Assembly: GCF_030486405.1 (NCBI RefSeq)
Contig: NZ_CP129613.1
Location: forward strand, 496,001-560,000
Reading direction: 5' to 3'
DNA length: 64,000 bases
Origin: Mycolicibacterium sp. HK-90
GTDB lineage: Bacteria; Actinomycetota; Actinomycetes; Mycobacteriales; Mycobacteriaceae
Shown here piece after piece: positions 1-64,000 of the stretch. Numbering within the stretch: the stretch's first letter is position 1; each line of letters starts with the position of its first letter. Both the position numbers and the translations under genes were made by a program. Below the pieces are notes generated by a model. The model saw only the letters and a program-made list of their open reading frames with translations. It made no database searches and was not told the DNA's origin.

Positions 1-605
1 ACTCGGTCTTCGAGTCGGTCGGCTTCGTCAAGTCCTCGCAGGCCCATGGCGACATCCCCGACCTCCAGCTGCACATGCTGCCGTGGGCTTACGCGTCGCC
101 AAACCAGGACGAGCCGATCATGCACGACGTTGACCCGCGGACCGCAATGACGATCCTCGCCACCCTGATCTATCCGAAGAGCCGCGGCACGCTGCGCCTC
201 GCCTCGACCGACCCGACCGCGTCGCCGCTGATCGACTACAACTATCTGGCCGACAGCGCCGACCTCGATCTGCTCTTCGAGGGCACGGAGATCACCCGAG
301 AGATCATGGCACACAAGGCCTTCGGCGGCGCCGTCCGGGAAGAGATCCACCCGGGCATCGACCAGAAGGGTGGCGAGCTTCGGACCGCGATCCTCAACCG
401 GGCGAATTCGGTGTACCACGGAGTCGGCACCTGTCGGATGGGCGTCGACGAACTGTCCGTGGTCACCCCCGACCTGAAGGTGCGTGGTGTCGAGGGGCTC
501 CGAGTCGCGGACGCCTCGATCATGCCGTCGATCACCGGTGGCAACACCAACGCGCCGGCGATCATGATCGGGGAGATGGCCGCAAGCCTCATCCTCGGTA
601 GCTGA
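1..605 (+). CDS. GMC-family FAD oxidoreductase, C-terminal part (5' truncated by window)
   Basis: The reading frame is already open at base 3 and stops at 603-605, so only about the last 200 residues are present. They match the C-terminal substrate-binding and catalytic part of glucose-methanol-choline oxidoreductases: a [11 protein letters not shown] stretch carries the catalytic histidine and a [15 protein letters not shown] stretch carries the second active-site Asn and the last FAD contact. Family members oxidise primary or secondary alcohols, including choline and sterols, with FAD; the substrate here cannot be read. It lies directly before a DapB-like oxidoreductase and an SDR on the same strand, which suggests an alcohol-oxidising step in the same pathway. 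The N-terminal FAD-binding Rossmann motif is outside the window. Confidence 0.9.
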
Positions 606-635
606 GTACGCCCCAAGCCTGAGTGGTAGTAACTT

Positions 636-659
636 TGAACTTGACAGTGACTCTCACTA
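636..659 (+). promoter_or_regulatory. Putative shared operator/promoter element, copy 1
   Basis: The stretch begins TGAACTTGACAGT and continues through CTCTCACTA. It contains a small inverted repeat, AGTGA-CTC-TCACT. A near-identical element lies on the opposite strand at 5686-5708, before the minus-strand SDR operon. TTGACA resembles a -35 hexamer. Sharing between two operons with paralogous SDRs suggests control by one regulator; the TetR protein at 4151-4825 is the obvious candidate, but that is inference. Confidence 0.5.
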
Positions 660-676
660 ACGGTTTGAATGACTCT

Positions 677-1747
677 GTGGCTATTCGAGTGGTGCAGTGG
701 GCGACAGGCGGCGTGGGCCGGGCGGCGATCGAGGGGGTGCTCGCACATCCCGACCTCGAGTTGGCGGGCGCATGGGTGCACTCGGAGAGCAAGCACGGCA
801 AGGACGTCGGCGAACTCGTCGGCGTTGACCCGATCGGCGTCAGCGCGACGACCAGCATGGCCGACATCCTCGCGCTCGATGCTGACTGCGTGGTTTACAG
901 TCCGCTCCTTCCCAACGAGGACGAGGTGGTTGCCCTTCTTCGGTCGGGCAAGAACGTGGTCACACCCGTCGGGTGGGTCTACCCCGATCTCGAGAACTGC
1001 ACGGCAATCCTCGATGCCTGCGCCGAAGGCGGAAGTACGCTGCACGGCACCGGAATTCACCCGGGTGGCATCACCGAACGTTTCCCGCTCATGGTCTCGG
1101 CGCTGAGCGCTGGCGTCACGCACGTCCGGTCGGAGGAGTTCAGTGACATCCGCACCTACAACGCCCCGGATGTCGTGCGGCACATCATGGGCTTCGGCGT
1201 GTCGCCCGAGGAGGCGATGGCGGGACCGATCGTGGACTTGCTGGCCGCGGGCTTCAAGGCGTCGGTGCGCATGATCGTGGCGGAGATGGGTTTCGATGTC
1301 GATCCCGAGCTCGAGACTGTGCAGGAGGTCGCCGTCGCCACGATGCCGATCGATGCGCCGGTCGGCGTGATAGAGCCGGGCCAGGTCGCAGCTCGGAAGT
1401 TCCACTGGCGCGCACTCGTAGACGGCACGCCGGTCGTCACCGCGAGCGTCAACTGGTTCATGGGCGAGGAGCACTTCAACCCCGCGTGGAGTTTCGGCCC
1501 GCAGGGCGAACGATTTGAGGTCGCGATCAGTGGTGATCCTGACGTGTTGCTCACGTTCAAAGGCCTGCAGCCCGAAACCATCGAGGAGGGGCTGGTTCGC
1601 AACCCCGGCGTCGTGGTCACCGCCAATCACTGCGTCAGCGCGATCCCGTACGTGGTTGCCGCCGAACCCGGCATCAAGACGTACCTCGATCTGCCGTTGT
1701 TGGCAGGTCGGGCAGCGCCGCAGTTCGGACTCGGGCGCACCAAGTGA
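677..1747 (+). CDS. DapB-like NAD(P)H-binding oxidoreductase
   Basis: This is a protein of about 356 residues with an N-terminal Rossmann motif (VVQWATGGVGR) followed by the pattern of dihydrodipicolinate reductase-like and 2,4-diaminopentanoate dehydrogenase-like proteins: DVGELVGVDPIGV, DADCVVYSPL, GTGIHPGG. Such proteins are annotated as NAD(P)H-dependent amine dehydrogenase family members and are numerous in mycobacteria; substrates are mostly unknown. GTG 677 is preferred because upstream in-frame starts (623, 665) would overlap the operator-like element at 636-659; no good ribosome site is seen, so the message may be leaderless. It overlaps the next SDR start by 4 bp. Homologues lie at 46769-47823, 47836-48894 and 49163-50236, with a remnant at 38401-38620. 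Confidence 0.8.
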   Translation: MAIRVVQWATGGVGRAAIEGVLAHPDLELAGAWVHSESKHGKDVGELVGVDPIGVSATTSMADILALDADCVVYSPLLPNEDEVVALLRSGKNVVTPVGWVYPDLENCTAILDACAEGGSTLHGTGIHPGGITERFPLMVSALSAGVTHVRSEEFSDIRTYNAPDVVRHIMGFGVSPEEAMAGPIVDLLAAGFKASVRMIVAEMGFDVDPELETVQEVAVATMPIDAPVGVIEPGQVAARKFHWRALVDGTPVVTASVNWFMGEEHFNPAWSFGPQGERFEVAISGDPDVLLTFKGLQPETIEEGLVRNPGVVVTANHCVSAIPYVVAAEPGIKTYLDLPLLAGRAAPQFGLGRTK

Positions 1748-2547
1748 TCCTCGACGAGTTCCGGCTCGACGGCCGCGTCGCCATCGTCACCGGCGCCGGC
1801 CAGGGGATTGGCCGCGGCATCGCACTTGGGTTGGCTGAGGCCGGAGCGAGTGTCGTGGTTGCCGCGCGCACCAAGTCTGACCTCGACGACGTCGTCGCGC
1901 GCGTCGAGGAGGTCGGCGGTAGAGCTTTGGCAGTGGTTACGGACGTCCTCGAGGAGGATGCCCGGCGTCGGCTCATCGATTCTGCGACAGAGCAATTCGG
2001 ACGTCTCGACGTACTCGTCAACAACGCCGGCGGTACCGGGCCACGATCTGCGATGACTACCTCGGAGCGGTTCTTCGACATGGCGATGAAGTTCAACGTC
2101 ACCGCGCCGTTCCTGATGAGCCAGCTCGCCGCGCAAGCGATGGTGGACACCGCGGGCAGCGGATCGATCGTCAACATCTCGTCACGGTCCTCGGACATGG
2201 TGCTGGGCGCATTTGCGGCGTACGGTGCGGGCAAGGCCGCGCTCAATCAGATGACCCGCAACATGGCGGGCGAGTTCGCACCGTTGGTTCGCGTGAACGC
2301 GATCCTCGTCGGCGGCGTGGCAACGCAAGGTCTGGACGTCGTACTCACAAATGACGAGTTGCGGGCCCAGTTCGAAGCCAACACTCCGATGGGCCGGCCG
2401 GGAACGCCGAAAGACATCGCCTGTGCCGCACTCTATTTGGCCTCGCCCGCATCAGCGTGGGTCACCGGCAAGTTGCTTCACGTCGACGGTGGTTGCGAGC
2501 GGCCGGCGATGGATGTCCCAGTGCCGCGGTTGCGTCCGAGCCGGTGA
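1744..2547 (+). CDS. Short-chain dehydrogenase/reductase (SDR)
   Basis: This is a classical SDR of 267 residues. The cofactor motif TGAGQGIGRG, the NNAGG motif, the catalytic Ser (NISSRSS) and the Tyr-x3-Lys pair (AAYGAGK) are all present. Members reduce or oxidise alcohol/ketone pairs with NAD(P)H. The GTG start overlaps the preceding DapB-like stop, so the two are translationally coupled. It is a close paralogue of the minus-strand SDR at 4822-5631, which shares nearly every block but has lost the catalytic Tyr. The C-terminal tail (DVPVPRLRPSR) is also shared in type with that paralogue. The substrate is unknown; the steroid-like neighbourhood suggests a hydroxysteroid or terpenoid alcohol. 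Confidence 0.88.
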   Translation: MILDEFRLDGRVAIVTGAGQGIGRGIALGLAEAGASVVVAARTKSDLDDVVARVEEVGGRALAVVTDVLEEDARRRLIDSATEQFGRLDVLVNNAGGTGPRSAMTTSERFFDMAMKFNVTAPFLMSQLAAQAMVDTAGSGSIVNISSRSSDMVLGAFAAYGAGKAALNQMTRNMAGEFAPLVRVNAILVGGVATQGLDVVLTNDELRAQFEANTPMGRPGTPKDIACAALYLASPASAWVTGKLLHVDGGCERPAMDVPVPRLRPSR

Positions 2548-2550
2548 CGA

Positions 2551-3693
2551 GTGAACGACGGAACACCAAGGGTTCTTGTCGCAGGACTGGGTGACATCGG
2601 GCTCCTCACTGCGATCCGTCTCGCCGGTCACGCCAGCGTGGTCGGAATCTCGGCGAAGCCCGAGCTGGTGAGCGGGCAGGAACTGGGGGTGCGGTTGGCG
2701 CGCCCTGATGACTGGGCCCGTGACAATCGTGTCGCCTTCGATCGCTATCGGCGGCTCGACGGCGTCCGTCGAGTACACGGTGTACTGAGCGGCGTCGACC
2801 TCGATGCGCGCGAGGTCACCGTCCGACTCGCCGACGGCCGCATCGCCGTCGAGCCGTACGACGTCCTGGTGGTCTCGACCGGTGTGACGAACGGATTTTG
2901 GCGCAAGCCTGATCTTCAGTCGCGCGAGGAGATCGACGCCGAGATCCGTTCACATCACCAGGCCATCGCCGCCGCGACCTCGGTAGCCGTAGTCGGCGGG
3001 GGAGCGGCAGCGGTCAGCGCCGCGGCCAACTTACGAATCCGATGGCCTGACAAGCAGATTGACATCTACTTCCCTGGGCGTCGAGCTATCGTCGGGCACC
3101 ATCCGCGCGCCTGGGAGCGGGTGCGCAGCAGCCTCGTCGACCTCGGTGTCGGCCTTCATCCCGAGCACCGCGCAGTCGTACCCGACGGGTTCGCCTGCGA
3201 CGAAATCACCTACGAGCCGGTCCAGTGGAGCACCGGGCAGCGCCCCGTCACGGCCGACGCCGTCGTCTGGGCCATCGGCAGGGCCCGGCCCAACACCGGC
3301 TGGCTGCCCGACGCTCTGCTCGACGAGCAAGGCTTCGTCGAGGTCGGCGCCACCCTGCAGACGCGCGCTTGGCCAGAGATCTTCGCGATCGGCGATGTCG
3401 CTGCCACCGACCCGTTGCGTTCTAGCGCCCGTAATCGCGCAGATGGCTTGCTGGCCAGCAACATTCGCGCCTACTTGTCCGGCAGGCCGCTCAAGGACTA
3501 CCAAGCATCTCGCTCCCGTTGGGGGTCGGTGCTCGGCGTCCAGGAAGACGGCCTGCTGTTCTTCGCCCCCGACGGTCGTGCGATCCAGATTCCGGCGTGG
3601 ATCATCAACCGGGTCCTGCTGCCGTTGGTCGTGCGGCGCGGGATTTACCGCGGTGTCCGCCGAGCCTCGGCGGTATACGGCCAGAAGCGGTAG
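2551..3693 (+). CDS. NDH-2/AIF-like pyridine nucleotide-disulfide family flavoprotein
   Basis: This protein of 380 residues has two dinucleotide-binding folds: an N-terminal FAD motif (VAGLGDIG), a second NAD(P)H motif (VAVVGGGAAAVSAA) around residues 148-162, and the late FAD motif (EIFAIGDVA) near residue 276. This layout fits type II NADH dehydrogenase and AIF/FSP1-like quinone reductases. It could pass electrons from NAD(P)H to a quinone or a partner oxygenase. GTG 2551 lies 3 bp after the SDR stop, so it belongs to the same operon. Its 3' end overlaps the convergent EXPERA gene by 49 bp. No redox-active Cys pair is visible, which argues against a disulfide reductase. Confidence 0.8.
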   Translation: MNDGTPRVLVAGLGDIGLLTAIRLAGHASVVGISAKPELVSGQELGVRLARPDDWARDNRVAFDRYRRLDGVRRVHGVLSGVDLDAREVTVRLADGRIAVEPYDVLVVSTGVTNGFWRKPDLQSREEIDAEIRSHHQAIAAATSVAVVGGGAAAVSAAANLRIRWPDKQIDIYFPGRRAIVGHHPRAWERVRSSLVDLGVGLHPEHRAVVPDGFACDEITYEPVQWSTGQRPVTADAVVWAIGRARPNTGWLPDALLDEQGFVEVGATLQTRAWPEIFAIGDVAATDPLRSSARNRADGLLASNIRAYLSGRPLKDYQASRSRWGSVLGVQEDGLLFFAPDGRAIQIPAWIINRVLLPLVVRRGIYRGVRRASAVYGQKR

Positions 3694-4154
3694 GCGACGA
3701 GTATCGGCACGATGGCCCATGGCAGGTTCATCGGCAGGTAGATCCAGAGGTGCGGGGGGCTGTCCGGTCCGAGGAAGGTCTGCATGAAGTAGAAGTACAT
3801 GTTCATCGTGGCGCTGACCGCGTAGACCAAGGCCAGGGGGCGCAGCCAAGGCCACGACTTGAGCTTCCAGATGCCGATGGTCAGCACGACGAGCAGCGGG
3901 AGTTGTACGAAGGTGTCGTAGAGGAGCGAAGCCTGCAAGGCGGGCGGCATGACGAGATGTTGCGGTTCCTGCTCAAGGGCCCAGGTGTGCAGCCAACGCA
4001 ACACCGGCCACGGGCTGTCTGGAGCTATCGGCAACCCGAACCCTTCCGGCAGGCTCAGTGCGACCGCGTTGATGATGCCGAGGACGAAGGCTGGGAGCAG
4101 GAGGTAGTCGAGTCGGTGCCGGACCAGCGCGGCGGTCCCGGAAATCGTGGTCAC
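3645..4154 (-). CDS. EXPERA-domain (emopamil-binding/TMEM97-like) membrane protein
   Basis: This is a 169-residue polytopic protein with about four hydrophobic segments. The pattern (LLYDTFVQLP, a WPWLRPLALVY segment, and a late NLPWAIVPILVAYRF helix) resembles the EXPERA family, which includes sterol delta8-delta7 isomerase and the sigma-2 receptor TMEM97. In bacteria the role is not established. It sits third in a minus-strand operon, starting within the TetR stop (ATGA overlap at 4151-4154), and its end overlaps the flavoprotein gene on the other strand. Presence near a CYP125-like P450 and several SDRs makes a sterol-related role plausible but unproven. Confidence 0.6.
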   Translation of the reverse strand: MTTISGTAALVRHRLDYLLLPAFVLGIINAVALSLPEGFGLPIAPDSPWPVLRWLHTWALEQEPQHLVMPPALQASLLYDTFVQLPLLVVLTIGIWKLKSWPWLRPLALVYAVSATMNMYFYFMQTFLGPDSPPHLWIYLPMNLPWAIVPILVAYRFWPYTAEARRTPR

Positions 4155-4825
4155 CCGCGCGATCTCCGACGCCGCGCGGTCGGCGTCGGGGCGGCGAGCC
4201 CACGGGTCACGAGTTGCAGTGCACGCTCGGTGAGCGCGTGCAATGACTCACTCTGGTCGTGGGTGAGCCACCATTCGTAGGCGTATTCGACCGCAGCGAC
4301 GGCCGCGCGGACCAGAACGCCAGCTTGTATGTCGGCGGCAACGGTGCTGCCGAGGCGGGCTGCGACGGCGCTGATGAGTTCGTCGCAGTCCTCGCGGCTG
4401 AGTACGGAGGCTCGCCGTAACTCTGGGGGAGCCGAGGCCATCGCCCGGCGCCACAGTTCGAGTGTCACGTCGTCGTTCACGAACTGCGCGGTGCGAGCGA
4501 GGATGGCCGCTGAGATGGAGTCTGCGATGTCCTCGTCCAGCGGGCGTGCGTGAAAATTGGCGACGATCAGTGCTCGTCCGCGCTGGGTCGCTCCTAGTAA
4601 AAGGGATTCCTTGCTCGGGACGTGCCGGAAGAAGGTACTCGGCGAAATGCCAACCTCTTCGGCGATCGCCTCGGTAGTGACGTTGTCGAAACCGCGCTCA
4701 GCGAACAAGCGCAGAGCGGCCTGCTGGATGTCGGTGCGTATCGCGTTGCGCTGCCGTTCGCGCAGCGGAATAGATGCGGTGCCCTCGGTCTGATCGGGCT
4801 CCTTTTGCATGGTGGGCATGCTCAC
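4151..4825 (-). CDS. TetR-family transcriptional regulator
   Basis: This is a 224-residue protein with an N-terminal helix-turn-helix: RTDIQQAALRLFAERGF, then VTTEAIAEEVGISPSTFFRHVPSKESLL at roughly residues 30-75. The rest is an all-helical ligand-binding domain with no recognisable specificity. It is the middle gene of a minus-strand operon (SDR, TetR, EXPERA protein), overlapping both neighbours by 4 bp. A local regulator inside the operon usually represses its own promoter; the conserved element at 5686-5708 and its copy at 636-659 are candidate sites. Confidence 0.88.
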   Translation of the reverse strand: MSMPTMQKEPDQTEGTASIPLRERQRNAIRTDIQQAALRLFAERGFDNVTTEAIAEEVGISPSTFFRHVPSKESLLLGATQRGRALIVANFHARPLDEDIADSISAAILARTAQFVNDDVTLELWRRAMASAPPELRRASVLSREDCDELISAVAARLGSTVAADIQAGVLVRAAVAAVEYAYEWWLTHDQSESLHALTERALQLVTRGLAAPTPTARRRRSRG

Positions 4826-5631
4826 CTCGTTGTTCGTGGTTCCAGGGGGGCTACGGGAATCTGGATGGCTGGGACACTGGAGCCGCCGTCGACGTTGAGG
4901 ATTGTGCCAGTGACCCAGGATGACGCCGGGGACGCCAAGTACAGCGCGGCGCAGGCGATGTCGTCGGGCTTCCCGGCGCGTCCCATGGGGGTGCGGGCCA
5001 AAAAATCGCGGCGCATCTGCTCATCTTGCATCACGGTAGCCAGCGCCCGGGTGTCGATGGCACCGGCACCGATGGCGTTGATGCGAACGCGCGGAGCGAA
5101 CTCCGCGGCAAGGTTTCTCGTCATCTGCGTCAGGGCTGCCTTACCGACTCCGTGGGCGACGAACGAGGTGAGGACCATGTCCGCGGCGCGTGAGGAAATG
5201 TTGACGACGCTCCCAGCCCCCGCGGTGTCCACCATCGCCTGTGCTGCGATCCTGGTCAGCAGGAACGGTGCGATCGCATTGAAATGTACGGCGGATTGGA
5301 AGAAGCGCTCCGAAGTGGCAATCGCTGGTCGCGGTGCGGTACCTCCGGCGTTGTTGACCAAGATGTCGAGCCGACCGAACGTGCGCAGTGTCTCGTCCAC
5401 CAGGTGTTCGAGTTGGTCAGACTCCATCACGTCGGTCCGGACGGCATAGGCCCGCCTGCCCGTCTCCGCAACGCGTGCAACGACTTCGTCGAGATCGGAC
5501 ATCGTGCGCGCGGCGACGACGACATCGGCACCCGCTTGGGCCAGCCCGATCGCGATGCTGCGCCCGATTCCCTGACCTGCGCCAGTGACGATGGCGACCT
5601 TGTCGGTGACTGCGAAGTTTTCGAGAATCAC
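4822..5631 (-). CDS. SDR-family protein with His in place of the catalytic Tyr
   Basis: This is a 269-residue SDR with an intact TGAGQGIGRS cofactor motif, NNAGG, and the Ser position in NISSRAA. The usual Tyr-x3-Lys is FVAHGVGK: the codon is CAC, so the catalytic Tyr is His while the Lys is kept. The close paralogue at 1744-2547 keeps the Tyr. The protein may be a weak or altered catalyst, or a structural partner in a heteromer. GTG 5631 is preferred, with GAGAGG upstream and the same VILENF-type N terminus as the paralogue. It heads the minus-strand operon and is divergent from the P450. Confidence 0.83.
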   Translation of the reverse strand: MILENFAVTDKVAIVTGAGQGIGRSIAIGLAQAGADVVVAARTMSDLDEVVARVAETGRRAYAVRTDVMESDQLEHLVDETLRTFGRLDILVNNAGGTAPRPAIATSERFFQSAVHFNAIAPFLLTRIAAQAMVDTAGAGSVVNISSRAADMVLTSFVAHGVGKAALTQMTRNLAAEFAPRVRINAIGAGAIDTRALATVMQDEQMRRDFLARTPMGRAGKPDDIACAALYLASPASSWVTGTILNVDGGSSVPAIQIPVAPLEPRTTR

Positions 5632-5685
5632 ACTCTGCCTCTCACCAACACTCGGGCGCACGCCCATCGCCAGCAGTTTTCCGAA

Positions 5686-5708
5686 TATGAGAGCAACTGT
5701 CAAGTTCA
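5686..5708 (-). promoter_or_regulatory. Putative shared operator/promoter element, copy 2
   Basis: Read on the minus strand it begins TGAACTTGACAGT and continues TGCTCTCATA, matching 636-659 at almost every position outside two central bases. It lies 55-77 bp upstream of the SDR start at 5631, in the divergent region shared with the P450. A second inverted repeat, GAGTGC with a 10-bp spacer and GCACTC, is at 5725-5746. Confidence 0.5.
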
Positions 5709-5813
5709 CTCTTACTGTTGTTTTGAGTGCTATTGTCACGGCACTCATCAGCATCCGCGTCATCGATCACGGCAGCGGCCTTCTGTCCGATCCCATGGCC
5801 AATCAGGAGTGAC

Positions 5814-7055
5814 ATGACCACCGAAATCCTCCCCAACGGTTTCGACCTCACCGACCCAGACATGAACTTGGTCGCCGTACCGCACGACCAGTTCACGGCG
5901 CTGCGGCGCACGTCGCCGATGCACTGGGTCGAGCAGACTGAGTCGGCCCGCGCCGGAATGGCGACCGAGGCGGGCACCGGGTACTGGGCCGTCACCAAAC
6001 ATGCCGACATCGCCGCGGTCTCCAGGAACAACCGCGTTTTCTCCAGTCGCGAGAACGGTGCGCTCATTCGCAACCCGGAGAGCGTCACCCGGGAGTCCGT
6101 GGAGTTGACCCGAGTGGTGATCATCAACCAGGACGCCCCAGAGCACACCCAGACCCGGTCGATTGTCAATCGTGGATTCACCCCGCGGGCGATCGGCGCA
6201 CTGGAGGCGATCCTCGAGGAACGCGCCCGTCGAATCGTCCGTGACGCCGTCGCGGCCGGCGGCGGCAACTTCGTCGACCAGATCGCCTCGCAACTGCCGC
6301 TCGAGGTGATTGCCGACATGCTCGGAATCCCAGAGCAGGACCGCACGAAAATCTTCGACTGGTCCAACCAGATGACCGCATCGACCGACCCGGACTTCCC
6401 GGGTGACCCGGCGGTCGCCACCACCGAAATCCTGATGTACTCGATGGGCCTATCCGCCGAGCGCAAGGAAAACCCGCGCGACGACATCGTCACCAAACTC
6501 GTCAACGCGAACAAGGACGGTCGCGGGCTGACCGACGACGAGTTCGGCTTCTTCGTGATCGCACTTGCCGTGGCAGGCAACGAAACCACCCGCAACGCCA
6601 TCACCCACGGCATGAACGCGTTCTTCGACAACCCCGAGCAGTGGGATCTGTGGAAGAAGGACCGTCCAACGACCATGGTGGACGAGGTGATTCGATGGGC
6701 CACGCCGGTGACGTCCTTCCAACGCACCGCGTTGGAGGACGTCGAACTGGGCGGCGTACAGATCAAGGCCGGGCAACGCGTCGGACTGTTCTACGCCAGC
6801 GCCAACCACGACGAGGATGTCTTTGACAACCCATTCACCTTCGACATCACGCGCGATCCGAACCCGCACCTCTCCTTCGGCGGACACGGCGCCCACTACT
6901 GCGTCGGCGCGAACCTGGCTCGCACCGAGATCCGGCTGATCTTCGAAGCCCTCGCCAACCTCGCCCCCCGCATCCAGCGCACCGGCAACGCAGCCCGGCT
7001 CCGCCACGGGTGGCTGAACGGGATCAAAGACCTGCCCGTGGCGTATGGACGCTGA
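5814..7055 (+). CDS. Cytochrome P450, CYP125-like
   Basis: This is a soluble bacterial P450 of 413 residues. The I-helix motif VAGNETTRN lies near residues 252-260, the ExxR motif (DEVIRWA) near 290-295, and the heme-binding loop FGGHGAHYCVGANLAR has its Cys near residue 363. The sequence follows mycobacterial CYP125 closely in blocks (GFDLTDPD, FSSRENGA, INQDAPEHT, DEFGFF, RWATPVTSFQRTA, HGWLNGIKDLPV). CYP125 enzymes oxidise the cholesterol side-chain terminal carbon; this paralogue may act on a related sterol or isoprenoid. ATG 5814 follows AGGAGT at an ideal distance. An SDR follows with an 11-bp overlap, so the hydroxylated product may be oxidised further. Confidence 0.9.
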   Translation: MTTEILPNGFDLTDPDMNLVAVPHDQFTALRRTSPMHWVEQTESARAGMATEAGTGYWAVTKHADIAAVSRNNRVFSSRENGALIRNPESVTRESVELTRVVIINQDAPEHTQTRSIVNRGFTPRAIGALEAILEERARRIVRDAVAAGGGNFVDQIASQLPLEVIADMLGIPEQDRTKIFDWSNQMTASTDPDFPGDPAVATTEILMYSMGLSAERKENPRDDIVTKLVNANKDGRGLTDDEFGFFVIALAVAGNETTRNAITHGMNAFFDNPEQWDLWKKDRPTTMVDEVIRWATPVTSFQRTALEDVELGGVQIKAGQRVGLFYASANHDEDVFDNPFTFDITRDPNPHLSFGGHGAHYCVGANLARTEIRLIFEALANLAPRIQRTGNAARLRHGWLNGIKDLPVAYGR

Positions 7056-7854
7056 AATGAAAACGGAGTCCCTCGCGACCGCATCTGCACCCGACGAGAT
7101 GCCCGGTCGCTTCACTGGCCGCACCATTCTGGTAACCGGCGCCTCCTCGGGCTTGGGCGCTGCAGCCGTACGGCGCTTCGCCGCCGGTGGTGGATCGGTC
7201 TACGCCGCCGCCCGCGACCAAGGCCGGTTGGCCCAGGTGGCCGCTGAGTGCGTGGACCTCGCCGGTGAGGTCCGCTTCGGACCGCTCGACGTCGCGTCGC
7301 CGCAGAGTTGCCGCGCAGCCGTGGCGACGGCGGTCTCGACCTTCGGCAGACTCGATGTTTTGGTCAACAATGCTGGACGACACGACTTTCGAATCACCAC
7401 CGAGGTGACCGACGAGCAATGGAACCAGGACGTTGGGGTAAACCTGAGTGGCGCATTCTTCATGACTCAGGCGGCTATCCCGCACCTGCTCGAGCGCGCG
7501 GGAAATGTCGTCAACGTCGCCTCCGTAGCCGGCCTGGTGGGCGAGGCGTACTCGGCGGCGTACACGGCCGCCAAACATGGGATCGTAGGCCTGACAAAGG
7601 CATTAGCGGTGGAGTACCTCCATTCCCCGCTGCGGGTGAACTGTGTATGCCCCGGCGGCATGGATACCCCGCAGGTGCACACGATCGACGTACCTGAGGC
7701 CTGCGATTTCAAGCTGATCATGCGGGTGACGGCCGCCCGCGGTTTCATGACCGCTGACGCCGTAGCGGCCGTCATCGCCTTCCTCGCGTCCGACGATGCC
7801 GCAGCGGTGCACGGCTGCATCCAGGCCGTCGACCACGGCCAACTTGCCGGATGA
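7045..7854 (+). CDS. Short-chain dehydrogenase/reductase
   Basis: This is an SDR of about 269 residues with TGASSGLGAA, NNAGR, the Ser region VVNVASVAG and the catalytic pair YTAAK. The start at 7045 overlaps the P450 stop by 11 bp; an alternative ATG at 7057 would place it just after the stop. Coupling to the P450 suggests it oxidises the hydroxylated product, which is inference. The C-terminal half carries the usual PGGMDTP loop after strand 6. This is the last intact gene before a decayed stretch. Confidence 0.85.
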   Translation: MDAEMKTESLATASAPDEMPGRFTGRTILVTGASSGLGAAAVRRFAAGGGSVYAAARDQGRLAQVAAECVDLAGEVRFGPLDVASPQSCRAAVATAVSTFGRLDVLVNNAGRHDFRITTEVTDEQWNQDVGVNLSGAFFMTQAAIPHLLERAGNVVNVASVAGLVGEAYSAAYTAAKHGIVGLTKALAVEYLHSPLRVNCVCPGGMDTPQVHTIDVPEACDFKLIMRVTAARGFMTADAVAAVIAFLASDDAAAVHGCIQAVDHGQLAG

Positions 7855-8205
7855 TGATCAACCGCTCATCACAGCGCCGCGATGACCTGGTCTGCTTGCG
7901 GTGCTGCTGGCCGTCAGATGTTGGTGTTCTCCCGCAGGGCCTGGAGTTGATCAGCATGACCCCCGCGGAACGCAAGAACCCAGGCGCTGACCAAGGCGAT
8001 CACCTTGTACCGCAGCATTTCTGAGTGACGCTTGGTCGTGTAAACCTCTGCCTTCCTTCCAGGTTGTCCAGATTGTCACCGTCGAACACCACGCTGGCGG
8101 AATTGGCGCAGAGTTTCAAATAGCACTGGCTACCGAAGGACGCAGCCGAAGGAGAGAATCCGACAACCGGTCTCGATGCGTCCGTTGAACATCACCTGAC
8201 GATGC
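7855..8205. other. Gene-poor stretch with a short unidentified coding remnant on the minus strand
   Basis: There is no intact gene. On the minus strand at about 7918-8020 a short frame reads MLRYKVIALVSAWVLAFRGG and ends with a stop near 7918, which looks like the C-terminal tail of a lost protein; I do not recognise the family. The rest has stops in all frames. The remnant abuts the decayed ATPase genes. Confidence 0.35.
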
Positions 8206-8277
8206 CGCGATGGTCAACCGGCGCATGGCCGACGGCGGGACCGTCCGAGACCATCAAACGTCACTTCGAAATTGTCG

Positions 8278-8983
8278 AGAGAACTCGACGCAGGTCGTAC
8301 TGGCATTGGACGAGGTTGAGTCGCTTGTGGGGGACACGCCCATGATATTAGGCGCGGTGCAAGAACATTCGTGCTTGAAGTATTGGGCGTTATCCGAGCG
8401 CTCGTCCAGCAGAATGAAAATTTCAGTGTAATCTTCTCGGGGATAACTAGCGCCCAAATTAGAAAAGGGGTATCTATATGGACGGGAAAACCCGTTGTTT
8501 TCCTGGGCGAAGTCCTATTACATACCGCCGATGAGCAAGGCGGAAATAACGGATCTCACGAAAGAGGTGGGCCGCCGCATGTATTTGAACTGGTCCACGG
8601 CTGCGCTTGACCGGATGTATGAGGTGAGCGAGGGAAATGTCTACGTTCAGCGCACCCTTGCGGCTCAGATCGCGGGGTCGTTGGATTACGGTGGGGATCG
8701 GAACATCGGTGTCGAACACGTGAACCGCGGCTTCCGTGTCTGGACACGTGAATCGTCTCAGATATTGACAGAGATGCTGGCGAGCGCTCGTCGCCACTAC
8801 CCGGACGAACTTGAGATGTTAGAGCTGCTCTTTGGCGATAGGGCGACGTTCGACTATTTTGCTGCGAGCGTACCGTCGGACCTAAGTCCTCTGATCGATC
8901 TAACGCTGATCGACGAAGACTCCAGTGGGGAACTCCGTCCAGGAGCACTGACTCGACTGCTTCGAGGCGTGAAGGCCCTTTGA
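8278..8983 (+). pseudogene. Decayed AAA/STAND-type ATPase, N-terminally truncated with two frameshifts
   Basis: Three consecutive fragments in alternating frames read as one protein: VVLALDEVESLVG (a Walker B-like strand), then VLEVLGVIRALVQQNENFSV (frame change near 8360-8371), then NPLFSWAKSYYIPPMSKAEI (frame change near 8489) running to the stop at 8983. The order Walker B, sensor-like strand, NPLF...PPMS, then GNVYVQRTLAAQIA is typical of AAA_16/STAND ATPases. The Walker A region is missing. The remaining C-terminal part from 8489 is uninterrupted. The gene is probably non-functional. A second ATPase-like gene follows directly. Confidence 0.55.
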
Positions 8984-8984
8984 C

Positions 8985-9717
8985 GTGATCCAGGCCAAGC
9001 TATACCCCGAAAGTCGCCGATGCGCTTAGCTTCGGCGGAAGCACGTGCCTTTTCCATATCGGTGCGGTACACCGCACCAGCAACTGGCTCGAGCAAATCG
9101 TCCGCGAACTTGAAGGTATCGGACTGTCGGCAGTCAGGATTGAAGCGAATCCAGATTCCATTGCCGAGTTGATCGCGAGCGGGGCCGAGGGGGAGGTTGT
9201 CTGTGTAGATGATCTTCGCGGCCTGCTGAATACCGAGAGCTCTGCTGAGGTGCTGCAACGTATGCGCCCGACATTGATCGAGGCGCGACGCAATGGATGG
9301 CGAGTTCTTCTCGTGTCGACGGTCCCGCCAGATCTCTATCCGGCCTTGGCGGGTAGCTCGATACTCGTCGACGCGAACCTGGATCAAGGGCGCCCGATAG
9401 ATGACGAGGCGGCTTCTCGCTATATCCGAAATCTCGGGGTTGCGGACGAGATTTCGATAAGGAAGGTGGTAGAGCATGCTGGCGGTAGCCGAGCAATGCT
9501 TGAAGCGTTCACGTCGATCGAGCTGTCAGCAACATCTGGGAACTCTAAGAGGGGTCGAGCGGAGGCGGTCCAAAAGCGTGTAGCCGGGCCGGAGCAGTTC
9601 TGGAAACGACACGGGGTTCAACGCATACTCGGGCTGTCCGGGCTGTCCGGGATATTGATGTGCTGGGGGCTCGACGGCGGTGCGGGCATGCCTGAGTCGG
9701 CTGCCCAGAGTCAGTAG
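8985..9717 (+). pseudogene. Second decayed ATPase-like gene with a degenerate P-loop
   Basis: An open frame runs from about 8989 to 9717 without a good start. The natural start may be GTG 8985, which is in another frame, so a small frameshift near 9005 is likely. The N terminus, GGSTCLFHIGAVHRTSNWLE, sits where a Walker A strand and P-loop would be, but the GxxxxGK[ST] residues are absent. CVDDLRGLL looks like Walker B, and RVLLVSTVPPDL like a sensor strand. It resembles the shorter partner of a tandem ATPase pair. The family is not firmly recognised. Confidence 0.42.
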
Positions 9718-9895
9718 CTTGACGGCCTTTGACGTGCGAGCCCCCATCGCGGCGACCGCAGCCAACCCGTGGGTGTCGGTGGTGATTGTCAGAATTCCTT
9801 GGGACCTGTAGAAAATCCCGACGATGCAGGTGTGGCCGACCGGACGGAGTGGGCCGGAACGTGCGCGGGTGAATTCCGGCAAGCGACTGTGCGGT
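9718..9895. other. Short gap, no feature recognised
   Basis: Nothing coding is supported. A minus-strand frame across this interval runs into the LysE gene 3' side but has no family features. Confidence 0.3.
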
Positions 9896-10534
9896 TCATT
9901 CTCTGCGCCCGGTGGCTGCGAGGGTGACGCCGACGCTGACCATGGCCAGCCCGCCAGCGCCTCCGATCGCAGCCATTCTGCGGGGTGACTGAGCGAACCA
10001 GTTCCTAGCGGTACCAGCGAGAAGTGCCCACACACTGTCGGAGAGCAGCGCAATTGCCGGGAAGACGCTGCCGAGGGCCAGCATCTGCGTGACCGCATGC
10101 CCGCTGGCCGGATCGACCACCTGTGGCAGCGCGGCGAGAAAGAACACGATCGTCTTCGGATTCGTCACTCCGACCACGAAGCCGTCGGCCATCACCCTGC
10201 CTGGTCGTGCAGATGGGTGCCCGGCAGCCAGCATCTCGCTCATCCGTCGCCGATGTCGAATAGCCTGAATTCCCAAGAACACTAAGTACGCCGCGCCAGC
10301 CCACTTCACCGCGTTGAACGCCAACAATGAGGTTTGCACCAGTGTTCCGGCGCCCAGAGCAACAGCGATGATTTGTATATAGGCGCCCATAGCGTTGCCC
10401 GCGACGGTCAGCAACGCCTCGCGTCGGCCGACCGTCAGCGCCCGACCGACCGTAAACAACACGCTCGGGCCCGGAATCACGATCACCAGAAACGAAATCA
10501 GTGCGAACGTGAGCAGATGGGTCATCGTTGGCAT
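9896..10534 (-). CDS. LysE/RhtB-family amino-acid exporter
   Basis: This is a 212-residue membrane protein with about six hydrophobic segments. The N terminus (LISFLVIVIPGPSVLFTVGRAL) has the PGP motif of the LysE/RhtB translocator family, followed by GNAMGAYIQIIAVALGAG and an NPKTIVFFLAALPQ segment, both family hallmarks. Members export amino acids or related metabolites from the cytoplasm by proton exchange; the substrate cannot be predicted. It is alone on this strand between decayed DNA and an FAD monooxygenase. An ATG three codons downstream (10525) is an alternative start. Confidence 0.88.
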   Translation of the reverse strand: MPTMTHLLTFALISFLVIVIPGPSVLFTVGRALTVGRREALLTVAGNAMGAYIQIIAVALGAGTLVQTSLLAFNAVKWAGAAYLVFLGIQAIRHRRRMSEMLAAGHPSARPGRVMADGFVVGVTNPKTIVFFLAALPQVVDPASGHAVTQMLALGSVFPAIALLSDSVWALLAGTARNWFAQSPRRMAAIGGAGGLAMVSVGVTLAATGRRE

Positions 10535-10689
10535 CTCGTAACGGTAACGTCAGCCCACGCAAGCAACAACAGGGTCAAGATCGTAACTCGATTCATAGCG
10601 GCGGCATCTCCCGAGCGGACCGCAACTCCTAGTAACCGCATTGAACCCAGCACACTGCTGCGTTCCTGACGGCACTGCGACCTGGTTCT

Positions 10690-10795
10690 TAGGCCCCCTT
10701 CGGCACCTTCGTGCCATCCGGGTCGAAAAAGCGCCGACAACACCCAGACCGGGAATCGTGGTGGCCGGGACCTGGATGCGCTGTTGCCTCGATGG
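10690..10795 (-). pseudogene. Possible C-terminal remnant of a VOC/glyoxalase-fold protein
   Basis: On the minus strand one frame reads VPATTIPGLGVVGA, and a +1 frame continues FFDPDGTKVPKGA to a stop. The combined text resembles the last strand of glyoxalase/bleomycin-resistance (VOC) proteins (IPG-G...F-DPDG). No intact upstream part is visible. The rest of the 10535-10902 gap shows no other feature. Confidence 0.33.
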
Positions 10796-10902
10796 GCTGG
10801 GGTGCCGGCAGCTCAGCTGATGTGTCGCTTCTCCCGCTTCATACGTCTTCGCATAGGACTTCTGGCGGCGGATCATCGGAACCACGCGATCCTAACCGGT
10901 CA

Positions 10903-12117
10903 TCATGACGTGGAACCGGCCTGGATCATCGGCTCGTCGAAGTCGATGTGGTGCCCTTGAAGCCAGTGCATCGAGCGCGCGCCGTCGCGGGCGGCTCGCC
11001 TGAAGGCAAAGGGCAGTAACGCATCCCGAAAGATCCGCGCCACCGGGCCGGCGGCTTTGGTGGTAGCTGAGCGCGCTCCGTATTTGACGATGCGTTGCAC
11101 CCGCGCCCGGCGCACCGATTCAAACATCCGGAACGCCGGTTCGACACCCGCGCTGTCCCGCAGACATTTGGCGAGGATCACCGCGTCCTCAACAGCCATG
11201 GCAGCACCTTGTCCCGCCGAGGGCGCGGTCGCGTGGGCCGCGTCGCCGATGATGAGCATCCGATCGTTGCGCCAACGCCGGACCACCGGCATGTCGTATG
11301 TCGCCCAACCGAACATCGGCCCGGGCGCGGCGTCGATGATGGCCGGCGCAGGACCCACATCGCCGTCCATCAGTTCATGCAACCAGCAACGCCACTGTTC
11401 ATCGGTCATTCCTGCCATGACGCCGTTGGCCGGCTCCCGGTCCATCGGTGGATTGGCGAACCACACCGCTCCGCCATCGGGTACGGCCATCCACGCGAAG
11501 AAGCAGCGCGTGCCGAACTGCATCCGGAATTCCCGGGCGGGCATGTCGATGGGGAAATTTGGAATGTAGCCGCCGATGTTGAGGACCGGAACATATCGCG
11601 GCGGGATTGCGGCGGGATCGATCAACATACGGGTTCGGGAGTGGATGCCGTCGCAGCCGATCAGTAGATCGCCGGTTGCCCGGCCACCGTCGGCGAAACG
11701 TGCTTCAACACCGTGGGGTGTGCGTCCGGCGTGGATAAGTTCTTTGTCGTGCACGATGTCGATCCCCTCGCCGGTCGCAATATCCGACAGTGCGGTGTAG
11801 AGCTCGTCGCGGCGCATCATCTGCGAGAGCTGTTGATCATCGCGCGGCGCGGCCAACGGCATCCGACCCAGGTGTCGCCCCTTCCCGTTGATGAAGCTGA
11901 TGGTCTCCAGGTCGAATCCCAGCGATTCGATCGATTCGGCGATCCCGATTGCTCGTAGCGCATCCATGCCGTTGGCTTGAAATGTCAACCACGAACCGCG
12001 GTTTCGCTGAGGCGTTGTTTCCCGTTCGTAGACCACTGCTTCGATGCCGACGCGTTTGAGGGCGATTGCCAGTACCGGTCCGGCCACGCCACCTCCGATC
12101 ACGATCGCACGCGTCAT
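10903..12117 (-). CDS. FAD-dependent monooxygenase (PHBH-type aromatic hydroxylase family)
   Basis: This is a 404-residue class A flavoprotein. The motifs in order are the N-terminal GxGxxG variant AIVIGGGVAGPVLAIAL, the DG motif LIGCDGIHSRTR near residue 155, and the GD motif MLIIGDAAHATAPSAGQGAA near residue 285. Such enzymes use NAD(P)H and O2 to hydroxylate aromatic or polyketide-like substrates. ATG 12117 is chosen because GGGAAGG lies just upstream; a longer GTG start at 12135 lacks this. It is transcribed divergently from a MarR regulator, with two palindromes between them, the classic layout of a MarR-controlled aromatic or drug response. Confidence 0.85.
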   Translation of the reverse strand: MTRAIVIGGGVAGPVLAIALKRVGIEAVVYERETTPQRNRGSWLTFQANGMDALRAIGIAESIESLGFDLETISFINGKGRHLGRMPLAAPRDDQQLSQMMRRDELYTALSDIATGEGIDIVHDKELIHAGRTPHGVEARFADGGRATGDLLIGCDGIHSRTRMLIDPAAIPPRYVPVLNIGGYIPNFPIDMPAREFRMQFGTRCFFAWMAVPDGGAVWFANPPMDREPANGVMAGMTDEQWRCWLHELMDGDVGPAPAIIDAAPGPMFGWATYDMPVVRRWRNDRMLIIGDAAHATAPSAGQGAAMAVEDAVILAKCLRDSAGVEPAFRMFESVRRARVQRIVKYGARSATTKAAGPVARIFRDALLPFAFRRAARDGARSMHWLQGHHIDFDEPMIQAGSTS

Positions 12118-12155
12118 GGCCGGCTGCCTTCCCACAATGAGCTCGATAACGTACC

Positions 12156-12206
12156 TTGATTATCAAATGAATATTAGTATGAAAGTTGAGTTACTTGATT
12201 GTCAAG
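12156..12206. promoter_or_regulatory. Two MarR-type palindromic operators
   Basis: Two related palindromes occur in the divergent promoter: TTGATTATCAA at 12156-12166 and CTTGATTGTCAAG at 12194-12206. Both share TTGA-N3-TCAA and lie about 39 bp apart centre to centre. The second overlaps the probable start codon of the MarR gene. This arrangement fits autorepression by the adjacent MarR protein and repression of the monooxygenase; binding is inferred. Confidence 0.6.
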
Positions 12207-12666
12207 ACAAGTTGGGGTTCGGACTGACCTAGCCGAGGCGATCGCCCGCTATCAGGCTGCGGTCGACGACTTCGACCGCGAGTGCGCCCGCGTCCTAGGG
12301 GTCAACGAAACTGATCTGCGGTGCCTGGAGATCCTGATCCGGGAGGTCGGTGACGCGACGCCGCGGTATCTGGCTGATGGTCTCGGGCTCACGACTGGCA
12401 GTGTGACGGCGATGCTGGACAGGCTGGAGAAACTGAATTATGTGCAACGGAAGCCACATCCAGATGACCGCCGGAAAGTGATCGTCGCACCGACTCCCCA
12501 TGCGGTGAGCCGGGTTGACGAACTCATAGCCCCATTGGTTGCCGACGGAAACAACTTGCTCGGCGGCTACAACCAGTCCGATCTCGCCTTAATCTGCGAA
12601 TTCCTCACTCGGACTGCCGATCTGCAACACCAACACACGATGCAGCTTCGGCGGCAAGGCAACTAG
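12199..12666 (+). CDS. MarR-family transcriptional regulator
   Basis: This is a protein of about 155 residues. The winged helix-turn-helix is clear: DLRCLEILIREVGDATPRYLADGLGLTTGSVTAMLDRLEKLNYVQRKPHPDDRRKVIVAPT, with the DxRxx wing motif (DDRRK). MarR proteins bind phenolic or other small ligands and release DNA. The start is uncertain: TTG 12199 is in frame but lies inside a palindrome, while a nearby ATG at 12179 is in another frame and reaches a stop after 17 codons. It probably regulates the divergent FAD monooxygenase and itself. Confidence 0.85.
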   Translation: MSRQVGVRTDLAEAIARYQAAVDDFDRECARVLGVNETDLRCLEILIREVGDATPRYLADGLGLTTGSVTAMLDRLEKLNYVQRKPHPDDRRKVIVAPTPHAVSRVDELIAPLVADGNNLLGGYNQSDLALICEFLTRTADLQHQHTMQLRRQGN

Positions 12667-13472
12667 CCGGACGAGCGCTTGAGCATCGCCAACCGTAGGG
12701 ATCATCGACATTCCTCACCGAGGTTTCCCTGGCTCATCGAACGTCCAACCGCACTGGCGTCATTGGCAATGAGTAGAGGCTGTAGCCTGTCCAAGATTGC
12801 TGGCCGCGCTCACTTTTGGAATCTCCTCGGCTACGTACCCTCCTTCGCCTTGTCTCCACTGAAAAACGCACGCGGGAGACGTCTGCCCTGGGGGCGGCAA
12901 TGGACTCGGTTATCCGACAATGGATTTGAATCGGCTCTCCACCCGATGAAGCCGGCGTTCTCATCCTTTGCAATTAGCCGCACAAGACATATCCCGATCT
13001 CGGTCCAATGTCTGTTGGCAAACCGTAGGCGGCGACGTCGTCACTACTTGCTACGTATATAACGGACCTACGTGGCGGTTTTCTTGGCGCCGCATCCACC
13101 GGCAGGGTGATCGAATTTTGAACCGGTCGACGCCATGCGGGTGCACACCGCACAGGTAACCGACCACTGGGGAGTGGCTATCTCTGCTCTGTCCCGCAGC
13201 GACTCGGACAACTACCGACAAGCCGACAGTCGGCCCCGGTCGCTAGCTCCCTGAGTCCGGGACGATGGGGCTTGCCGGTATGAAACAGATGGCGCTTGTT
13301 CTGCTTCCACAGACTTCGCGATTGACGATAGTCTTTGAATCATTTTGTAGCACTACTGATCTAGACGATCACATGAAAACTGACTACGCAAGCTCCTTCC
13401 TGGCGAAAGTTCCTGACCTGTGCGATTGCGAAATCGACATACGTCAGTATCGTTCGTGGCAGTAAGGACAAG
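12667..13472. other. Gene-poor stretch of about 0.8 kb
   Basis: I see no gene here. Open frames on both strands are short, start without ribosome sites and have no family features. The interval is less GC-rich than its surroundings in places, which would fit decayed or transferred DNA. Confidence 0.4.
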
Positions 13473-13508
13473 CTGACACCCACTCCGCAGTCACGGGGTG
13501 GGGGTCAG
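13473..13508. terminator. GC-rich inverted repeat, possible terminator
   Basis: Arms of 15 bases (CTGACACCCACTCCG and CGGGGTGGGGGTCAG) pair at 13 positions around a 6-base loop. There is no T-run after it. It ends 24 bp before the CGNR gene, so it may terminate transcription coming from the gene-poor stretch or form a leader hairpin. Confidence 0.4.
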
Positions 13509-13532
13509 AATTGGAATATGTAGGGTTGGCGC

Positions 13533-14099
13533 ATGGCGATGGCACACGATACGGAATTCGTCCTCCGCGCTGCCTGCGTGCTGGTCAACACCGGCCGAAC
13601 CCATGGTGACCAGCTAAGCGAGCAATCGCAGCTCGACGAGTACCTAACCGAGTTCGGCATGACGGGTCACCGTGACCACGACGATCGCGAACTTCAGGCG
13701 GTCAGGAAGCTCCGCGTAGCGGTAGGTCGTATTTGGGCCGCCGCGCCCGAGGATGAACGCGCGGTTGAACTCGTCAATGCTCTGCTGCGGCAAACGCGCG
13801 CAACGCCATGGCTAACTCGGCACGCCGAGATGCCGCAGTGGCACCTGCACCTGGCGGCTCCGGCTGCGCCATTGGCTACCCGCCTGGGTGCGGAGATGGC
13901 TATGGCCTTCGCCGACCTGATTCGTGGGGACGAATTGCGCCGACTCAAACTGTGCGCGGCGCCGGACTGCCATGCGGTCCTGATCGACTTGTCACGCAAC
14001 CGGTCTCGCATATTCTGCGACACGGGAAACTGCGCTAACCGACAACATGTAGCTGCGTATCGCGCACGCCACACAGCGATTGAAGTATGTGCTCGCTAA
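13533..14099 (+). CDS. CGNR zinc-finger protein (ABATE/DUF1470 family)
   Basis: This is a 188-residue protein with a variable N-terminal helical domain and a C-terminal zinc finger: CAAPDCHAVLIDLSRNRSR followed by FCDTGNCANRQHVAAYRAR at about residues 147-183. The second CxxC-type half is written GNCANR, the CGNR signature in slightly altered form. These proteins are thought to be stress- or resource-related transcription regulators in actinobacteria and are often stand-alone genes. An AGGG lies before ATG 13533. A hairpin precedes it. No clear target gene is adjacent. Confidence 0.8.
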   Translation: MAMAHDTEFVLRAACVLVNTGRTHGDQLSEQSQLDEYLTEFGMTGHRDHDDRELQAVRKLRVAVGRIWAAAPEDERAVELVNALLRQTRATPWLTRHAEMPQWHLHLAAPAAPLATRLGAEMAMAFADLIRGDELRRLKLCAAPDCHAVLIDLSRNRSRIFCDTGNCANRQHVAAYRARHTAIEVCAR

Positions 14100-14225
14100 G
14101 CGAAACCGGCCGCTTCAGACATGCGATACGAGCTGCGCCGGTATGTTTCTCGGCTGTTACGCCAGTTTCGTGGAAATGCCGTCGCGGTCGCATCGCCGCC
14201 GGAACTGCGTGAAAGCTGTACTAAG

Positions 14226-14960
14226 TCAACGGCTTCTCAGCGAGGCAAGCATTCCGTCGAACATCGACCGTAGATGATCGCGCATGGCCTCACGGGCACG
14301 CGCTGCGTCGTTGGTCCGGAGTGCCGCAACGATCGACTCGTGTTCCTCGATGATTAACGCTGAAGATCCAAGACCGGCGCTGACCAAGTGCAACCGCTGA
14401 TTGTCGCTGAAAACCTGCTCAAGCGCGCCCGAGAGCCGCGCGCTGCCGGAGGCGCCTGCGATGATGCGATGAAAGTCATAGCAGCGCTCATCGAAGGTCT
14501 GTGCTGGCACATCGAGGTCAATCGGACTGGTACACAGCTCCTCTAACTGAGCCAGGCTAGTGGCGTCAATTGTTTGTGCAGCCCGCTCTGCGGCCGCGGT
14601 TTCGAGTACTTCTCTCATGAAATAGATGTCCTGGGCGTCAGCAAGGCTGAGGGTGCGAACCATGTGCCCGCGATAGGGGAGGACGGTGATCACGCCTGCT
14701 CGTTCGAGTGCGACGAGCGCCTCGCGTACCGGCGTCCGCGAGACGCCGTAACGCTCTGCCAGCGCAGCGGTGTTGAGAACATCGTCGGGCGCGAATGCCC
14801 CTGTCGAGATCTCTAAGAGGATCTTCTGACGCACGTCTTCGGATAACGGGACCTTGCGTGAGTTCCGTGTGCTGCGTCCGTCGACCGTTCCTTGAGTCGT
14901 GCGGCGGGTAGGCGTCGCCGACCCATCCCCTTGTTTAGTCGACGCTTTGCTTGTGGCCAT
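14226..14960 (-). CDS. GntR-family regulator, FCD (FadR-type) class
   Basis: This is a 244-residue protein. The N-terminal winged helix (LSEDVRQKILLEISTGAFAPDDVLN, then LAERYGVSRTPVREALVALERAGVI) is followed by an FCD ligand-binding domain with the helix pattern DIYFMREVLETAAAERAA and HRIIAGASGSARL. FadR/FCD regulators sense organic acids and usually repress the neighbouring catabolic operon. ATG 14960 is preceded by GAGGAG. It is divergent from the PF06684-type and enamidase-like genes, so it is the likely regulator of the 15-22 kb cluster. A perfect palindrome, GCAACATGTTGC, lies between them at 15048-15059. Confidence 0.87.
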   Translation of the reverse strand: MATSKASTKQGDGSATPTRRTTQGTVDGRSTRNSRKVPLSEDVRQKILLEISTGAFAPDDVLNTAALAERYGVSRTPVREALVALERAGVITVLPYRGHMVRTLSLADAQDIYFMREVLETAAAERAAQTIDATSLAQLEELCTSPIDLDVPAQTFDERCYDFHRIIAGASGSARLSGALEQVFSDNQRLHLVSAGLGSSALIIEEHESIVAALRTNDAARAREAMRDHLRSMFDGMLASLRSR

Positions 14961-15047
14961 CCATTCACTCCTCGGCACGATTCTGATCGAGCTGGACATC
15001 ACGGTAGACGGTGGAGCTGCGACGGCCAATATTTCGTTGACATTCCT

Positions 15048-15059
15048 GCAACATGTTGC
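15048..15059. promoter_or_regulatory. 12-bp perfect palindrome, candidate GntR operator
   Basis: GCAACATGTTGC reads the same on both strands and lies between the GntR gene and the divergent operon, about 50 bp before ATG 15111. Position and symmetry fit an operator. The sequence does not closely follow the usual FadR-type TGGT/ACCA core, so the assignment is tentative. Confidence 0.4.
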
Positions 15060-15110
15060 TTGTATGTCATCGGACCGAGTGGTCGAAATGGCCGATAGGA
15101 AGGGAACACG

Positions 15111-15698
15111 ATGTCTGCTGATGGCCTGACAATCCGAAAAATCTGGAGTCAAGTCGAGGAGACGCGGCTGGTCGCCGGGACAGCCGATGATCAGGGGCCG
15201 CTCCGCAAGGTGGCAGTATGCGCCGTGGTGACGAATCCCTACGCCGGCGAGGGGTACGTGGCCGACCTGTCGCAGATCATTGAGGGTTCTGAAGCGGTTG
15301 CAAAGGAAATCGGTGCTGAAGCGGCCAGGCTCCTGGCCGCACCGGTCCAGAGCTATGGCAAGGGTGGTATCGCTGGGAGCGCAGGAGAACAGGAGCACAT
15401 CAACGCCGCTCTGACGTCGGTCTTCGGGGATGCCTTGCGGGCCGAGGTCGGCGGCGGGGAGGCATGGATCACCTCCGTGACCAAGGTCGGCGGTGTCGGG
15501 GTGAGTGTTGACGTGCCACTGGCTTTCAAGGACGACGTGTGGGTCCGGAGCCACTACGACGCGATGACGATCACCGTGCCAGACGGTCCGCAGCCGAATG
15601 AACTTGTTGTCATCGCAGTGGTGGCCAACCGTGGCAGGCTCAACGCCCGGCTCGGCGGCAAGTCTGTCTCCGAGGCTCTGAATGTGGCGAACTCATGA
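15111..15698 (+). CDS. Amino acid synthesis family protein (PF06684/DUF1185)
   Basis: This is a 195-residue protein matching the PF06684 pattern: IRKIWSQVEET, VAVCAVVTNPYAGEG, then SYGKGGIAGSAGEQEHINA and GVSVDVPLAFKDDVWVRSHYDAMTI. Structural work on family members found a chorismate-mutase-like fold, but the reaction is unknown. They commonly sit beside amidohydrolases. Here the gene overlaps the enamidase-like gene by 4 bp, so the two are coupled and probably act on the same compound. A ribosome site (AGGAAGGGA) precedes ATG 15111. It is the first gene of the GntR-regulated operon. Confidence 0.82.
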   Translation: MSADGLTIRKIWSQVEETRLVAGTADDQGPLRKVAVCAVVTNPYAGEGYVADLSQIIEGSEAVAKEIGAEAARLLAAPVQSYGKGGIAGSAGEQEHINAALTSVFGDALRAEVGGGEAWITSVTKVGGVGVSVDVPLAFKDDVWVRSHYDAMTITVPDGPQPNELVVIAVVANRGRLNARLGGKSVSEALNVANS

Positions 15699-16891
15699 CC
15701 ACGCTGGTCGTCACCGGCGCATCAACGATGCTGTCCGGTGATATGTCAGGACCCGTTATCGACGGCGCAGACACGATCGTGTGCACCGACGGCGTGATAA
15801 GTCAGATCGGCCGAAGTCAAGATCTGCAGGCGTCGCTCACGGCAGCCGACATCGTCATCGACGCGGTGGGCAGCACCGTAGCGCCCGGACTGATCGATTC
15901 TCACTGTCACGTCGTACTCGGCGACTACACGCCGCGCCAGAAGACGGTCGATTTCTTGGCGAGCTACGTCCATGGCGGGATCACCAGCGTAGTTTCGCCA
16001 GGTGAGATACACGCACCAGGGCGTCCGCACTCGGCGGTGGGCGTCAAGGCGCTGGCGATCGCGGCGAAGACATGCTTTGACAACTTCCGGCCCGGAGGGA
16101 TGTCGGTACACGCAGGCGCGGTCGTGCTGGAGCCGACGTTGCAGCCCGAAGATTTCGCTGAACTGCAGCGAGCGGGAGTGAAGCTCGCGAAGTTCGGCTT
16201 CGGTGAATACACGGATCCTGCGCAAGGCCGCGACCAGGTGAAATGGGCGCAGGAGCACGGAATCACAGTGATGTGCCACTCTGGCGGGGCCAGCATTCCG
16301 GGAAGTCAACCGATCACACCGGATCATCTGCTTACTCTGGCGCCCGATGTCTGCGGTCACATCAACGGCGGGCCTACCGCGCTCAGTGAAAGCGGAGTGG
16401 ACCGCATCATGGATGAGACTGAGATGGCATTGCAGCTGGTGCAAGCCGGCAACCTACGGTCATCGGTCCGGATCCTGCGGCGAGCGCTGGAGTCGGGCAA
16501 CTTCCACCGCATCGTCATCGGCTCAGACACTCCCACTGGAACAGGCGTGATGCCGCTGGGGGTTATCAAGACCGTTGCCGAATTGTCCTCGCTGGCCGAG
16601 GTGGATCCGGCATTGATGTGGGCGGCCGCCACCGGTAACAACGCGCGCACGTGGGGGCTTCCAGCTGGGGTTATCCGGGTTGGTGCCGCCGCTGACATCG
16701 TCGTCATGGATGCTCCGTGGGGGTCCGGAGCCCCAGATGCAGTTGGAGCCTTGTCGGTTGGTGATATTCCAGGTATTTCGGCGGTCATCGCCGGCGGCGC
16801 CGTCCGAGCGCTCAAGAGCCGAAACACACCGCGTGCTGCGCGGCTCGCTACGGTGACACCGCGTCTGGAGCACCTCGAAGCGGCGCACTGA
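15695..16891 (+). CDS. Enamidase-like amidohydrolase
   Basis: This is a 398-residue metal-dependent amidohydrolase. Expected metal ligands are visible: H70 and H72 (DSHCH), K166 (where many family members carry a carboxylated Lys), H195 (MCHSGG), H222 (GHINGGP) and D278 (GSDTPTGTG). The blocks GDYTPRQKT-DF, PGRPHSAVG-KALAI, GHINGGPTA and RIMDET resemble enamidase of nicotinate fermentation, which opens a cyclic enamide to an aldehyde and ammonia. From memory the bacterial enamidase has Glu where K166 stands here, so the metal site may differ. It overlaps the PF06684-type gene by 4 bp and is followed by a strong terminator. The substrate is inferred only as a cyclic amide or enamide. Confidence 0.82.
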   Translation: MTTLVVTGASTMLSGDMSGPVIDGADTIVCTDGVISQIGRSQDLQASLTAADIVIDAVGSTVAPGLIDSHCHVVLGDYTPRQKTVDFLASYVHGGITSVVSPGEIHAPGRPHSAVGVKALAIAAKTCFDNFRPGGMSVHAGAVVLEPTLQPEDFAELQRAGVKLAKFGFGEYTDPAQGRDQVKWAQEHGITVMCHSGGASIPGSQPITPDHLLTLAPDVCGHINGGPTALSESGVDRIMDETEMALQLVQAGNLRSSVRILRRALESGNFHRIVIGSDTPTGTGVMPLGVIKTVAELSSLAEVDPALMWAAATGNNARTWGLPAGVIRVGAAADIVVMDAPWGSGAPDAVGALSVGDIPGISAVIAGGAVRALKSRNTPRAARLATVTPRLEHLEAAH

Positions 16892-16900
16892 CTTAATCCA

Positions 16901-16951
16901 CACAACAGGCCCGCAGGCTGCCCTCCACGGACAGCCCGCGGGCCTGTTGTG
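16901..16951 (+). terminator. Strong stem-loop terminator
   Basis: Arms 16902-16920 and 16932-16950 pair over 19 bp with one mismatch (ACAACAGGCCCGC against GCGGGCCTGTTGT at the base). The loop is about 11 bases. It begins 10 bp after the enamidase-like stop. The T-run is lacking, as is common in mycobacteria. Confidence 0.75.
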
Positions 16952-17334
16952 GCATAGCCGTGTGGGTCTTATAGAGATATGGTCGCTCGCGCTGCCTGAA
17001 CCCGAAAAGGGCTTCCTGGACCAAGGCTGTAGTTCGCTGCGTGTCAAACATTTTGGCGTGCCACTTGCGCTGTAGGGGATGACGCAAAGGACGTACATCG
17101 GAGAGGGAGTCCCGCACGCCGGCGTCGATTCTCGTAACGAACCCTCTTGTCTGCTTCCAAACGCCGTAGCAGCGGTCATCGCATGAGCTGGCGACAAACT
17201 GGCAATGCGCAATCGTTAAGTCAGGTCTGGCATTAGTGATCGGAAAGTGTAAATAGACTTCATGATCTTAATCGGCCAGAGTTGCTAGTGCACAAGGCAT
17301 TTCGTCTTGTGCAGCCACGGAAGGGGTTTTGAAT
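16952..17334. other. Promoter region of the SDR-tautomerase operon, no gene seen
   Basis: About 380 bp separate the terminator from ATG 17335. No coding frame is convincing. The last 120 bp are AT-richer and probably hold the promoter of the downstream operon, so the 17.3-22.2 kb genes are likely transcribed apart from the enamidase operon. Confidence 0.4.
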
Positions 17335-18123
17335 ATGGCAAACCGTGTCGCAGTCGTTACCGGCGGTGCTAGCGGACTTGGTGAAGCGTCTGCCAAACGG
17401 CTCGCCGCCGATGGTTACGACATCGCTCTGCTCGATGTGAATGACGCCGGTGGTGGTCGCGTGCAGTCGGAGATCACCAGCGAGGGGGGCAAGGCGCACT
17501 ACTACCACGTCGACGTCTCCGACGCGGCCGCGCTAGAGGAAACTGCCGCAGCTGTCGCTCGTGACCTGGGTACGGTCGAGGCGCTGGTCACCTCGGCGGG
17601 CCTGACTCCAAACAGTGAGGCGATCCTCGAGATGGACATGGCGGCCCACGAACTGATGTGGAAGGTCAACTATTTCGGCACGATTCACGCCTGTCAGTCC
17701 TTCGGCCGTGTCATGGCATCGCAGAAGCGGGGTGCGATAGTAACTCTCGGCTCGATTCACAGCAGACTTCCGATGCCTCTGCCTGCGTACAACCCAGGCA
17801 AGGCGGCCATCGAGCGACTTACGCAGCTGCTCGCGGTGGAACTGGGTCGGTTCGGAGTCCGGGTCAACAGTGTCGGGCCCACTCATGTGATGACGCCGCC
17901 TTTGATGGCTGCGATCGAAGCCGGCGAACGCGACATGACCAAGATCATGGAGGTTCACGCGCTGGACTACCTGCCGTCTACCGAGGACGTGGCCGAGGCG
18001 ATCGCCTTCCTGTGCTCGGATCAAGCCAAGGCCATCACCGGAGTCCTCCTGCCCATCGATAGCGGAGCGCTCGCAGGTATTTCGTACAAGACCTATGCAG
18101 GCGGCGTTCCGTGGAAGCAATAG
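17335..18123 (+). CDS. Short-chain dehydrogenase/reductase
   Basis: This is a 262-residue SDR: TGGASGLGEASA near the N terminus, TSAGL in place of NNAG, Ser in LGSIHSR, and the catalytic pair YNPGK. An AGGGG site precedes ATG 17335; a TTG two codons earlier is less likely. Neighbours are a tautomerase, dehydroquinase-like proteins, a flavoprotein and an aldehyde dehydrogenase, so the SDR probably oxidises or reduces a hydroxy or keto intermediate. The C-terminal extension (GISYKTYAGGVPWKQ) is longer than usual and may shape the active site. It is the first gene of its transcription unit. Confidence 0.85.
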   Translation: MANRVAVVTGGASGLGEASAKRLAADGYDIALLDVNDAGGGRVQSEITSEGGKAHYYHVDVSDAAALEETAAAVARDLGTVEALVTSAGLTPNSEAILEMDMAAHELMWKVNYFGTIHACQSFGRVMASQKRGAIVTLGSIHSRLPMPLPAYNPGKAAIERLTQLLAVELGRFGVRVNSVGPTHVMTPPLMAAIEAGERDMTKIMEVHALDYLPSTEDVAEAIAFLCSDQAKAITGVLLPIDSGALAGISYKTYAGGVPWKQ

Positions 18124-18181
18124 CCAATCCCACCAGCATGAGTGGCACCTACGCGGGACAACCAAATCGCCGGAGGTTTCA

Positions 18182-18370
18182 ATGCCTCTCGTAGAGATCA
18201 CGCTCTACCACGGCCGCACACCCGAACAGAAGGTGGCGATCGCAAAGGCGGTGTCGCATGCGCTGATCGACGAGGGCGGTGCGGCTCCGGACTCGGTGCA
18301 CGTGATCTTCCGTGCTTGCGAAGCGCGCGACTGGCTGAAGTCTAGAGAACTGCTCGACGACTCACAGTAA
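18182..18370 (+). CDS. 4-oxalocrotonate tautomerase-family protein
   Basis: This is a 62-residue protein beginning MPLVEITLYHGRTPEQKVAI. Pro2 becomes the N-terminal catalytic proline after Met removal, as in the 4-OT family, and the length is normal for it. The family interconverts enol and keto forms of unsaturated acids, often after ring opening. GGAGG lies directly upstream of ATG 18182. Arg residues later in the chain (FRACEARDW) could bind a carboxylate. It is placed between the SDR and the dehydroquinase-like pair in the same operon, consistent with handling an enolic intermediate. Confidence 0.85.
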   Translation: MPLVEITLYHGRTPEQKVAIAKAVSHALIDEGGAAPDSVHVIFRACEARDWLKSRELLDDSQ

Positions 18371-18422
18371 CCAACTGCGTGGGCACCGGCCTGCACCATA
18401 CATTCACCGAAAGGTAAGCAAT

Positions 18423-18929
18423 ATGAGCAAATTCGGTCAACTGCGCCGTAGCGACACACAATGGAGGATCGCGGTCCTCAGCGGCCCAAACACGGTGCCC
18501 GCCCTGCGATCTGTGCCAGATTTCACCGATCAGCTGGAAAGCTGGGGCCAGGCACTCGACGTGCAAGTGCGGCACATACAGTCCAATCATGAAGGACAGC
18601 TCTTGGAGCTCGTCCACAGCAGCTGCGCGGACACTGACGGCTATCTGGTCAACCCTGGCGGGTTAACCGCTGTTGGAGAATCACTGCGCCACTGCCTCAA
18701 GGATGCGAAACGTCCCTGCGTCGAAGTTCATTGGGACAATGCCGAGCTAGGCGAGCAATCCATTTTCGCCCCCAGCGTGACGGCGATCTTCTCTGGCCTC
18801 GGCCATTTCAGTGTGTTGGGAGCACTGACCTCGTTGGTGCTTGCGCTGGACGATGCGGACTTCTTGCACCCCCGAGGAACCAGCGAATTCAATCGCGCTC
18901 ACGGCACCCCCCGTTCGCTCTACCAGTAA
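18423..18929 (+). CDS. Type II dehydroquinase-like protein lacking the catalytic lid
   Basis: This is a 168-residue flavodoxin-like protein of the type II 3-dehydroquinate dehydratase family. The family blocks are QSNHEGQL (53-60), YLVNPGG (74-80, Asn77) and VEVHWDN (100-106, His103). The lid segment that normally carries an Arg and the catalytic Tyr (LGxREPxIYG) is replaced by VPALRSVPDF, with no Tyr. Activity as a normal dehydroquinase is therefore unlikely. It is paired with a lid-containing paralogue 16 bp downstream. It may be a partner subunit or a lyase with a changed mechanism. The C-terminal tail is longer than usual. Confidence 0.8.
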   Translation: MSKFGQLRRSDTQWRIAVLSGPNTVPALRSVPDFTDQLESWGQALDVQVRHIQSNHEGQLLELVHSSCADTDGYLVNPGGLTAVGESLRHCLKDAKRPCVEVHWDNAELGEQSIFAPSVTAIFSGLGHFSVLGALTSLVLALDDADFLHPRGTSEFNRAHGTPRSLYQ

Positions 18930-18945
18930 CGATAGGAAGAGTCAT

Positions 18946-19437
18946 ATGACCGCTACTAAAGAAATCAATCGTCTGCCAGACGCCCCAGCCTGGCGAATCG
19001 CATTGCTCAATGGCCTGAACATGACCAACCTCGGCCGTCGGGATAAGAACGTCTACGGCACCATTGGTTCGTTGCAGGAACTGGAGAGCCTCGTTAGCGA
19101 GGCGGGTCGCCATCTCGACACCCATGTGCTCGCCTTTCACTCGAATCACGAAGGAGATCTTGTCGACTTCATCGAGTCCGATGATTCGTTCGACGGTTAC
19201 TTGATCAACCCAGGTGGGCTGTGGGCATTCGGTGTTCCAACGCGGATCGCATTGGAACAGTCCGGAAAGCCTTTCGTCGAAGTGCATTTCGCCAATATCT
19301 TTGCCACAGGCCACCGTTCGACGTTCACTCAGTCAGCGGCGGGTACGGCTATGGGCTTCCGTCACCACGGATACCTCGGGGCGATAGCGGCTTTGGTGGC
19401 GACCCTCGATGCCAGCGCAGAGCAGGCACGATCGTGA
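18946..19437 (+). CDS. Type II 3-dehydroquinate dehydratase-like enzyme
   Basis: This is a 163-residue protein with all main catalytic positions of type II dehydroquinases: LNGLNMTNLGRRDKNVYG (Arg31/32 and Tyr37), NHEGDLVD, INPGG (Asn88), EVHFANI (His114) and an HRS motif with Arg124. Differences from housekeeping AroQ (NPGG for NPGA, a long N-terminal extension, no shikimate genes nearby) suggest a catabolic dehydratase acting on another cyclic or hydroxylated substrate. GGAAGA precedes ATG 18946. The next gene starts inside its stop codon (GTGA), so the flavoprotein is translationally coupled. Confidence 0.82.
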   Translation: MTATKEINRLPDAPAWRIALLNGLNMTNLGRRDKNVYGTIGSLQELESLVSEAGRHLDTHVLAFHSNHEGDLVDFIESDDSFDGYLINPGGLWAFGVPTRIALEQSGKPFVEVHFANIFATGHRSTFTQSAAGTAMGFRHHGYLGAIAALVATLDASAEQARS

Positions 19438-20705
19438 GCGACCTCGCCGACGTTATCGTCGTCGGATGCGGGGTCCAGGGACTGAGCGTCGCGCTCAACA
19501 TCGCGCGACGAGGCCAGCGTGTCATCGCTGTCGATCGGGTCGGACCAGGACAGCAGACTTCGGCCCGTGCGGCTGGCCAATCCGTCATAGCGCAGACCGA
19601 CCCCGCAATGGGCGCGCTGATGCACCGCAGTATCGCCGGTATCGTTAACTTCACTGCTCGCACTGGTATCGCGTTGCCGTACCACCAGGTGGGCAGCATC
19701 AAGTACGCCTGCCAGGAATGGTCCGCGCGCCAGTTGGAACGTGAAGTGTCACGCGCGAGGATGCTCGGCGCGCGTGTCGACATGATCGATCTCATCGATG
19801 CGGGCAAACTCGCGCCGCACACTGATCCGACGGCAGCGACCGCGGCGTGGTATTCCCCAGATGACATCTATTTTGAACCACCGCTTTTGGTGGAAGCCAT
19901 GTACCAGGCAGCGCTCGATGCCGGCGTTGATTTTCGATTTGGGGTGAGCGTCGCCGGCATCGTCGCAGCAGGGGGCAAAGTCAGCGGGATCGACTCAACC
20001 GCGGGCCGCTTAGTATCTGAAGCAGTTGTCGTGGCAGCGGGAAGCTGGACAGCGCCCCTGCTGGAGGATGCCCTGGGTACGTCGCTTCCGCTGAGCTATG
20101 TGCGCCATCAGTACTCGATTCGTACCGAGGTGCCTGGGATCAACCCATCCCTGCCGTCGGTACGTGTTGTCGACCACGCGGTGTATGCCCGGCCCGTAGG
20201 CGCGGACCTGATGTTTGGCACCTACGAACCGCACCCGCTGACTTTCGATGCTGCGGCGTTACCCGCTCACACCGAAGATGTGCCGCTAGAGGCGGCCGCG
20301 ATTGACGACGCCTTGAGCCAAGTAGCGCGAATCTTTCCCACGGTGACAGGGTCGCCGGTGAGGCAGCTGAGAGGTGGGGTGGTCACGATGACCCCCGACG
20401 GCAGCTACATCATTGACCATTGCGATGCGGCGGCAGGCCTGTACTTCTCAGCGGGCTGCAATGTGATGGGGCTTTCTGTCGCACCCGCGCTGGGCGAAGA
20501 CATCGCGGAATGGGTGATCACCGGGCGCCGGCCCGACTCGTTGGCGGGATTTTCGGCGTCACGATTCGATGGAAGCCTGGGGGCCTCGGCCGAATTAGAG
20601 GGCCGTGCGTTGCGCCAATACGAAGCGATCTACCGGGACGAACAGTCACTACAGCACGTGCGAGTCTACGGCGGCGGTTACCGAGGTCGGCAGGCCTGCA
20701 CTTAA
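19434..20705 (+). CDS. DAO-family FAD oxidoreductase (sarcosine oxidase/DadA-like)
   Basis: This is a 423-residue flavoprotein with an N-terminal FAD motif (DVIVVGCGVQGLSVAL), an acidic strand end (AVDR) and the DAO-fold C-terminal FAD contact around YFSAGCNVMGLSVAP. The middle block YEPHPLTF and the RQLRGGVVTMTPDGSYIID segment are typical of sarcosine/dimethylglycine oxidase-type amine oxidases. It probably oxidises a C-N bond of an amine or imino acid to an imine. GTG 19434 overlaps the dehydroquinase-like stop by 4 bp. No covalent-FAD Cys can be assigned with confidence. Its place before an aldehyde dehydrogenase suggests the imine hydrolyses to an aldehyde. Confidence 0.82.
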   Translation: MSDLADVIVVGCGVQGLSVALNIARRGQRVIAVDRVGPGQQTSARAAGQSVIAQTDPAMGALMHRSIAGIVNFTARTGIALPYHQVGSIKYACQEWSARQLEREVSRARMLGARVDMIDLIDAGKLAPHTDPTAATAAWYSPDDIYFEPPLLVEAMYQAALDAGVDFRFGVSVAGIVAAGGKVSGIDSTAGRLVSEAVVVAAGSWTAPLLEDALGTSLPLSYVRHQYSIRTEVPGINPSLPSVRVVDHAVYARPVGADLMFGTYEPHPLTFDAAALPAHTEDVPLEAAAIDDALSQVARIFPTVTGSPVRQLRGGVVTMTPDGSYIIDHCDAAAGLYFSAGCNVMGLSVAPALGEDIAEWVITGRRPDSLAGFSASRFDGSLGASAELEGRALRQYEAIYRDEQSLQHVRVYGGGYRGRQACT

Positions 20706-20769
20706 CGGCAGCGTTGCGGCCTCGACGAGAGCGCGAGACCGACTGCCGCAATTGAAGGAGAAGCACATA

Positions 20770-22245
20770 GTGAAAGTCGCTTGTCCGACCCGCCTGTACA
20801 TCGACGGAAGTTGGGCCGGGTCGGCCTCTGACGCAACTTTTGTCGTTGAAGACCCCGCGACAGGAGCTGAGGTAGTCGCAGTCGCCGATGCCACTCCGGA
20901 AGACGGTGTCGCCGCGCTCGACGCAGCGTGCGCAGTGCGCGACAGCTGGCAATCGACCCCGCCACGAGTGCGTGGTGAGATCCTGCGCCGGGTGTTCGAG
21001 GCCCTGACGGCGCGCACTGAGGAATTCGCCCGGATAATCACGCTCGAGGCGGGCAAACCGATTATCGAATCACGCAGCGAGGTTGCCTACGCCGCAGAGT
21101 TTCTACGATGGTTCGCCGAAGAAGCCGTTCGTGTCGGCGGTCGTACCGCTATCTCTCCGGACGGCAAGAGTCGGCTATGGGTCGAGCGGCGTGCCGTAGG
21201 TCCGTGCCTGCTGATCACGCCATGGAACTTTCCGTTGGCGATGGCGACCCGCAAGATCGCTCCAGCTGTGGCCGCCGGATGTCCGATGGTCGTCAAACCC
21301 GCCGAGCTGACACCGCTGAGCACGCTGTTGCTGGCTGAGCTGTTCATCGACGCGGGTCTGCCGAACGGCGTCCTCAACATCGTCCCGACATCCGATCCCT
21401 CAGCATTGACTCGTAGGCTGCTATCGGATCCGAGGTTGCGGAAAGTCTCGTTCACAGGGTCAACACCTGTTGGTCGTACACTGCTTCAGCTGGCTTCCAC
21501 ACACGTTGTTCGCACGTCAATGGAGCTCGGCGGCAATGCACCGTTCATCGTATTCGCCGATGCGTGTGTTGACGCGGCAGTGGCTGGCGCGGTTCAGGCC
21601 AAGCTGCGCAACGGCGGTCAAGCGTGTACTGCCGCGAATCGCTTCCTTGTTCATGAATCGGTGGTAGATGAATTTAGTGCGAAGTTTGCGGCCCACATGG
21701 ACCAGCTGCGCCTCGGGCCTGGCATAGACCCTCGCACTGACATCGGGCCGCTGATCAATCAGCGTGCCGTTGACAAGGTGGCGGGACTCGTAGAGGACGC
21801 AGTTGACGAATCCGGCGCCCGCGTGCTGACGCGAGGACAATCGTCTGACCGCTCGGGGTACTTCTTCAGACCCACTGTGCTTGCAGACGTACCGGTGACG
21901 GCGGATGTCCTCGATCACGAGATTTTCGGACCGGTGGCGCCGATCTCGAGCTTTTATTCGGACGAGGAAGCTCTGCGGTACGCGAATGACACCGAATATG
22001 GCTTAGCGGCATACGTTTACACGAGCGACCTGGATCGGGCGATGACGATGTCGGAGAGCATCGAAGCCGGAATGGTGGCAGTCAACACGGGTCTGATCTC
22101 AAATCCGGCAGCGCCGTTTGGGGGCATCAAGCAGTCCGGGCTCGGCCGAGAAGGCGGCGCAGAGGGCATCGCCGAGTACCTTGATATCCGCTACGCGAGC
22201 TTTCCTGCCACTCGATTTAACGGTCGGTCACAGCAGGCCGGTTGA
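20770..22245 (+). CDS. NAD(P)-dependent aldehyde dehydrogenase (succinate-semialdehyde dehydrogenase-like)
   Basis: This is a 491-residue ALDH. Catalytic residues are Cys286 (GGQACTA) and Glu252 (MELGGNAP), with the oxyanion Asn in TPWNFPLA. The C-terminal block NTGLISNPAAPFGGIKQSGLGREGG is typical of GabD-like enzymes. It would oxidise an aldehyde, perhaps a carboxy-aldehyde from ring opening, to the acid. GTG 20770 follows AAGGAGAAG. It ends the operon and overlaps the convergent LysR gene by 29 bp. The substrate is inferred from context, since GabD-like sequences accept several semialdehydes. Confidence 0.88.
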   Translation: MKVACPTRLYIDGSWAGSASDATFVVEDPATGAEVVAVADATPEDGVAALDAACAVRDSWQSTPPRVRGEILRRVFEALTARTEEFARIITLEAGKPIIESRSEVAYAAEFLRWFAEEAVRVGGRTAISPDGKSRLWVERRAVGPCLLITPWNFPLAMATRKIAPAVAAGCPMVVKPAELTPLSTLLLAELFIDAGLPNGVLNIVPTSDPSALTRRLLSDPRLRKVSFTGSTPVGRTLLQLASTHVVRTSMELGGNAPFIVFADACVDAAVAGAVQAKLRNGGQACTAANRFLVHESVVDEFSAKFAAHMDQLRLGPGIDPRTDIGPLINQRAVDKVAGLVEDAVDESGARVLTRGQSSDRSGYFFRPTVLADVPVTADVLDHEIFGPVAPISSFYSDEEALRYANDTEYGLAAYVYTSDLDRAMTMSESIEAGMVAVNTGLISNPAAPFGGIKQSGLGREGGAEGIAEYLDIRYASFPATRFNGRSQQAG

Positions 22246-23140
22246 CCCCGAACGCCTGACGAAACGCTCCGCGCACCGCGGCGATCGCCGGATGGTCCTG
22301 CGAGCCGGCCCGGCAGGTCGTGACTATCGTGCGGGTATGTGAACGTGCCATCCAACGCAGGTGAAATGTCGGCCGCCGTCCGAACCACAAGAGGTCGGGT
22401 AAGAACGCTACGGCTTGCCCGCGTGCGACCAGCTCAGCTTGGACGAGATTGTCGCTGGTTTGATGCTCAATGCGAGGGTCGAATCCTGCATGGCGACACG
22501 TGGCCACCGCCCATTCGCGAGTGGGGCTTCCGGGCAACTCCATCACCCACGGATGCTCGGCGAAGTCTTCGAGCCGGGTGTCAAACGCATTCCGGCCTTC
22601 GGGCGGTTCACGAAACGCCACGCGCATCGGATCGTCAGCAATCGCTTCCAGATGCGTATCCGAAGACCGAGGAGCCGGGAAATCGGCGAACCCTTCGTCG
22701 CATACGAGGTCGAATTCACGCGCTAGCAACCCAGGTATCGCCACATCAGGTTCTGCTTGCGTCAGACGCACACGCAATCCGGGATGGGTTGCGGCCAGGG
22801 TGGTGAGCATCTCCGGCACGCATGCCAGAGCGGCGGTCTGGATAGTCGCCAACCGCACAGACCCGACCACATTCTGCATCGACGCGGCAATCTCAGCTTC
22901 GGCGGCCTCGAGTTGTTCAAGAATGACCGAAGTGTGCTGAACGAGAATCTCGGCCTGCGGCGTCAGCTGCACGCGTCGCCCATCCGGCACCAGTAATTGA
23001 GCTCCGATCTCGCGTTCGAGTACTGCGAGTTGCTGAGAGACCGCAGACGAACTGTAAGACAAGGCTGCCGCCACCGAAGTCACCGTCCCTCGATGCGCCA
23101 ACTCGCGGAGCAACTGCATCCGGCGCAGGTCAAACTTCAT
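22217..23140 (-). CDS. LysR-family transcriptional regulator
   Basis: This is a 307-residue protein. The N-terminal helix-turn-helix reads MQLLRELAHRGTVTSVAAALSYSSSAVSQQLAVLEREIGAQLLV, followed by the substrate-binding domain (GSVRLATIQTAALACVPEML). LysR proteins usually activate a divergent or nearby operon with a small effector. It is convergent with the aldehyde dehydrogenase and divergent from the permease at 23531, so the permease is its most direct target candidate. About 390 bp of promoter DNA separate them. Confidence 0.87.
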   Translation of the reverse strand: MKFDLRRMQLLRELAHRGTVTSVAAALSYSSSAVSQQLAVLEREIGAQLLVPDGRRVQLTPQAEILVQHTSVILEQLEAAEAEIAASMQNVVGSVRLATIQTAALACVPEMLTTLAATHPGLRVRLTQAEPDVAIPGLLAREFDLVCDEGFADFPAPRSSDTHLEAIADDPMRVAFREPPEGRNAFDTRLEDFAEHPWVMELPGSPTREWAVATCRHAGFDPRIEHQTSDNLVQAELVARGQAVAFLPDLLWFGRRPTFHLRWMARSHTRTIVTTCRAGSQDHPAIAAVRGAFRQAFGVNRPAVTDR

Positions 23141-23530
23141 GGCCAGATATTACCCCAGGATAGCGGACAAAATATGACTTTTTCATAAGAAATAGTGGAT
23201 AGTTTTGGTGTGCGCCTACTTGGCCCTGGCTTCGCATTTCGCATGCTTCGCCATATCTGAATCGCCGGGGAGGTGGGGCGAACAGGTGCGATGCGCCTAG
23301 CTAATACGGAAGAACTTCTTAGCGATACCCCGCGACATTTCGCGCTTTACTGGAAATGTCAACCGCGGAGATGATCGGTGAACGACGGTGAGTGATCTCA
23401 GTAACATTGCGTTCGCGCAGCGTCCCTGGGATGACGACACCGCCGGCCATCCCAACGAATCATCAAACGTAAGGACGCCAGCTATGCAGCACGCGACCCT
23501 GTGTAGGACCGCCGCGGCGGGAGAAGTGCG
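23141..23530. other. Divergent promoter region between LysR and permease
   Basis: No gene is seen. The first 60 bp beyond the LysR start are AT-rich (TATTACC, TTTTTCATAAGAAATAG), which suits a promoter. No clear LysR box could be assigned by eye. Confidence 0.4.
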
Positions 23531-25003
23531 ATGAAGCCATCCAGCCGGGTCGAAGTCGGTCTTACACGCCAACTAAGTCGCCGAAAACCGCCCCACAACA
23601 TCATTCCCGGCGAGGCGCACGCTACTCAGCTCAAACGGTCTATCGGCACGTTCCAGCTCACGATGTTCGGTGTGGGCGCCACCATTGGAACCGGCATCTT
23701 CTTCGTGCTCAGCATGGTCGTTCCAGTCGCTGGCCCATCGGTCATCGTGTCGTTCATCATCGCGGGTATCGCCGCGGGGCTCGCCGCTATCTGTTATGCC
23801 GAACTTGCATCCTGCATTCCGGTGTCAGGGTCGGCATACTCGTATGCATACGCGACCCTGGGCGAGCTTGTCGCTGTCGTCGTCGCGGCCTGCCTCGTCC
23901 TGGAATATGGTGTGTCTACGTCTGCGACAGCAGTCAGCTGGAGTCAGTATCTGAACAAGCTGATCGAGAATCTGCTCGGATTTCGAATCCCAGAAGCGTT
24001 GTCGGCGTCGCCATTTGATGCTGATCCCGGCATCATCAACCTCCCCGCGATGGTGCTGATCTTGTCTTGCGCGCTATTGCTCATCCGTGGCGCCACCGAG
24101 TCTGTTCTTGTGAATACCATCATGGTGTTACTGAAGGTGGGAGTGCTAATCGTATTCGTTATCGTTGGCTTCACCGCTTTCACCTCGGGCAACCTGGTCC
24201 CGTTCGCACCCCACGGTGTTGCGGGTATCGGCGCAGCCACCGGAACGATCTTCTTTTCGTACGTCGGACTTGATGCCCTGGCAACCGCAGGCGAGGAGGT
24301 CAAGAACCCGAAAAAGACGCTGCCGCGCGCGTTCATCTACGCCCTGGCCATCATCATGGTGGTCTACATCCTCGTGGCACTGGTCGCTGTCGCTGCCCAA
24401 CCCTGGGAGCAGTTTGAGGGACAACAAGCCGGCCTCTCCCAGATCTTGGAAAACATCGTGGGCGCCTCCTGGCCCGGCACCATAATCGCCGCGGGGGCGG
24501 TGATCTCGATTGCATCGGTCACGCTGGTCACGCTATACGCACAAACTCGCATCCTGTTTGCGATGGGCCGCGACGGCATGGTGCCCGCAGCGTTTGCACG
24601 AGTACATCCCAAGAGCCAAACACCGGTATTCGCAACGATTGTCGTCACGGTCATTGTCGCCCTTCTCGCGGCCACCGTCCCACTCGACGATCTCGCGGAC
24701 CTCGTGTCGATCGGAACCCTGGTGGCATTCATCGTCGTGTCCGCTGGGGTCATCCTCCTGCGTCGTACCGATCCCGACTTGCCGCGAGCATTCAAGGTGC
24801 CCGGCTACCCTGTCACTCCGATCCTGGCGATCCTCGCCTGCGGATATGTTCTGTCCACCCTGCACTGGGTCACATTCGCCTGGTTCACGGCGTGGGCTGG
24901 CGCGGCAGTTGTGTTCTACCTCCTATGGGGGCGCCGGCACTCGAAACTCGCTACTGACCCTCAATCGGACAACACAGTGCTCTATTCCGAGGCTCCAAAG
25001 TGA
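23531..25003 (+). CDS. APC-superfamily amino acid permease (CAT-like)
   Basis: This is a 490-residue protein with about 12 membrane helices. The family marks are the first-helix motif MFGVGATIGTGIFFVLSMVV, FIIAGIAAGLAAICYAELASCIPVSGSAYSYAYATLGEL and the loop FSYVGLDALATAGEEVKNPKKTLPRA. These are typical of cationic-amino-acid-type APC transporters that take up amino acids or amines by proton symport. It could import the substrate of the 15-22 kb enzymes. A GGGAG site precedes ATG 23531. A small frame starting GTG 25000 overlaps the stop, but it is not convincing as a gene. Confidence 0.9.
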   Translation: MKPSSRVEVGLTRQLSRRKPPHNIIPGEAHATQLKRSIGTFQLTMFGVGATIGTGIFFVLSMVVPVAGPSVIVSFIIAGIAAGLAAICYAELASCIPVSGSAYSYAYATLGELVAVVVAACLVLEYGVSTSATAVSWSQYLNKLIENLLGFRIPEALSASPFDADPGIINLPAMVLILSCALLLIRGATESVLVNTIMVLLKVGVLIVFVIVGFTAFTSGNLVPFAPHGVAGIGAATGTIFFSYVGLDALATAGEEVKNPKKTLPRAFIYALAIIMVVYILVALVAVAAQPWEQFEGQQAGLSQILENIVGASWPGTIIAAGAVISIASVTLVTLYAQTRILFAMGRDGMVPAAFARVHPKSQTPVFATIVVTVIVALLAATVPLDDLADLVSIGTLVAFIVVSAGVILLRRTDPDLPRAFKVPGYPVTPILAILACGYVLSTLHWVTFAWFTAWAGAAVVFYLLWGRRHSKLATDPQSDNTVLYSEAPK

Positions 25004-25296
25004 GCATTGATAGTCCCAGCCTGCAACGCAGCCCTCGGGTCATCGTTGGAAAGCAGCCGAAATCACGCTTCCCGTGGCTCCGCCATGAACCCAGAACGGC
25101 ATGCGGTCCCGATTCACACCGCGGCGACGGTACGCCCTCTGGAAGAAATATTGATCGGCTCACCACTCACTGGTGGGGAAATACCATGCCGCTGAGCAGT
25201 TGACATGTCCGACTACGGCCCAAAGGCGACGAACCAAGTCCTCAACCCGCGCCGAACTAGGCGCCTCGTACCGCAATCCGCTGAAAGGACACTCAC

Positions 25297-25899
25297 ATGA
25301 CAAACACCGTTCTCCCGGGCAAGGTCGATTGGACCGGGGACAACCCGTTTATCTACCTCAAGACCGATCCCGAAGGAGATTGGTCCTCGCTGTCGCTGTT
25401 CTTCCGGATCACCGCCTCCGACCACGGCACCGGGCACCTGACCCTGGTGGTCACCGATCCCTATGATCCCGAACAAGCTTCGGCCTTGGGCCTCACCGAC
25501 AATGAGGCATTGGCCCGCTTTCTGATCGAGGATTTCGTCAGCAAGTTCGCGTTGTTCCGGCCGACAAATGCGCTGGGCTCGGTGAAGCTGCACACCAATG
25601 CCGAGTTCTCCAAAGAGGTCACCGACACCTACAGGCTGGAGACGGCGCGGGACAGCCTTAGCGGCGTCGAGGTGGCCATGCGTTGGGATCGTCTGCAGGC
25701 GTCGTTTGCGGTTCATCAACCGGCGGCGGAATCGGGTACCGGCCGACACGAGATGCTCAGCGTCTTCCTCCCGGCCGGCTCAGCCTACGTCACGGTGGAC
25801 GGCGCCCCGTTGCCTGGAGCTGCCGTGGAAAGAGACTTCTTCGGTAGCCGTGCGCAATCCGCCGGGTTGGCACTCTCAGAGTCCTGGGTACAGGCGTGA
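25297..25899 (+). CDS. Hypothetical protein, family not recognised
   Basis: This is a 200-residue, probably soluble protein beginning MTNTVLPGKVDWTGDNPFIY. It is mostly beta-strand in appearance (LTLVVTDPYDPEQ, SLSLFFRIT, SVFLPAGSAYVTVDGAPLPG) with no signal peptide or membrane segment. GAAAGGA is placed well before ATG 25297. Codon use is like the surrounding genes, supporting a real gene. It lies 294 bp after the permease, so it may belong to that transcription unit. I cannot assign a function; a lipocalin-like or other beta-barrel binding protein is one structural guess. Confidence 0.7.
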   Translation: MTNTVLPGKVDWTGDNPFIYLKTDPEGDWSSLSLFFRITASDHGTGHLTLVVTDPYDPEQASALGLTDNEALARFLIEDFVSKFALFRPTNALGSVKLHTNAEFSKEVTDTYRLETARDSLSGVEVAMRWDRLQASFAVHQPAAESGTGRHEMLSVFLPAGSAYVTVDGAPLPGAAVERDFFGSRAQSAGLALSESWVQA

Positions 25900-26580
25900 G
25901 TGTGACATGCCCGGCCGCAGCGGATGGCGCTGCCGGCGAGGCCATGCTGGTCACTGACCCGCATTCGATCGGGCTGGCTCGAGTAGAGGATGCGCCTGGC
26001 GCCCGCCGGCGCCGGCGCGGTGTCGTCGAGCGGTACCAACTTGACAAGGTAATCGCCCGCAGCCGCGGCTATGTGAGGTGGTTGGTGTCTTATCTTCCCG
26101 GCACCCCGAGCGATCTACCACTATGTGAAGGTGCCGATCGTCGGGGCACAAGCGACCTTGAAGTTGGTAGTGGTGCTGCCGGGTGCCTGGCAGCAGTTGC
26201 GACGACGATGTCGAAACAACGGGCGGAACCGGAGCGTGGTCAGAATTACTGGCACCTTCGAGGGGGCTGAGTCAAACTCTTCGCTGCAAGCGTCGCAATC
26301 GGGGCACTGGCACGTTACCGATCGGTTGGCTGCTGCACAGTAAAGGTGGCAGCCACCCAGCGGGCCACGCCGGTGGAGTGAACTCGGTGAGTCTGCGGCG
26401 TGGTCGCTGGCTCTGGCTACATGAGTGCTTGTTGTGCAAGTAGTTTCGTTCGAGCTGATCTCGGGTGCTACCTCATGACTGAACCCACCGATACGCGGGG
26501 TATGTGCGCGCGATTGCGGTTCAGGCGGCTTCGGCCGTTTCGATCTCGAGTACCTAAGTCGTCGGTTGCGATGTGTGCGA
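25900..26580. other. Gene-poor stretch of about 0.7 kb
   Basis: Open frames on both strands are present but look random: rich in Arg, Cys and Ser, without ribosome sites or known motifs. Together with the next kilobase this looks like decayed DNA between two catabolic operons. Confidence 0.4.
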
Positions 26581-26581
26581 A

Positions 26582-26890
26582 GGCCTGCGCGGAGCATAAG
26601 CATTAGCTATCGAACGTACGAGGAAGGTGGCCGTTGTCGGCACCGCGTGCCGTTTCTATCGTAATGGAACTGGCTTAGTAGTTACCGTCGAAGGGATGCC
26701 AATTCTGCCAAGTGAGAGGATGCCACCGCTGGGAACACCGCCGACGCTGCTCGACTGACGTAGCGACCATGACGGTCTCGTCGGTATGCGGCTAAGCGGT
26801 AACTACGCCGACTAGAAGCATTCCCAGCGGTTCTACTGTCGATCTCGATCGTTGCCGGGTCGGATCCAGATGAGCTTCTTGTCAGGCGGC
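26582..26890 (+). pseudogene. Decayed duplicate of the promoter and 5' end of the HisD-like gene
   Basis: The stretch aligns by eye with 27885-28150, about 1.3 kb downstream. Shared runs include CATAAGC, CCGTTTCTATCGT, TGGAAC, TACCGT and GAAGGGA, in the same order and spacing, continuing past the start codon (AGGATGCC) into the coding part. There is no open frame and the start codon is lost. It is best explained as an old tandem duplication in which this copy decayed. How far it extends beyond about 26890 is unclear. Confidence 0.55.
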
Positions 26891-27036
26891 GCACGCAGAG
26901 TCGACGGGGTGGTCATGTTCGATTTCCTGCCAAGCGCGTCGCTGTGGACGCGAGATGTGTCTCCACACGTCGGAAAGCCCAAGAGCTGCATGTTGTTTCA
27001 TTCTTAGTTAGGGTCTGATCTGGGAGCTGATGTTCT

Positions 27037-27261
27037 GTGAAGCTCGGCGGATATGAGCGCCGGATGTTGGAGATGTTCGTGATCTGGTCTCCGTACGGCG
27101 GACCGCCAGACGACGAGGTCTGGATGGAATTTGGTATCTCCAGTGATCTTCTGGTGGAACGGGTTACAGCGATCGTCTCGTGTTGTTTCAGAGAGTTTGT
27201 GTGCAAAGAGGACCGATACTTGTTGCTCAGAGCGCGGGAAGAGTTGCGACCACGTCGCTGA
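27037..27261 (+). CDS. Small hypothetical protein (possible DUF3263-like)
   Basis: This 74-residue frame starts at GTG 27037, with GGGAG about 10 bp upstream. It begins MKLGGYERRMLEMFVIWSPY, then GGPPDDEVWMEFGIS and ends LLLRAREELRPRR. The pattern (ERRMLE...W...GG..DDE....FG...) recalls small mycobacterial DUF3263-type proteins, some of which have an HTH-like fold. Charged residues and helix periodicity make it more credible than the other frames in this stretch. The surrounding DNA is decayed, so expression is uncertain. Confidence 0.45.
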   Translation: MKLGGYERRMLEMFVIWSPYGGPPDDEVWMEFGISSDLLVERVTAIVSCCFREFVCKEDRYLLLRAREELRPRR

Positions 27262-27884
27262 CGGCAATGTAGCACCCTGATCGCTCCGCGAGGATGACAC
27301 AACCCCCACTTATCACCAGGACTCTGCAGCCCAACGCGCGCTTGGTGGACCACTATCTCGTTTGAGGATTCCCCATTCCGGTGGCAAGCCTGACCGCCAT
27401 CTACATGGCGATGGCGGGGAACGCGTGGTTTCCTGGCCGACTCTGAGATTGTTGACATCGCTGCGGAGAATCAAGACCAAGGGTCGGGCGGTGATCCGTC
27501 CTCTTGATCGAGGCGATGGTCCGCCTCCTCGGTGTACTTCTCACATCTGTGAAGGAACATGTGCTCGTTACGGGGCTCAAGCGTGAAGGTTGGATATGGA
27601 CACAGATGTCGTCAGGCCGTGCAGCGCCGCCTAATAGCTCAGCCCCTCACCCCTCTACTCGCTTTTCAATGGCCGCCGAGATGCCCTCGCCTCCAATGGT
27701 AAACGTCGAACTCCGAACGACCGCGAGCCTCTTGCCGCCTCAACGCGGGGCCTACAATACTCGGGCGCCACAGTCGCAGTCACCCGCTAGCCGCTGACTG
27801 CGACTGGTCTCACGGCAGGTGTAGCTAACGCGCCTCCCTAGCGACGTGCCCCGATACTGTCTGCGCCGCCCTGGCCGGAGAATG
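27262..27884. other. Gene-poor stretch of about 0.6 kb
   Basis: No coding frame on either strand is supported. It separates the small hypothetical gene from the conserved promoter block of the HisD-like operon. Confidence 0.4.
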
Positions 27885-27994
27885 CCATAAGCCTTCGCTA
27901 TTGGGTACCGAAGGAAAGTGGGCGTTGTCCCTATTACACGACGTTTCTATCGTTGTTGGAACAGCTCGCATAGCTACCGTTGAAGGGACACCGA
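27885..27994 (+). promoter_or_regulatory. Promoter/leader of the HisD-like operon, conserved in the upstream decayed copy
   Basis: About 100 bp before GTG 27995 match 26582-26690. The most conserved blocks are CGTTTCTATCGT, TGGAAC and TACCGTTGAAGGGA; the last ends in the ribosome site. Conservation in a copy that has otherwise decayed is partly due to common origin, so only part of it need be functional. Confidence 0.45.
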
Positions 27995-29290
27995 GTGCTC
28001 AAAGTAAAGGATGCCGCCGTCGGAGACGTTGCCGGCGCCGGCTCCAACGACCAGGTGGCCACCACCGTCGCAACGATGATTCACGACATCCGGCTTCGCG
28101 GAGATGACGCCGTCCGCGAGTACTCCGCTCGTCTGGATGACTACGATCCTAAATCATTTCGCATGTCGCCCAAAGATATTGAAAACGTAATGAAACGCGT
28201 TCCGAGGCAGACGTTGGAAGATATCCGCACCGTCCAGGCGAATGTGCGCCGGTTCGCGGAACTCCAGCTGGAGTCACTGCGTGATTTCGAATCCGAGGTG
28301 CAGCCCGGAATCATTTTGGGGCAGAAGAATATTCCGGTTGATGCGGTTGGTGCATACATTCCCGGGGGGCGCTACCCGCTGCTCGCTTCGGCACATATGA
28401 CAATCGTGACAGCGAAGGTCGCAGGAGTGCCCCGAGTCGCCGCAGCGACCCCGGCTCCGGGAGGAGAAATTCCGGATGCGTCCATTGCGGCAATGCACCT
28501 CGCGGGCGCAGATGAGATCTACCTCCTTGGCGGCGTGCAAGCCGTCGCCGCGATGGCCTTGGGTACACAGACCGTCAAGCCAGTGGATATCCTTGCAGGG
28601 CCGGGTAATGCATATGTCGCAGAGGCGAAGCGACAACTATTCGGTGAGGTTGGCATCGATCTGTTCGCAGGTCCGACCGAAGTTCTGATCATCGCCGATG
28701 CTGACGCCGACCCTTTCGTTGTGGCCGTCGACCTCCTCAGCCAGGCTGAGCACGGGCCGGATTCGCCGGCGATTCTCATTACGACGTCCCAGCCTCTGGC
28801 CGAGCAGGTCGCGGTCGAAATCGACCGGTTGCTGCCGGGGATGTCTACCGGCGCTATAGCCGGGGCAGCCTGGCGCGACCATGGGCAGATCATCGTCGTC
28901 GATACGCTGAACGATGCATTCGAACTCAGTGACGAGTTCGCTAGTGAGCACGTCCAGGTACTAACCGCTGCGCCGCGCGAGGCGCTGGATAAGCTGCGCA
29001 ATTACGGTGCTCTGTTCCTTGGCGACAAGACGTGTGTCTCCTACGGAGACAAAGTCATTGGCACAAATCATGTACTGCCCACCCGAGGTGCCGCCCGTTA
29101 CACCGGTGGTTTGTGGGTGGGAATGTTCATGAAGACTGTTACCTACCAAGAGGTTCGCACGCAGGACGCCACGGCCGCTCTTGGTGAGTTGCTTGGACGA
29201 GCCGCTCGTGCTGAGAACTTCGAAGGCCACGCCCGATCGGGTGACATCCGTGCCTGCGTACCCGGTCAACGCCCTAGATGGGCGCACTAG
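27995..29290 (+). CDS. Histidinol dehydrogenase-family alcohol dehydrogenase (sulfopropanediol dehydrogenase HpsN-like)
   Basis: This 431-residue enzyme has the HisD fold: PVDAVGAYIPGGRYPLLASAHMT, ILAGPGNAYVAEAKR, DLFAGPTEVLIIAD, the zinc/catalytic region AEHGPDSPA, ASEHVQV (Glu-His pair) and GTNHVLPTRGAARYTGG, then EGHARSGDIR. Blocks around RFAE, LGQKNIPVDA and SYGDKVIGTNHVLPT resemble HpsN, a HisD relative that oxidises (R)-sulfopropanediol to sulfolactate, more than true HisD. No his genes are nearby. It probably oxidises a primary alcohol to the acid in two NAD-linked steps. GTG 27995 follows GAAGGGA. It overlaps the lyase start by 13 bp. Confidence 0.83.
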   Translation: MLKVKDAAVGDVAGAGSNDQVATTVATMIHDIRLRGDDAVREYSARLDDYDPKSFRMSPKDIENVMKRVPRQTLEDIRTVQANVRRFAELQLESLRDFESEVQPGIILGQKNIPVDAVGAYIPGGRYPLLASAHMTIVTAKVAGVPRVAAATPAPGGEIPDASIAAMHLAGADEIYLLGGVQAVAAMALGTQTVKPVDILAGPGNAYVAEAKRQLFGEVGIDLFAGPTEVLIIADADADPFVVAVDLLSQAEHGPDSPAILITTSQPLAEQVAVEIDRLLPGMSTGAIAGAAWRDHGQIIVVDTLNDAFELSDEFASEHVQVLTAAPREALDKLRNYGALFLGDKTCVSYGDKVIGTNHVLPTRGAARYTGGLWVGMFMKTVTYQEVRTQDATAALGELLGRAARAENFEGHARSGDIRACVPGQRPRWAH

Positions 29291-30711
29291 AGATGGGCGC
29301 CCAGCGGTGTGCTGAGGATCGCATAGAGCGCGACCACCTCGGCGAAGTATCAATTCCGGCCGGCTCGCTGTGGGGCGTCAATACCTACCGCGCGCTCGAG
29401 AACTTCACCGCAGGCTCGGAGAAGTTAGGCGAATATCCCATCCTTGTCGCGGCGTTAGCTGCTGTGAAACAGGCAGCCGCACAGACGAATGCGGACCTCA
29501 AGTTGCTGTCACCGTCCGTGAGTTCAGCTATCATCGGGTCTTGCGAGGAAATTCGCGCGGGCAGCCATTTGGACCAGTTCCCGATCGAAATGCTACAGGG
29601 CGGTGCGGGCACCTCAACCAACATGAACGTCAACGAGGTCATCGCGAATCTTGCTCTGATCCGGCTCGGAGCCCAACCCGGTGAATATCACGTGGTCGGA
29701 CCGAACGAGCATGTCAATCTCGGGCAATCGACCAACGATGTCTATCCCGCGGCGCTCAAGCTCGCGGTCTTGGAATACGGACTCGCCCTGATCAGGGGCA
29801 TTCAGCACCTGCAAGCGGCTTTCGGGCGCAAGGCAGTCCAGTTCGCGGGTCAGGTGAAGGTCGGTCGAACGCAGTTGCAGGACGCGGTGCTGATGACGCT
29901 TGGGCAAGAGTTCGGTGCTTACGCGGAGTCGATGCGTGAAGAAGTGACTTCGATGACGCGGGCACTGGCAGGCATGCGGGAACACCATCTCGGTGGCACG
30001 GCGATCGGCACTGGAGTCAACGCCGACCCACGATACGGCGAGCTTGTAACCCGCCATCTTCGCGACATCACGGGGGTAGATACGTCGACGGCACCCGACT
30101 TGATCGAGGCCACCCAAGACGTCGGATCGTTCGTCACGGTGTCGGGCGCGCTCAAACGTGTAGCCATCAAACTGTCGAAGTGCTGCAACGATTTGCGGTT
30201 GCTTTCGTCGGGTCCGAGGGCCGGGTTGAACGAAGTCACACTTCCACCACGGCAAGCGGGCTCGAGCATCATGCCGGGCAAAGTCAATCCTGTAATCCCC
30301 GAACTGGTCAATCAGATCGCGTTCGATGTCGTCGGAGCAGATACCACGATCACACTTGCCGCTGAGGCCGGCCAGTTGCAGCTCAACGCTTTTGAGCCAG
30401 TCATCGGGTATTCGCTGTTGAAGGGCTTGGCACGTGTGGAACGCGGCTGTGTCATCCTGGCGGACAGGTGCATTGACGGTATCGAGGCCAATTCCGAACG
30501 TCTCAACTTGATGGTCGAAGCCAGCCTGGCTCCAGCGACCCTCCTGAGCCGTGTCATCGGGTACCGCGCCGCCGCTGAGATCGCCCAACACGCACTGATG
30601 ACGGGTTCATCAGTTCGCGACGTTGCCCTCGACCGTGCTGTGCTCTCCTCTGCCGAACTTGACGACGTCATCGGCAGCGCCGCGCTCAATAACAGCACCG
30701 GAATCCGATAG
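29278..30711 (+). CDS. Aspartase/fumarase-superfamily lyase, aspartase-like
   Basis: This 477-residue protein has the superfamily signature GSSIMPGKVNPVIPE near residue 330, plus GGAGTSTNMNVNEV, QSTNDVYPAA and VGRTQLQDAVLMTLGQEFGAY. The RTQLQDAV and NPVIPELVNQI wording is closer to aspartate ammonia-lyase than to fumarase. It should remove ammonia (or add it) across a C-C bond of an aspartate-like acid. The start is either ATG 29278 (overlapping the HisD-like stop) or ATG 29293. Presence beside an HpsN-like dehydrogenase suggests the alcohol is first oxidised to an amino acid, then deaminated. Confidence 0.83.
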   Translation: MGALEMGAQRCAEDRIERDHLGEVSIPAGSLWGVNTYRALENFTAGSEKLGEYPILVAALAAVKQAAAQTNADLKLLSPSVSSAIIGSCEEIRAGSHLDQFPIEMLQGGAGTSTNMNVNEVIANLALIRLGAQPGEYHVVGPNEHVNLGQSTNDVYPAALKLAVLEYGLALIRGIQHLQAAFGRKAVQFAGQVKVGRTQLQDAVLMTLGQEFGAYAESMREEVTSMTRALAGMREHHLGGTAIGTGVNADPRYGELVTRHLRDITGVDTSTAPDLIEATQDVGSFVTVSGALKRVAIKLSKCCNDLRLLSSGPRAGLNEVTLPPRQAGSSIMPGKVNPVIPELVNQIAFDVVGADTTITLAAEAGQLQLNAFEPVIGYSLLKGLARVERGCVILADRCIDGIEANSERLNLMVEASLAPATLLSRVIGYRAAAEIAQHALMTGSSVRDVALDRAVLSSAELDDVIGSAALNNSTGIR

Positions 30712-30748
30712 ACCAGCATCACAACAGGTTTCACGAAGGAGAAGTACT

Positions 30749-31873
30749 ATGCGCGCAGCGGTTTGGCACGGCGCGGAAGCACCCGTAACGATCGAGGACG
30801 TGACCTTGGACGCGCCCGGTCCCAACGAAGTCCGGGTGAAGATCGCCGCGGCAGGAGTGTGCCATTCGGATCTCCACATCATCCGGCAGGACTGGGGCGG
30901 CATCGCCGCCCCGATGGTGCTTGGACACGAAGGAAGCGGAACTGTAACCGAGGTCGGCCGAGACGTCACCGATCTGTCACCAGGCGATCACGTAGTGCTG
31001 TCGTGGATCGCGCCCTGCAATGCATGCAACGCGTGCCACGACGGTCGGCCTACCCAGTGCCTCACCCATGCGAACACAGTTTCCGCCGGGGGCGTTCTGC
31101 ATGACGGGACAAGCAGATTGCACCGCCAGAACGGGGGCACTCTCTTTCACTACAGTGGCGTGTCTTCCTTTGCGGAGGACGTCGTGGTGCCGGCGAGCGG
31201 CGCCATCAAGGTAAGAGATGACGCTCCGCTTGAAATCATCGCGTTGGTGGGATGTGCGGTAGCCACGGGTGTAGGAAGTGTACTCAATGTTGCCCAGGTG
31301 CGACCCGGGTCGACTGTGTTGATCGTGGGCTGTGGCGGGGTCGGGCTCAATGTTGCTCAGGGCGCCCGTATCGCGGGTGCCAAGACCATTGTCGCCATCG
31401 ATGTGGTCAAGGAGAAGACTCAGAGGGCACTTGAGCTAGGTGCTACCCATGCGTTGGTGGCTCCAATGGACGGCGACCACCAGTCGCAGGCTGGCCTGAT
31501 GTCTCAGATTCGGCGCCTTTTGCCAAATGGCGCCGACTACGCCTTTGATGCAATCGGTGGTAAGCAGACGGCAGAGCAATGCCTGAATGCATTGGCAGTC
31601 GGTGGGGCAGCGGTCATGGTGGGTATTCCGAAATCTGGTCTCACTGCGGAGTTTGAACCGCAGAAGCTAGTCGATCTTGACCAACGCATCATCGGAGCGA
31701 ACTATGGCGGGATTGTCCCTGCGGTCGACATTCCGCGCCTCGTAGACCTCTATATGGACGGGACGTTGCTGCTCGATCCACTCGTCAGTCATCGCCGACC
31801 GCTGGACGAAGCAGCCGATGCCCTGAACGACTTGCAGGCAGGAACGGCGCTTCGCCAGCTACTGATCCCTTAG
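30749..31873 (+). CDS. Zinc-dependent alcohol dehydrogenase
   Basis: This is a 374-residue medium-chain zinc ADH. Catalytic zinc ligands are in GVCHSDLH and GHEGSGTV; structural zinc Cys residues in PCNACNACHDGRPTQC; the NAD motif is VLIVGCGGVGLNVAQ. It is of the class III/mycothiol-like type by length and spacing. GAAGGAGAAG precedes ATG 30749. It would oxidise an alcohol to an aldehyde for the ALDH directly downstream. The acidic residue after the NAD fold (AIDVV) favours NAD over NADP. Confidence 0.9.
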   Translation: MRAAVWHGAEAPVTIEDVTLDAPGPNEVRVKIAAAGVCHSDLHIIRQDWGGIAAPMVLGHEGSGTVTEVGRDVTDLSPGDHVVLSWIAPCNACNACHDGRPTQCLTHANTVSAGGVLHDGTSRLHRQNGGTLFHYSGVSSFAEDVVVPASGAIKVRDDAPLEIIALVGCAVATGVGSVLNVAQVRPGSTVLIVGCGGVGLNVAQGARIAGAKTIVAIDVVKEKTQRALELGATHALVAPMDGDHQSQAGLMSQIRRLLPNGADYAFDAIGGKQTAEQCLNALAVGGAAVMVGIPKSGLTAEFEPQKLVDLDQRIIGANYGGIVPAVDIPRLVDLYMDGTLLLDPLVSHRRPLDEAADALNDLQAGTALRQLLIP

Positions 31874-31903
31874 ATAAACCATCTCCTGAGAAAGGGTGCA
31901 CGG

Positions 31904-33334
31904 ATGTCCCACACACAGAACTTCGTCGGTGGGGCGTGGACGGATTCACACGCCGACAACTACATCGATCTGATCAACCCGGCGACCGAGGAATGCTACG
32001 GATCTGTTCCGAACTCGGATGCCCGGGACGTCGACGCGGCGTTCGCCGCCGCTGAGAAGGGCTATGCCATTTGGCGCGATTCGACACCAAGTGAACGGCA
32101 GCGAGCCTTGCTGAAGATCGCTGACGATATCGAAGCCCGCGCCGAAGAGTTCGCCGATGCCGAGTCGCTTGACACGGGCAAGCCGCGATCAAACCTCGTT
32201 GAGGAAGAGATCCTGTTGTCCGTTGATCAGATCCGGTTCTTCGCCGGTGCCGCACGCCACTTAGAGGGGTTGTCCAGCGGCGAATATCTAAGAGGCCACA
32301 CATCATCGATCCGGCGGGAACCAATCGGCGTTGTCGCACAGATCGCACCGTGGAATTTCCCGCTCAACATGGCAACCTGGAAGTTCGCCCCCGCGATTGC
32401 GGCTGGCAACGCCACCGTCCTCAAACCGTCTGAAACCACACCATCGACGGCTCTCCTTCTAGCCGAGGTTGTGGCTGAACATCTCCCTCCCGGCGTGTTC
32501 AATCTGGTTCTCGGTGGCCGAGAGACGGGCAGGGCAATGGTCGACCACAAGTCCCCGCAACTCATCTCGATCACCGGATCAACGCGAGCCGGTATGGAGG
32601 TAGCCCGGTCCGCTGCAGGAGATCTAAAACGGCTCCACTTGGAACTCGGCGGCAATGCCCCCGTCGTAATTTTCGGTGATGCCGAAATCGATTGTGCCGT
32701 CACCACCGTCGTCGAGACCGCGTTTTTCAACGCAGGACAAGACTGTACTGCCGCAACACGGATTCTGGTCCATGAATCGATCTACGATGACGTCGTCAGC
32801 AAGCTCACCGCCGAGACGCAGGCATCGGCCCGCACGGGCCCTCCGTCAGACCCAATGACGGTGTTCGGTCCCCTCAACAACAGGAATCAATACCAACACG
32901 TGAGCGATCTGATCGCTACCCTCCCGCAACACGCCACAGTGACCACCGGAGGCGCCGCAACACCTGGCAAGGGCTACTACTACGAGGCCACCGTGGTAGC
33001 TGGCGTACGCCAGGAAGACCGCATCGTTCAACAAGAGATCTTCGGACCTGTCGTCACCGTGCAACCATTCCAGGACGAGGCCGACGCCGTGCGACTGGCC
33101 AACGGCGTCGACTATGGTTTGTCCTCGTCGGTGTGGACACGAGACCACGCCCGGGCGTTGCGCATGTCCCGCGCTTTGGATTTCGGCTGCGTATGGATCA
33201 ACACGCATATCCCCGTGGTGGCCGAAATGCCCCACGGAGGATTCAAACACTCCGGGTACGGCAAGGATCTGTCGAGCTACGCTTACGACGATTACACCCG
33301 CATCAAACATGTGATGTCCAACATCGAACGCTGA
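31904..33334 (+). CDS. NAD(P)-dependent aldehyde dehydrogenase (betaine/aminobutyraldehyde type)
   Basis: This 476-residue ALDH has catalytic Cys281 (GQDCTAA) and Glu247 (LELGGNAP), with Asn in APWNFPLN. The GQDC wording and C-terminal block HIPVVAEMPHGGFKHSGYGKDLS resemble gamma-aminobutyraldehyde and betaine aldehyde dehydrogenases, so the substrate may be an amino-aldehyde. It follows the zinc ADH by 30 bp, with AGAAAGGG before ATG 31904. It is the last gene of the HisD-like operon; the LysR regulator starts 170 bp further on. Confidence 0.9.
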   Translation: MSHTQNFVGGAWTDSHADNYIDLINPATEECYGSVPNSDARDVDAAFAAAEKGYAIWRDSTPSERQRALLKIADDIEARAEEFADAESLDTGKPRSNLVEEEILLSVDQIRFFAGAARHLEGLSSGEYLRGHTSSIRREPIGVVAQIAPWNFPLNMATWKFAPAIAAGNATVLKPSETTPSTALLLAEVVAEHLPPGVFNLVLGGRETGRAMVDHKSPQLISITGSTRAGMEVARSAAGDLKRLHLELGGNAPVVIFGDAEIDCAVTTVVETAFFNAGQDCTAATRILVHESIYDDVVSKLTAETQASARTGPPSDPMTVFGPLNNRNQYQHVSDLIATLPQHATVTTGGAATPGKGYYYEATVVAGVRQEDRIVQQEIFGPVVTVQPFQDEADAVRLANGVDYGLSSSVWTRDHARALRMSRALDFGCVWINTHIPVVAEMPHGGFKHSGYGKDLSSYAYDDYTRIKHVMSNIER

Positions 33335-33506
33335 CGCTGGCTCGAAGTCAGCCGCCGTTGGATCTAGCCCATCGTTCTCGGCGCTGTTGTCGAGGTAGGC
33401 GCAGGTCTCCGTTCCCGCATTAACTGGTATGTCGGCACTAGCCAGCAAAATGCGCATCGGTATAGCGCACTGCCTCAGCAACGGCCTTCGGGCATAAGAT
33501 CAACTT

Positions 33507-34502
33507 ATGACGATCACGCTTGGCCAGCTTGAAGCTTTCGTGCACGCAGTGCAGCTCAAGAGCTTCACCGCCGCAGCTGACGCGCTTAAGATGAGCCAGC
33601 CGGCGATCTCGGACTTGATTCGGCGGTTGGAGTCTGAAGTCGGCACCACGTTGTTCCAACGTGGTGGACGTGCTCTTGTTGTCACTGAGGCTGGGTACGA
33701 ACTGTTCCCTTACGCGGAACGTTCAGTGTCCTCGGCCCGCGAGGGTGCGGCAGCTATTCGAGCCCTACTCTCCTTGGACGGTGGTACCGCCACGTTCGGA
33801 TTACTGCGCAATGCCGATTATTACCTTCGCACCGACCTTGTTCGGCGATTTCGGGAGCTCTATCCCAATGTGAGGGTGAGGCTGGTTGGGCAAAACAGCG
33901 TCGAAAGCGCTGCCGCGGTCGCTACCGGAACGGTCGAGGCGGCGCTGGTCACTCTGCCAATCGATGACCTCGGCTTGGATGTAATGCCCATCGCTCGCGA
34001 TGAGGTCGTCTATGTGACAGCCGATGCCGCCAGGGCGGCCGTTCCCGCCACGGTCGAGGACTTGTGTAGTCGCCCGATCGTGCTGTACGACGCGCACTAC
34101 GCTCACAATGATCCTGCTCGGCGCCAGCTCAACGATCGTGCGCAGCTGATCGGCCGCCGTGTCACCCCCGTCATCGAGGTGGAGTATCTGCCGACGGCAC
34201 TCTCGCTAGTTGCAGAGGGGTTTGGAGACACCATCGCCTGCCGCGCCGCTATCGACAGCGAGATCGCCCCTAGGAGCCTTCACGTCGTGAGCTTCTCCGA
34301 ACCTCTCTATGACACTCTCGCGTTGATCAAGCGTGACGGGAAGGTTCTGTCGCCGGCGACCAAGGAACTCGCGCGCTTGGCATACGATGCGTTGCACCGG
34401 CATCAGGCTTCGGCGGAAGGCACCGCCGAATTGTTGGAGAGCGCCTCGGGAACTGGCTTCGCACAGTGGGCTTCGGCGGGTTCGTCGCATAAGCAAACCT
34501 GA
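33507..34502 (+). CDS. LysR-family transcriptional regulator
   Basis: This is a 331-residue protein with the N-terminal helix-turn-helix ITLGQLEAFVHAVQLKSFTAAADALKMSQPAISDLIRRLESEVGTTLF and a periplasmic-binding-like effector domain. It is placed on the same strand after the aldehyde dehydrogenase and before a permease, so it probably controls the HisD-like operon and the transporter. The C-terminal tail beyond residue 300 is longer than usual and rich in Ala, Ser and Glu. Confidence 0.88.
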   Translation: MTITLGQLEAFVHAVQLKSFTAAADALKMSQPAISDLIRRLESEVGTTLFQRGGRALVVTEAGYELFPYAERSVSSAREGAAAIRALLSLDGGTATFGLLRNADYYLRTDLVRRFRELYPNVRVRLVGQNSVESAAAVATGTVEAALVTLPIDDLGLDVMPIARDEVVYVTADAARAAVPATVEDLCSRPIVLYDAHYAHNDPARRQLNDRAQLIGRRVTPVIEVEYLPTALSLVAEGFGDTIACRAAIDSEIAPRSLHVVSFSEPLYDTLALIKRDGKVLSPATKELARLAYDALHRHQASAEGTAELLESASGTGFAQWASAGSSHKQT

Positions 34503-34627
34503 TGAGCTAAGCAAGAAGATTGGCCGTTGTGCGGGTACCGGCGGCAGCTGTTCACTGGGCGCACAGTCCATAAGTGCGAGCCTGGCCACAACCGGTCGCG
34601 CGTGTATGAAAAAGCGAGACACATATC

Positions 34628-36157
34628 GTGATACATCCCGAAGAAGTTGTATGTTCCGCAGTCGGAGAAAGCGCGCCTTCGACGCGTCCGCACCTTAATC
34701 GCGAGATGGGGCTGTTCCGTTCGTGGGCAGCGGCTTTCGGCTTCGTTTCTATCGCAACGGGTATCTTCACTGCCTATGGGGCGATGTTGAAGACGTCGGG
34801 ATTCGCCGGGATCTGGACCTGGATAATCGTCGCCGTCGGCCAGTTTGCTGTCGCTGTCATCTTCGGGCTACTCGCCAGTCGGATACCTATGACGGGTTAC
34901 GCCTACCAGTGGGTGTCCCGGCTCACCAATCCTGTGCTGGGCTGGATCATGGGCTGGCTGTCGTTTGCATTCCTCACGATTGTTGTTGTAGCGGTTGATT
35001 ACACCGTTGCTTCGACGATTCTGCCGGCGTTGATAGGACCGATGACGGGGGGCGACTCCTGGATGATCACAGCCCTGATCATGGTGATTCAGTTCAGCTT
35101 GGTGGCCACATCCACGCGAATGTCACTTCGGGTCAACAGTATCGCTGTCGTCTTCGAGTTGCTTGGTGTGGTGGGGCTAATTCTCCTCTTGTTCGGCGCC
35201 GGGTTCATCAATCACGGTTTCCACTTCGAGAATCTCTGGAGCACAGCTCCAATTCCGTCAGATGGGTACCTGTCGATCGGAACGTTGACAGAAGTCGGGC
35301 CTTGGATTTTGGCAACGTTGTTGGGCTCCTTCACGATTGTAGGGTTCGAAACAGCGGCAAACCTGGCCGAGGAAACCAATAACCCGAAGCAGACAGTTCC
35401 CAAGGCCATGATGATCTCCGTCGGTAGCGTCGGCGTACTTGGAATGCTGCTGCTGATTGTGGTCACGTCGCTCGCCGGCGACGCTGAACAACTCGCGCAA
35501 TCATCCTCGCCGGTGGCCGATGTGGTTGCGGCACATCTCGGGTCCCTCATGGGCCGAGTGTTGCTCGGTGCAATCATCGTGTCGATCTTCTCTTGCGGGT
35601 TGATGATCATGCTGAGCAACAGCCGACTGGTGTGGGCGATGTCGCGAGACGAGCGATTCCCTGGATGGCAGGTGTTGTCGAAGCTGTCTCCGAAGTTTCA
35701 AACACCTCTTGCCGCTGCGACAACAGTCTTCGTGCTTTCCCAGCTGATATTGGCTATCTTCGCCAATCAACCTGACGCTCTGTTCATCCTGTTCGCGGCC
35801 GGAAGTCTGATCCCGGCACTGATTTACGCCGGCACGGTCGCCATGTACATCGCCAAGCGACGGGTCCTTCCGCCGGCTTCGGCCGACGCCTTTCATCTGC
35901 CGGCATTCGTCGAATTCGGCGCAGTTGGGATCGCCTCGTGTTGGCTGGCCTATGAACTCTCTGTATTCCGCGACCGGTCCTTCACAATCCCGTGGGTGTA
36001 CGTGCTGCTGATGGTTGCCATTGGCTCGGTCTATCTCGCCTACTTGCTCCTCAAGAAGGGCGGCCCACGCGGGTTGGTCATGCCCGATCTGTCCTCCATC
36101 GATGCTGGCTTCGACGGACCGCACGGTGTGGCAAGCTCAAGACATCCAAATCAGTAA
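34628..36157 (+). CDS. APC-superfamily amino acid/amine permease (ACT-like)
   Basis: This is a 509-residue protein with about 12 membrane helices. It has an N-terminal GLFRSWAAAFGFVSIATGIFTAYG segment and the motif TGYAYQWVSRLTNPVLGWIMGWL, as in the amino acid-choline (ACT/GABA permease-like) branch. The GFETAANLAEETNNPKQTVPKA loop is typical. GTG 34628 is the longest start; ATG 34706 is possible. It differs from the CAT-like permease at 23531 and probably imports an amino acid, GABA-like or quaternary amine substrate for the HisD/aspartase-like enzymes. Confidence 0.88.
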   Translation: MIHPEEVVCSAVGESAPSTRPHLNREMGLFRSWAAAFGFVSIATGIFTAYGAMLKTSGFAGIWTWIIVAVGQFAVAVIFGLLASRIPMTGYAYQWVSRLTNPVLGWIMGWLSFAFLTIVVVAVDYTVASTILPALIGPMTGGDSWMITALIMVIQFSLVATSTRMSLRVNSIAVVFELLGVVGLILLLFGAGFINHGFHFENLWSTAPIPSDGYLSIGTLTEVGPWILATLLGSFTIVGFETAANLAEETNNPKQTVPKAMMISVGSVGVLGMLLLIVVTSLAGDAEQLAQSSSPVADVVAAHLGSLMGRVLLGAIIVSIFSCGLMIMLSNSRLVWAMSRDERFPGWQVLSKLSPKFQTPLAAATTVFVLSQLILAIFANQPDALFILFAAGSLIPALIYAGTVAMYIAKRRVLPPASADAFHLPAFVEFGAVGIASCWLAYELSVFRDRSFTIPWVYVLLMVAIGSVYLAYLLLKKGGPRGLVMPDLSSIDAGFDGPHGVASSRHPNQ

Positions 36158-36509
36158 CGACGAAGGCAAATAGGGACCCATAGGTCGAGCAGGCTGAGCT
36201 GTGTTCGGTGTCGGGGTCGGCCGCCCTATGGGTCGCGAGCCCTGCAGAAGATACGAATCGGTCACCTTCGTTGTAGAACGAAGTTCTTCGCGCAGACCGT
36301 CGGCACCAGTTGTTGGCGAGGAAGCGAGGACGGCAGGTGTGGCCGCTTGGCTGACGCGAAGCTGCGCGGTCGTCAAAACAACTTAATTGCAAGATAATTC
36401 GTTCACCAGTGGCCCGCTAGGGCCCGGACTCCGAGATCGAGAATTACTGCGATACCGATGCCATCGTTGGCGCTGTGTGGCGTGCCTCGCACCCTGGGGT
36501 GAGTGGCGA
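36158..36509. other. Gene-poor stretch after the permease
   Basis: No gene is supported. Frames on both strands are short and unlike any known family. It precedes a duplicated upstream element at 36510-36622. Confidence 0.4.
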
Positions 36510-36622
36510 CATGTACCCATCTGATCTGGACGGCAACGTAATTGCGAGTTGATCACCAACAAACGGCACCGCAAGGCTGCATCATCAGTACGAGCCATGC
36601 CGCAGAAGGGATCCAAATGAAT
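36510..36622 (+). repeat. Copy of the upstream region of the SnoaL-like gene at 43975
   Basis: TGTACCCATCTGATCTGGA near 36521 and CAGAAGGGATCCAAATGA just before 36622 also occur at 43880 and 43961-43978, with similar spacing (about 100 bp total). In this copy the ATG at 36617 opens a short frame (MNAVAVGQHRR) that is not SnoaL-like. It is a duplicated promoter/leader whose gene was lost or replaced. Confidence 0.6.
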
Positions 36623-36906
36623 GCTGTCGCAGTTGGCCAGCACCGACGGCTTCGGCGACATCTTCAGACACTTCGCGTCGATCCGAGTCTGATCGGAAGA
36701 AGGCGATCGAGTGAAGGTTATCCCCAGCAGACATCGCGGTCTATCCCGCTGGGGGGAACACTAAAACTGGGTGTCCATAGTTAATCGCTATCTGCAGGAC
36801 TGAACATCACAACCTGCTTTCGGAGCCTTGATGATCAACCAGAAAACCTATGTGAACGCGACGGTCACGGGACACGAGTTTCCCGCACCTACAACAGGAT
36901 TAGGCG
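36623..36906. other. Short gap, no gene recognised
   Basis: The 55-codon frame opened at ATG 36617 runs through part of this interval but has no family features. The remainder shows no gene. Confidence 0.35.
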
Positions 36907-38322
36907 ATGTCCCGCACCTGCAGTGAAACCGATCCGATGCCCGGCATCGCAACAGCAGGTGAGTCCGTCGCTGACACGTACCTGATCCTCGGGGATACGG
37001 CGGTCGCCAAGCGCACTCTGTCCGCGCTACGCCGTCAGCGCCGGCGAGTGACTCACTTGCCAGCGCCCAGCGACGATGAACTCCGGGCAGCGTTGGAGGT
37101 GCGGCGCCGCGGTGTCGCGGTGCTGACGCACAACGACGTGACCTCATTGCGATACGCACTTGTGGTCGCCCACGTTGGCAGCGATACTCCGCTTGTTGTA
37201 ACTATTTTCGACCGCACAATCGGGGATGAGCTCAAAACGTTGCTGCCCCAGTGTCATGTCACCTCACCTGCGGATCTCGCTGCACCACCACTCACCGGAC
37301 CCTGTCTACGGCGCAGGCTGCTGGCGGCATCCCGCAGCGCCGACGGGCTCGTTCGCACCATCGAGTCCCGCAATGGTCAACCCGTCGCACTTATTGCCGA
37401 ACGGCAACGAGTCCCCCGGTGGCACATCCTGCTAACGCACCTCACAGGTCTGCTTCGCACCCCCGACAAAGGCACGCGTCTACTCCTGACAGGCCTCGCT
37501 GGGCTTCTGACCCTGCTCGTTGTCGACTGGGCGGTGCTCGTCGGTTGCGGTCACCGCGGCATAGTGCAGGGGTTCCACGAGGCGGTCAGCGTGATCGCCA
37601 CAGTGGGACCGGCAAGCGAGATACACGACATCCCGGCCTACTCTGTCTTCGCGGCGCTAGCCATGCTTGCCGCCATCGCGTTCACGGCGATGTTCACGGC
37701 AGGCATCGTGGACCGCATCCTGGGTCCTCGACTGCACGGCCTCCTCGGTCCGCGTGTAGTGCCGCACTCCGGGCACGTCATTGTCATCGGCCTCGGACAG
37801 GTTGGTCTGCGGCTGTGCCGGGAACTGCTCTCACTAGGAATTCCGGTAGTGGGCGTCGAACGCGATCGCAACGCAGCCAATCTGCGTCTGGTACGCCCTC
37901 TACGACTGCCTGTCGTCATCGGGCACGGCACCGATCGTCGACTACTAGAGAAGGTCGGTATCCACCGAGCCCGCGCCGTCGCCGCCGTCGGTTCAGACGA
38001 CCTCGACAACATCGCCGTCGCCATTGCGGTGGCGAGGGTGGCTCCGTCTCGCCGTGTCGTAATCCGAGCAGGTGAACACGAGGCGATCGCTGAGACGCGA
38101 TCGTTGTTTCCGTTGGGCATCGTCCGCGATGTAGCCAGTCTCAGCGCGGCGTATGTCGTCGCGCGTCTACTGGATTATCGGCCGCTATCCGTGATCAGCG
38201 ACGACACCGAATTCTTCATCGAGGTGTCCCCCGGAACTTTTCATCGGGTAGGCGCGAGCCCAGCCCCTGAGAGTATGGATGCTCCGCACCGCTCCGACAC
38301 TCAGACAGCGCAGACGGTTTGA
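36907..38322 (+). CDS. TrkA-N/ion-channel-like protein with two NAD-binding domains
   Basis: This 471-residue protein has a degenerate N-terminal Rossmann/TrkA-N domain (DTYLILGDTAVAKRTLSAL), two central hydrophobic helices (LLLTGLAGLLTLLVVDWAVLVG and FAALAMLAAIAFTAMFTAGIV) and a clear C-terminal TrkA-N domain (HVIVIGLGQVGLRLCRELL). Between the helices is VIATVGPAS where a potassium channel would have TVGYG, so the selectivity filter is altered. Comparable RCK-channel proteins gate potassium flow by NAD(H); this one may be a non-selective channel or a regulator. AGGATTAGG lies before ATG 36907; ATG 36937 is an alternative. Confidence 0.75.
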   Translation: MSRTCSETDPMPGIATAGESVADTYLILGDTAVAKRTLSALRRQRRRVTHLPAPSDDELRAALEVRRRGVAVLTHNDVTSLRYALVVAHVGSDTPLVVTIFDRTIGDELKTLLPQCHVTSPADLAAPPLTGPCLRRRLLAASRSADGLVRTIESRNGQPVALIAERQRVPRWHILLTHLTGLLRTPDKGTRLLLTGLAGLLTLLVVDWAVLVGCGHRGIVQGFHEAVSVIATVGPASEIHDIPAYSVFAALAMLAAIAFTAMFTAGIVDRILGPRLHGLLGPRVVPHSGHVIVIGLGQVGLRLCRELLSLGIPVVGVERDRNAANLRLVRPLRLPVVIGHGTDRRLLEKVGIHRARAVAAVGSDDLDNIAVAIAVARVAPSRRVVIRAGEHEAIAETRSLFPLGIVRDVASLSAAYVVARLLDYRPLSVISDDTEFFIEVSPGTFHRVGASPAPESMDAPHRSDTQTAQTV

Positions 38323-38403
38323 GCACGAACTCATTCACGGGCGGTGCGATGGTCGCCGAGGTGGTCGGCGACTGTTGCACCTGCTCAAACCTGACTTAGG
38401 CTA

Positions 38404-38617
38404 GACGGTGATTGACCTGGCGCGAGTAACCAGGCTGAGCGGTGCGGTGCAGACCACGCAATCGGACTTCAGTGCGACGTTGTCATCGGTCGCGATAATC
38501 CCGGTTGGCTCGTGCCAGCCAGATCGGCTGCATCTTTGCCGATCTTGTCCGAACTGGCGGCATGGACGCCCACCAGTTCCAAATCGGGCCGGACGACGAG
38601 CGCCTGCGCAATGGAGC
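38404..38617 (-). pseudogene. DapB-like pseudogene with internal deletion
   Basis: 38404-38440 matches 49751-49788 and 38446-38617 matches 50008-50190 of the DapB-like gene at 49163-50236, at high identity. The middle of about 220 bp is missing, along with the 5' and 3' ends and a further 12 bp. The recognisable minus-strand text includes EPTGIIATDD, SDCVVCTA and LSLVTRARSITV. It is a truncated, recombined copy about 11 kb from its likely source. The rest of 38323-38802 contains no other gene. Confidence 0.75.
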
Positions 38618-38802
38618 CCAGCGCCTTGCGGCGGCATCGACCTGAAGCTGATGCTGCTACTGGTCAAAATGTTGCGAACGCATCGTGGTATTGCGCCCAC
38701 TTTGTTGGTGATATGTAGCAAGGTACGTTGTGCCGAGACCTCGGAGTGCGACGACTGTTGCATCGGCGCATGGAATTGTCGGCCAAAGTCGTCGCCGCAA
38801 TT

Positions 38803-39558
38803 TTATCGACTATGCCGCTTGCTTTTTCGCTTTCCCGCCGTAGCGCTGTATTCAGCAGATACTGCTCTGACGATAGCTGTCAGAAACCGTTCGAGCTGCT
38901 CTGCGTTGGCGATGGTCTGATCCCCGACGAGGAGGCGGCCATAAACTCCGCCGATAAACGTCGTGACGGCGGTGCTTTGCATGTCGAGCAGTTCGGGATT
39001 GGACGCCGGTTCGGGTGGCAGAATCTGCTCGATCGCATCGCGGCACATGGTGATGATGTGGGGGAGGAAGTCTTGGTAAACCTCCGCCAGCGCAGGGTCA
39101 CGTGTGGAGGCCAGCAGCAGTTCCTGGCGTGCTTTGTTGAGCATCAATCCGGCCCCGTCGCCCTGCATCATGACCAGATGCGCGATCCGGCCGAACGGTG
39201 AGTCGGACTTGGTTGATTCTTCAGTCACCGATTGCAGATTCGCGGTGTCCATCTCGGCGACGCGTTCGGCGACGCCGCGCAACAGTGCAGCGCGAGTGCG
39301 GTAGTAGTAAGACGTCGTCCCGCTAGGTACTCCGGCTTGCTGGTCTACCTTGGGATGACTCAGCCCATGCGATCCCTGCTCGGCCAGTACTTGGACCGCC
39401 GCGTCGCATAGTTCACGCCGACGTTTCTGGCCGTCGCGTTTTCGTTGTGTAGCGATGTCGCTCAGTGTAATGGGGCTACCGCGGTCTATGGGTGGCGCTG
39501 CACTGTGCCGAGGACGATGTTTCGTACCTGGTCGCCCTCCTCGGCCACATGCAGGCAT
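38803..39558 (-). CDS. TetR-family transcriptional regulator
   Basis: This is a protein of about 250 residues. The helix-turn-helix reads RRRELCDAAVQVLAEQGSHGLSHPKVDQQAGVPSGTTSYYYRTRAALLRGVAERV. The start is uncertain: ATG 39558 is used, but the conserved part begins only about 37 residues later and no good start lies nearer (a longer frame reaches 39636). The rest is helical with no recognisable ligand motif. It is divergent from the MBL-fold operon, which carries two tandem palindromes just before its first gene; these are its probable operators. Confidence 0.82.
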   Translation of the reverse strand: MPACGRGGRPGTKHRPRHSAAPPIDRGSPITLSDIATQRKRDGQKRRRELCDAAVQVLAEQGSHGLSHPKVDQQAGVPSGTTSYYYRTRAALLRGVAERVAEMDTANLQSVTEESTKSDSPFGRIAHLVMMQGDGAGLMLNKARQELLLASTRDPALAEVYQDFLPHIITMCRDAIEQILPPEPASNPELLDMQSTAVTTFIGGVYGRLLVGDQTIANAEQLERFLTAIVRAVSAEYSATAGKRKSKRHSR

Positions 39559-39881
39559 GGGCACTGTGCCATGGTGTAATACCGCAAATCGCACCGACTC
39601 CGGGGAGTCGGCACAAGCTCGCTGCTGCATGGGCATTGAGATCGAGCCGCGCGCTAGCGGTGGTGGACAGCGTCGATGGCTGTGAAGCCAGTGTCACACC
39701 ATTCTGACGGATGCGGTCACCGCCTCACCTCCACCCGACAGGTGAATCGTTTCTTGCGACGCCGACGCTGACTTCGCGGATACCGGCGGTCATCTCGTTT
39801 GCCCCACCACGCAATCCAGGTGTTGCCGGGCGCCAGTCCCGACCATCGCATCCGGTGTGCAGAAACCAGCCATTGACAGCA
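39559..39881. other. Divergent promoter region
   Basis: About 320 bp lie between the TetR gene and the palindromes. If the TetR gene starts at 39636 the gap is shorter. No other gene is supported. Confidence 0.4.
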
Positions 39882-39921
39882 CCTCTAAAGCGTTAGAGGA
39901 TGACCTCTAACGCATTAGAGG
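39882..39921. promoter_or_regulatory. Two tandem 18-bp palindromic operators
   Basis: CCTCTAAAGCGTTAGAGG (39882-39899) and CCTCTAACGCATTAGAGG (39904-39921) have identical 7-bp arms, CCTCTAA and TTAGAGG. Their centres are 22 bp apart, two helical turns. They end 18 bp before the preferred start of the MBL-fold gene. This strongly suggests cooperative binding of a TetR dimer pair. Confidence 0.75.
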
Positions 39922-39939
39922 ATGGAATCGAGGGATCTA

Positions 39940-41184
39940 ATGGCTGGAATCCACCGGGAGCGCCCTGGCGCTGAGGCGCTCGAAATTGCCACGGGTGACC
40001 CAGCGATATCGCTTGGCAAGGACATCTGGATGTCGCCTGGTGTCTCGAATTCCTACGCCGTGGGAACCGACGATGGCCGGGTGATTGTCAACGCAGGCCT
40101 GGTCTTCGAAGGAGCGCTGCGCCAGAGAGCGTTCGCAGGCGTGGCCGGCCCGACGCGGGCGATCATTGTCACCCAGGGGCATGGCGACCACTGGGGAGCG
40201 GTCAACTCGCTACGCGAGGACGGCACAGAGGTGGTGATGCACTCCAGCTACCGATATTGGCGCAGCGACCACGAACTACTCGCCGGCTACCGGGCGCCCA
40301 AGACGACGTTCGCGTTCGAGAAGTTCTCCATCGCCATCATGAAATACTTGGGCACCGTCGATCCGGCGACTATCGACTTCAGCTTTCCTGAACCGAGCAC
40401 TACATTCGACCGACGCCTAGAATTGAAATACGGCGGACGCCGCTTCGAGTTGGCATCGACGCCTGGTGGGGAGACCACCGACTCGCTGGTGGTGTTTCTG
40501 CCGGATGATCGAATCCTCTTTACGGGCAACCTTTTCGGACCGCTGTTCGGCCATGTGCCGAACCTGATGACGATCCGCGGTGACCGGTACCGCGACCCCC
40601 TCCTCTACGTCGAGTCGCTGAACACCGTGCTGTCGTTTGCGCCCGAACGCCTGATCACCGGTCACTTCAACCCGATCGAAGGCGCCGACCGTATCGCGGA
40701 AGAGGTCACCGCGATGCGTGATGCCATGCAGGCCGTGCACGACCGCACCGTGGAGCTGATGGCGGCCGGCTCTGATGTCTACACCGCCATGCGTGAAGTG
40801 CGTGTACCTGAGCAGTTTGACGTCGGTGAAGGCTATGGCAAGACGTCTTGGAACGTTCGGGCGATCTGGGAGATGTACGCCGGCTGGTTCCAGCATCGCT
40901 CCACGACCGAGTTGTACGGCGTTGCTCCGGCGTCGGTCGCGCACGAGGTGGTGGCTGCTGCTGGTGCGGACAGCCTCATCGGGGCCGCGCGCAGGCACGT
41001 CGCAAGCAATCGACCCGTCGAAGCACTTCACTTGACGGACTTGGTTCTTGCAGCGGAGCCGACCAATCCGGAAGCGCGTGGGGTCGCCATCGATGCCCAT
41101 CAGATGTTGCTGAGGGACACCGAAAACTTCTGGGAGCGGGCCTGGCTCGCTAACGCCATCAATGAATTGGGGACTACGGAATGA
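39940..41184 (+). CDS. Metallo-beta-lactamase-fold hydrolase, alkylsulfatase-like
   Basis: This 414-residue protein has an MBL domain and a C-terminal helical dimerisation part, as in SdsA1-type alkylsulfatases (WNVRAIWEMYAGWFQ, then HLTDLVLAAEPTNPEAR). The metal motif reads TQGHGDHWGA (Gln79, His81, Asp83, His84): the usual first His is Gln. STPGGETTDS and GHFNPIEGAD supply further possible ligands. It may therefore bind one metal differently and hydrolyse a sulfate ester, lactone or thioester. ATG 39940 follows GAGGGATC and keeps both palindromes upstream; ATG 39922 would overlap them. It overlaps the following SDR by 4 bp. Confidence 0.78.
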   Translation: MAGIHRERPGAEALEIATGDPAISLGKDIWMSPGVSNSYAVGTDDGRVIVNAGLVFEGALRQRAFAGVAGPTRAIIVTQGHGDHWGAVNSLREDGTEVVMHSSYRYWRSDHELLAGYRAPKTTFAFEKFSIAIMKYLGTVDPATIDFSFPEPSTTFDRRLELKYGGRRFELASTPGGETTDSLVVFLPDDRILFTGNLFGPLFGHVPNLMTIRGDRYRDPLLYVESLNTVLSFAPERLITGHFNPIEGADRIAEEVTAMRDAMQAVHDRTVELMAAGSDVYTAMREVRVPEQFDVGEGYGKTSWNVRAIWEMYAGWFQHRSTTELYGVAPASVAHEVVAAAGADSLIGAARRHVASNRPVEALHLTDLVLAAEPTNPEARGVAIDAHQMLLRDTENFWERAWLANAINELGTTE

Positions 41185-41927
41185 ACACTGCTACTTTTGA
41201 TTTTACTGGATCCGATGTACTGGTGACAGGTGGCACCTCGGGTATCGGCAATGGCATCGCCACCGCGTTCGCCAAAGCCGGTGCAGCCGTGACTATTACA
41301 GGAACCCGCGCATCAGCATCAGACTACGACGCCGATCTTTCCGGGTTCACGTATCACCGGTGCCAGATTCAAGATCCGAAATCCATTGACGACCTGACGG
41401 ATTCGCTCGGCGCCCTAGATATACTGATCAATAATGCCGGTGGCCCGTATCCGGCCGGTGATGAATACGATCCTGACGGGTATGTCGCCTCCGTAACTCA
41501 GAACATGTGCGGGCCGATGCGGCTGACCATGCGCTGTTACGAACGACTCCAATCGAGCAGAGTGCCGGGCGGTGCGAGCGTAGTCAGCATCGTTTCCATG
41601 TCAGCGTTCCGCTCAGCGGTTTATGTCCCTGGGTATGCCTCATCAAAAATGGGACTAGTCGCGCTCACGATGAATCTCGCTCGACGCTGGGCGAACGACG
41701 GCATCCGGGTCAACGCGGTCGCTCCCGGCCTGATCGACACCCGCATGACGCACCCTGCGATGAGTATGCCCGAAGTCCTCGACATCGAAATCGGTTTCCA
41801 CACGCCGTTGGGTCGGCCCGGCACTCCGGAGGATTGCGTGGGCGCAGTGCTCTTCCTGTGCACCGAGACCGCCTCGTATATCACCGGCGCCAGCATCGCT
41901 GTCGATGGCGGCTACCTCACCGTCTGA
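41181..41927 (+). CDS. Short-chain dehydrogenase/reductase
   Basis: This is a 248-residue SDR: VTGGTSGIGNGIA, INNAGG, Ser region VSIVSMS and the catalytic pair YASSK, with the C terminus ASIAVDGGYLTV. The ATG at 41181 lies inside the MBL-fold stop (ATGA). It is part of the operon MBL fold, SDR, sulfotransferase, VOC. The mixture of a sulfatase-like hydrolase and a sulfotransferase with an SDR suggests metabolism of an alcohol that may occur as a sulfate ester. Confidence 0.88.
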   Translation: MNTATFDFTGSDVLVTGGTSGIGNGIATAFAKAGAAVTITGTRASASDYDADLSGFTYHRCQIQDPKSIDDLTDSLGALDILINNAGGPYPAGDEYDPDGYVASVTQNMCGPMRLTMRCYERLQSSRVPGGASVVSIVSMSAFRSAVYVPGYASSKMGLVALTMNLARRWANDGIRVNAVAPGLIDTRMTHPAMSMPEVLDIEIGFHTPLGRPGTPEDCVGAVLFLCTETASYITGASIAVDGGYLTV

Positions 41928-41957
41928 GCCGCACGTCCCACAAGAAAGGCAAGATAA

Positions 41958-43142
41958 GTGAGCGAGTTCCCCACAGTCTCATCATCGGACGACGTCCTCA
42001 AGCTGGCGCAACAGAAAACGGGGCTACACGATATTGACTCGGATTCGTGGCGCCCCGGGCTGGACCTCCTGCTCGAAGAGGTCAACACTTCGTCCGCGTT
42101 CACCGCGCACGGCCGCGAAAGCATCATCGGAGACGCAGTCGATACGCTTGCCCGCCGGCTGCGGGTGCACAGCTACATCCAGCAGCACCCCGAGGTGCTC
42201 GACTTGCCCGTCGAACGCCCATTGATCACGCTGGGAATGCCACGAACCGGAACCACCGTTGTCAGCTATCTGCTCGACCAGGACACGTCGCGGCGCTCAC
42301 TGTTGCACTGGGAGTGCATCTACCCGGTGCCACCAGCTACCGCTGACACATTGCGGACCGACCCACGCTGCTTGGCCCTACTCGATGAGCGCCAGCAGAT
42401 CCTGCAGTTTGTGAAGGACGCGAATATGCCACTGCCGCACTGGGAAGACGCCGACGGACCCACTGAATGCATGTTCATCCACACCCAGGATTTCAAAGGA
42501 CTGTCCTGGGATTCGTACCTCTCGACGCCGCATTATGCACGGTGGGTCATCAACGAAGCGGACATGACCAGCACGTACGAGTACCAGAAGCGTTATTTGC
42601 AAGTTCTCCAATCGGCGGCGCCGGGAACGTGGAGCCTGAAGATGCCGTCGCACTCGGTGCACGTCGAGGCTCTGCTTTCAGTGTTTCCCGACGCTCGGTT
42701 GATCTGGGCGCATCGGGATCCCTACAAGGCGACCGGATCGCTGTGCAATCTGTGGACGCTGCCCAAGAGCATGGTGATGAAACCCGACGCTATGGATCTG
42801 GCGGCCATCGGTCGAAATGCTATGAGTCAAATGCAATCCCACGTCGAACGTCCGCTGCGGATCCGTGAGCGCATCGGCGACGACCGGTTCTTTCACATGT
42901 ATTACCACGAGCTGATGGCCGATCCGATGGACGTGATGCGGCGCATCTATGCCTGGGCGGGCGACGAATTGGATTCCGATACTGAGTCCAGGATGTACAA
43001 ATGGCTCGCTGAGCACCCGCAGAATCGGTTTGCGCCCAACTCGTACAGCCTCGATCAGTACGGTCTGACCGTGGAGCAGCTGCAACCGGTTTTCGCCGAA
43101 TACCTCGCCGCCTTCGACATCGAGCTCGAGGAGACCTCCTGA
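41958..43142 (+). CDS. Sulfotransferase-family protein
   Basis: This 394-residue protein has the PAPS-binding loop LGMPRTGTTVVSYLLDQD near residue 90-110 (5'-phosphosulfate loop) and a second region SLKMPSHSVHVEALLSVFPDARLIWAHRDP (3'-phosphate binding), as in the Sulfotransfer_3 family common in mycobacteria. It would transfer a sulfo group from PAPS to a hydroxyl. GTG 41958 follows GAAAGG. It overlaps the VOC gene by one base (TGATG). Family members with this layout are not all proven sulfotransferases. Confidence 0.85.
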   Translation: MSEFPTVSSSDDVLKLAQQKTGLHDIDSDSWRPGLDLLLEEVNTSSAFTAHGRESIIGDAVDTLARRLRVHSYIQQHPEVLDLPVERPLITLGMPRTGTTVVSYLLDQDTSRRSLLHWECIYPVPPATADTLRTDPRCLALLDERQQILQFVKDANMPLPHWEDADGPTECMFIHTQDFKGLSWDSYLSTPHYARWVINEADMTSTYEYQKRYLQVLQSAAPGTWSLKMPSHSVHVEALLSVFPDARLIWAHRDPYKATGSLCNLWTLPKSMVMKPDAMDLAAIGRNAMSQMQSHVERPLRIRERIGDDRFFHMYYHELMADPMDVMRRIYAWAGDELDSDTESRMYKWLAEHPQNRFAPNSYSLDQYGLTVEQLQPVFAEYLAAFDIELEETS

Positions 43143-43600
43143 TGCTCGGATCGCCGCTGGCTGCCACTGACTGCTACCACGTCGGAATCGTGGCTGCCGA
43201 CATCGATGTAGCGGCTCAACGCCTGACCGCCAGCGCGGGATACGAGTGGACGCGGCCGATCGACTACACCGTTGAGGTAGTCACGAGTTCGGGCGAACGC
43301 CATTTGCCCTTTCGGTTCGTCTACTCCTTGCAGGCGCCGCATATCGAGTTGATAGCCGAGGTGCCCGGAACGCCGTGGACAGCCCCAGCACACCATCTCG
43401 GCTATTTCGTCGATGACATCGCCGCCGTATCCACTCGCCTGGAGAGTGCCGGCTTCAAGCTGGAGGTCAAACCGGTAGGCGATATCGCCGACTCTTTCGC
43501 TTACTTCATCGACCCGGCCGGCATACGGATTGAGCTTGTGAACCGAGCACTATTCCCAGATTGGCCTGCGTTTCTCAATGCCGCCGCGGACCGGAGGTGA
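43142..43600 (+). CDS. VOC-superfamily (glyoxalase-like) protein
   Basis: This 152-residue protein has a single VOC module pair: CYHVGIVAADIDVAAQRL, then AHHLGYFVDDIAAVSTRLES and FAYFIDPAGIRIELVNR. Metal-ligand candidates are His (YHVG), Glu (IELI), His (HHLG) and Glu (RIELV). VOC proteins include isomerases, lyases and dioxygenases; glyoxalase-like proteins with this NTF-like layout often act on CoA or aromatic intermediates. It starts one base before the sulfotransferase stop ends. It is the last gene of the TetR-controlled operon. Confidence 0.82.
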   Translation: MLGSPLAATDCYHVGIVAADIDVAAQRLTASAGYEWTRPIDYTVEVVTSSGERHLPFRFVYSLQAPHIELIAEVPGTPWTAPAHHLGYFVDDIAAVSTRLESAGFKLEVKPVGDIADSFAYFIDPAGIRIELVNRALFPDWPAFLNAAADRR

Positions 43601-43974
43601 ATGCGCGGTACGCGTATTGTCTGTTGTGTGGCAGATGCGCCTAGTAGTTGGTCCGACCAGCAGGCTGGCATTGATTGCCGCAGTGCGGTCGGAGCTTTGG
43701 CCAGCTGCGGCCTGCGACTGGCGCATTCGTCGAAGCGCCTACAGTGCAACGAAACTTGCTCAACAGCGATCTCAGCTCGTCATCGACTAGAGACCTGGAT
43801 TCGTGATGGAAATGGGCCGCGAGACGGCCCGATTGTTCGCGCGATATGACCATGTCCAGCATCCGAGGGGCAAGCCGAGACGTGTACCCATCTGATCTGG
43901 ATTACCGTGCGATTGCGCAATTCATCCCCGTTCCCCGTCCCGCAGCTGCGGGCTATAACGCAGAAGGGATCCAA
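43601..43974. promoter_or_regulatory. Upstream region of the SnoaL-like gene, with a duplicated element
   Basis: TGTACCCATCTGATCTGGA at about 43880 and CAGAAGGGATCCAAATGA at 43961-43978 recur at 36510-36622. The second block contains the ribosome site. No gene is supported in the first 270 bp. Confidence 0.5.
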
Positions 43975-44397
43975 ATGAGTGCTGAGGAAGTTCTTCGTCG
44001 GAAGATTGACGCGTATCTGACATCGATCGATGCGGCCGACACCGAGGGGGCCGAGGCGGTGTGGGAAACCAGTGATCGGGTGTCGTTCATCCATCCACGC
44101 GGTCATGAGTATGGCTGGCATGAGGTCGCGAAGAACTTCTACGGCATCACGATGGGTGCCACATTCAGTCAACGCTCGCTGCGCCTCGACGGTGAACCAC
44201 GCATCACCATCTATGAGAATGCCGCCGCGGTCGTCGAATTTGAGTGGACGTTCGTCGCGCTAAGAGTCGACAACGGGGAGACGCTTCGGACACGAGGCCG
44301 CGAAAGTCAGGTCTTCATCTCAACTGGTGAAGACTGGAAACTGGTGCACGTCCATTACTCAGGCCCACCGGTTACTGGTGCTGGCCAGGGATTCTGA
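43975..44397 (+). CDS. SnoaL/NTF2-like protein
   Basis: This 140-residue protein has the cone-shaped NTF2/SnoaL fold pattern: IDAYLTSIDAADTEGAEAVW, FIHPRGHEYGW, EVAKNFYG and GRESQVFISTGEDWKLVHVHYSG. Such proteins are isomerases, hydratases or small-ligand binding proteins and do not need a cofactor. AGAAGGGA precedes ATG 43975. The C-terminal VHVHYSGPPVTG segment is common in actinobacterial stand-alone members. No specific reaction can be assigned. A quinone oxidoreductase follows 170 bp later. Confidence 0.8.
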   Translation: MSAEEVLRRKIDAYLTSIDAADTEGAEAVWETSDRVSFIHPRGHEYGWHEVAKNFYGITMGATFSQRSLRLDGEPRITIYENAAAVVEFEWTFVALRVDNGETLRTRGRESQVFISTGEDWKLVHVHYSGPPVTGAGQGF

Positions 44398-44569
44398 CTG
44401 GAGACCGAGCGAGGCTATGTGAGATCGTCTGCCCAAGCCGGGTGGGTTTCAGCGGGGACCACGTGCTGGCTGGGATGTCCGTGCGCGAGCGGCAGCGGTG
44501 CAGCGTTGTCAGCTCTGTCAGTTCGACCCACGGCCAGTGCCGTGTTGCGACGTGCGAGGAGCAGGAACG

Positions 44570-45532
44570 TTGAAGGCCGCAGTCTATGAGACCAATGGTG
44601 ACCCAGAGGTACTTCGGTATCAAGACATCGCCGATCCCGTTGTGGGACCTGGCGATGTCCTGATTGCAGTCGAGGCGATCAGCGTCGAAGGTGGTGACAT
44701 TCGCCACCGTCGACTAGTGGCAGCCGCCGAGCCGCATGTGGTGGGCTACGCTGCCGCCGGTGTGGTGCGTGCGGTAGGTATTGGGGTGCAGAGATTCGTC
44801 ATCGGTCAGCGGGTCACGGCCTTCAACTGGAGTGGCTCGCATGCTGAGTTCTGGTCAGTACCAGTAGATTTCGTATACGCTGTGCCAAACGATCTGTCCA
44901 TCGAGGTCGCTGCCACCATCCCGGTGGCCTTTGGTACCGCCCACGATGCCTTGTTCGAGTTTGGGAAACTGACAACGGGACAAACAGTGCTAGTCCGCGG
45001 CGCCGCCGGAGGAGTGGGCATCGCCGCCATCCAACTGGCCAAGTCGGCAGGTGCCAGCGTCATCGCCACCTCATCCTCCGACGAGCAAGGGCGACAACTG
45101 TGCAGAGTTGGTGCGGACCACGTGGTGAACTACTCCACCGACGACACCCCGGCATCTGTTCTGGCCATCACCGATGGCGTAGGCGTCGACCTCATGGTCG
45201 ACATGGTGGGCGGGGCGGACCTACCTGTACTGTTCGGTGCACTCCGCCGACGGGGTCGGGTCTCAGCAGTTGGCATGAGCGCTGGGCAGCCGATCCTGTC
45301 CTACATGGACCTAATCTCGCGCCTGCTCACCATCTCGGGAATCTCGTTTGGCACCGAAATGCACCTGCCGCGCGCCAGGGCCATCGTCGAGCACTGCTTG
45401 CAGCGGGCCGCAGAGGGTGACCTGACCATGCCCATCGATCGGAGATTCCGGCTCGACGATGCCGCCGCGGCCCACCGCTACGCCGAGTTCGGGCGACCGT
45501 TCGGACGGGTCGTGATCGTGCCCGTGGGCTGA
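44570..45532 (+). CDS. MDR-family quinone oxidoreductase/enoyl reductase
   Basis: This 320-residue protein is of the zinc-free medium-chain dehydrogenase type. The NADPH motif is VLVRGAAGGVGIAAIQLAK, preceded by VPVAFGTAHDALFEFGKL; no zinc-ligand Cys set is present. It would reduce quinones or enones with NADPH. TTG 44570 is preceded by GAGGAG and gives the same MKAAVYETNGDPEVL start as the paralogue at 62911, to which it is closely similar throughout. The second half differs more. Confidence 0.87.
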   Translation: MKAAVYETNGDPEVLRYQDIADPVVGPGDVLIAVEAISVEGGDIRHRRLVAAAEPHVVGYAAAGVVRAVGIGVQRFVIGQRVTAFNWSGSHAEFWSVPVDFVYAVPNDLSIEVAATIPVAFGTAHDALFEFGKLTTGQTVLVRGAAGGVGIAAIQLAKSAGASVIATSSSDEQGRQLCRVGADHVVNYSTDDTPASVLAITDGVGVDLMVDMVGGADLPVLFGALRRRGRVSAVGMSAGQPILSYMDLISRLLTISGISFGTEMHLPRARAIVEHCLQRAAEGDLTMPIDRRFRLDDAAAAHRYAEFGRPFGRVVIVPVG

Positions 45533-45561
45533 CGACAGACGAAGCGCGTCGTTGCTTCGCG

Positions 45562-45937
45562 TCATGACCGTCCGAGCAGTTCCATGAGATTCTGCGGTGA
45601 AGAGCCGGTGAGGCGCTCGACGGTGTCGGTCACGAGAGCAAGCTCGCCGGCGGCGATCGCGGTGTAGGTCGAAACCCACGCATCCAGTTGCCATTCGGGC
45701 ACACCATAGGGTCGCCGCGAGGCGTAAGCCTCCTCGATGGTCTCCTGCTGGTATGTCGTTGCGCGCCCGTTGATCTCAGTGATCGTGTGCGCGACCTGGG
45801 CCAGGGTTATTGCTTCCGGGCCGGTAAGGTTGTACAACCAGGCGTGTTCTGGCGTCGGCCGAGCTGAGGAGATTGCTGACGATACGGCCGACGTGCCCGC
45901 TGGCTCCGGTGATGGCGATAACGTCGCTGGCACTCAC
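45562..45937 (-). pseudogene. NmrA/NAD(P)H-binding oxidoreductase, large internal deletion
   Basis: The N-terminal part VIAITGASGHVGRIVSNLL starts at GTG 45937, with AAAGGA upstream. The C-terminal part, WLYNLTGPEAITLAQVAHTI to the stop at 45562, is in a different frame. The two belong to an NmrA-type NAD(P)H-binding protein normally near 285 residues; about 200 codons between them are missing. The junction is around 45860 and includes a frame change. The product would be non-functional. Confidence 0.7.
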
Positions 45938-46209
45938 TTTCGTGTTCCTTTCGAGCGTTGGTGACAAAAGATCACGTGCGCAGGTGCCGATCTCGATCGG
46001 CATACTGGCGCCTCTGCCCGTGCCGAGTATCGGTCTCGGCAGTCGGTGTAAGCATTGACGGGCCTCGGTGAGGTTGATCTCGCCAACTTCGCACCGAGTC
46101 GGTCACGCACACTGCCTCCGCAGGTGAGTATGCCGTGGGATCACGGAGATGGCGTGGGCGAGCGCGTAGGACAGGACTTCCGGACATCATGGGCGATTTC
46201 GATCCGGGC

Positions 46210-46323
46210 CTAACCGCGCGGGTTTCGGGCCCGGGGGCAGACGTCGCGCGGAGTTCCGGGGATGGCAGGCCGAGTATTGGTAGGCGCGTCGAATGCGGCA
46301 GTCGCAGCGGTTCGTATTGTCAT
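46210..46323 (-). pseudogene. Short frame with a strong ribosome site, probable truncated gene start
   Basis: AAAAGGAG sits 5 bp before ATG 46323, an ideal start, 24 bp after the VOC stop. The frame gives 37 residues (MTIRTAATAAFDAPT...) and ends at 46210. The N terminus resembles the start of zinc alcohol dehydrogenases, but too little remains to be sure. It is either a small protein or the stump of a deleted gene, as with the NmrA remnant next door. Confidence 0.4.
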
Positions 46324-46346
46324 GTATCTCCTTTTCCGCCTGACGA

Positions 46347-46772
46347 TTACTGCACGTTGGTTGACAGAAACGTCAAGGGGAGGCCGAACACCGACGAGTC
46401 GATCTCGTCGAGGAACGAGCCGTTGCCCGAGAAGCTCTGCCGAAAGCGTGTGGTCGCGCTGTAGCGTTCCGCGATAGATTCGGCTGCCGCGGCGTCGGGA
46501 AGTCGCAGCACCACGGTGTAGATGCCGTTGCCATTGCTGTCGAGGAACTGTCGCACCGAGTTGGCGACGGGCGCTGTTGATTCGCTGATCGGGCTGACAA
46601 GCTCGATACCCCGCTTCCAGTCCAGATGGACATGTAACCCGAGTTCGTTCAGTTCGAGGATCTCGAAGACGAAACCGAGATCGGTGAACAACTCGGCCAC
46701 TGCATCGTGCTGCTGGGCCGCCACCGCGCAAACGACGTGATGAAGCCGCGGTTCTCCGGGGGTGTCGGTCAT
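46347..46772 (-). CDS. VOC-superfamily (glyoxalase-like) protein
   Basis: This 141-residue protein begins MTDTPGEPRLHHVVCAV and has VOC features: HHVVCAVAAQQHDAVAELFTDLGF, then HVHLDWKRGIELVSPIS and a second-half IYTVVLRLPDAAAAES. Candidate metal ligands are His11/12 and the Glu in GIELV. Its ATG lies in the stop codon of the upstream DapB-like gene (ATGA, 46769-46772). It may act with the DapB-like proteins on the same intermediate. It is the last intact gene of the minus-strand operon. Confidence 0.8.
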   Translation of the reverse strand: MTDTPGEPRLHHVVCAVAAQQHDAVAELFTDLGFVFEILELNELGLHVHLDWKRGIELVSPISESTAPVANSVRQFLDSNGNGIYTVVLRLPDAAAAESIAERYSATTRFRQSFSGNGSFLDEIDSSVFGLPLTFLSTNVQ

Positions 46773-47823
46773 TTCCGCACCAAACCACGGGGTTTGACCA
46801 GGCCGAGATCGAAGTGGGTGAGCCACCCGGGCGCAGCATCGCAGACATCGGGAATTGCGTTGATTGCACTCATCGCGGTCCAGTTGTAGCCCGGATGCGC
46901 AACAGCGCCGTCCGGTTGATCAGCGCCTTCGAGCGTCAGCTCAGTCGACGGATCTCCTTCGATCATGATCCGGTACCGCGTCTTGCCCCAATCCCAGGCT
47001 GGCTCCAGTGCGCCGGCACCGGCTGTGGTGTAGATCGCGTGAAAGACGATGAGCGGCCGACCCTCGACCCATGCCGTCCATTCGTGATGCTGAGCGGCCA
47101 CAGTGCCCTGGGGTATCGCTCCGAGACTGTGCGGTATGTCCTCCGTCGCGATGGCAGCTTTCACGCCTGAGGTCACCTCGTCGATCTTCACATGAAGGCC
47201 GTCTGCGATCATGGCCATCGACTGGGCGAAGAACGGGACGCCGAGACCGAGAATCGTTGGCTCTGAGAGGAACTTACCCTTCTCTTTGCCGAAGCCCAAC
47301 GAGTCGATGTGATCCAGCGGTGCATCGGTGAGGACATTGACGACTTCGTACACCTGGATCCGGTCTACTCTGCTGACGACCCGAGCGAGCGTGAGAGGCA
47401 GTACGTCGCCGGCAGAGCCGGGGTGAATACCGCCTCCATGAAACGATGTTGCACCTTCCTGACAGGCAGCGCGGATCTTGGCGCCGTCCTCGGCGAAGTC
47501 CGGCGTCGGATGGAAGAACCCACTGGTGGTGACGACGTTTTGCCGCCGCGCAGCAGTCGGCACGCCTGGCTGACATCCATGAATAGGGGTGTGTAGAAAA
47601 CACAGTCAGCATCGAGCGCCACGATCGCGTCGATGTCATCGGTGGCGATGACACCTGTCGGTGCGATCCCGGTAATCTCGCCGGCATCCTTGCCAACTTT
47701 GTCAGGGTTGTGCACCAGCACACCGACCAGATCGAACACTGGATTATCCGCGAAGTGTCGTATAGCCGCCTCTCCGACGTCCCCTGTCATCCACTGGATG
47801 ACTCGGTACTGTCTTTCAGCCAT
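46769..47823 (-). pseudogene. DapB-like oxidoreductase with a frameshift
   Basis: The first half (ATG 47823: MAERQYRVIQWMTGDVGEAA to LLRGGK) and the second half (NVVTTSGFFHPTPDF to the stop at 46769) are in different frames. They join exactly at a run of four A (minus strand; 47538-47541): one more A would restore LLRGGKNVVTT, which matches the other family members. All family blocks are otherwise intact (ITGIAPTGV, DADCVFYTPL, GGGIHPGS). This is a recent single-base frameshift or a sequence error. If real, the enzyme is lost. Confidence 0.78.
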
Positions 47824-47835
47824 CGGCAGCCCTTC

Positions 47836-48894
47836 CTAGCTCGTGCCGACACGGAGCACTCCGCGCGGAACTAGTAGTGGTAGATCGTTGTACGTCGCAA
47901 TGCCCGCAGGCGCGGCAACCACGGCAGGTATCGCGGTGATCGCCGGCATAGCAGTGATGGTCAAGCCCAGCATGATGTAGTCGTCCAACGATTCACCCTT
48001 AAAGTCCGGCGGCGGCAGGAAACTCAGTGTCGTCTTGATTGTCGGTCTGCCGTGCACTTCGACGGTGTATCCCATGTGCAGTGGCCAATCCGGTTCCAGG
48101 GATTGGCCTTTGCGCCACTGCCCGCCGATCTCGATGACCTCACGGTCGCCGACAATGCCTTTCCATCGGACGTCGATTCCTGCGACGCAGCCTTGGGAAA
48201 TCGTCCAGTCACCTGGTAGATGGAGATCCTCGGTGGCCTGTGCATACTCGACGTCGCAACGCACGTCGTCGAGCTCGATGCCGAGGGCGTCGGCGACCAG
48301 GAGCACACCATCGCGGAAAATGCCCGAACCGCTCTCGGTGATGGCGCGAAGATCCGGTTGGTCGATGGGGTACCCGAAACCCATGGGAATTTCGGTGGCA
48401 GGCGAGTTGTAGATAGTCGTATCAATGGATTCCAGTGTGGAGATCTTGTCGACCCGATCGGAAAGGCCCGCTGAGACGATGGCGAAGAGCTGGATGAATC
48501 CAGGATTGATACCGCTGCCGAAGATGGTGGCACCACCTGATTCACACGCTTCTGCAATGCGCTCGCGGCCCGAACCGAGGAAGTGTCCTGTGATGAATCC
48601 CGCGGTGGCCACGACGTTGATGCCTGCGCTGAGAATCTCGACTAGTTCGTCTACGTTAGCGAACATCGGGTTGTAAACCACACAATCGGGTTTGAGCGCG
48701 AGTAGTGCGTCGATGTCGTCGCTAGCTTTCACGCCGAGCGGTTCGATTCCGCACATTTCGCCGACATCCTGCCCGACTTTTTCGGGCGACCATGCGTAAC
48801 AGCCGACGAGCTGCAATGTGGGGTTGGCGGCGATCGCGTGCACCGACTTCTTACCGACGTTTCCGGTCGTCCATTGAACGATGCGGTAGGTCAT
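47836..48894 (-). CDS. DapB-like NAD(P)H-binding oxidoreductase
   Basis: This 352-residue protein has the Rossmann motif VQWTTGNVGKKSV at the N terminus, then VGEMCGIEPLGVKASDDIDALLALKPDCVVYNPMF and FGSGINPGF. It is intact and of normal family length. It belongs to the DapB-N/diaminopentanoate dehydrogenase-like family; the substrate is unknown. GGAAGGAAA lies just upstream of ATG 48894. It is in an operon with two further DapB-like genes, a VOC protein and an SDR, and may share a substrate type with them. Confidence 0.85.
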   Translation of the reverse strand: MTYRIVQWTTGNVGKKSVHAIAANPTLQLVGCYAWSPEKVGQDVGEMCGIEPLGVKASDDIDALLALKPDCVVYNPMFANVDELVEILSAGINVVATAGFITGHFLGSGRERIAEACESGGATIFGSGINPGFIQLFAIVSAGLSDRVDKISTLESIDTTIYNSPATEIPMGFGYPIDQPDLRAITESGSGIFRDGVLLVADALGIELDDVRCDVEYAQATEDLHLPGDWTISQGCVAGIDVRWKGIVGDREVIEIGGQWRKGQSLEPDWPLHMGYTVEVHGRPTIKTTLSFLPPPDFKGESLDDYIMLGLTITAMPAITAIPAVVAAPAGIATYNDLPLLVPRGVLRVGTS

Positions 48895-49003
48895 TGGGGA
48901 TTTCCTTCCGTTCCTTCGTACGCGGGGTCAGCGGCAAGTGAAGTGAGGAGTCCGGCACCTGCAGAGGCCTGCCGGTCAGCCCAGCGAGGTCGCGGACGAA
49001 CGC

Positions 49004-49102
49004 TCAGACGGTGCCGAGGCTGGATAACATCACCCCCAGAACCATGATCAGGCCTGTACCCCCGGCCGCGGCGCAACGGAGAATCTCCCAAACCCAACCC
49101 AT
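49004..49102 (-). CDS. Very small membrane peptide (32 residues)
   Basis: GGGAGG is placed 6 bp before ATG 49102, the best ribosome site in this operon. The frame gives MGWVWEILRCAAAGGTGLIM followed by VLGVMLSSLGTV, one hydrophobic helix, ending with TGA at 49004-49006. It sits between two DapB-like genes on the same strand, 61 bp after one and 110 bp before the next. Single-helix peptides of this kind are often missed in annotation. The function is unknown; coding is inferred from the ribosome site and the helix. Confidence 0.5.
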   Translation of the reverse strand: MGWVWEILRCAAAGGTGLIMVLGVMLSSLGTV

Positions 49103-49162
49103 TGCAATCCTCCCTATTGATGGGTCGCAATCAACCGGACAATTCTCGAGTCAGGGTTGATT

Positions 49163-50236
49163 TCACCACATCAGCCCACGTATGAGGTCAGTCGGCGGTA
49201 TGTCCTCGATGGAGATCAATCCCTTTGGGGCGCAGCATATCCAGTCGATCGCGTTGACAACTCGCGCCGCAGTAGAGATGCATCCCGCATCGGTGGAGTC
49301 GAGCACTGGATGAGAGACGTGCGTATTGATCTCGACGCGAGGGTCACCTTCAACGACGACGCGGTGGACGCCAACCTGGTTGTCCGGTGGGTACTCCCAC
49401 TCAGGTGCTGAGGCCGGGGTGAGTCTGTTGATGTGCTCCATCGTGATCACTGGGGCTCCGTCACGGATCCCTTCTACCGCGAATCGGGCCGCGGCCATCT
49501 GGCCTGGTTCGACAGTGGCCATCTTGCATTCGATGCGCTGGTCGGTGTACCACGGCTCGGTGCGCTGACGAACTTCGTCGAGTTCAACGCCGAGCTGTCC
49601 GGCCAGGTTGCGAACCGGGCCGCCCCACATTGAAGTGATGACGCCTGGTAGGAAGAGCATCGGCGCGTCGTCGTCGGCGGTCATCCCGAAGCCCATTGTC
49701 TTTCCGGTGAACTCATAGTCGTCGTAATTGGAGTAGTCGAAGATCTCCTGGACGGTGATTGACCTGGCGCGAGTAACCAGGCTGAGCGCACTGTGTACCT
49801 CGGTATCGCCCGAGAATCCTGGATCGATGCCGTTGACGTACAGCGACGAGTTTCCGGTGTCACAGGCCGCGTCGAGTGGGACTCGCAGCCAATCATCGAC
49901 CTGATGAGGGGCCACCAGCCACACCATCGAGGTGGCTGCGACGTTGATACCGGCGGCAAGGAACTTCGACATCTGCGCGATAGCTTCCATTGGCCGGGTT
50001 TCGCCCTGGGCGGTGTAGACCACGCAATCGGGTTCCAATGCGATCAGCGCATCGATGTCATCGGTCGCGATAACCCCGGTTGGCTCGTACCAGCCAGCCA
50101 GATCGGCTGCATCTTTGCCTATCTTGTCCGGACTGGCGGCATGGACGCCCACCAGCTCCAAATCGGGCCGGCCGATGATCGCCTGCAATGAATGGCGACC
50201 GACATTGCCTGTGGAAAACTGCACCACTCTTCGCAT
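49163..50236 (-). CDS. DapB-like NAD(P)H-binding oxidoreductase
   Basis: This 357-residue protein starts MRRVVQFSTGNVGRHSLQAI and has the family blocks LAGWYEPTGVIATDDIDALIALEPDCVVYTAQ, NGIDPGFSG and DYDDYEFTGKTMGFGM. ATG 50236 is used because the longer frame lacks a ribosome site and family similarity upstream. It lies 16 bp after the SDR stop, so both are in one transcript. It is the source, or sister, of the deleted pseudogene at 38404-38617. The substrate is unknown. Confidence 0.85.
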   Translation of the reverse strand: MRRVVQFSTGNVGRHSLQAIIGRPDLELVGVHAASPDKIGKDAADLAGWYEPTGVIATDDIDALIALEPDCVVYTAQGETRPMEAIAQMSKFLAAGINVAATSMVWLVAPHQVDDWLRVPLDAACDTGNSSLYVNGIDPGFSGDTEVHSALSLVTRARSITVQEIFDYSNYDDYEFTGKTMGFGMTADDDAPMLFLPGVITSMWGGPVRNLAGQLGVELDEVRQRTEPWYTDQRIECKMATVEPGQMAAARFAVEGIRDGAPVITMEHINRLTPASAPEWEYPPDNQVGVHRVVVEGDPRVEINTHVSHPVLDSTDAGCISTAARVVNAIDWICCAPKGLISIEDIPPTDLIRGLMW

Positions 50237-50252
50237 CTGCTGTCTTTCTGGC

Positions 50253-51041
50253 TTAGTAGTCGGGAATCGGAAGTGGTGAGTTGTTGGACTCGATGCCTCC
50301 GTCGACATGGAAGATCGCGTTGGTTGCGTAGCAGTCACGGGTGCTGAGGTAGACCGTCAGCCGACCGAGATCCTCTACGTCGCCGAGCCGGTGAAGTGGC
50401 GTGTTTTCCTTCATCTGTTCCAGTGAGCCGGGCATCAGGTCTAAGCTCTGTTGCAGGCCATCTGTGGCGAACGAGCCCAATGCGATCGCGTTGACTCGGA
50501 TCTTTGGTGCCAGTTCCTGTGCCATTGCCCGGGTGAGGGCTTCGAGCCCGCCCTTGGCGGTGCAGTAGGCAGTCAAGGCGCGAATGCCGAAACGCGCTGA
50601 GCCCGAAGAGATGTTGATGATCGAGCCGTGGCCGGCATTAAACATGTGGGGCGCTACGAGCTGACTCATGATGAAGGCGGAGGTGACACACCAGTCGAAC
50701 GTGCGCCTGAAGTCGTCGTCGGTGATGTCCAGGAAGCGTGAATACGTTGCGCCGCCAACATTGTTGACGAGTATGTCGATGCGGCCGAAATATTCCATGG
50801 CTGTCTCCACGACGCGTTCCCCGTCGGGACGACTCATCGCGTCGGCGACCAGTGCCAGCCCTTTGCCCCCGGCGACTTCGATGTCGGAGATCGTTTTCGC
50901 GATGGCCGACTCCGTGCGCGCCGTTCCGACCACCGTCGCGCCGGCCTCGGCCAGAACCCGCGCAATCCCTTGTCCGACACCCTTTCCCGCACCGGTAACG
51001 ATCGCGACTTGACCATCCAGACTGAACTGCTCCATGGCCAT
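50253..51041 (-). CDS. Short-chain dehydrogenase/reductase
   Basis: This 262-residue SDR begins MAMEQFSLDGQVAIVTGAGKGVGQGIA and has NNVGG, Ser in NISSGSARFG and the catalytic pair YCTAK. GAGGAGG is placed ahead of ATG 51041. It is the first gene of the minus-strand operon of DapB-like enzymes and faces a TetR regulator; a 16-bp palindrome lies between them. It may act in the same alcohol/ketone conversion as the DapB-like proteins, much as an SDR follows the DapB-like gene at 677-1747. Confidence 0.87.
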   Translation of the reverse strand: MAMEQFSLDGQVAIVTGAGKGVGQGIARVLAEAGATVVGTARTESAIAKTISDIEVAGGKGLALVADAMSRPDGERVVETAMEYFGRIDILVNNVGGATYSRFLDITDDDFRRTFDWCVTSAFIMSQLVAPHMFNAGHGSIINISSGSARFGIRALTAYCTAKGGLEALTRAMAQELAPKIRVNAIALGSFATDGLQQSLDLMPGSLEQMKENTPLHRLGDVEDLGRLTVYLSTRDCYATNAIFHVDGGIESNNSPLPIPDY

Positions 51042-51159
51042 GAGTTCGATCCTCCTCGGAACTGCACCCGCTGTTGGTACATCGATCACATTGACTGAGA
51101 TCAGCCCAACTCGACAGGGACTAGGCGGCGCGAAGTATCGCCAGTAAGTATACGATTGC

Positions 51160-51175
51160 GTTGACTTAAGTCAAC
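51160..51175. promoter_or_regulatory. 16-bp perfect palindrome, candidate TetR operator
   Basis: GTTGACTTAAGTCAAC is identical on both strands. It lies between the SDR operon start (51041) and the TetR start (51224), in the shared promoter. The position fits control of both by the TetR protein. Confidence 0.6.
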
Positions 51176-51223
51176 AGCACGTCTGCCCTTCTTGCCGGCA
51201 GCTGCGGCGTACAGGAGTAGTTC

Positions 51224-51826
51224 ATGGCAGTCGCGAACAAACCGTCGGCACGTCAGGCCAAGCGTCTACAGACTCGAGAGCGCCTCATGGGAGCGGCGGT
51301 CGCGGAGTTCAAGCGAGCGGGCATGGCCGCGGCAGATGTCGGCGCCATTGTCTCTGCCGCCGGGGTTGCTCATGGCACCTTCTTCTTTCATTTTGCGACG
51401 AAGGAACACGTCTTGCTGGAGCTGGAGCGGCGCGAGGAGAGGCGGATCAGCACGCAGTTCACCCGCTATCTGAACTCGGCCCGCAGCTTGGATGCCAAGC
51501 TGACAGAGGCAATCCGCTTGGTCAGAGACCTTGAGCAACGACTCGGTGCGGTCCTGTTTAAAGACTTTCTTGCCCTGCATTTTTCACCAACGCGACCAGC
51601 GGTGGAGCGCGTCGAGGATCACTCGTTGATCGTCTTGATTGCCCGCGAGATTGAGCGTGCTCAAGCGCTGGGCGAAGCTGATCCCGACGCGGATGCGATG
51701 AACAGCGCTGTGTGCTTCCTGCTCGGCCTCTACGCACTGTTGGTCACCACGCATGACTGGCCTACACAAAGCGAAATGCTCAACGACTACGTCTGCCGAA
51801 CATTATGCGGTCTCGGCACGTATTAG
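51224..51826 (+). CDS. TetR-family transcriptional regulator
   Basis: This is a 200-residue protein. The helix-turn-helix reads RQAKRLQTRERLMGAAVAEFKRAGMAAADVGAIVSAAGVAHGTFFFHFATKEHVLLELERR. The C-terminal domain is a standard helical TetR ligand-binding domain. It is divergent from the SDR and DapB-like operon and probably controls it through the palindrome at 51160-51175. ATG 51224 has GGAG upstream. Confidence 0.88.
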   Translation: MAVANKPSARQAKRLQTRERLMGAAVAEFKRAGMAAADVGAIVSAAGVAHGTFFFHFATKEHVLLELERREERRISTQFTRYLNSARSLDAKLTEAIRLVRDLEQRLGAVLFKDFLALHFSPTRPAVERVEDHSLIVLIAREIERAQALGEADPDADAMNSAVCFLLGLYALLVTTHDWPTQSEMLNDYVCRTLCGLGTY

Positions 51827-52035
51827 TGGAAGCAGTCCCAACGTGGCCACGGATGGTGCGGCCCATCCGTCTACGACAACGGTGCGCCATACGCTGACCT
51901 TGATAGCACCGGGGCTATCAGTCACGTGTGTTGAGCCGCGCCAGTCGTCGCTGGGCACGCGTGGTGCCGCGCTCCCGAACCCCTTACAGCACACTGGGAA
52001 AATTCAGCAGCGAAGGTGAGTCAGTCGCAAACGCG

Positions 52036-52857
52036 TCAGTACTGAGTCGAGCCTTGATCGACCGAAATGCTCGCCGCCGTTACGTTTCGCGCCTCATCAC
52101 TAGCGAGCCACGCGACAGCGTCGGCGATATCCTCAGGGTCGGCAACCCAACTGGGGAGAAACGGAGTCAACATGTGTGCAAGTTGCGGGTTAGATTCGCT
52201 CGCCCGCGTCAGCGCGGTAACCATGTCGCCGGTACCCATCGCACTGTTAACCGGACCGGGATGCACGCTGTTCACCCGGATCGAGTGCCTGCCCAACTCG
52301 GCGGCAAAAGCTCGTGCCATGCCGGTGACGGCATGCTTGCTGGATGTGTAGTGAACCATGAATGGTTGCATTTTGATTCCCGCGGCAGAACTGATCAATA
52401 CGATCGACCCGCCCCTGCCGCCATCGACGATCTTCGAAGCACCGGCCATCACCGTGTTCCACGTGCCGGTCACGTTGATGTCGATCACATCACGGAAATC
52501 CTCCGGTGTGATGGCATCCCATGCCTGAGGCGCCGAGACGCCAGCGTTAGCAACAATGATGTCAAGGCGACCAAGTGTGAGAACTCCGTCGCGAACCGCT
52601 CGCTGCATCCCATCAAAATCACGGACGTCGACAACCGAAGCGATGATCTGACGCCCCGTGGCTTCGACCAGCTCCACCGTCTCTGCGAGATCGTCGGTGG
52701 TCGCGGAATCATATGGAACGCAAGGCGGCAGCTTGCCGGCTATATCGACGGCGATCACATCAGCCCCCTCGCGAGCCATTCGAACCGCATGCGCGCGTCC
52801 CTGTCCGCGCGCGGCGCCGGTGATGAAGGCAACTTTTCCCGTCAGACGATCTGCCAC
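52036..52857 (-). CDS. Mycofactocin-type SDR (carveol dehydrogenase-like)
   Basis: This is a 273-residue SDR: VAFITGAARGQGRAHA, ANAGV, Ser in LISSAAG and the catalytic YTSSK. Between the second and third strands it has the longer insertion DIAGKLPPCVPYDSATTDDLAETVELVEATGRQ, the mark of mycofactocin-dependent SDRs that hold NAD tightly and pass electrons to the mycofactocin redox peptide. It is expected to oxidise a secondary alcohol. GTG 52857 follows GAAGGGAAG. It is divergent from the exported esterase. A mycofactocin operon elsewhere in the genome would be needed; it is not in this window. Confidence 0.85.
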   Translation of the reverse strand: MADRLTGKVAFITGAARGQGRAHAVRMAREGADVIAVDIAGKLPPCVPYDSATTDDLAETVELVEATGRQIIASVVDVRDFDGMQRAVRDGVLTLGRLDIIVANAGVSAPQAWDAITPEDFRDVIDINVTGTWNTVMAGASKIVDGGRGGSIVLISSAAGIKMQPFMVHYTSSKHAVTGMARAFAAELGRHSIRVNSVHPGPVNSAMGTGDMVTALTRASESNPQLAHMLTPFLPSWVADPEDIADAVAWLASDEARNVTAASISVDQGSTQY

Positions 52858-53051
52858 TATGGATCTTCCCTTCGGTCGGATACGGCTGCGATAGCAATGC
52901 CCGCACGATTCGCGGACAACCGGACTGAGCACCACGACGTCTTCGGGCGGGCGATCCCAAGTGTGGGCGATCCGGCGCTAAGTACACGATACCGTATATA
53001 AAATTTCTCAATCCACGTACGCGCCGTCGGTTGTTCGGATATACCCACAAC

Positions 53052-55454
53052 ATGACAGCAGCGACAAATGTTGGTCGAGTTGGTGTTCTGGCGGCGGCGC
53101 TTGGTATAGGGGCCGCAGTCATGACGGGGTACGGGTGCGGATGGGCGCGGGCCGATACCGGCGGGGAGACGTCCTCGTCGTCTACACCCGACGTGTCGAA
53201 AGTGAAAACGCCACCCTCAGAATCGAAGTCGACTACCAAGAGGTTCACAGTGCCGGTTCGGGTGAGAGTGGGCGGAAGCGGAGCCGGGACGGGCCTCCGC
53301 AAGACGTTGCCACCCGCGCCTGGCGGCTCGCCGCGGAGAGGATCCGGTTCGTCGGCCGAGCCTGGCAATACCCGGGCGGGCGAGATGGCGACCGGCGGTT
53401 CGCCGTCGGAAGCAGCCGCTCCCAAGCGCGAGACCCGCTCACTACGCGCCGATGACACTGAAAATGATGGTGGAACAAAGAAGCCCGCAGCGGTACGTCC
53501 GCTCCTCAGTGAACGGAGGTCAGGGTCCTCCCCAGTCGTCATCGGTCAATCGGGCATGCGGTCTTTCACGGGCACGGCCGTCTCTGTTACCGGGATTGAC
53601 GCGGGCGCGCACCCAAGGCTGGTGACATTCACCGGGCTCGACGCACCTGCTGCAGAAGCCTTGATCCCAGGTGCGGGAATTACAGATGATGTAGTTGCGG
53701 CTAGTTCGCAGCGGCTGCCGGCTCAGTCTCCACCATCGTCGCTCAATCGCGGCGTCACGATGGTTGCCAGGACAGTACTGAGCCCCCTGTCTGTCACCGG
53801 GACACCGGAAGCGCCTGCCCAATCGCCGGCGTTGTGGGCTCTGCTGGCGGCGGCACGACGCGAGTTCGATCAGGCTGCATCAGAGGCGGGTCTGAAAAGG
53901 GGGGATCTGAGTGTCGATCGTGCGATTTGGGGTGGACCAGTAATCGTCAAGCCGGGCGCCGACGTTGCACCCGGCGGGAACGTGCCCGCCTCGCCTTCTG
54001 GATCGCAGGTAGGCCGCGTTGACGACCAATCCTCAGGTTTCGCGACCGGCACCGCGCCTATCCCGGCGTTTGCTGATTCGAGCTGGTCCACATCGCGAGG
54101 CAACTTGCTTGCGTGGCAAGCTCTGAATCCAGCGAGCAGACCCAACGTCAATGTGATCCATGACATCGCGGCAGAGGCCACCGACGTGCTGGCGGGAGCC
54201 GTCAACGGATTCACTGCACAACTTCCGGCGGACTGGTCCTTAGGAGCCACAGCGAGCCTCGTCCCCGACGTGTCACTCCTACGCAACCTGACTCCTATGC
54301 AGCGCGGCGATATGGGCCGAGGTCTCATCCCCGGAGCCGGTCAAATCCGTGACTGGGCACTGTCGCTAGTTGCCGATGACCAAGCCGTTGAGCCCAGTAT
54401 CTTCGACCGGCTAGGTATCCTCGCGGCTGTGCCGTCTCTGGATCCGCAGCCCTTCGCAGCTGGCACACCAACCTTCACCGGTCAGCCTTCCGTCGTGGAG
54501 CGGCTATTCGTCGGCGGGTTGCGGTTGATCAACCCGATCCTGCGCATGGCGGGAATCGAGCTGACCGGCTCCAGCGCGTCGATCCCATTCATTTCCGATG
54601 GCACCCCGCCGTTCTTCCTGACCTACGGGCTCACGGTGAGCAGCGGCGAATATGACGGATGGAAGGTGTGGACGCTTACGCCGGCAAACCCTTCCGGCAA
54701 GGTCGTCGTCGCGGTCCACGGCGGCGCATTCGTCTCGCAGGTCAATATCTTTCAGTGGTGGACCTACACCGACATGGCCCGCGATACCGGCGCCACGGTG
54801 GTCGTCCCACTCTATCCGCTGGCCAACGCCGAAGGTACCGGCGGGACCGCGAAGACGGTCGTGCCGACGATGGCGGATTTCATTGCCGATCAGGTAGCGG
54901 AACACGGGGCGGGCAACGTCAGCGTCCTCGGCGATTCCGTGGGCGGCACTATTGCCTTGGCCGCGGCGCAAGAGTTGGTGCGGCGCTGCAACGGCGACGA
55001 GGCATGTCTAAGTCAAACACTGCCTGGCCACATGGTTCTCATCTCGCCATTCCTCGATCTCAGCATGTCCAACCCCAACATCGCACTGGTTGACGACCCT
55101 CTTCTCAGCGCCGACTCTTCGCGGAACTACGCCAAGCTGTGGGCCGCGGGCCTTGGTACGCCCGACGATCCCGACGGTACGAAGAACCCTTTGGCCAGCC
55201 CGTTGTACGGGTCCCTGGAAGGGCTTCCGCCAACTACCGTGTACACAGGGTCCCTGGATATGCGCGCCCCGGACGTGCTTCTCTTACAGCAGCTTGCTGC
55301 GGCCACGCCGGGTACCGACTTCGAGTTCGAACTTCGCAACGGTGCAATCCACGACTGGGTGATCTTCGCATTCCTACCCGATGCCGTCGCTGAACGGCCC
55401 GGCATGTACGAACACTTGGGAATAGCGGGGACGACGGAGGGCGACAACGCCTGA
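53052..55454 (+). CDS. Exported alpha/beta-hydrolase (HSL-type esterase) with long linker
   Basis: This 800-residue protein starts with a signal-like segment (VGRVGVLAAALGIGAAVMTGYGCGWARAD). About 400 residues rich in Pro, Ser, Gly and Thr follow, without a known domain. The C-terminal hydrolase domain has HGGAF (His556, oxyanion hole), GDSVGG (nucleophile Ser629), Asp736 (SLDM) and His767 (AIHDW), the catalytic set of the hormone-sensitive lipase family. It probably cleaves esters at the cell surface. This is a typical mycobacterial architecture for cell-envelope esterases. ATG 53052 is used; the longer TTG start would precede the signal segment by 7 residues. Confidence 0.85.
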   Translation: MTAATNVGRVGVLAAALGIGAAVMTGYGCGWARADTGGETSSSSTPDVSKVKTPPSESKSTTKRFTVPVRVRVGGSGAGTGLRKTLPPAPGGSPRRGSGSSAEPGNTRAGEMATGGSPSEAAAPKRETRSLRADDTENDGGTKKPAAVRPLLSERRSGSSPVVIGQSGMRSFTGTAVSVTGIDAGAHPRLVTFTGLDAPAAEALIPGAGITDDVVAASSQRLPAQSPPSSLNRGVTMVARTVLSPLSVTGTPEAPAQSPALWALLAAARREFDQAASEAGLKRGDLSVDRAIWGGPVIVKPGADVAPGGNVPASPSGSQVGRVDDQSSGFATGTAPIPAFADSSWSTSRGNLLAWQALNPASRPNVNVIHDIAAEATDVLAGAVNGFTAQLPADWSLGATASLVPDVSLLRNLTPMQRGDMGRGLIPGAGQIRDWALSLVADDQAVEPSIFDRLGILAAVPSLDPQPFAAGTPTFTGQPSVVERLFVGGLRLINPILRMAGIELTGSSASIPFISDGTPPFFLTYGLTVSSGEYDGWKVWTLTPANPSGKVVVAVHGGAFVSQVNIFQWWTYTDMARDTGATVVVPLYPLANAEGTGGTAKTVVPTMADFIADQVAEHGAGNVSVLGDSVGGTIALAAAQELVRRCNGDEACLSQTLPGHMVLISPFLDLSMSNPNIALVDDPLLSADSSRNYAKLWAAGLGTPDDPDGTKNPLASPLYGSLEGLPPTTVYTGSLDMRAPDVLLLQQLAAATPGTDFEFELRNGAIHDWVIFAFLPDAVAERPGMYEHLGIAGTTEGDNA

Positions 55455-56197
55455 TGTGGCCAGCACGCCCCGGCTGGCCCAGTGCATGGTTTGGCGACGG
55501 GCCTGGCTCTGCATGTTTACCCGTTCGGCCGCGGGTACTAAAAGCTTTGTGCATCAATAGTATTCGTGCGTACGCATGCGGGTAATGGACTGAGGCCGGC
55601 GGCGACAGTCGCCCGGCGGTGGGGTTCGAGCGGCACCGTGTGCCACGCAGTGTCAAGTCATGTCTGATCCGGACCTGCTTGCACGGAGAATACCGGAATG
55701 CTGTAGTCGTCGGTTGCGCGTCCAGACGGTTGACCGCACACAATAAGAGAGGATGCCTTGACCTGGCTGTGAGTGGCTGGCCCGCGCGGATCGAATCCGC
55801 GGTGATCGAGAGTCGCTGATCGGTCGTACAGGCGGCGCAGAGCAGCCCGAAGCTGTTGATGTTGACGCGGTCTTCGAGGAAGGGGCGAGGGGAAGGTTGG
55901 AGCGGCGGCTAGCGTTGGTTAGCGGCGCATGTACCGACGCGTAGCTGCCACGAAAGCTCGCGACTGGCCGAACGGCGCGCTGACTGGCAGCCATGCGATA
56001 TCTGCGCCGGAACTGGCTACCTGCCGGCGCGTAGTGACGACTAACTCGGTGTAGATCAGCGGCTCGATGATTTACCCAGGTGGCATTTTCAGAGCTGGAA
56101 GCAGGTGCACGTAACCGCAGACGCCATGTCGCTTGTGATCAAATGAGTGTCGTCCTAGGTCAAGCATGCTTGGGCGGTCGCATCTACCGTCGTTGAC
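55455..56197. other. Gene-poor stretch of about 0.75 kb
   Basis: No gene is supported. A 12-bp palindrome, CAAGCATGCTTG, at 56161-56172 lies 26 bp before the acyl-CoA dehydrogenase start and may be an operator. Short frames on both strands look random. Confidence 0.45.
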
Positions 56198-57463
56198 ATG
56201 GAACTCTCATCCTCAGCCCACGCGGCGGAGTTAGTTGCCGCGGTGCGCTCGTTTATCGCCGGCGATGTCATGCCCGTTGAGGACGCGCTGCATCGCCAAT
56301 TGCGCAACGCTGCTGAGTGCGGCAATCAGGCGGCACGGTGGCAAGTGCCGGACGAGCTGGTGGAATTGCGAGACAAGGCCCGGAAGCAAGGCTTGTGGAA
56401 CTTGTTCTTGCCGGCCGGACACGAGGGCCCGTATGCACAGCGCTTCGGCACCCGCGGCGGCGCCGGTCTGAGCAATGTGGATTATGCCCCGATCGCAGAG
56501 GCAACAGGGTGGTCATTCCTGGCGCCCTACGTGTTCAATTGCAACGCACCAGATTCCGGCAATGCCGAGGTTCTGCTGCGCTATGGCAGTGACGAGCAGA
56601 AGTCTCGATGGCTTGACCCGCTGCTGGCCGGGGACATTCGTTCGGCGTTCGCGATGACCGAACCGGATGTGGCCTCTTCTGACGCGACCAACATGCAGTT
56701 GACTGCGGTGATCGACGGCGGCGAGGTGGTCATCAACGGCCGCAAGTGGTGGACGACCGGCATCGGACATCCCGATTGCACGGTACTGATCGTCATGGGA
56801 CTTACTGACCCGGAGGCCAACAAGTATGCACGCCATTCGATGGTGCTGGTGCCCCGTGACACCCCAGGGGTAAAGGTCGAGCGCATGCTGGACACCATGG
56901 GGTTCTTCGACGAGCCCTTCGGTCATGGTGAGGTTTCATTCACCAACGTTCGCGTACCGGTTTCTAATGTGATCGCCGGGCCGGGCCGTGCGTTCGAGAT
57001 CGCGCAGGGGCGACTTGGGCCCGGACGAGTACATCACGCTATGCGTATGGTCGGGCTGGCCGAACGTGCGCTACATCTGGCGTGCGAGCGCGGGATGTCG
57101 CGCACGGCGTTCGGTAAGCCCATCATCAACCTGGGTGGCAACCGCGAACGAGTGGCCGACGCGCGAATCGCCATCGACTCAACGCGGCTGCTGATCCTCG
57201 ACGCCGCTTGGAAGCTGGACACCGTCGGACCGCTAGGCGCGCTCAGTGAGGTGAGCGCTATCAAGGTGGCCGCCCCGAACATGGCTCAACAGGTTATCGA
57301 CTTCGCGATGCAGATACACGGCGGTGCTGGACTGTCGAGCGACTTCCCGTTGTCGGCCGCTTGGACTGCTGCTCGCGCTGTGCGGCTGGCAGATGGACCC
57401 GACGAGGTACACAAGAACGTGATCGCCCGTGTCGAACTCGGCAAGCATGGAGCGGGCCGATGA
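56198..57463 (+). CDS. Acyl-CoA dehydrogenase (ACAD10/11-like)
   Basis: This 421-residue protein is an FAD-dependent acyl-CoA dehydrogenase. FAD and substrate regions include AFAMTEPDVASSDATNM, the RTAFGKPI motif, QIHGGAGLSSDFPLSAAW and the DGPDEVHKNVIAR segment near the C terminus. The N-terminal helical region is slightly longer than in short-chain FadE proteins. The similarity to ACAD10/11 and the APH-like kinase gene in the same operon suggest a hydroxyacyl-CoA route. It would form an enoyl-CoA. Its stop overlaps the SDR start (ATGA). Confidence 0.87.
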   Translation: MELSSSAHAAELVAAVRSFIAGDVMPVEDALHRQLRNAAECGNQAARWQVPDELVELRDKARKQGLWNLFLPAGHEGPYAQRFGTRGGAGLSNVDYAPIAEATGWSFLAPYVFNCNAPDSGNAEVLLRYGSDEQKSRWLDPLLAGDIRSAFAMTEPDVASSDATNMQLTAVIDGGEVVINGRKWWTTGIGHPDCTVLIVMGLTDPEANKYARHSMVLVPRDTPGVKVERMLDTMGFFDEPFGHGEVSFTNVRVPVSNVIAGPGRAFEIAQGRLGPGRVHHAMRMVGLAERALHLACERGMSRTAFGKPIINLGGNRERVADARIAIDSTRLLILDAAWKLDTVGPLGALSEVSAIKVAAPNMAQQVIDFAMQIHGGAGLSSDFPLSAAWTAARAVRLADGPDEVHKNVIARVELGKHGAGR

Positions 57464-58287
57464 CCCGGCGACATGGGACGCTGCGCGTGCTGATCACCGG
57501 TGGTGCTTCAGGTTTGGGGGCCGCACTGGCTGCGCGGTATACCGCCGGCGGTGCCCATGTGATGGTTGCCGATCTCGTCGAGGCGCCGGCCAACCAGAAC
57601 CCGGCGGTGTATCAGCGCCTCGACATCACGTCCGTCTCGGACTGGACTGACATCGCTTCGCGTGTAGGGAGGGAGTTCGGTGGGATCGACATACTGATCA
57701 ACAACGCTGGTATTGCCGCCGGGGGGCGCATTGAACAGGCAGACGAACAGCACTGGCGCCGCACACTTGATGTCAACGTGCTCGGCGCGGTCAACGGCTG
57801 TCGGGCTTTCGTGCCGATGTTCAAACAGCAAGGCCATGGCCACATCGTCAATATCGCCTCGCTGGCTGGGTTGGTGCATCCAGCGGCAATGAGCTCATAC
57901 AACGCCAGCAAGGCAGCCGTTGTCGCGTTGTCCGAAACTTTGCGCTATGAGTTGCGCCCCTGGGGTATCGACGTGTCGGTTGTATGCCCGTCGTTCTTTC
58001 GCAGTAATCTGGCCGCCTCGGTTGATGACGGTGACCCGTTGGCTGGCGAGCTGGCGACCAAGCTGATCGACCGGGCCCCGCGCACCGCCGATGACGTCGC
58101 CGCACACGTCATCGAATCGGTCGAGCGTAAGCAATTCCTGGTACTACCCGACCGTCCGGCACGGTTGGCGTACTGGACCAAACGGCTTGCCGGCCCGATC
58201 TATCGGCGTCAGATGAACGACCTGGGGGCAAAAATCCGTTGCGCTGAAGGGCATCCACGAGTATCGGATGAGGTGAAACCGAAATGA
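57460..58287 (+). CDS. Short-chain dehydrogenase/reductase
   Basis: This 275-residue SDR has LITGGASGLGAALA, NNAGI, Ser in NIASLAG and the catalytic YNASK. The C-terminal block KQFLVLPDRPARLAYWTKRL is a longer tail than usual. It overlaps the acyl-CoA dehydrogenase and the next SDR by 4 bp each. With the neighbours it may oxidise a hydroxyacyl-CoA intermediate. Confidence 0.87.
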   Translation: MTRRHGTLRVLITGGASGLGAALAARYTAGGAHVMVADLVEAPANQNPAVYQRLDITSVSDWTDIASRVGREFGGIDILINNAGIAAGGRIEQADEQHWRRTLDVNVLGAVNGCRAFVPMFKQQGHGHIVNIASLAGLVHPAAMSSYNASKAAVVALSETLRYELRPWGIDVSVVCPSFFRSNLAASVDDGDPLAGELATKLIDRAPRTADDVAAHVIESVERKQFLVLPDRPARLAYWTKRLAGPIYRRQMNDLGAKIRCAEGHPRVSDEVKPK

Positions 58288-59051
58288 ATACTCCCATGAA
58301 CACATCGGCTGAGGGCGTTGTGTTGATCACCGGTGCGAGTTCCGGATTGGGTGAAGAGATGGCGTGCCAATTCGCCTCCCGGGGTTATGAATTGGCGCTG
58401 TGCGCGCGACGCACCGATCGGCTGGACGCCGTGGCTGCCGAGATCCGGGCGGCGACTGGGCGGCGAGTCGAGACCGCGGCACTGGACGTCACCGACGCTG
58501 TAGCGGTCGAGGAGGTGTTCCAGGACTTCGCCAACCATTTTGGCGTCATCGACCGGATTGTGGTCAACGCCGGAGTCGGGCAGGGTGCTGCTCTTGGCAC
58601 CGGCGGTCGGCAGGCAAACCACCGCACTGCGATGACTAATTTCATTGGAGCACTGAGTCAAACCGAAGCGGCTCTGGAGATCTTCCGCCGCCAAGGCCAT
58701 GGACACCTGGTGCTGATTTCGTCGATCTCGGCGCTGCGCGGAATGCGCAAATCTATGACGACCTATGCCGCCACCAAAGCCGGAATCGCCTCACTGGCAG
58801 AGGGTTTGCGCTTGGAGAACATCAACGGCGTCGACGTGTCGGTGATCTACCCCGGCTACATCCGCTCGGAGATGAACGCCGCAATGGAAGCAAAGACCCG
58901 TTTCATGGTCGACACCCGTGTCGGCGTGAAGGCCATGGTCGCCGCGATCGAGAAACGCCGCGCCAAGGCATATGTTCCGCGGTGGCCGTGGATGCCGATC
59001 GCCATGGCGCTGAAGACCCTTCCGCTGAGCATCATCAGGAACCTGACATGA
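58284..59051 (+). CDS. Short-chain dehydrogenase/reductase
   Basis: This 255-residue SDR has LITGASSGLGEEMA, VNAGV, Ser in LISSISALRG and the catalytic YAATK, with a C terminus (YVPRWPWMPIAMALKTLPL) that looks membrane-associated. It is related to but distinct from the SDR just before it. Both neighbours overlap it by 4 bp, so all five operon genes are probably made in similar amounts. Confidence 0.87.
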   Translation: MNTPMNTSAEGVVLITGASSGLGEEMACQFASRGYELALCARRTDRLDAVAAEIRAATGRRVETAALDVTDAVAVEEVFQDFANHFGVIDRIVVNAGVGQGAALGTGGRQANHRTAMTNFIGALSQTEAALEIFRRQGHGHLVLISSISALRGMRKSMTTYAATKAGIASLAEGLRLENINGVDVSVIYPGYIRSEMNAAMEAKTRFMVDTRVGVKAMVAAIEKRRAKAYVPRWPWMPIAMALKTLPLSIIRNLT

Positions 59052-60208
59052 CAGATCCGTCGCACTCCCGCCTCGAACCTGATGCCGTGACCGGAGCACT
59101 CCCGGTGCGTGCGGAAGACGCCTTTGATGTCGAAGCCATGGCCGCATGGCTACGGGACAATGCAACTCCAGGCGCCACCGATGCCGACCTGTCGGCGGTG
59201 CCGCACGTCGAGCAGTTCAACGGGGGCGCGTCCAATCTCACCTACCTGCTGCGCTACCCAGGCGCCGATCTCATCCTGCGGCGACCGCCCAAAGGCAGCC
59301 ATCACGGCAGCGCACACGACATGGGCCGCGAGTACCTGGTGCAGAACCAGGTGGGCCAGTCGCTGCCTCACGTTCCGCGCACAGTCGCCCTGTGTGAGGA
59401 CTCGTCCGTCATAGGCACCCCGTTTTACGTCATGGAGCGCATAGACGGGCTCATCGTCCGCAAGAATCTGCCAGCGGGCGTGGCGCTGACCCGTGAACAG
59501 ACCGAGGTGTTGTGCCGAAACGCTGTTGACCTGCTCATCGAACTGCATCGCGTCGATTTGGACGCGACGAAACTCACTAGCCTAGACAAGGGCGATGGCT
59601 ACGTGCGCCGGCAAGTCGAGGGCTGGTCGAAGCGCTACCGCACGGCACGTACCTGGAACGTCGGCCGGTTCGAAAAAGTAATGCGCTGGCTGGCAGCCAA
59701 CCAACCGGCAGATCATGCACACTCGCTAGTGCACAATGACTTCCGCTTTGACAACCTCGTGCTTGACCGCAACGACCCGACTCGACCGATCGGGCTGCTC
59801 GACTGGGAACTGGCCACCGTCGGCGACCCGTTGATGGACTTGGCCAACAGTCTGGGCTACTGGCTGCAGGCAGATGACGCCAAATACATGCAACTCTTCC
59901 GCCGCCAACCAACCAACCTGCCCGGCATGATGACCCGCGCACAAGTGGTCGCCTACTACTGCCAGCAGACGGGAACGGATATCACTCACCGGCAGTGGAT
60001 TTGGTACGAGGTATTCGGTCTCTTCCGCATCGCCGTCATCGCCCAGCAGGTCTACCAGCGATACCTAACCAAACAGACCACCAACAAACAATTCCGCTTC
60101 TTCGGCATCGCAGTACTGCTACTCGAATGGCGTTGCCGACGGCTCATCGCCAGCGCGACCCATCTCCCGACCGACCGTGCTAACGACCAGATAGGCAGCA
60201 TTCGATGA
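59048..60208 (+). CDS. Aminoglycoside phosphotransferase-like kinase (ACAD10/11 type)
   Basis: This 386-residue protein has the APH fold: an N-terminal nucleotide region (FNGGASNLTYLLRY, then LILRRPPKG with the Lys in RPPKG), the Brenner motif VHNDFRFDNLV with the catalytic Asp, and LLDWELATVGDPLMDLA with the metal-binding Asp. In bacteria and in human ACAD10/11, such kinases act with an acyl-CoA dehydrogenase, phosphorylating a hydroxyacyl-CoA so that phosphate can be eliminated. The operon partner at 56198 makes that role likely. No other antibiotic-resistance context is seen. Confidence 0.87.
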   Translation: MTDPSHSRLEPDAVTGALPVRAEDAFDVEAMAAWLRDNATPGATDADLSAVPHVEQFNGGASNLTYLLRYPGADLILRRPPKGSHHGSAHDMGREYLVQNQVGQSLPHVPRTVALCEDSSVIGTPFYVMERIDGLIVRKNLPAGVALTREQTEVLCRNAVDLLIELHRVDLDATKLTSLDKGDGYVRRQVEGWSKRYRTARTWNVGRFEKVMRWLAANQPADHAHSLVHNDFRFDNLVLDRNDPTRPIGLLDWELATVGDPLMDLANSLGYWLQADDAKYMQLFRRQPTNLPGMMTRAQVVAYYCQQTGTDITHRQWIWYEVFGLFRIAVIAQQVYQRYLTKQTTNKQFRFFGIAVLLLEWRCRRLIASATHLPTDRANDQIGSIR

Positions 60209-61218
60209 CCGGGAGCCGACGTCGACTGCTCAAGACCGGAATGTGGAACCCGCCAGCGGCGCCGCCGAACCAAGGCCGCACCACGGTCACGACCGCATTC
60301 ACTATCACCGCCCGATTCCACACCGACGGTGAAGGCCCCGAAGACGTCGCATTCGATCATGACGGCCAAATCGTCACCGGCTTGGTGGACGGCCGCATCG
60401 TGCGCATCGACCCCATCACTGGCGATCGCACCATCGTCGGCAGCACCGGTGGACGGCCGCTGGGCGTACAGCCCAGCAGAGATCGGTCCGTGCTGATCTG
60501 CGACCACGACAAAGGCCTGTTGCGCATGTCATCGACCGGGAAAATCGACGTGCTCGTCGACGAGATCGATGGTGCCCCACTCCGTTTCGCCAGCAATGTA
60601 ACGGAACATGCCGACGGCACCATCTGGTTCACCGTATCCAGCCGACGTTGGGACCTGGAGAACTACCTCGGCGATGTCTTCGAGCACTCCTGCACCGGCC
60701 TGCTCGTGCAGCGTGACCCAGATGGAACCCTAACCGTCCTGCTCGATCGGCTGAAGTTCGCCAACGGGCTTACCTTGGCCCCAGACCAGACGCACCTGTT
60801 ATTTGCCGAAACCGAAGGGTACCGGGTGAGCCGCTACTGGCTGACCGGCACAAAGATCGGCACCGTTGAGCCGCTCATCGACAATCTGCCCGGACTGCCG
60901 GACAACATCAGCCTTGGCAGCGACGCTCTGGTTTGGGTATCGATTGCGGCGCCCCGCAACGCTCTGCTGGACCGCCTGCTACCTCGGTTCGGCCTCCTGC
61001 GAACGCTGTTGTGGAATCTGCCTATCAGGGTGCGCCCGAAAGCGACGCCGATCGCCTGGGTGATGGCATTCGATTTGCACGGCCGAGTCATCTACGACCT
61101 CCGTTCCGACGACGGGTGCTACGATTTCGTTACCAGCGTTGCCGAATACGACAGCGTGGTCGTGGCCGGCAGCCTCCACGCCACCGATATCGTCCACATC
61201 GCGCTCCCGCCAAAGTAA
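60205..61218 (+). CDS. SMP-30/strictosidine synthase-like beta-propeller protein
   Basis: This 337-residue protein is a six-bladed beta-propeller of the SMP-30/gluconolactonase/strictosidine synthase class: GEGPEDVAFDHDGQIVTGLVDGRIVRID, DGTIWFTV and FANGLTLAPDQTHLLFAET repeats with the central metal residues Glu, Asn and Asp. Members hydrolyse lactones or related esters. The N terminus has a basic stretch (SRRRLLKTG) but no clear signal peptide. It is the last gene of the five-gene operon, overlapping the kinase by 4 bp. Confidence 0.8.
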   Translation: MTGSRRRLLKTGMWNPPAAPPNQGRTTVTTAFTITARFHTDGEGPEDVAFDHDGQIVTGLVDGRIVRIDPITGDRTIVGSTGGRPLGVQPSRDRSVLICDHDKGLLRMSSTGKIDVLVDEIDGAPLRFASNVTEHADGTIWFTVSSRRWDLENYLGDVFEHSCTGLLVQRDPDGTLTVLLDRLKFANGLTLAPDQTHLLFAETEGYRVSRYWLTGTKIGTVEPLIDNLPGLPDNISLGSDALVWVSIAAPRNALLDRLLPRFGLLRTLLWNLPIRVRPKATPIAWVMAFDLHGRVIYDLRSDDGCYDFVTSVAEYDSVVVAGSLHATDIVHIALPPK

Positions 61219-61256
61219 TTCGATACCTTTTGCTTCAGTAACTCTGCGGTCACACG

Positions 61257-62249
61257 CTAAGCTTCGCGCCGAACGGCGCTGGGGGTACGGCCCCACCACC
61301 GCTGCGCGCACCGGGTCAGCACGGCCTGCTCGGAGAGCCCGATCAGATGGGCGATCTGGGACAGCGGCATGTCGGTTGTCGTCAGGTATGTATGCGCCCG
61401 ACCGCGGCGGACGTCATCGAGGATGTGTGCAAACGACTGATCTTCGGCCTTGAGTTGACGCTGAAGCGTTCGTGGATGCACCGCTAGAACCTTTGCCACA
61501 TCGTCTAGTTCCGTAGGTCCGGTTCCCAGCGCCTGGTCGAGCACCCCCCGCACCCGGCCGGCCATCACAGGACCGGGTTGGCGAGCCTGCCGCGACAGGA
61601 ACGCTAGCGCCAGGGCCCGCAACGTATTGTCCACGCCGTCGAGGCGACGCGACAACAAGCTCTTGGGAACTCGCAGGAGCGCAGCCGGGCGAGCGAAGCG
61701 CACAGACGCCCCGAACACGCTGTGATAGCGGTCCCGGGATGCTACCGGTTGATGCGGGAGATCCACCGAGCGCAGCCCATAGTCTCCGCCGATGAGGAAC
61801 CGCAACGCCCGGTGAAAGAACACCATCGTCATGTCGGTGGCCTGGGGCAGCTGACGGATCCCGGAGCCGAAGCAGTAACGCACGGCAACCACACCGCGCG
61901 CCCGATCAGGGTCGTCGATCAGTGACACGCTGAGGTCGCGGGCGTGGATGAACATGAATCGCGAGGTGCACTCCAAGGCCTCGGAAACTGATGTCGAGTT
62001 TTGGATCGCCACCGACAAGGGACCCAGCATCCGGAAATCCTGGGCCTCGCCCACCCGCAGACCCAGATCTGCGCAACGCAGATCCGCCGCAGCGATCTCC
62101 AACACCGCAGCGATGGCGCGGTCCTCGACCAACACCTCATCGGTATCCAGCGCTTCGACCGGCAACCCTGCCTGCGCGGCGTACCCGTCGGCATCGCCAC
62201 CGAGGCCTTCCACGCACTGACGAAACTTCTGCAGCCCCGCCGACCGCAC
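61257..62249 (-). CDS. AraC-family regulator with Arabinose_bd-type N-terminal domain
   Basis: This protein of about 330 residues has an N-terminal domain like AraC-type ligand-binding regions (SVSEALECTSRFMFIHARDLSVSLI, then DMTMVFFHRALRFLIGG) and a C-terminal AraC helix-turn-helix (DDVAKVLAVHPRTLQRQLKAEDQSF, LSQIAHLIGLSEQAVLTRCAQRWWGRTP). The start is uncertain: GTG 62249 is 8 bp after TAGGAG, while GTG 62258 and ATG 62318 are alternatives. It is convergent with the five-gene operon, whose substrate may be its ligand. Confidence 0.85.
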   Translation of the reverse strand: MRSAGLQKFRQCVEGLGGDADGYAAQAGLPVEALDTDEVLVEDRAIAAVLEIAAADLRCADLGLRVGEAQDFRMLGPLSVAIQNSTSVSEALECTSRFMFIHARDLSVSLIDDPDRARGVVAVRYCFGSGIRQLPQATDMTMVFFHRALRFLIGGDYGLRSVDLPHQPVASRDRYHSVFGASVRFARPAALLRVPKSLLSRRLDGVDNTLRALALAFLSRQARQPGPVMAGRVRGVLDQALGTGPTELDDVAKVLAVHPRTLQRQLKAEDQSFAHILDDVRRGRAHTYLTTTDMPLSQIAHLIGLSEQAVLTRCAQRWWGRTPSAVRREA

Positions 62250-62910
62250 CAATGACACTCCTACAGACTCGCAACTCTGTCGCCTGGAATCAAGCAGTCG
62301 TCGTTCAGTGTCAATCATTGACAAGACGCTGTGGAACAACGGCAATCAGACTTCATCCACCCTTCCTGCGCGAGACCGGGCTCCGGTGCGATGAGATCGC
62401 GAAGGGATCTCTGCGGAAGGGGAAGGGTGCTAATGCGGTGCACTGCAGGCGGGTGGCAGATCACGTGCAAGGGGGGACGAGGCATTGTGCGGTTAATATT
62501 GCATCACAACTGATTTCGACGCCGGACGCTCTCGCGACACCGGTGAACTTGCGCGCCGAAGTATTGAAAGCGATTGTGGGATGCTGTGGTGATTCGCGCG
62601 GAGCGCACTGTTGGGGCCATCGACGCTTGTAGTTTCATCTTTGTCGAGTGGGTGGGTTGCAAGGGGCGCCGGCGCCGCCGCCGCGTCTCGGCTGCGTATG
62701 CCGTAGTGCGATGCGGTCGCCGGCTCCCAGAACTGGTCACAGACATCGCAAGTATACTCATACGTATACATCACTTGATGTGAGGAATGAAGCTGCCGAT
62801 TTTGAATTCCCAGACGGTGTGGTGTTCTCCGTCGGGTTGGCTTCGGCGCGAGAGAGGGGATTGGTTGTGATCAAGGGTATTCCGCAGTCCGCGTCCGAAG
62901 CCGGTCTGGC
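62250..62910. other. Intergenic region with small symmetric elements
   Basis: No gene is supported. At about 62754-62777 GTATAC-TCATAC-GTATAC is followed by CATCACTTGATG, an AT-rich symmetric stretch that could be the promoter/operator of the quinone oxidoreductase gene. A minus-strand frame near 62760 beginning MYTYEYTCDVCDQFW has a single CxxC and was not accepted as a gene. Confidence 0.4.
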
Positions 62911-63870
62911 GTGAAAGCGGCGGTCTACTACACCAATGGTGAACCTGACGTCGTACGCTATGAGGATGTCGCGCCTCCGGTCTTTGGGTCGCATGATGTA
63001 TTGATCGCGGTTGCTGCGATCAGCGTCGAAGGTGGCGACCTACACACACGGCGGCTGGTCGCACCGGAGCAGCCACCTGTTGTGCCTGGATGCGCAGCCG
63101 CGGGGGTGGTTCGCGCGGTCGGCGCTGCGGTTACCCGCATCTCGCCCGGTTGTCACGTTGCGGCGTTCAATCATTCTGGTTCACATGCTGAACTTTGGTC
63201 CGTGCCAGAGCATTACGTTTATGCGTGCCCGGAAGACCTCGATTTGACGGTTGCCGCCACAGTACCCGTAGCGTTCGGAACCGCTGATGATGCGTTATTT
63301 GAATTCGGCCACCTCCAGCCGAGTCAAACTGTTTTGATTCGCGGTGCGACCGGAGGAGTGGGTATCGCCGCGGTGCAGCTCGCCAAAGCTGCCGGCGCGC
63401 AGGTGATCGCGACCGCTTCCACCTCTGAGCGCGCGCAGGCTTTGCGGTCGCTGGGCGCCGACCACATTGTCGGTTACACCACACGTGACATTGTCGATAC
63501 TGTCCTCGGCCGTACCGAGCGGCGCGGTGTTGACCTGCTGGTGGATATGGCCGGCGGGTCGCAACTGAATGAACTCACGGCCGCTGTCCGTTACCGCGGA
63601 ACCATCGCCTCTGTCGGCGTGAACGGACGGCCGACCGCGATCGAGTTCTACCCGCTGGTCGCACGTGGGCTAACGGTTGTCGGGGTGTCATTCGGTGAGG
63701 AGATGCACAGCCGGCGCGTGAAGGAGATGATCGAGCGTCACCTGAGCAGTGCCGCGCGCCGTGGGTTGACGCTACCGATTGAGCACGTCTACGCGCTGGC
63801 GGATGCGGCCCAGGCTCACCGCCACGCTGAGCGCGGACACGGGTTCGGGCGTATTGTCATGCATCCGTAG
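62911..63870 (+). CDS. MDR-family quinone oxidoreductase/enoyl reductase
   Basis: This 319-residue protein is of the zinc-free MDR type: MKAAVYYTNGEPDVVRYED, ISVEGGDLHTRRLVAP, then VPVAFGTADDALFEFGHLQPSQTVLIRGATGGVGIAAVQLAK with the NADPH motif. No zinc Cys set is present. It is the paralogue of 44570-45532, similar along the whole length. GTG 62911 starts directly at the stop of a short upstream frame and no good ribosome site is visible. Role: NADPH-dependent reduction of a quinone or enone. Confidence 0.87.
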   Translation: MKAAVYYTNGEPDVVRYEDVAPPVFGSHDVLIAVAAISVEGGDLHTRRLVAPEQPPVVPGCAAAGVVRAVGAAVTRISPGCHVAAFNHSGSHAELWSVPEHYVYACPEDLDLTVAATVPVAFGTADDALFEFGHLQPSQTVLIRGATGGVGIAAVQLAKAAGAQVIATASTSERAQALRSLGADHIVGYTTRDIVDTVLGRTERRGVDLLVDMAGGSQLNELTAAVRYRGTIASVGVNGRPTAIEFYPLVARGLTVVGVSFGEEMHSRRVKEMIERHLSSAARRGLTLPIEHVYALADAAQAHRHAERGHGFGRIVMHP

Positions 63871-64000
63871 CCACGTACCTGGCCGGACCACCCGGTTACG
63901 CTGGATGCGAGGCTCCGGCGGCAACGTCTCAAGGCAGCAGCCGCCGGGCCAAGGTGTCTCTGAGTTTTGGAGGCAACGATAGACGCACTCGTGACATCGA
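63871..64000. other. Window end, possible start of a further gene
   Basis: GGAGG at about 63969 precedes a frame (TTG 63967 or GTG 63990) that runs off the window. Too little is present to judge it. Confidence 0.25.

Follow-up and report, generated by a model that had tools for sequence, protein, structure and literature searches.

The window analysed is a stretch of 64,000 nucleotides from Mycolicibacterium sp. HK-90, and the locus under study occupies about 11 kb of it. All genes named in the initial annotation are present as open frames with Pfam matches exceeding the cut-offs, and their family assignments proved correct. A GntR/FCD regulator gene (14226–14960, minus strand; Pfam FCD and GntR, start reassigned) is divergent from the first of two modules, with 150 bp between them. 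We consider 14226–14960 its most likely extent because the longer open frame, to 15554, runs under the divergent gene. Module 1 is formed by this divergent gene, encoding a PF06684 protein (AA_synth, formerly DUF1185; 15111–15698, plus strand; Pfam 192.5 bits against a cut-off of 27), and by the gene of an enamidase-like amidohydrolase (15695–16891, plus), the two overlapping by 4 bp. Following a gap of 443 bp, module 2 comprises an SDR dehydrogenase (17335–18123, plus; Pfam; best start 17335), two dehydroquinase-II-fold proteins, DHQa (18423–18929, plus) and DHQb (18946–19437, plus), and a DAO-family flavoprotein of amine oxidase/dehydrogenase type (19434–20705, plus; PF01266, 179.6 bits) with a GTG start and a 4 bp overlap with DHQb. 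A 4-OT-type tautomerase of 62 aa (18182–18370, plus; PF01361, 40.3 bits, cut-off 22) lies between SDR and DHQa and carries Pro after the initiator Met (MPLVEI). Downstream is an aldehyde dehydrogenase near succinate-semialdehyde dehydrogenases (SSADH; 20770–22245, plus). Its proposed semialdehyde type was supported by the match to the SSADH of PDB 4v6h (3.5e-141), though its TIGR01780 (SSADH) score, 539 bits, is under the cut-off of 646.35. A LysR regulator (22217–23140, minus; Pfam) and an APC-family permease (23531–25003, plus; TIGR00909 458.5 bits, below the cut-off of 556.8), the latter likely an importer, complete the set, both with uncertain membership.

In the PDB, the amidohydrolase has a single strong relative, 2VUN, the enamidase of nicotinate fermentation in Eubacterium barkeri. 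The similarity is full-length, with 46.7% identity over 381 columns and an E-value of 2.7e-113 over residues 4–387. We observed that equivalents of His67, His69, His193, His220 and Asp276, the HxH/His/His/Asp ligands, are kept here and in all 36 rows of an alignment of related proteins, the metal ligands being assigned from the alignment and the superfamily rule rather than from the publication on 2VUN. The bridging residue differs: Glu164 of 2VUN is replaced by Lys166 (ligand series HHKHHD), and Lys occupies this position in 120 of the 120 nearest database proteins listed, one of which is the amidohydrolase of this cluster. Following the bridging-position rule that separates subtype I from subtype II metal centres, as given in PMC11342369, a subtype I centre is therefore predicted instead of the subtype II of the enamidase. 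Hence the term ‘enamidase-like’ holds by homology, but judged by its metal ligands this protein is not an enamidase.

The neighbouring PF06684 protein agrees with its family in profile and in fold, its AF2 model (pLDDT 88.6) matching 3byq and 2qtp. In the 36-row alignment, a PF06684 gene adjoins the amidohydrolase gene in 19 of the 20 rows of the Lys clade to which the present amidohydrolase belongs (Fisher test p 0.003, indicative only, related rows being counted as independent). The set of 36 rows omits duplicates of rows already included (L002, L010, L011, L012 and L020), and 14 of 26 plasmid amidohydrolase matches were fetched. PF06684 and amidohydrolase thus form a recurrent cassette. Since genes of Rieske dioxygenases and of FAD monooxygenases also neighbour this cassette, the 11 kb are modular. 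A GntR gene again lies near PF06684 in Mesorhizobium, Agrobacterium and Mariluticola. Of ten K-clade loci whose flanks are long, five (L004, L006, L013, L022, L062) have an SSADH of 45–51% identity in the part of the flank fetched, but its association with the cassette is weak because two loci without the cassette, L033 and L034, also have SSADH-like genes (~46%).

To examine conservation of module 2, each of DHQb, DHQa, DAO and SDR was searched separately against 72,556 plasmid records. The first-listed record was in every case pWSM4875 of Mesorhizobium sp. WSM4875 (L022), at 60–68% identity, and this agreement argues for conservation of the cluster beyond chance. A single 17-kb stretch of pWSM4875 carries DHQb (68%), SDR (67%), DHQa (62%), DAO (61%), the amidohydrolase (48%), ALDH (47%; TIGR01780 673.5 bits for the Mesorhizobium protein) and PF06684 (46%). 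Six of these seven proteins are also encoded on p3_Teo12 of Shinella zoogloeoides (L021, L032, L016), where both modules share the same 140-kb plasmid. Most of the gene set is common to the plasmids of two distantly related bacteria. Module 2 is found at 58–72% identity, with all four proteins in Mesorhizobium and all but DAO in Shinella (SDR 67.3% and 63.5%, respectively); DAO was not found in the 61 of 140 kb of the Shinella plasmid read, and none of the 72,556 records besides pWSM4875 has it at 60% or above. The SDR-DHQa-DHQb-DAO module is rare. The expectation that the genes are conserved together was borne out for most of the set, but not for LysR (no tblastn match in L020–L022 or L032, and only a 28% match in L016), the APC permease (no tblastn match in L020–L022, L016 or L032) and 4-OT, whose orthologue, at 62 aa easily missed, was not found in the stretches read. 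Unlike the present locus, both plasmids carry a three-subunit Mo hydroxylase, an OYE-type flavoprotein and an AMDase-like protein. As far as searched, there is no published description of the Mesorhizobium and Shinella clusters.

These comparisons bear on whether the locus is one functional unit. It could consist of two operons that are adjacent but unrelated, the PF06684/amidohydrolase cassette under GntR control and an SDR-DHQ-DAO-ALDH operon, acting on different compounds. The 443-bp gap fits such an arrangement, as does the finding that in Aeromicrobium, Streptomyces, Thermomicrobium, Agrobacterium and Mariluticola the fetched flanks contain module 1 but not module 2; also, the module 1 proteins are 46–48% identical to those of Mesorhizobium against 61–68% for module 2. 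However, the modules stand together within 17 kb in Mesorhizobium and on the one Shinella plasmid, though module 2 is rare, and we regard two independent operons as the strongest competitor but an unlikely one.

The large subunit of the Mesorhizobium Mo hydroxylase has as nearest solved chains 6-hydroxypseudooxynicotine dehydrogenase, 4-hydroxybenzoyl-CoA reductase and quinoline 2-oxidoreductase, in this order; the second, not an N-heterocycle enzyme, scores almost as well as the first. In NCBIfam, the Mo hydroxylase comes closest to xanthine dehydrogenase XdhA, with a score under the cut-off. The Mo hydroxylase and its OYE partner are absent from the window, the closest proteins in the genome being 31% and 37% identical to those of Mesorhizobium. 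The role of PF06684 had been called unknown, but published contexts exist: PMC7913881 describes as members or homologues TgnF, which stimulates a succinate-semialdehyde oxidation in the trigonelline pathway of Acinetobacter baylyi, and HcdD, which belongs to the breakdown of 7-hydroxycoumarin. As this last substrate is N-free, the cluster might break down an oxygen ring or an aromatic lactone, with the amidohydrolase as a lactonase. The DAO flavoprotein, the amino-acid-type permease, the kinship with enamidase and the first-ranked pyridine-ring relative of the Mo hydroxylase, the near-equal 4-hydroxybenzoyl-CoA reductase notwithstanding, make this improbable.

Slightly less probable again is a variant of the reductive nicotinate pathway, in which 6-hydroxynicotinate reductase precedes enamidase. 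It would account for the resemblance to 2VUN, and PF06684 genes also occur in clusters with 6-hydroxynicotinate reductase. Yet Glu is retained at the bridging position by the proteins encoded in those nicotinate-type clusters, where Lys is found here, and no 6-hydroxynicotinate reductase match was detected in this genome (E 1e-5, one query, no positive control). In the trigonelline pathway of Acinetobacter baylyi, the ring-opening oxygenase and the enamide hydrolase belong to other families than here. A tgn-like cluster (L008) lies elsewhere in this genome.

We then consider the dehydroquinase-like pair. The AF2 model of DHQa matched 1gqo by Foldseek (E 6.3e-10, TM 0.67/0.82), indicating a type II dehydroquinase fold, which for DHQb comes solely from the profile (Pfam on the longer ORF). 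With type II 3-dehydroquinate dehydratase (AroQ), the system has in common the Asn-Pro-Gly loop and the Glu-His pair; in contrast to it, DHQa and DHQb are two different subunits and the substrate His and Arg residues are gone. DHQa has Ala for the substrate-binding His, lacks the Arg/Tyr lid and possesses a conserved C-terminal tail; of 259 candidates sharing words with it, 95 were relatives at E ≤ 1e-3. DHQb keeps the lid, and its equivalents of 1gqo His79 and Arg106/Arg110 are Ala94, Thr121 and gap/Gly. Despite the Pfam DHquinase_II matches of both, the fold of DHQa and an SDR nearby, ordinary dehydroquinases of a quinate/shikimate-type pathway are very improbable, given these lost residues, the lidless DHQa and a normal AroQ (204.5 bits) elsewhere in the genome.

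DHQa was found in one of 198 genomes of the genus, that one being this genome itself. GC3 of the cluster is 0.65–0.75 compared with 0.79–0.92 in L008, the locus of the tgn-like cluster, and 0.64–0.82 in the 12 kb preceding the window, so that low GC3 is not sharply bounded. By these sequence measures, the cluster was probably laterally acquired.

Altogether, we give about even odds (roughly 0.5) to the reading that this probably laterally acquired catabolic cluster degrades a hydroxylated N-heterocycle. The gene set, the two modules, conservation on two alphaproteobacterial plasmids and the residue changes are read directly from the sequences; substrate and order of steps are inferred, the latter from chemistry. 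It probably opens a nitrogen-containing ring with repurposed enzymes. In a possible scheme, the APC permease would import the compound and SDR would convert a secondary alcohol to a ketone. DHQa and DHQb, as one hetero-oligomer, might catalyse elimination or related enolate chemistry beside this ketone, with the Asn and Glu-His residues still present in them taking part. DAO could then act on a C-N bond, oxidising it to an imine or enamine. A lactam or enamide would follow, in the relatives through the Mo hydroxylase and here through some other step. PF06684 and the putative subtype I amidohydrolase may then hydrolyse the enamide to ammonia and a formyl-carboxylate, which would lose CO2 either spontaneously or through an enzyme, 4-OT here and the AMDase-like protein of the relatives, the resulting succinate or glutarate semialdehyde being oxidised by ALDH. 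Of the pathway first proposed, a catabolic set with a ring/enamide hydrolase and a semialdehyde ALDH is retained, as is conservation of most of the set together; the 11 kb is modular, and the amidohydrolase is not an enamidase by its bridging residue.

More tentatively, PF06684 and the ‘Lys-type’ amidohydrolase may constitute a two-protein enamide/lactam hydrolase reused in unrelated pathways, and the diverged dehydroquinase subunits a hetero-oligomeric enzyme with a new N-heterocycle reaction. PF06684 has solved structures and no settled enzymatic role in the papers searched; because one clade nearly always has it beside one amidohydrolase, its role can be tested with two proteins. DHQa and DHQb would illustrate clearly how dehydroquinase, an enzyme of core metabolism, can diverge into two distinct subunits and be recruited to a catabolic role. 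All this makes the cluster a promising place to begin the search for a new degradation pathway.

All eleven genes that the initial annotation had named at 14226-25003 were present, with refined starts, and Pfam or NCBIfam matches placed them in the families it had stated. The window lies at 496001-560000 of a 6.49-Mb single-contig genome. Its kin point to an actinobacterium: another genome of the same class encodes an amidohydrolase almost identical to the Streptomyces griseus protein. The PF06684 gene (15111-15698) and the enamidase-like amidohydrolase gene (15695-16891) overlap by 4 bp and form a cassette, separated by a 443-bp gap from a second module (17335-20705) which encodes an SDR, two dehydroquinase-like proteins (DHQa and DHQb) and a DAO flavoprotein. 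DHQa and DHQb are spaced by 16 bp, and DHQb and DAO overlap by 4 bp. These spacings suggest that PF06684/amidohydrolase, DHQa-DHQb and DHQb/DAO are coupled pairs.

The only strong PDB relative of the amidohydrolase was 2VUN, the enamidase of nicotinate fermentation in Eubacterium barkeri (E 2.7e-113; 46.7% identity). An alignment of 14 related proteins with 2VUN showed that His67, His69, His193, His220 and Asp276 are kept, while Glu164, presumably the metal bridge in 2VUN, is replaced by Lys in the window protein. The two metals are bridged by a carboxylated lysine in subtype I amidohydrolases and by a glutamate in subtype II (PMC11342369). We then typed this position in 36 non-duplicate loci: 24 carried Lys and 12 Glu, with the remaining five positions identical in all 36. 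An adjacent same-strand PF06684 gene accompanied 19 of the 24 Lys rows versus 3 of the 12 Glu rows (Fisher p 0.003, indicative only as the rows are related). Two opposite-strand PF06684 genes were found in five Glu rows, four of them annotated with a 6-hydroxynicotinate reductase and the fifth devoid of any annotation; at the remaining four, PF06684 was absent from the stretches covered. In the tree, the window protein fell within a 20-row, all-Lys clade (support 97/99), in which 19 rows had a neighbouring PF06684, the exception being Rhodococcus. The four Lys rows outside this clade all lacked an adjacent PF06684, so Lys may be ancestral and Glu derived; support for the branch uniting all Lys rows was weak (53/12). 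The HHKHHD signature was present in 120/120 nearest database proteins among the matches listed. A second enamidase-like gene of the window's genome (G000:C1:2395001-2414000, 5586-11694), 36-37% identical and of Lys type, adjoins a molybdenum hydroxylase, with ABC transporter genes nearby as judged by eye and no PF06684 within 19 kb.

The PF06684/amidohydrolase cassette is portable and often occurs without the second module. In Aeromicrobium it lies near genes for Rieske, LigB and reductase proteins (Pfam), and two Streptomyces loci show a similar set, as judged by eye on gene calls alone. Thermomicrobium has Rieske and molybdenum hydroxylase genes close to the cassette, and both Agrobacterium and Mariluticola have an FAD monooxygenase gene there. 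Annotated Rieske genes also lie near the Rhodococcus amidohydrolase, at a locus without PF06684. Both modules occur together in the window, Mesorhizobium and Shinella. Concerning the PF06684 protein itself, K84, E93, E95, H96, R110, R146, E164 and R180 are among the residues invariant over 15 diverse members, and they may be catalytic. The predicted structure matched 3byq and 2qtp; matches to Rid proteins, chorismatase and cyclic amide hydrolase were weaker, under the trustworthy level. HcdD of 7-hydroxycoumarin breakdown is a PF06684 member, and TgnF of trigonelline breakdown, called homologous, stimulates succinate-semialdehyde oxidation; attempts to find a similar effect for HcdD failed (PMC7913881).

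Both DHQa and DHQb matched DHquinase_II (Pfam), and the DHQa model showed the dehydroquinase fold. In alignment with the AroQ-type structure 1gqo, DHQb retains the lid residues Arg32 and Tyr37 as well as Asn88, Glu112 and His114, with His79 changed to Ala, Arg106 to Thr and Arg110 lost in a gap. DHQa lacks the whole lid and carries a conserved C-terminal tail (consensus DFLHP...NRxHGxPRSLY), the strict pattern of which was found in 61 of 95 relatives. The genome's own AroQ, encoded at another site, carries the usual His and Arg. Because of the lost DHQb residues and the missing DHQa lid, the pair is by its residues not a dehydroquinase; since the genes are adjacent and the losses complementary, the two proteins might form a hetero-oligomer. 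DHQa is rare: among 5.8 billion proteins, a word-based search found 95 relatives at E<=1e-3, and of the 198 genomes from the genus only that of the window has it. A divergent FAD monooxygenase/MarR pair lies at 10903-12666, and a related pair (39%) adjoins a single DHQ-like gene in another genome (G658).

Searches of 72,556 plasmid records with the four proteins of the second module listed Mesorhizobium sp. WSM4875 pWSM4875 first for each (SDR 67.3, DHQa 61.8, DHQb 67.9, DAO 60.3%), and no other record had a DAO of at least 60%. Shinella zoogloeoides p3_Teo12 was the next or a close match for three (SDR 63.5, DHQa 57.7, DHQb 72.4%), without a DAO in the 61 of 140 kb covered; near the third SDR match, in Variovorax (61.5%), no DHQ gene was found. 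PF06684 (46%), an SSADH (47%) and the amidohydrolase (48 and 50%) are likewise encoded on both plasmids. Compared with each other, the two plasmids share the large subunit of a Mo hydroxylase (74%), a flavoprotein of OYE type (74%) and a protein resembling AMDase (70%). The parts are scattered over p3_Teo12 with insertion sequences in between. Strain Teo12 was isolated on TRIS, the genes for which lie on a different plasmid, p2 (PMC10848231). Of the gene set proposed as one pathway, most recurs on these plasmids, but orthologues of LysR, APC and 4-OT were not found in the stretches covered. A second, partial PF06684 match (45%) adjoins a GntR gene on p3_Teo12 (locus L032, 10678-11091). Pseudonocardia plasmid pBCI1-2 (locus L037, 7998-14664) carries DHQ-like, DAO-like flavoprotein, fumarylacetoacetate hydrolase, glycine betaine/proline ABC transporter and SDR genes, perhaps a distant version of the second module.

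GC3 of most genes at 8495-64000 was 0.65-0.77, lower than in the first 8 kb (0.73-0.87) and in another locus of the genome (G000:C1:6037000-6056000; 0.79-0.92), which suggests a large acquired region, but values just ahead of the window are similarly low (0.64-0.82). The comparison locus holds, at 5730-13810, what we take to be a cluster of trigonelline (tgn) type, with genes for a flavin reductase, a BCCT transporter, two PF06684 proteins, an alpha/beta hydrolase, an ALDH, a luciferase-like monooxygenase and, judged by eye, a GntR-like protein. Elsewhere in the window, 27980-36157 forms a second candidate catabolic cluster (histidinol-dehydrogenase-like protein, aspartase/fumarase-like lyase, zinc alcohol dehydrogenase, ALDH, second amino-acid permease and, judged by eye, a LysR-like gene at 33507), and three consecutive minus-strand genes with DAP_DH_C matches, then an SDR, lie at 46769-50338.

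The sequences themselves show the gene content, its conservation and the residue changes; every reaction of the proposed pathway, as well as its substrate class, we infer. The substrate would be an N-heterocycle, given the enamidase kinship, the DAO and the Mo hydroxylase in both relatives. The solved chain nearest to the Mesorhizobium Mo hydroxylase is a pyridine-ring enzyme; 4-hydroxybenzoyl-CoA reductase scored almost as high, and quinoline 2-oxidoreductase ranked third. The 4-OT or the AMDase-like protein could decarboxylate an intermediate. Trigonelline chemistry ends in succinate semialdehyde, with a PF06684 protein assisting; this analogy and the SSADH-like ALDH in all three clusters point to a semialdehyde. 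Against the proposed pathway stand the Mo hydroxylase and OYE partners, absent from the window and without close copies found in the genome; the first module alone elsewhere; LysR, APC and 4-OT, missing from the stretches covered of the relatives; the window ALDH, below the SSADH cut-off; SSADH-like genes at two loci without the cassette (L033, L034); and the low GC3, which continues without sharp boundary 12 kb before the window (0.64-0.82).

No description of this gene set was found in the literature that could be searched. The enzymes are of known kinds and the system is not categorically new; the cluster is a real and rare set of catabolic genes that occurs across phyla, in which a portable cassette of PF06684 and a Lys-type amidohydrolase is combined with a module containing a repurposed pair of dehydroquinases.
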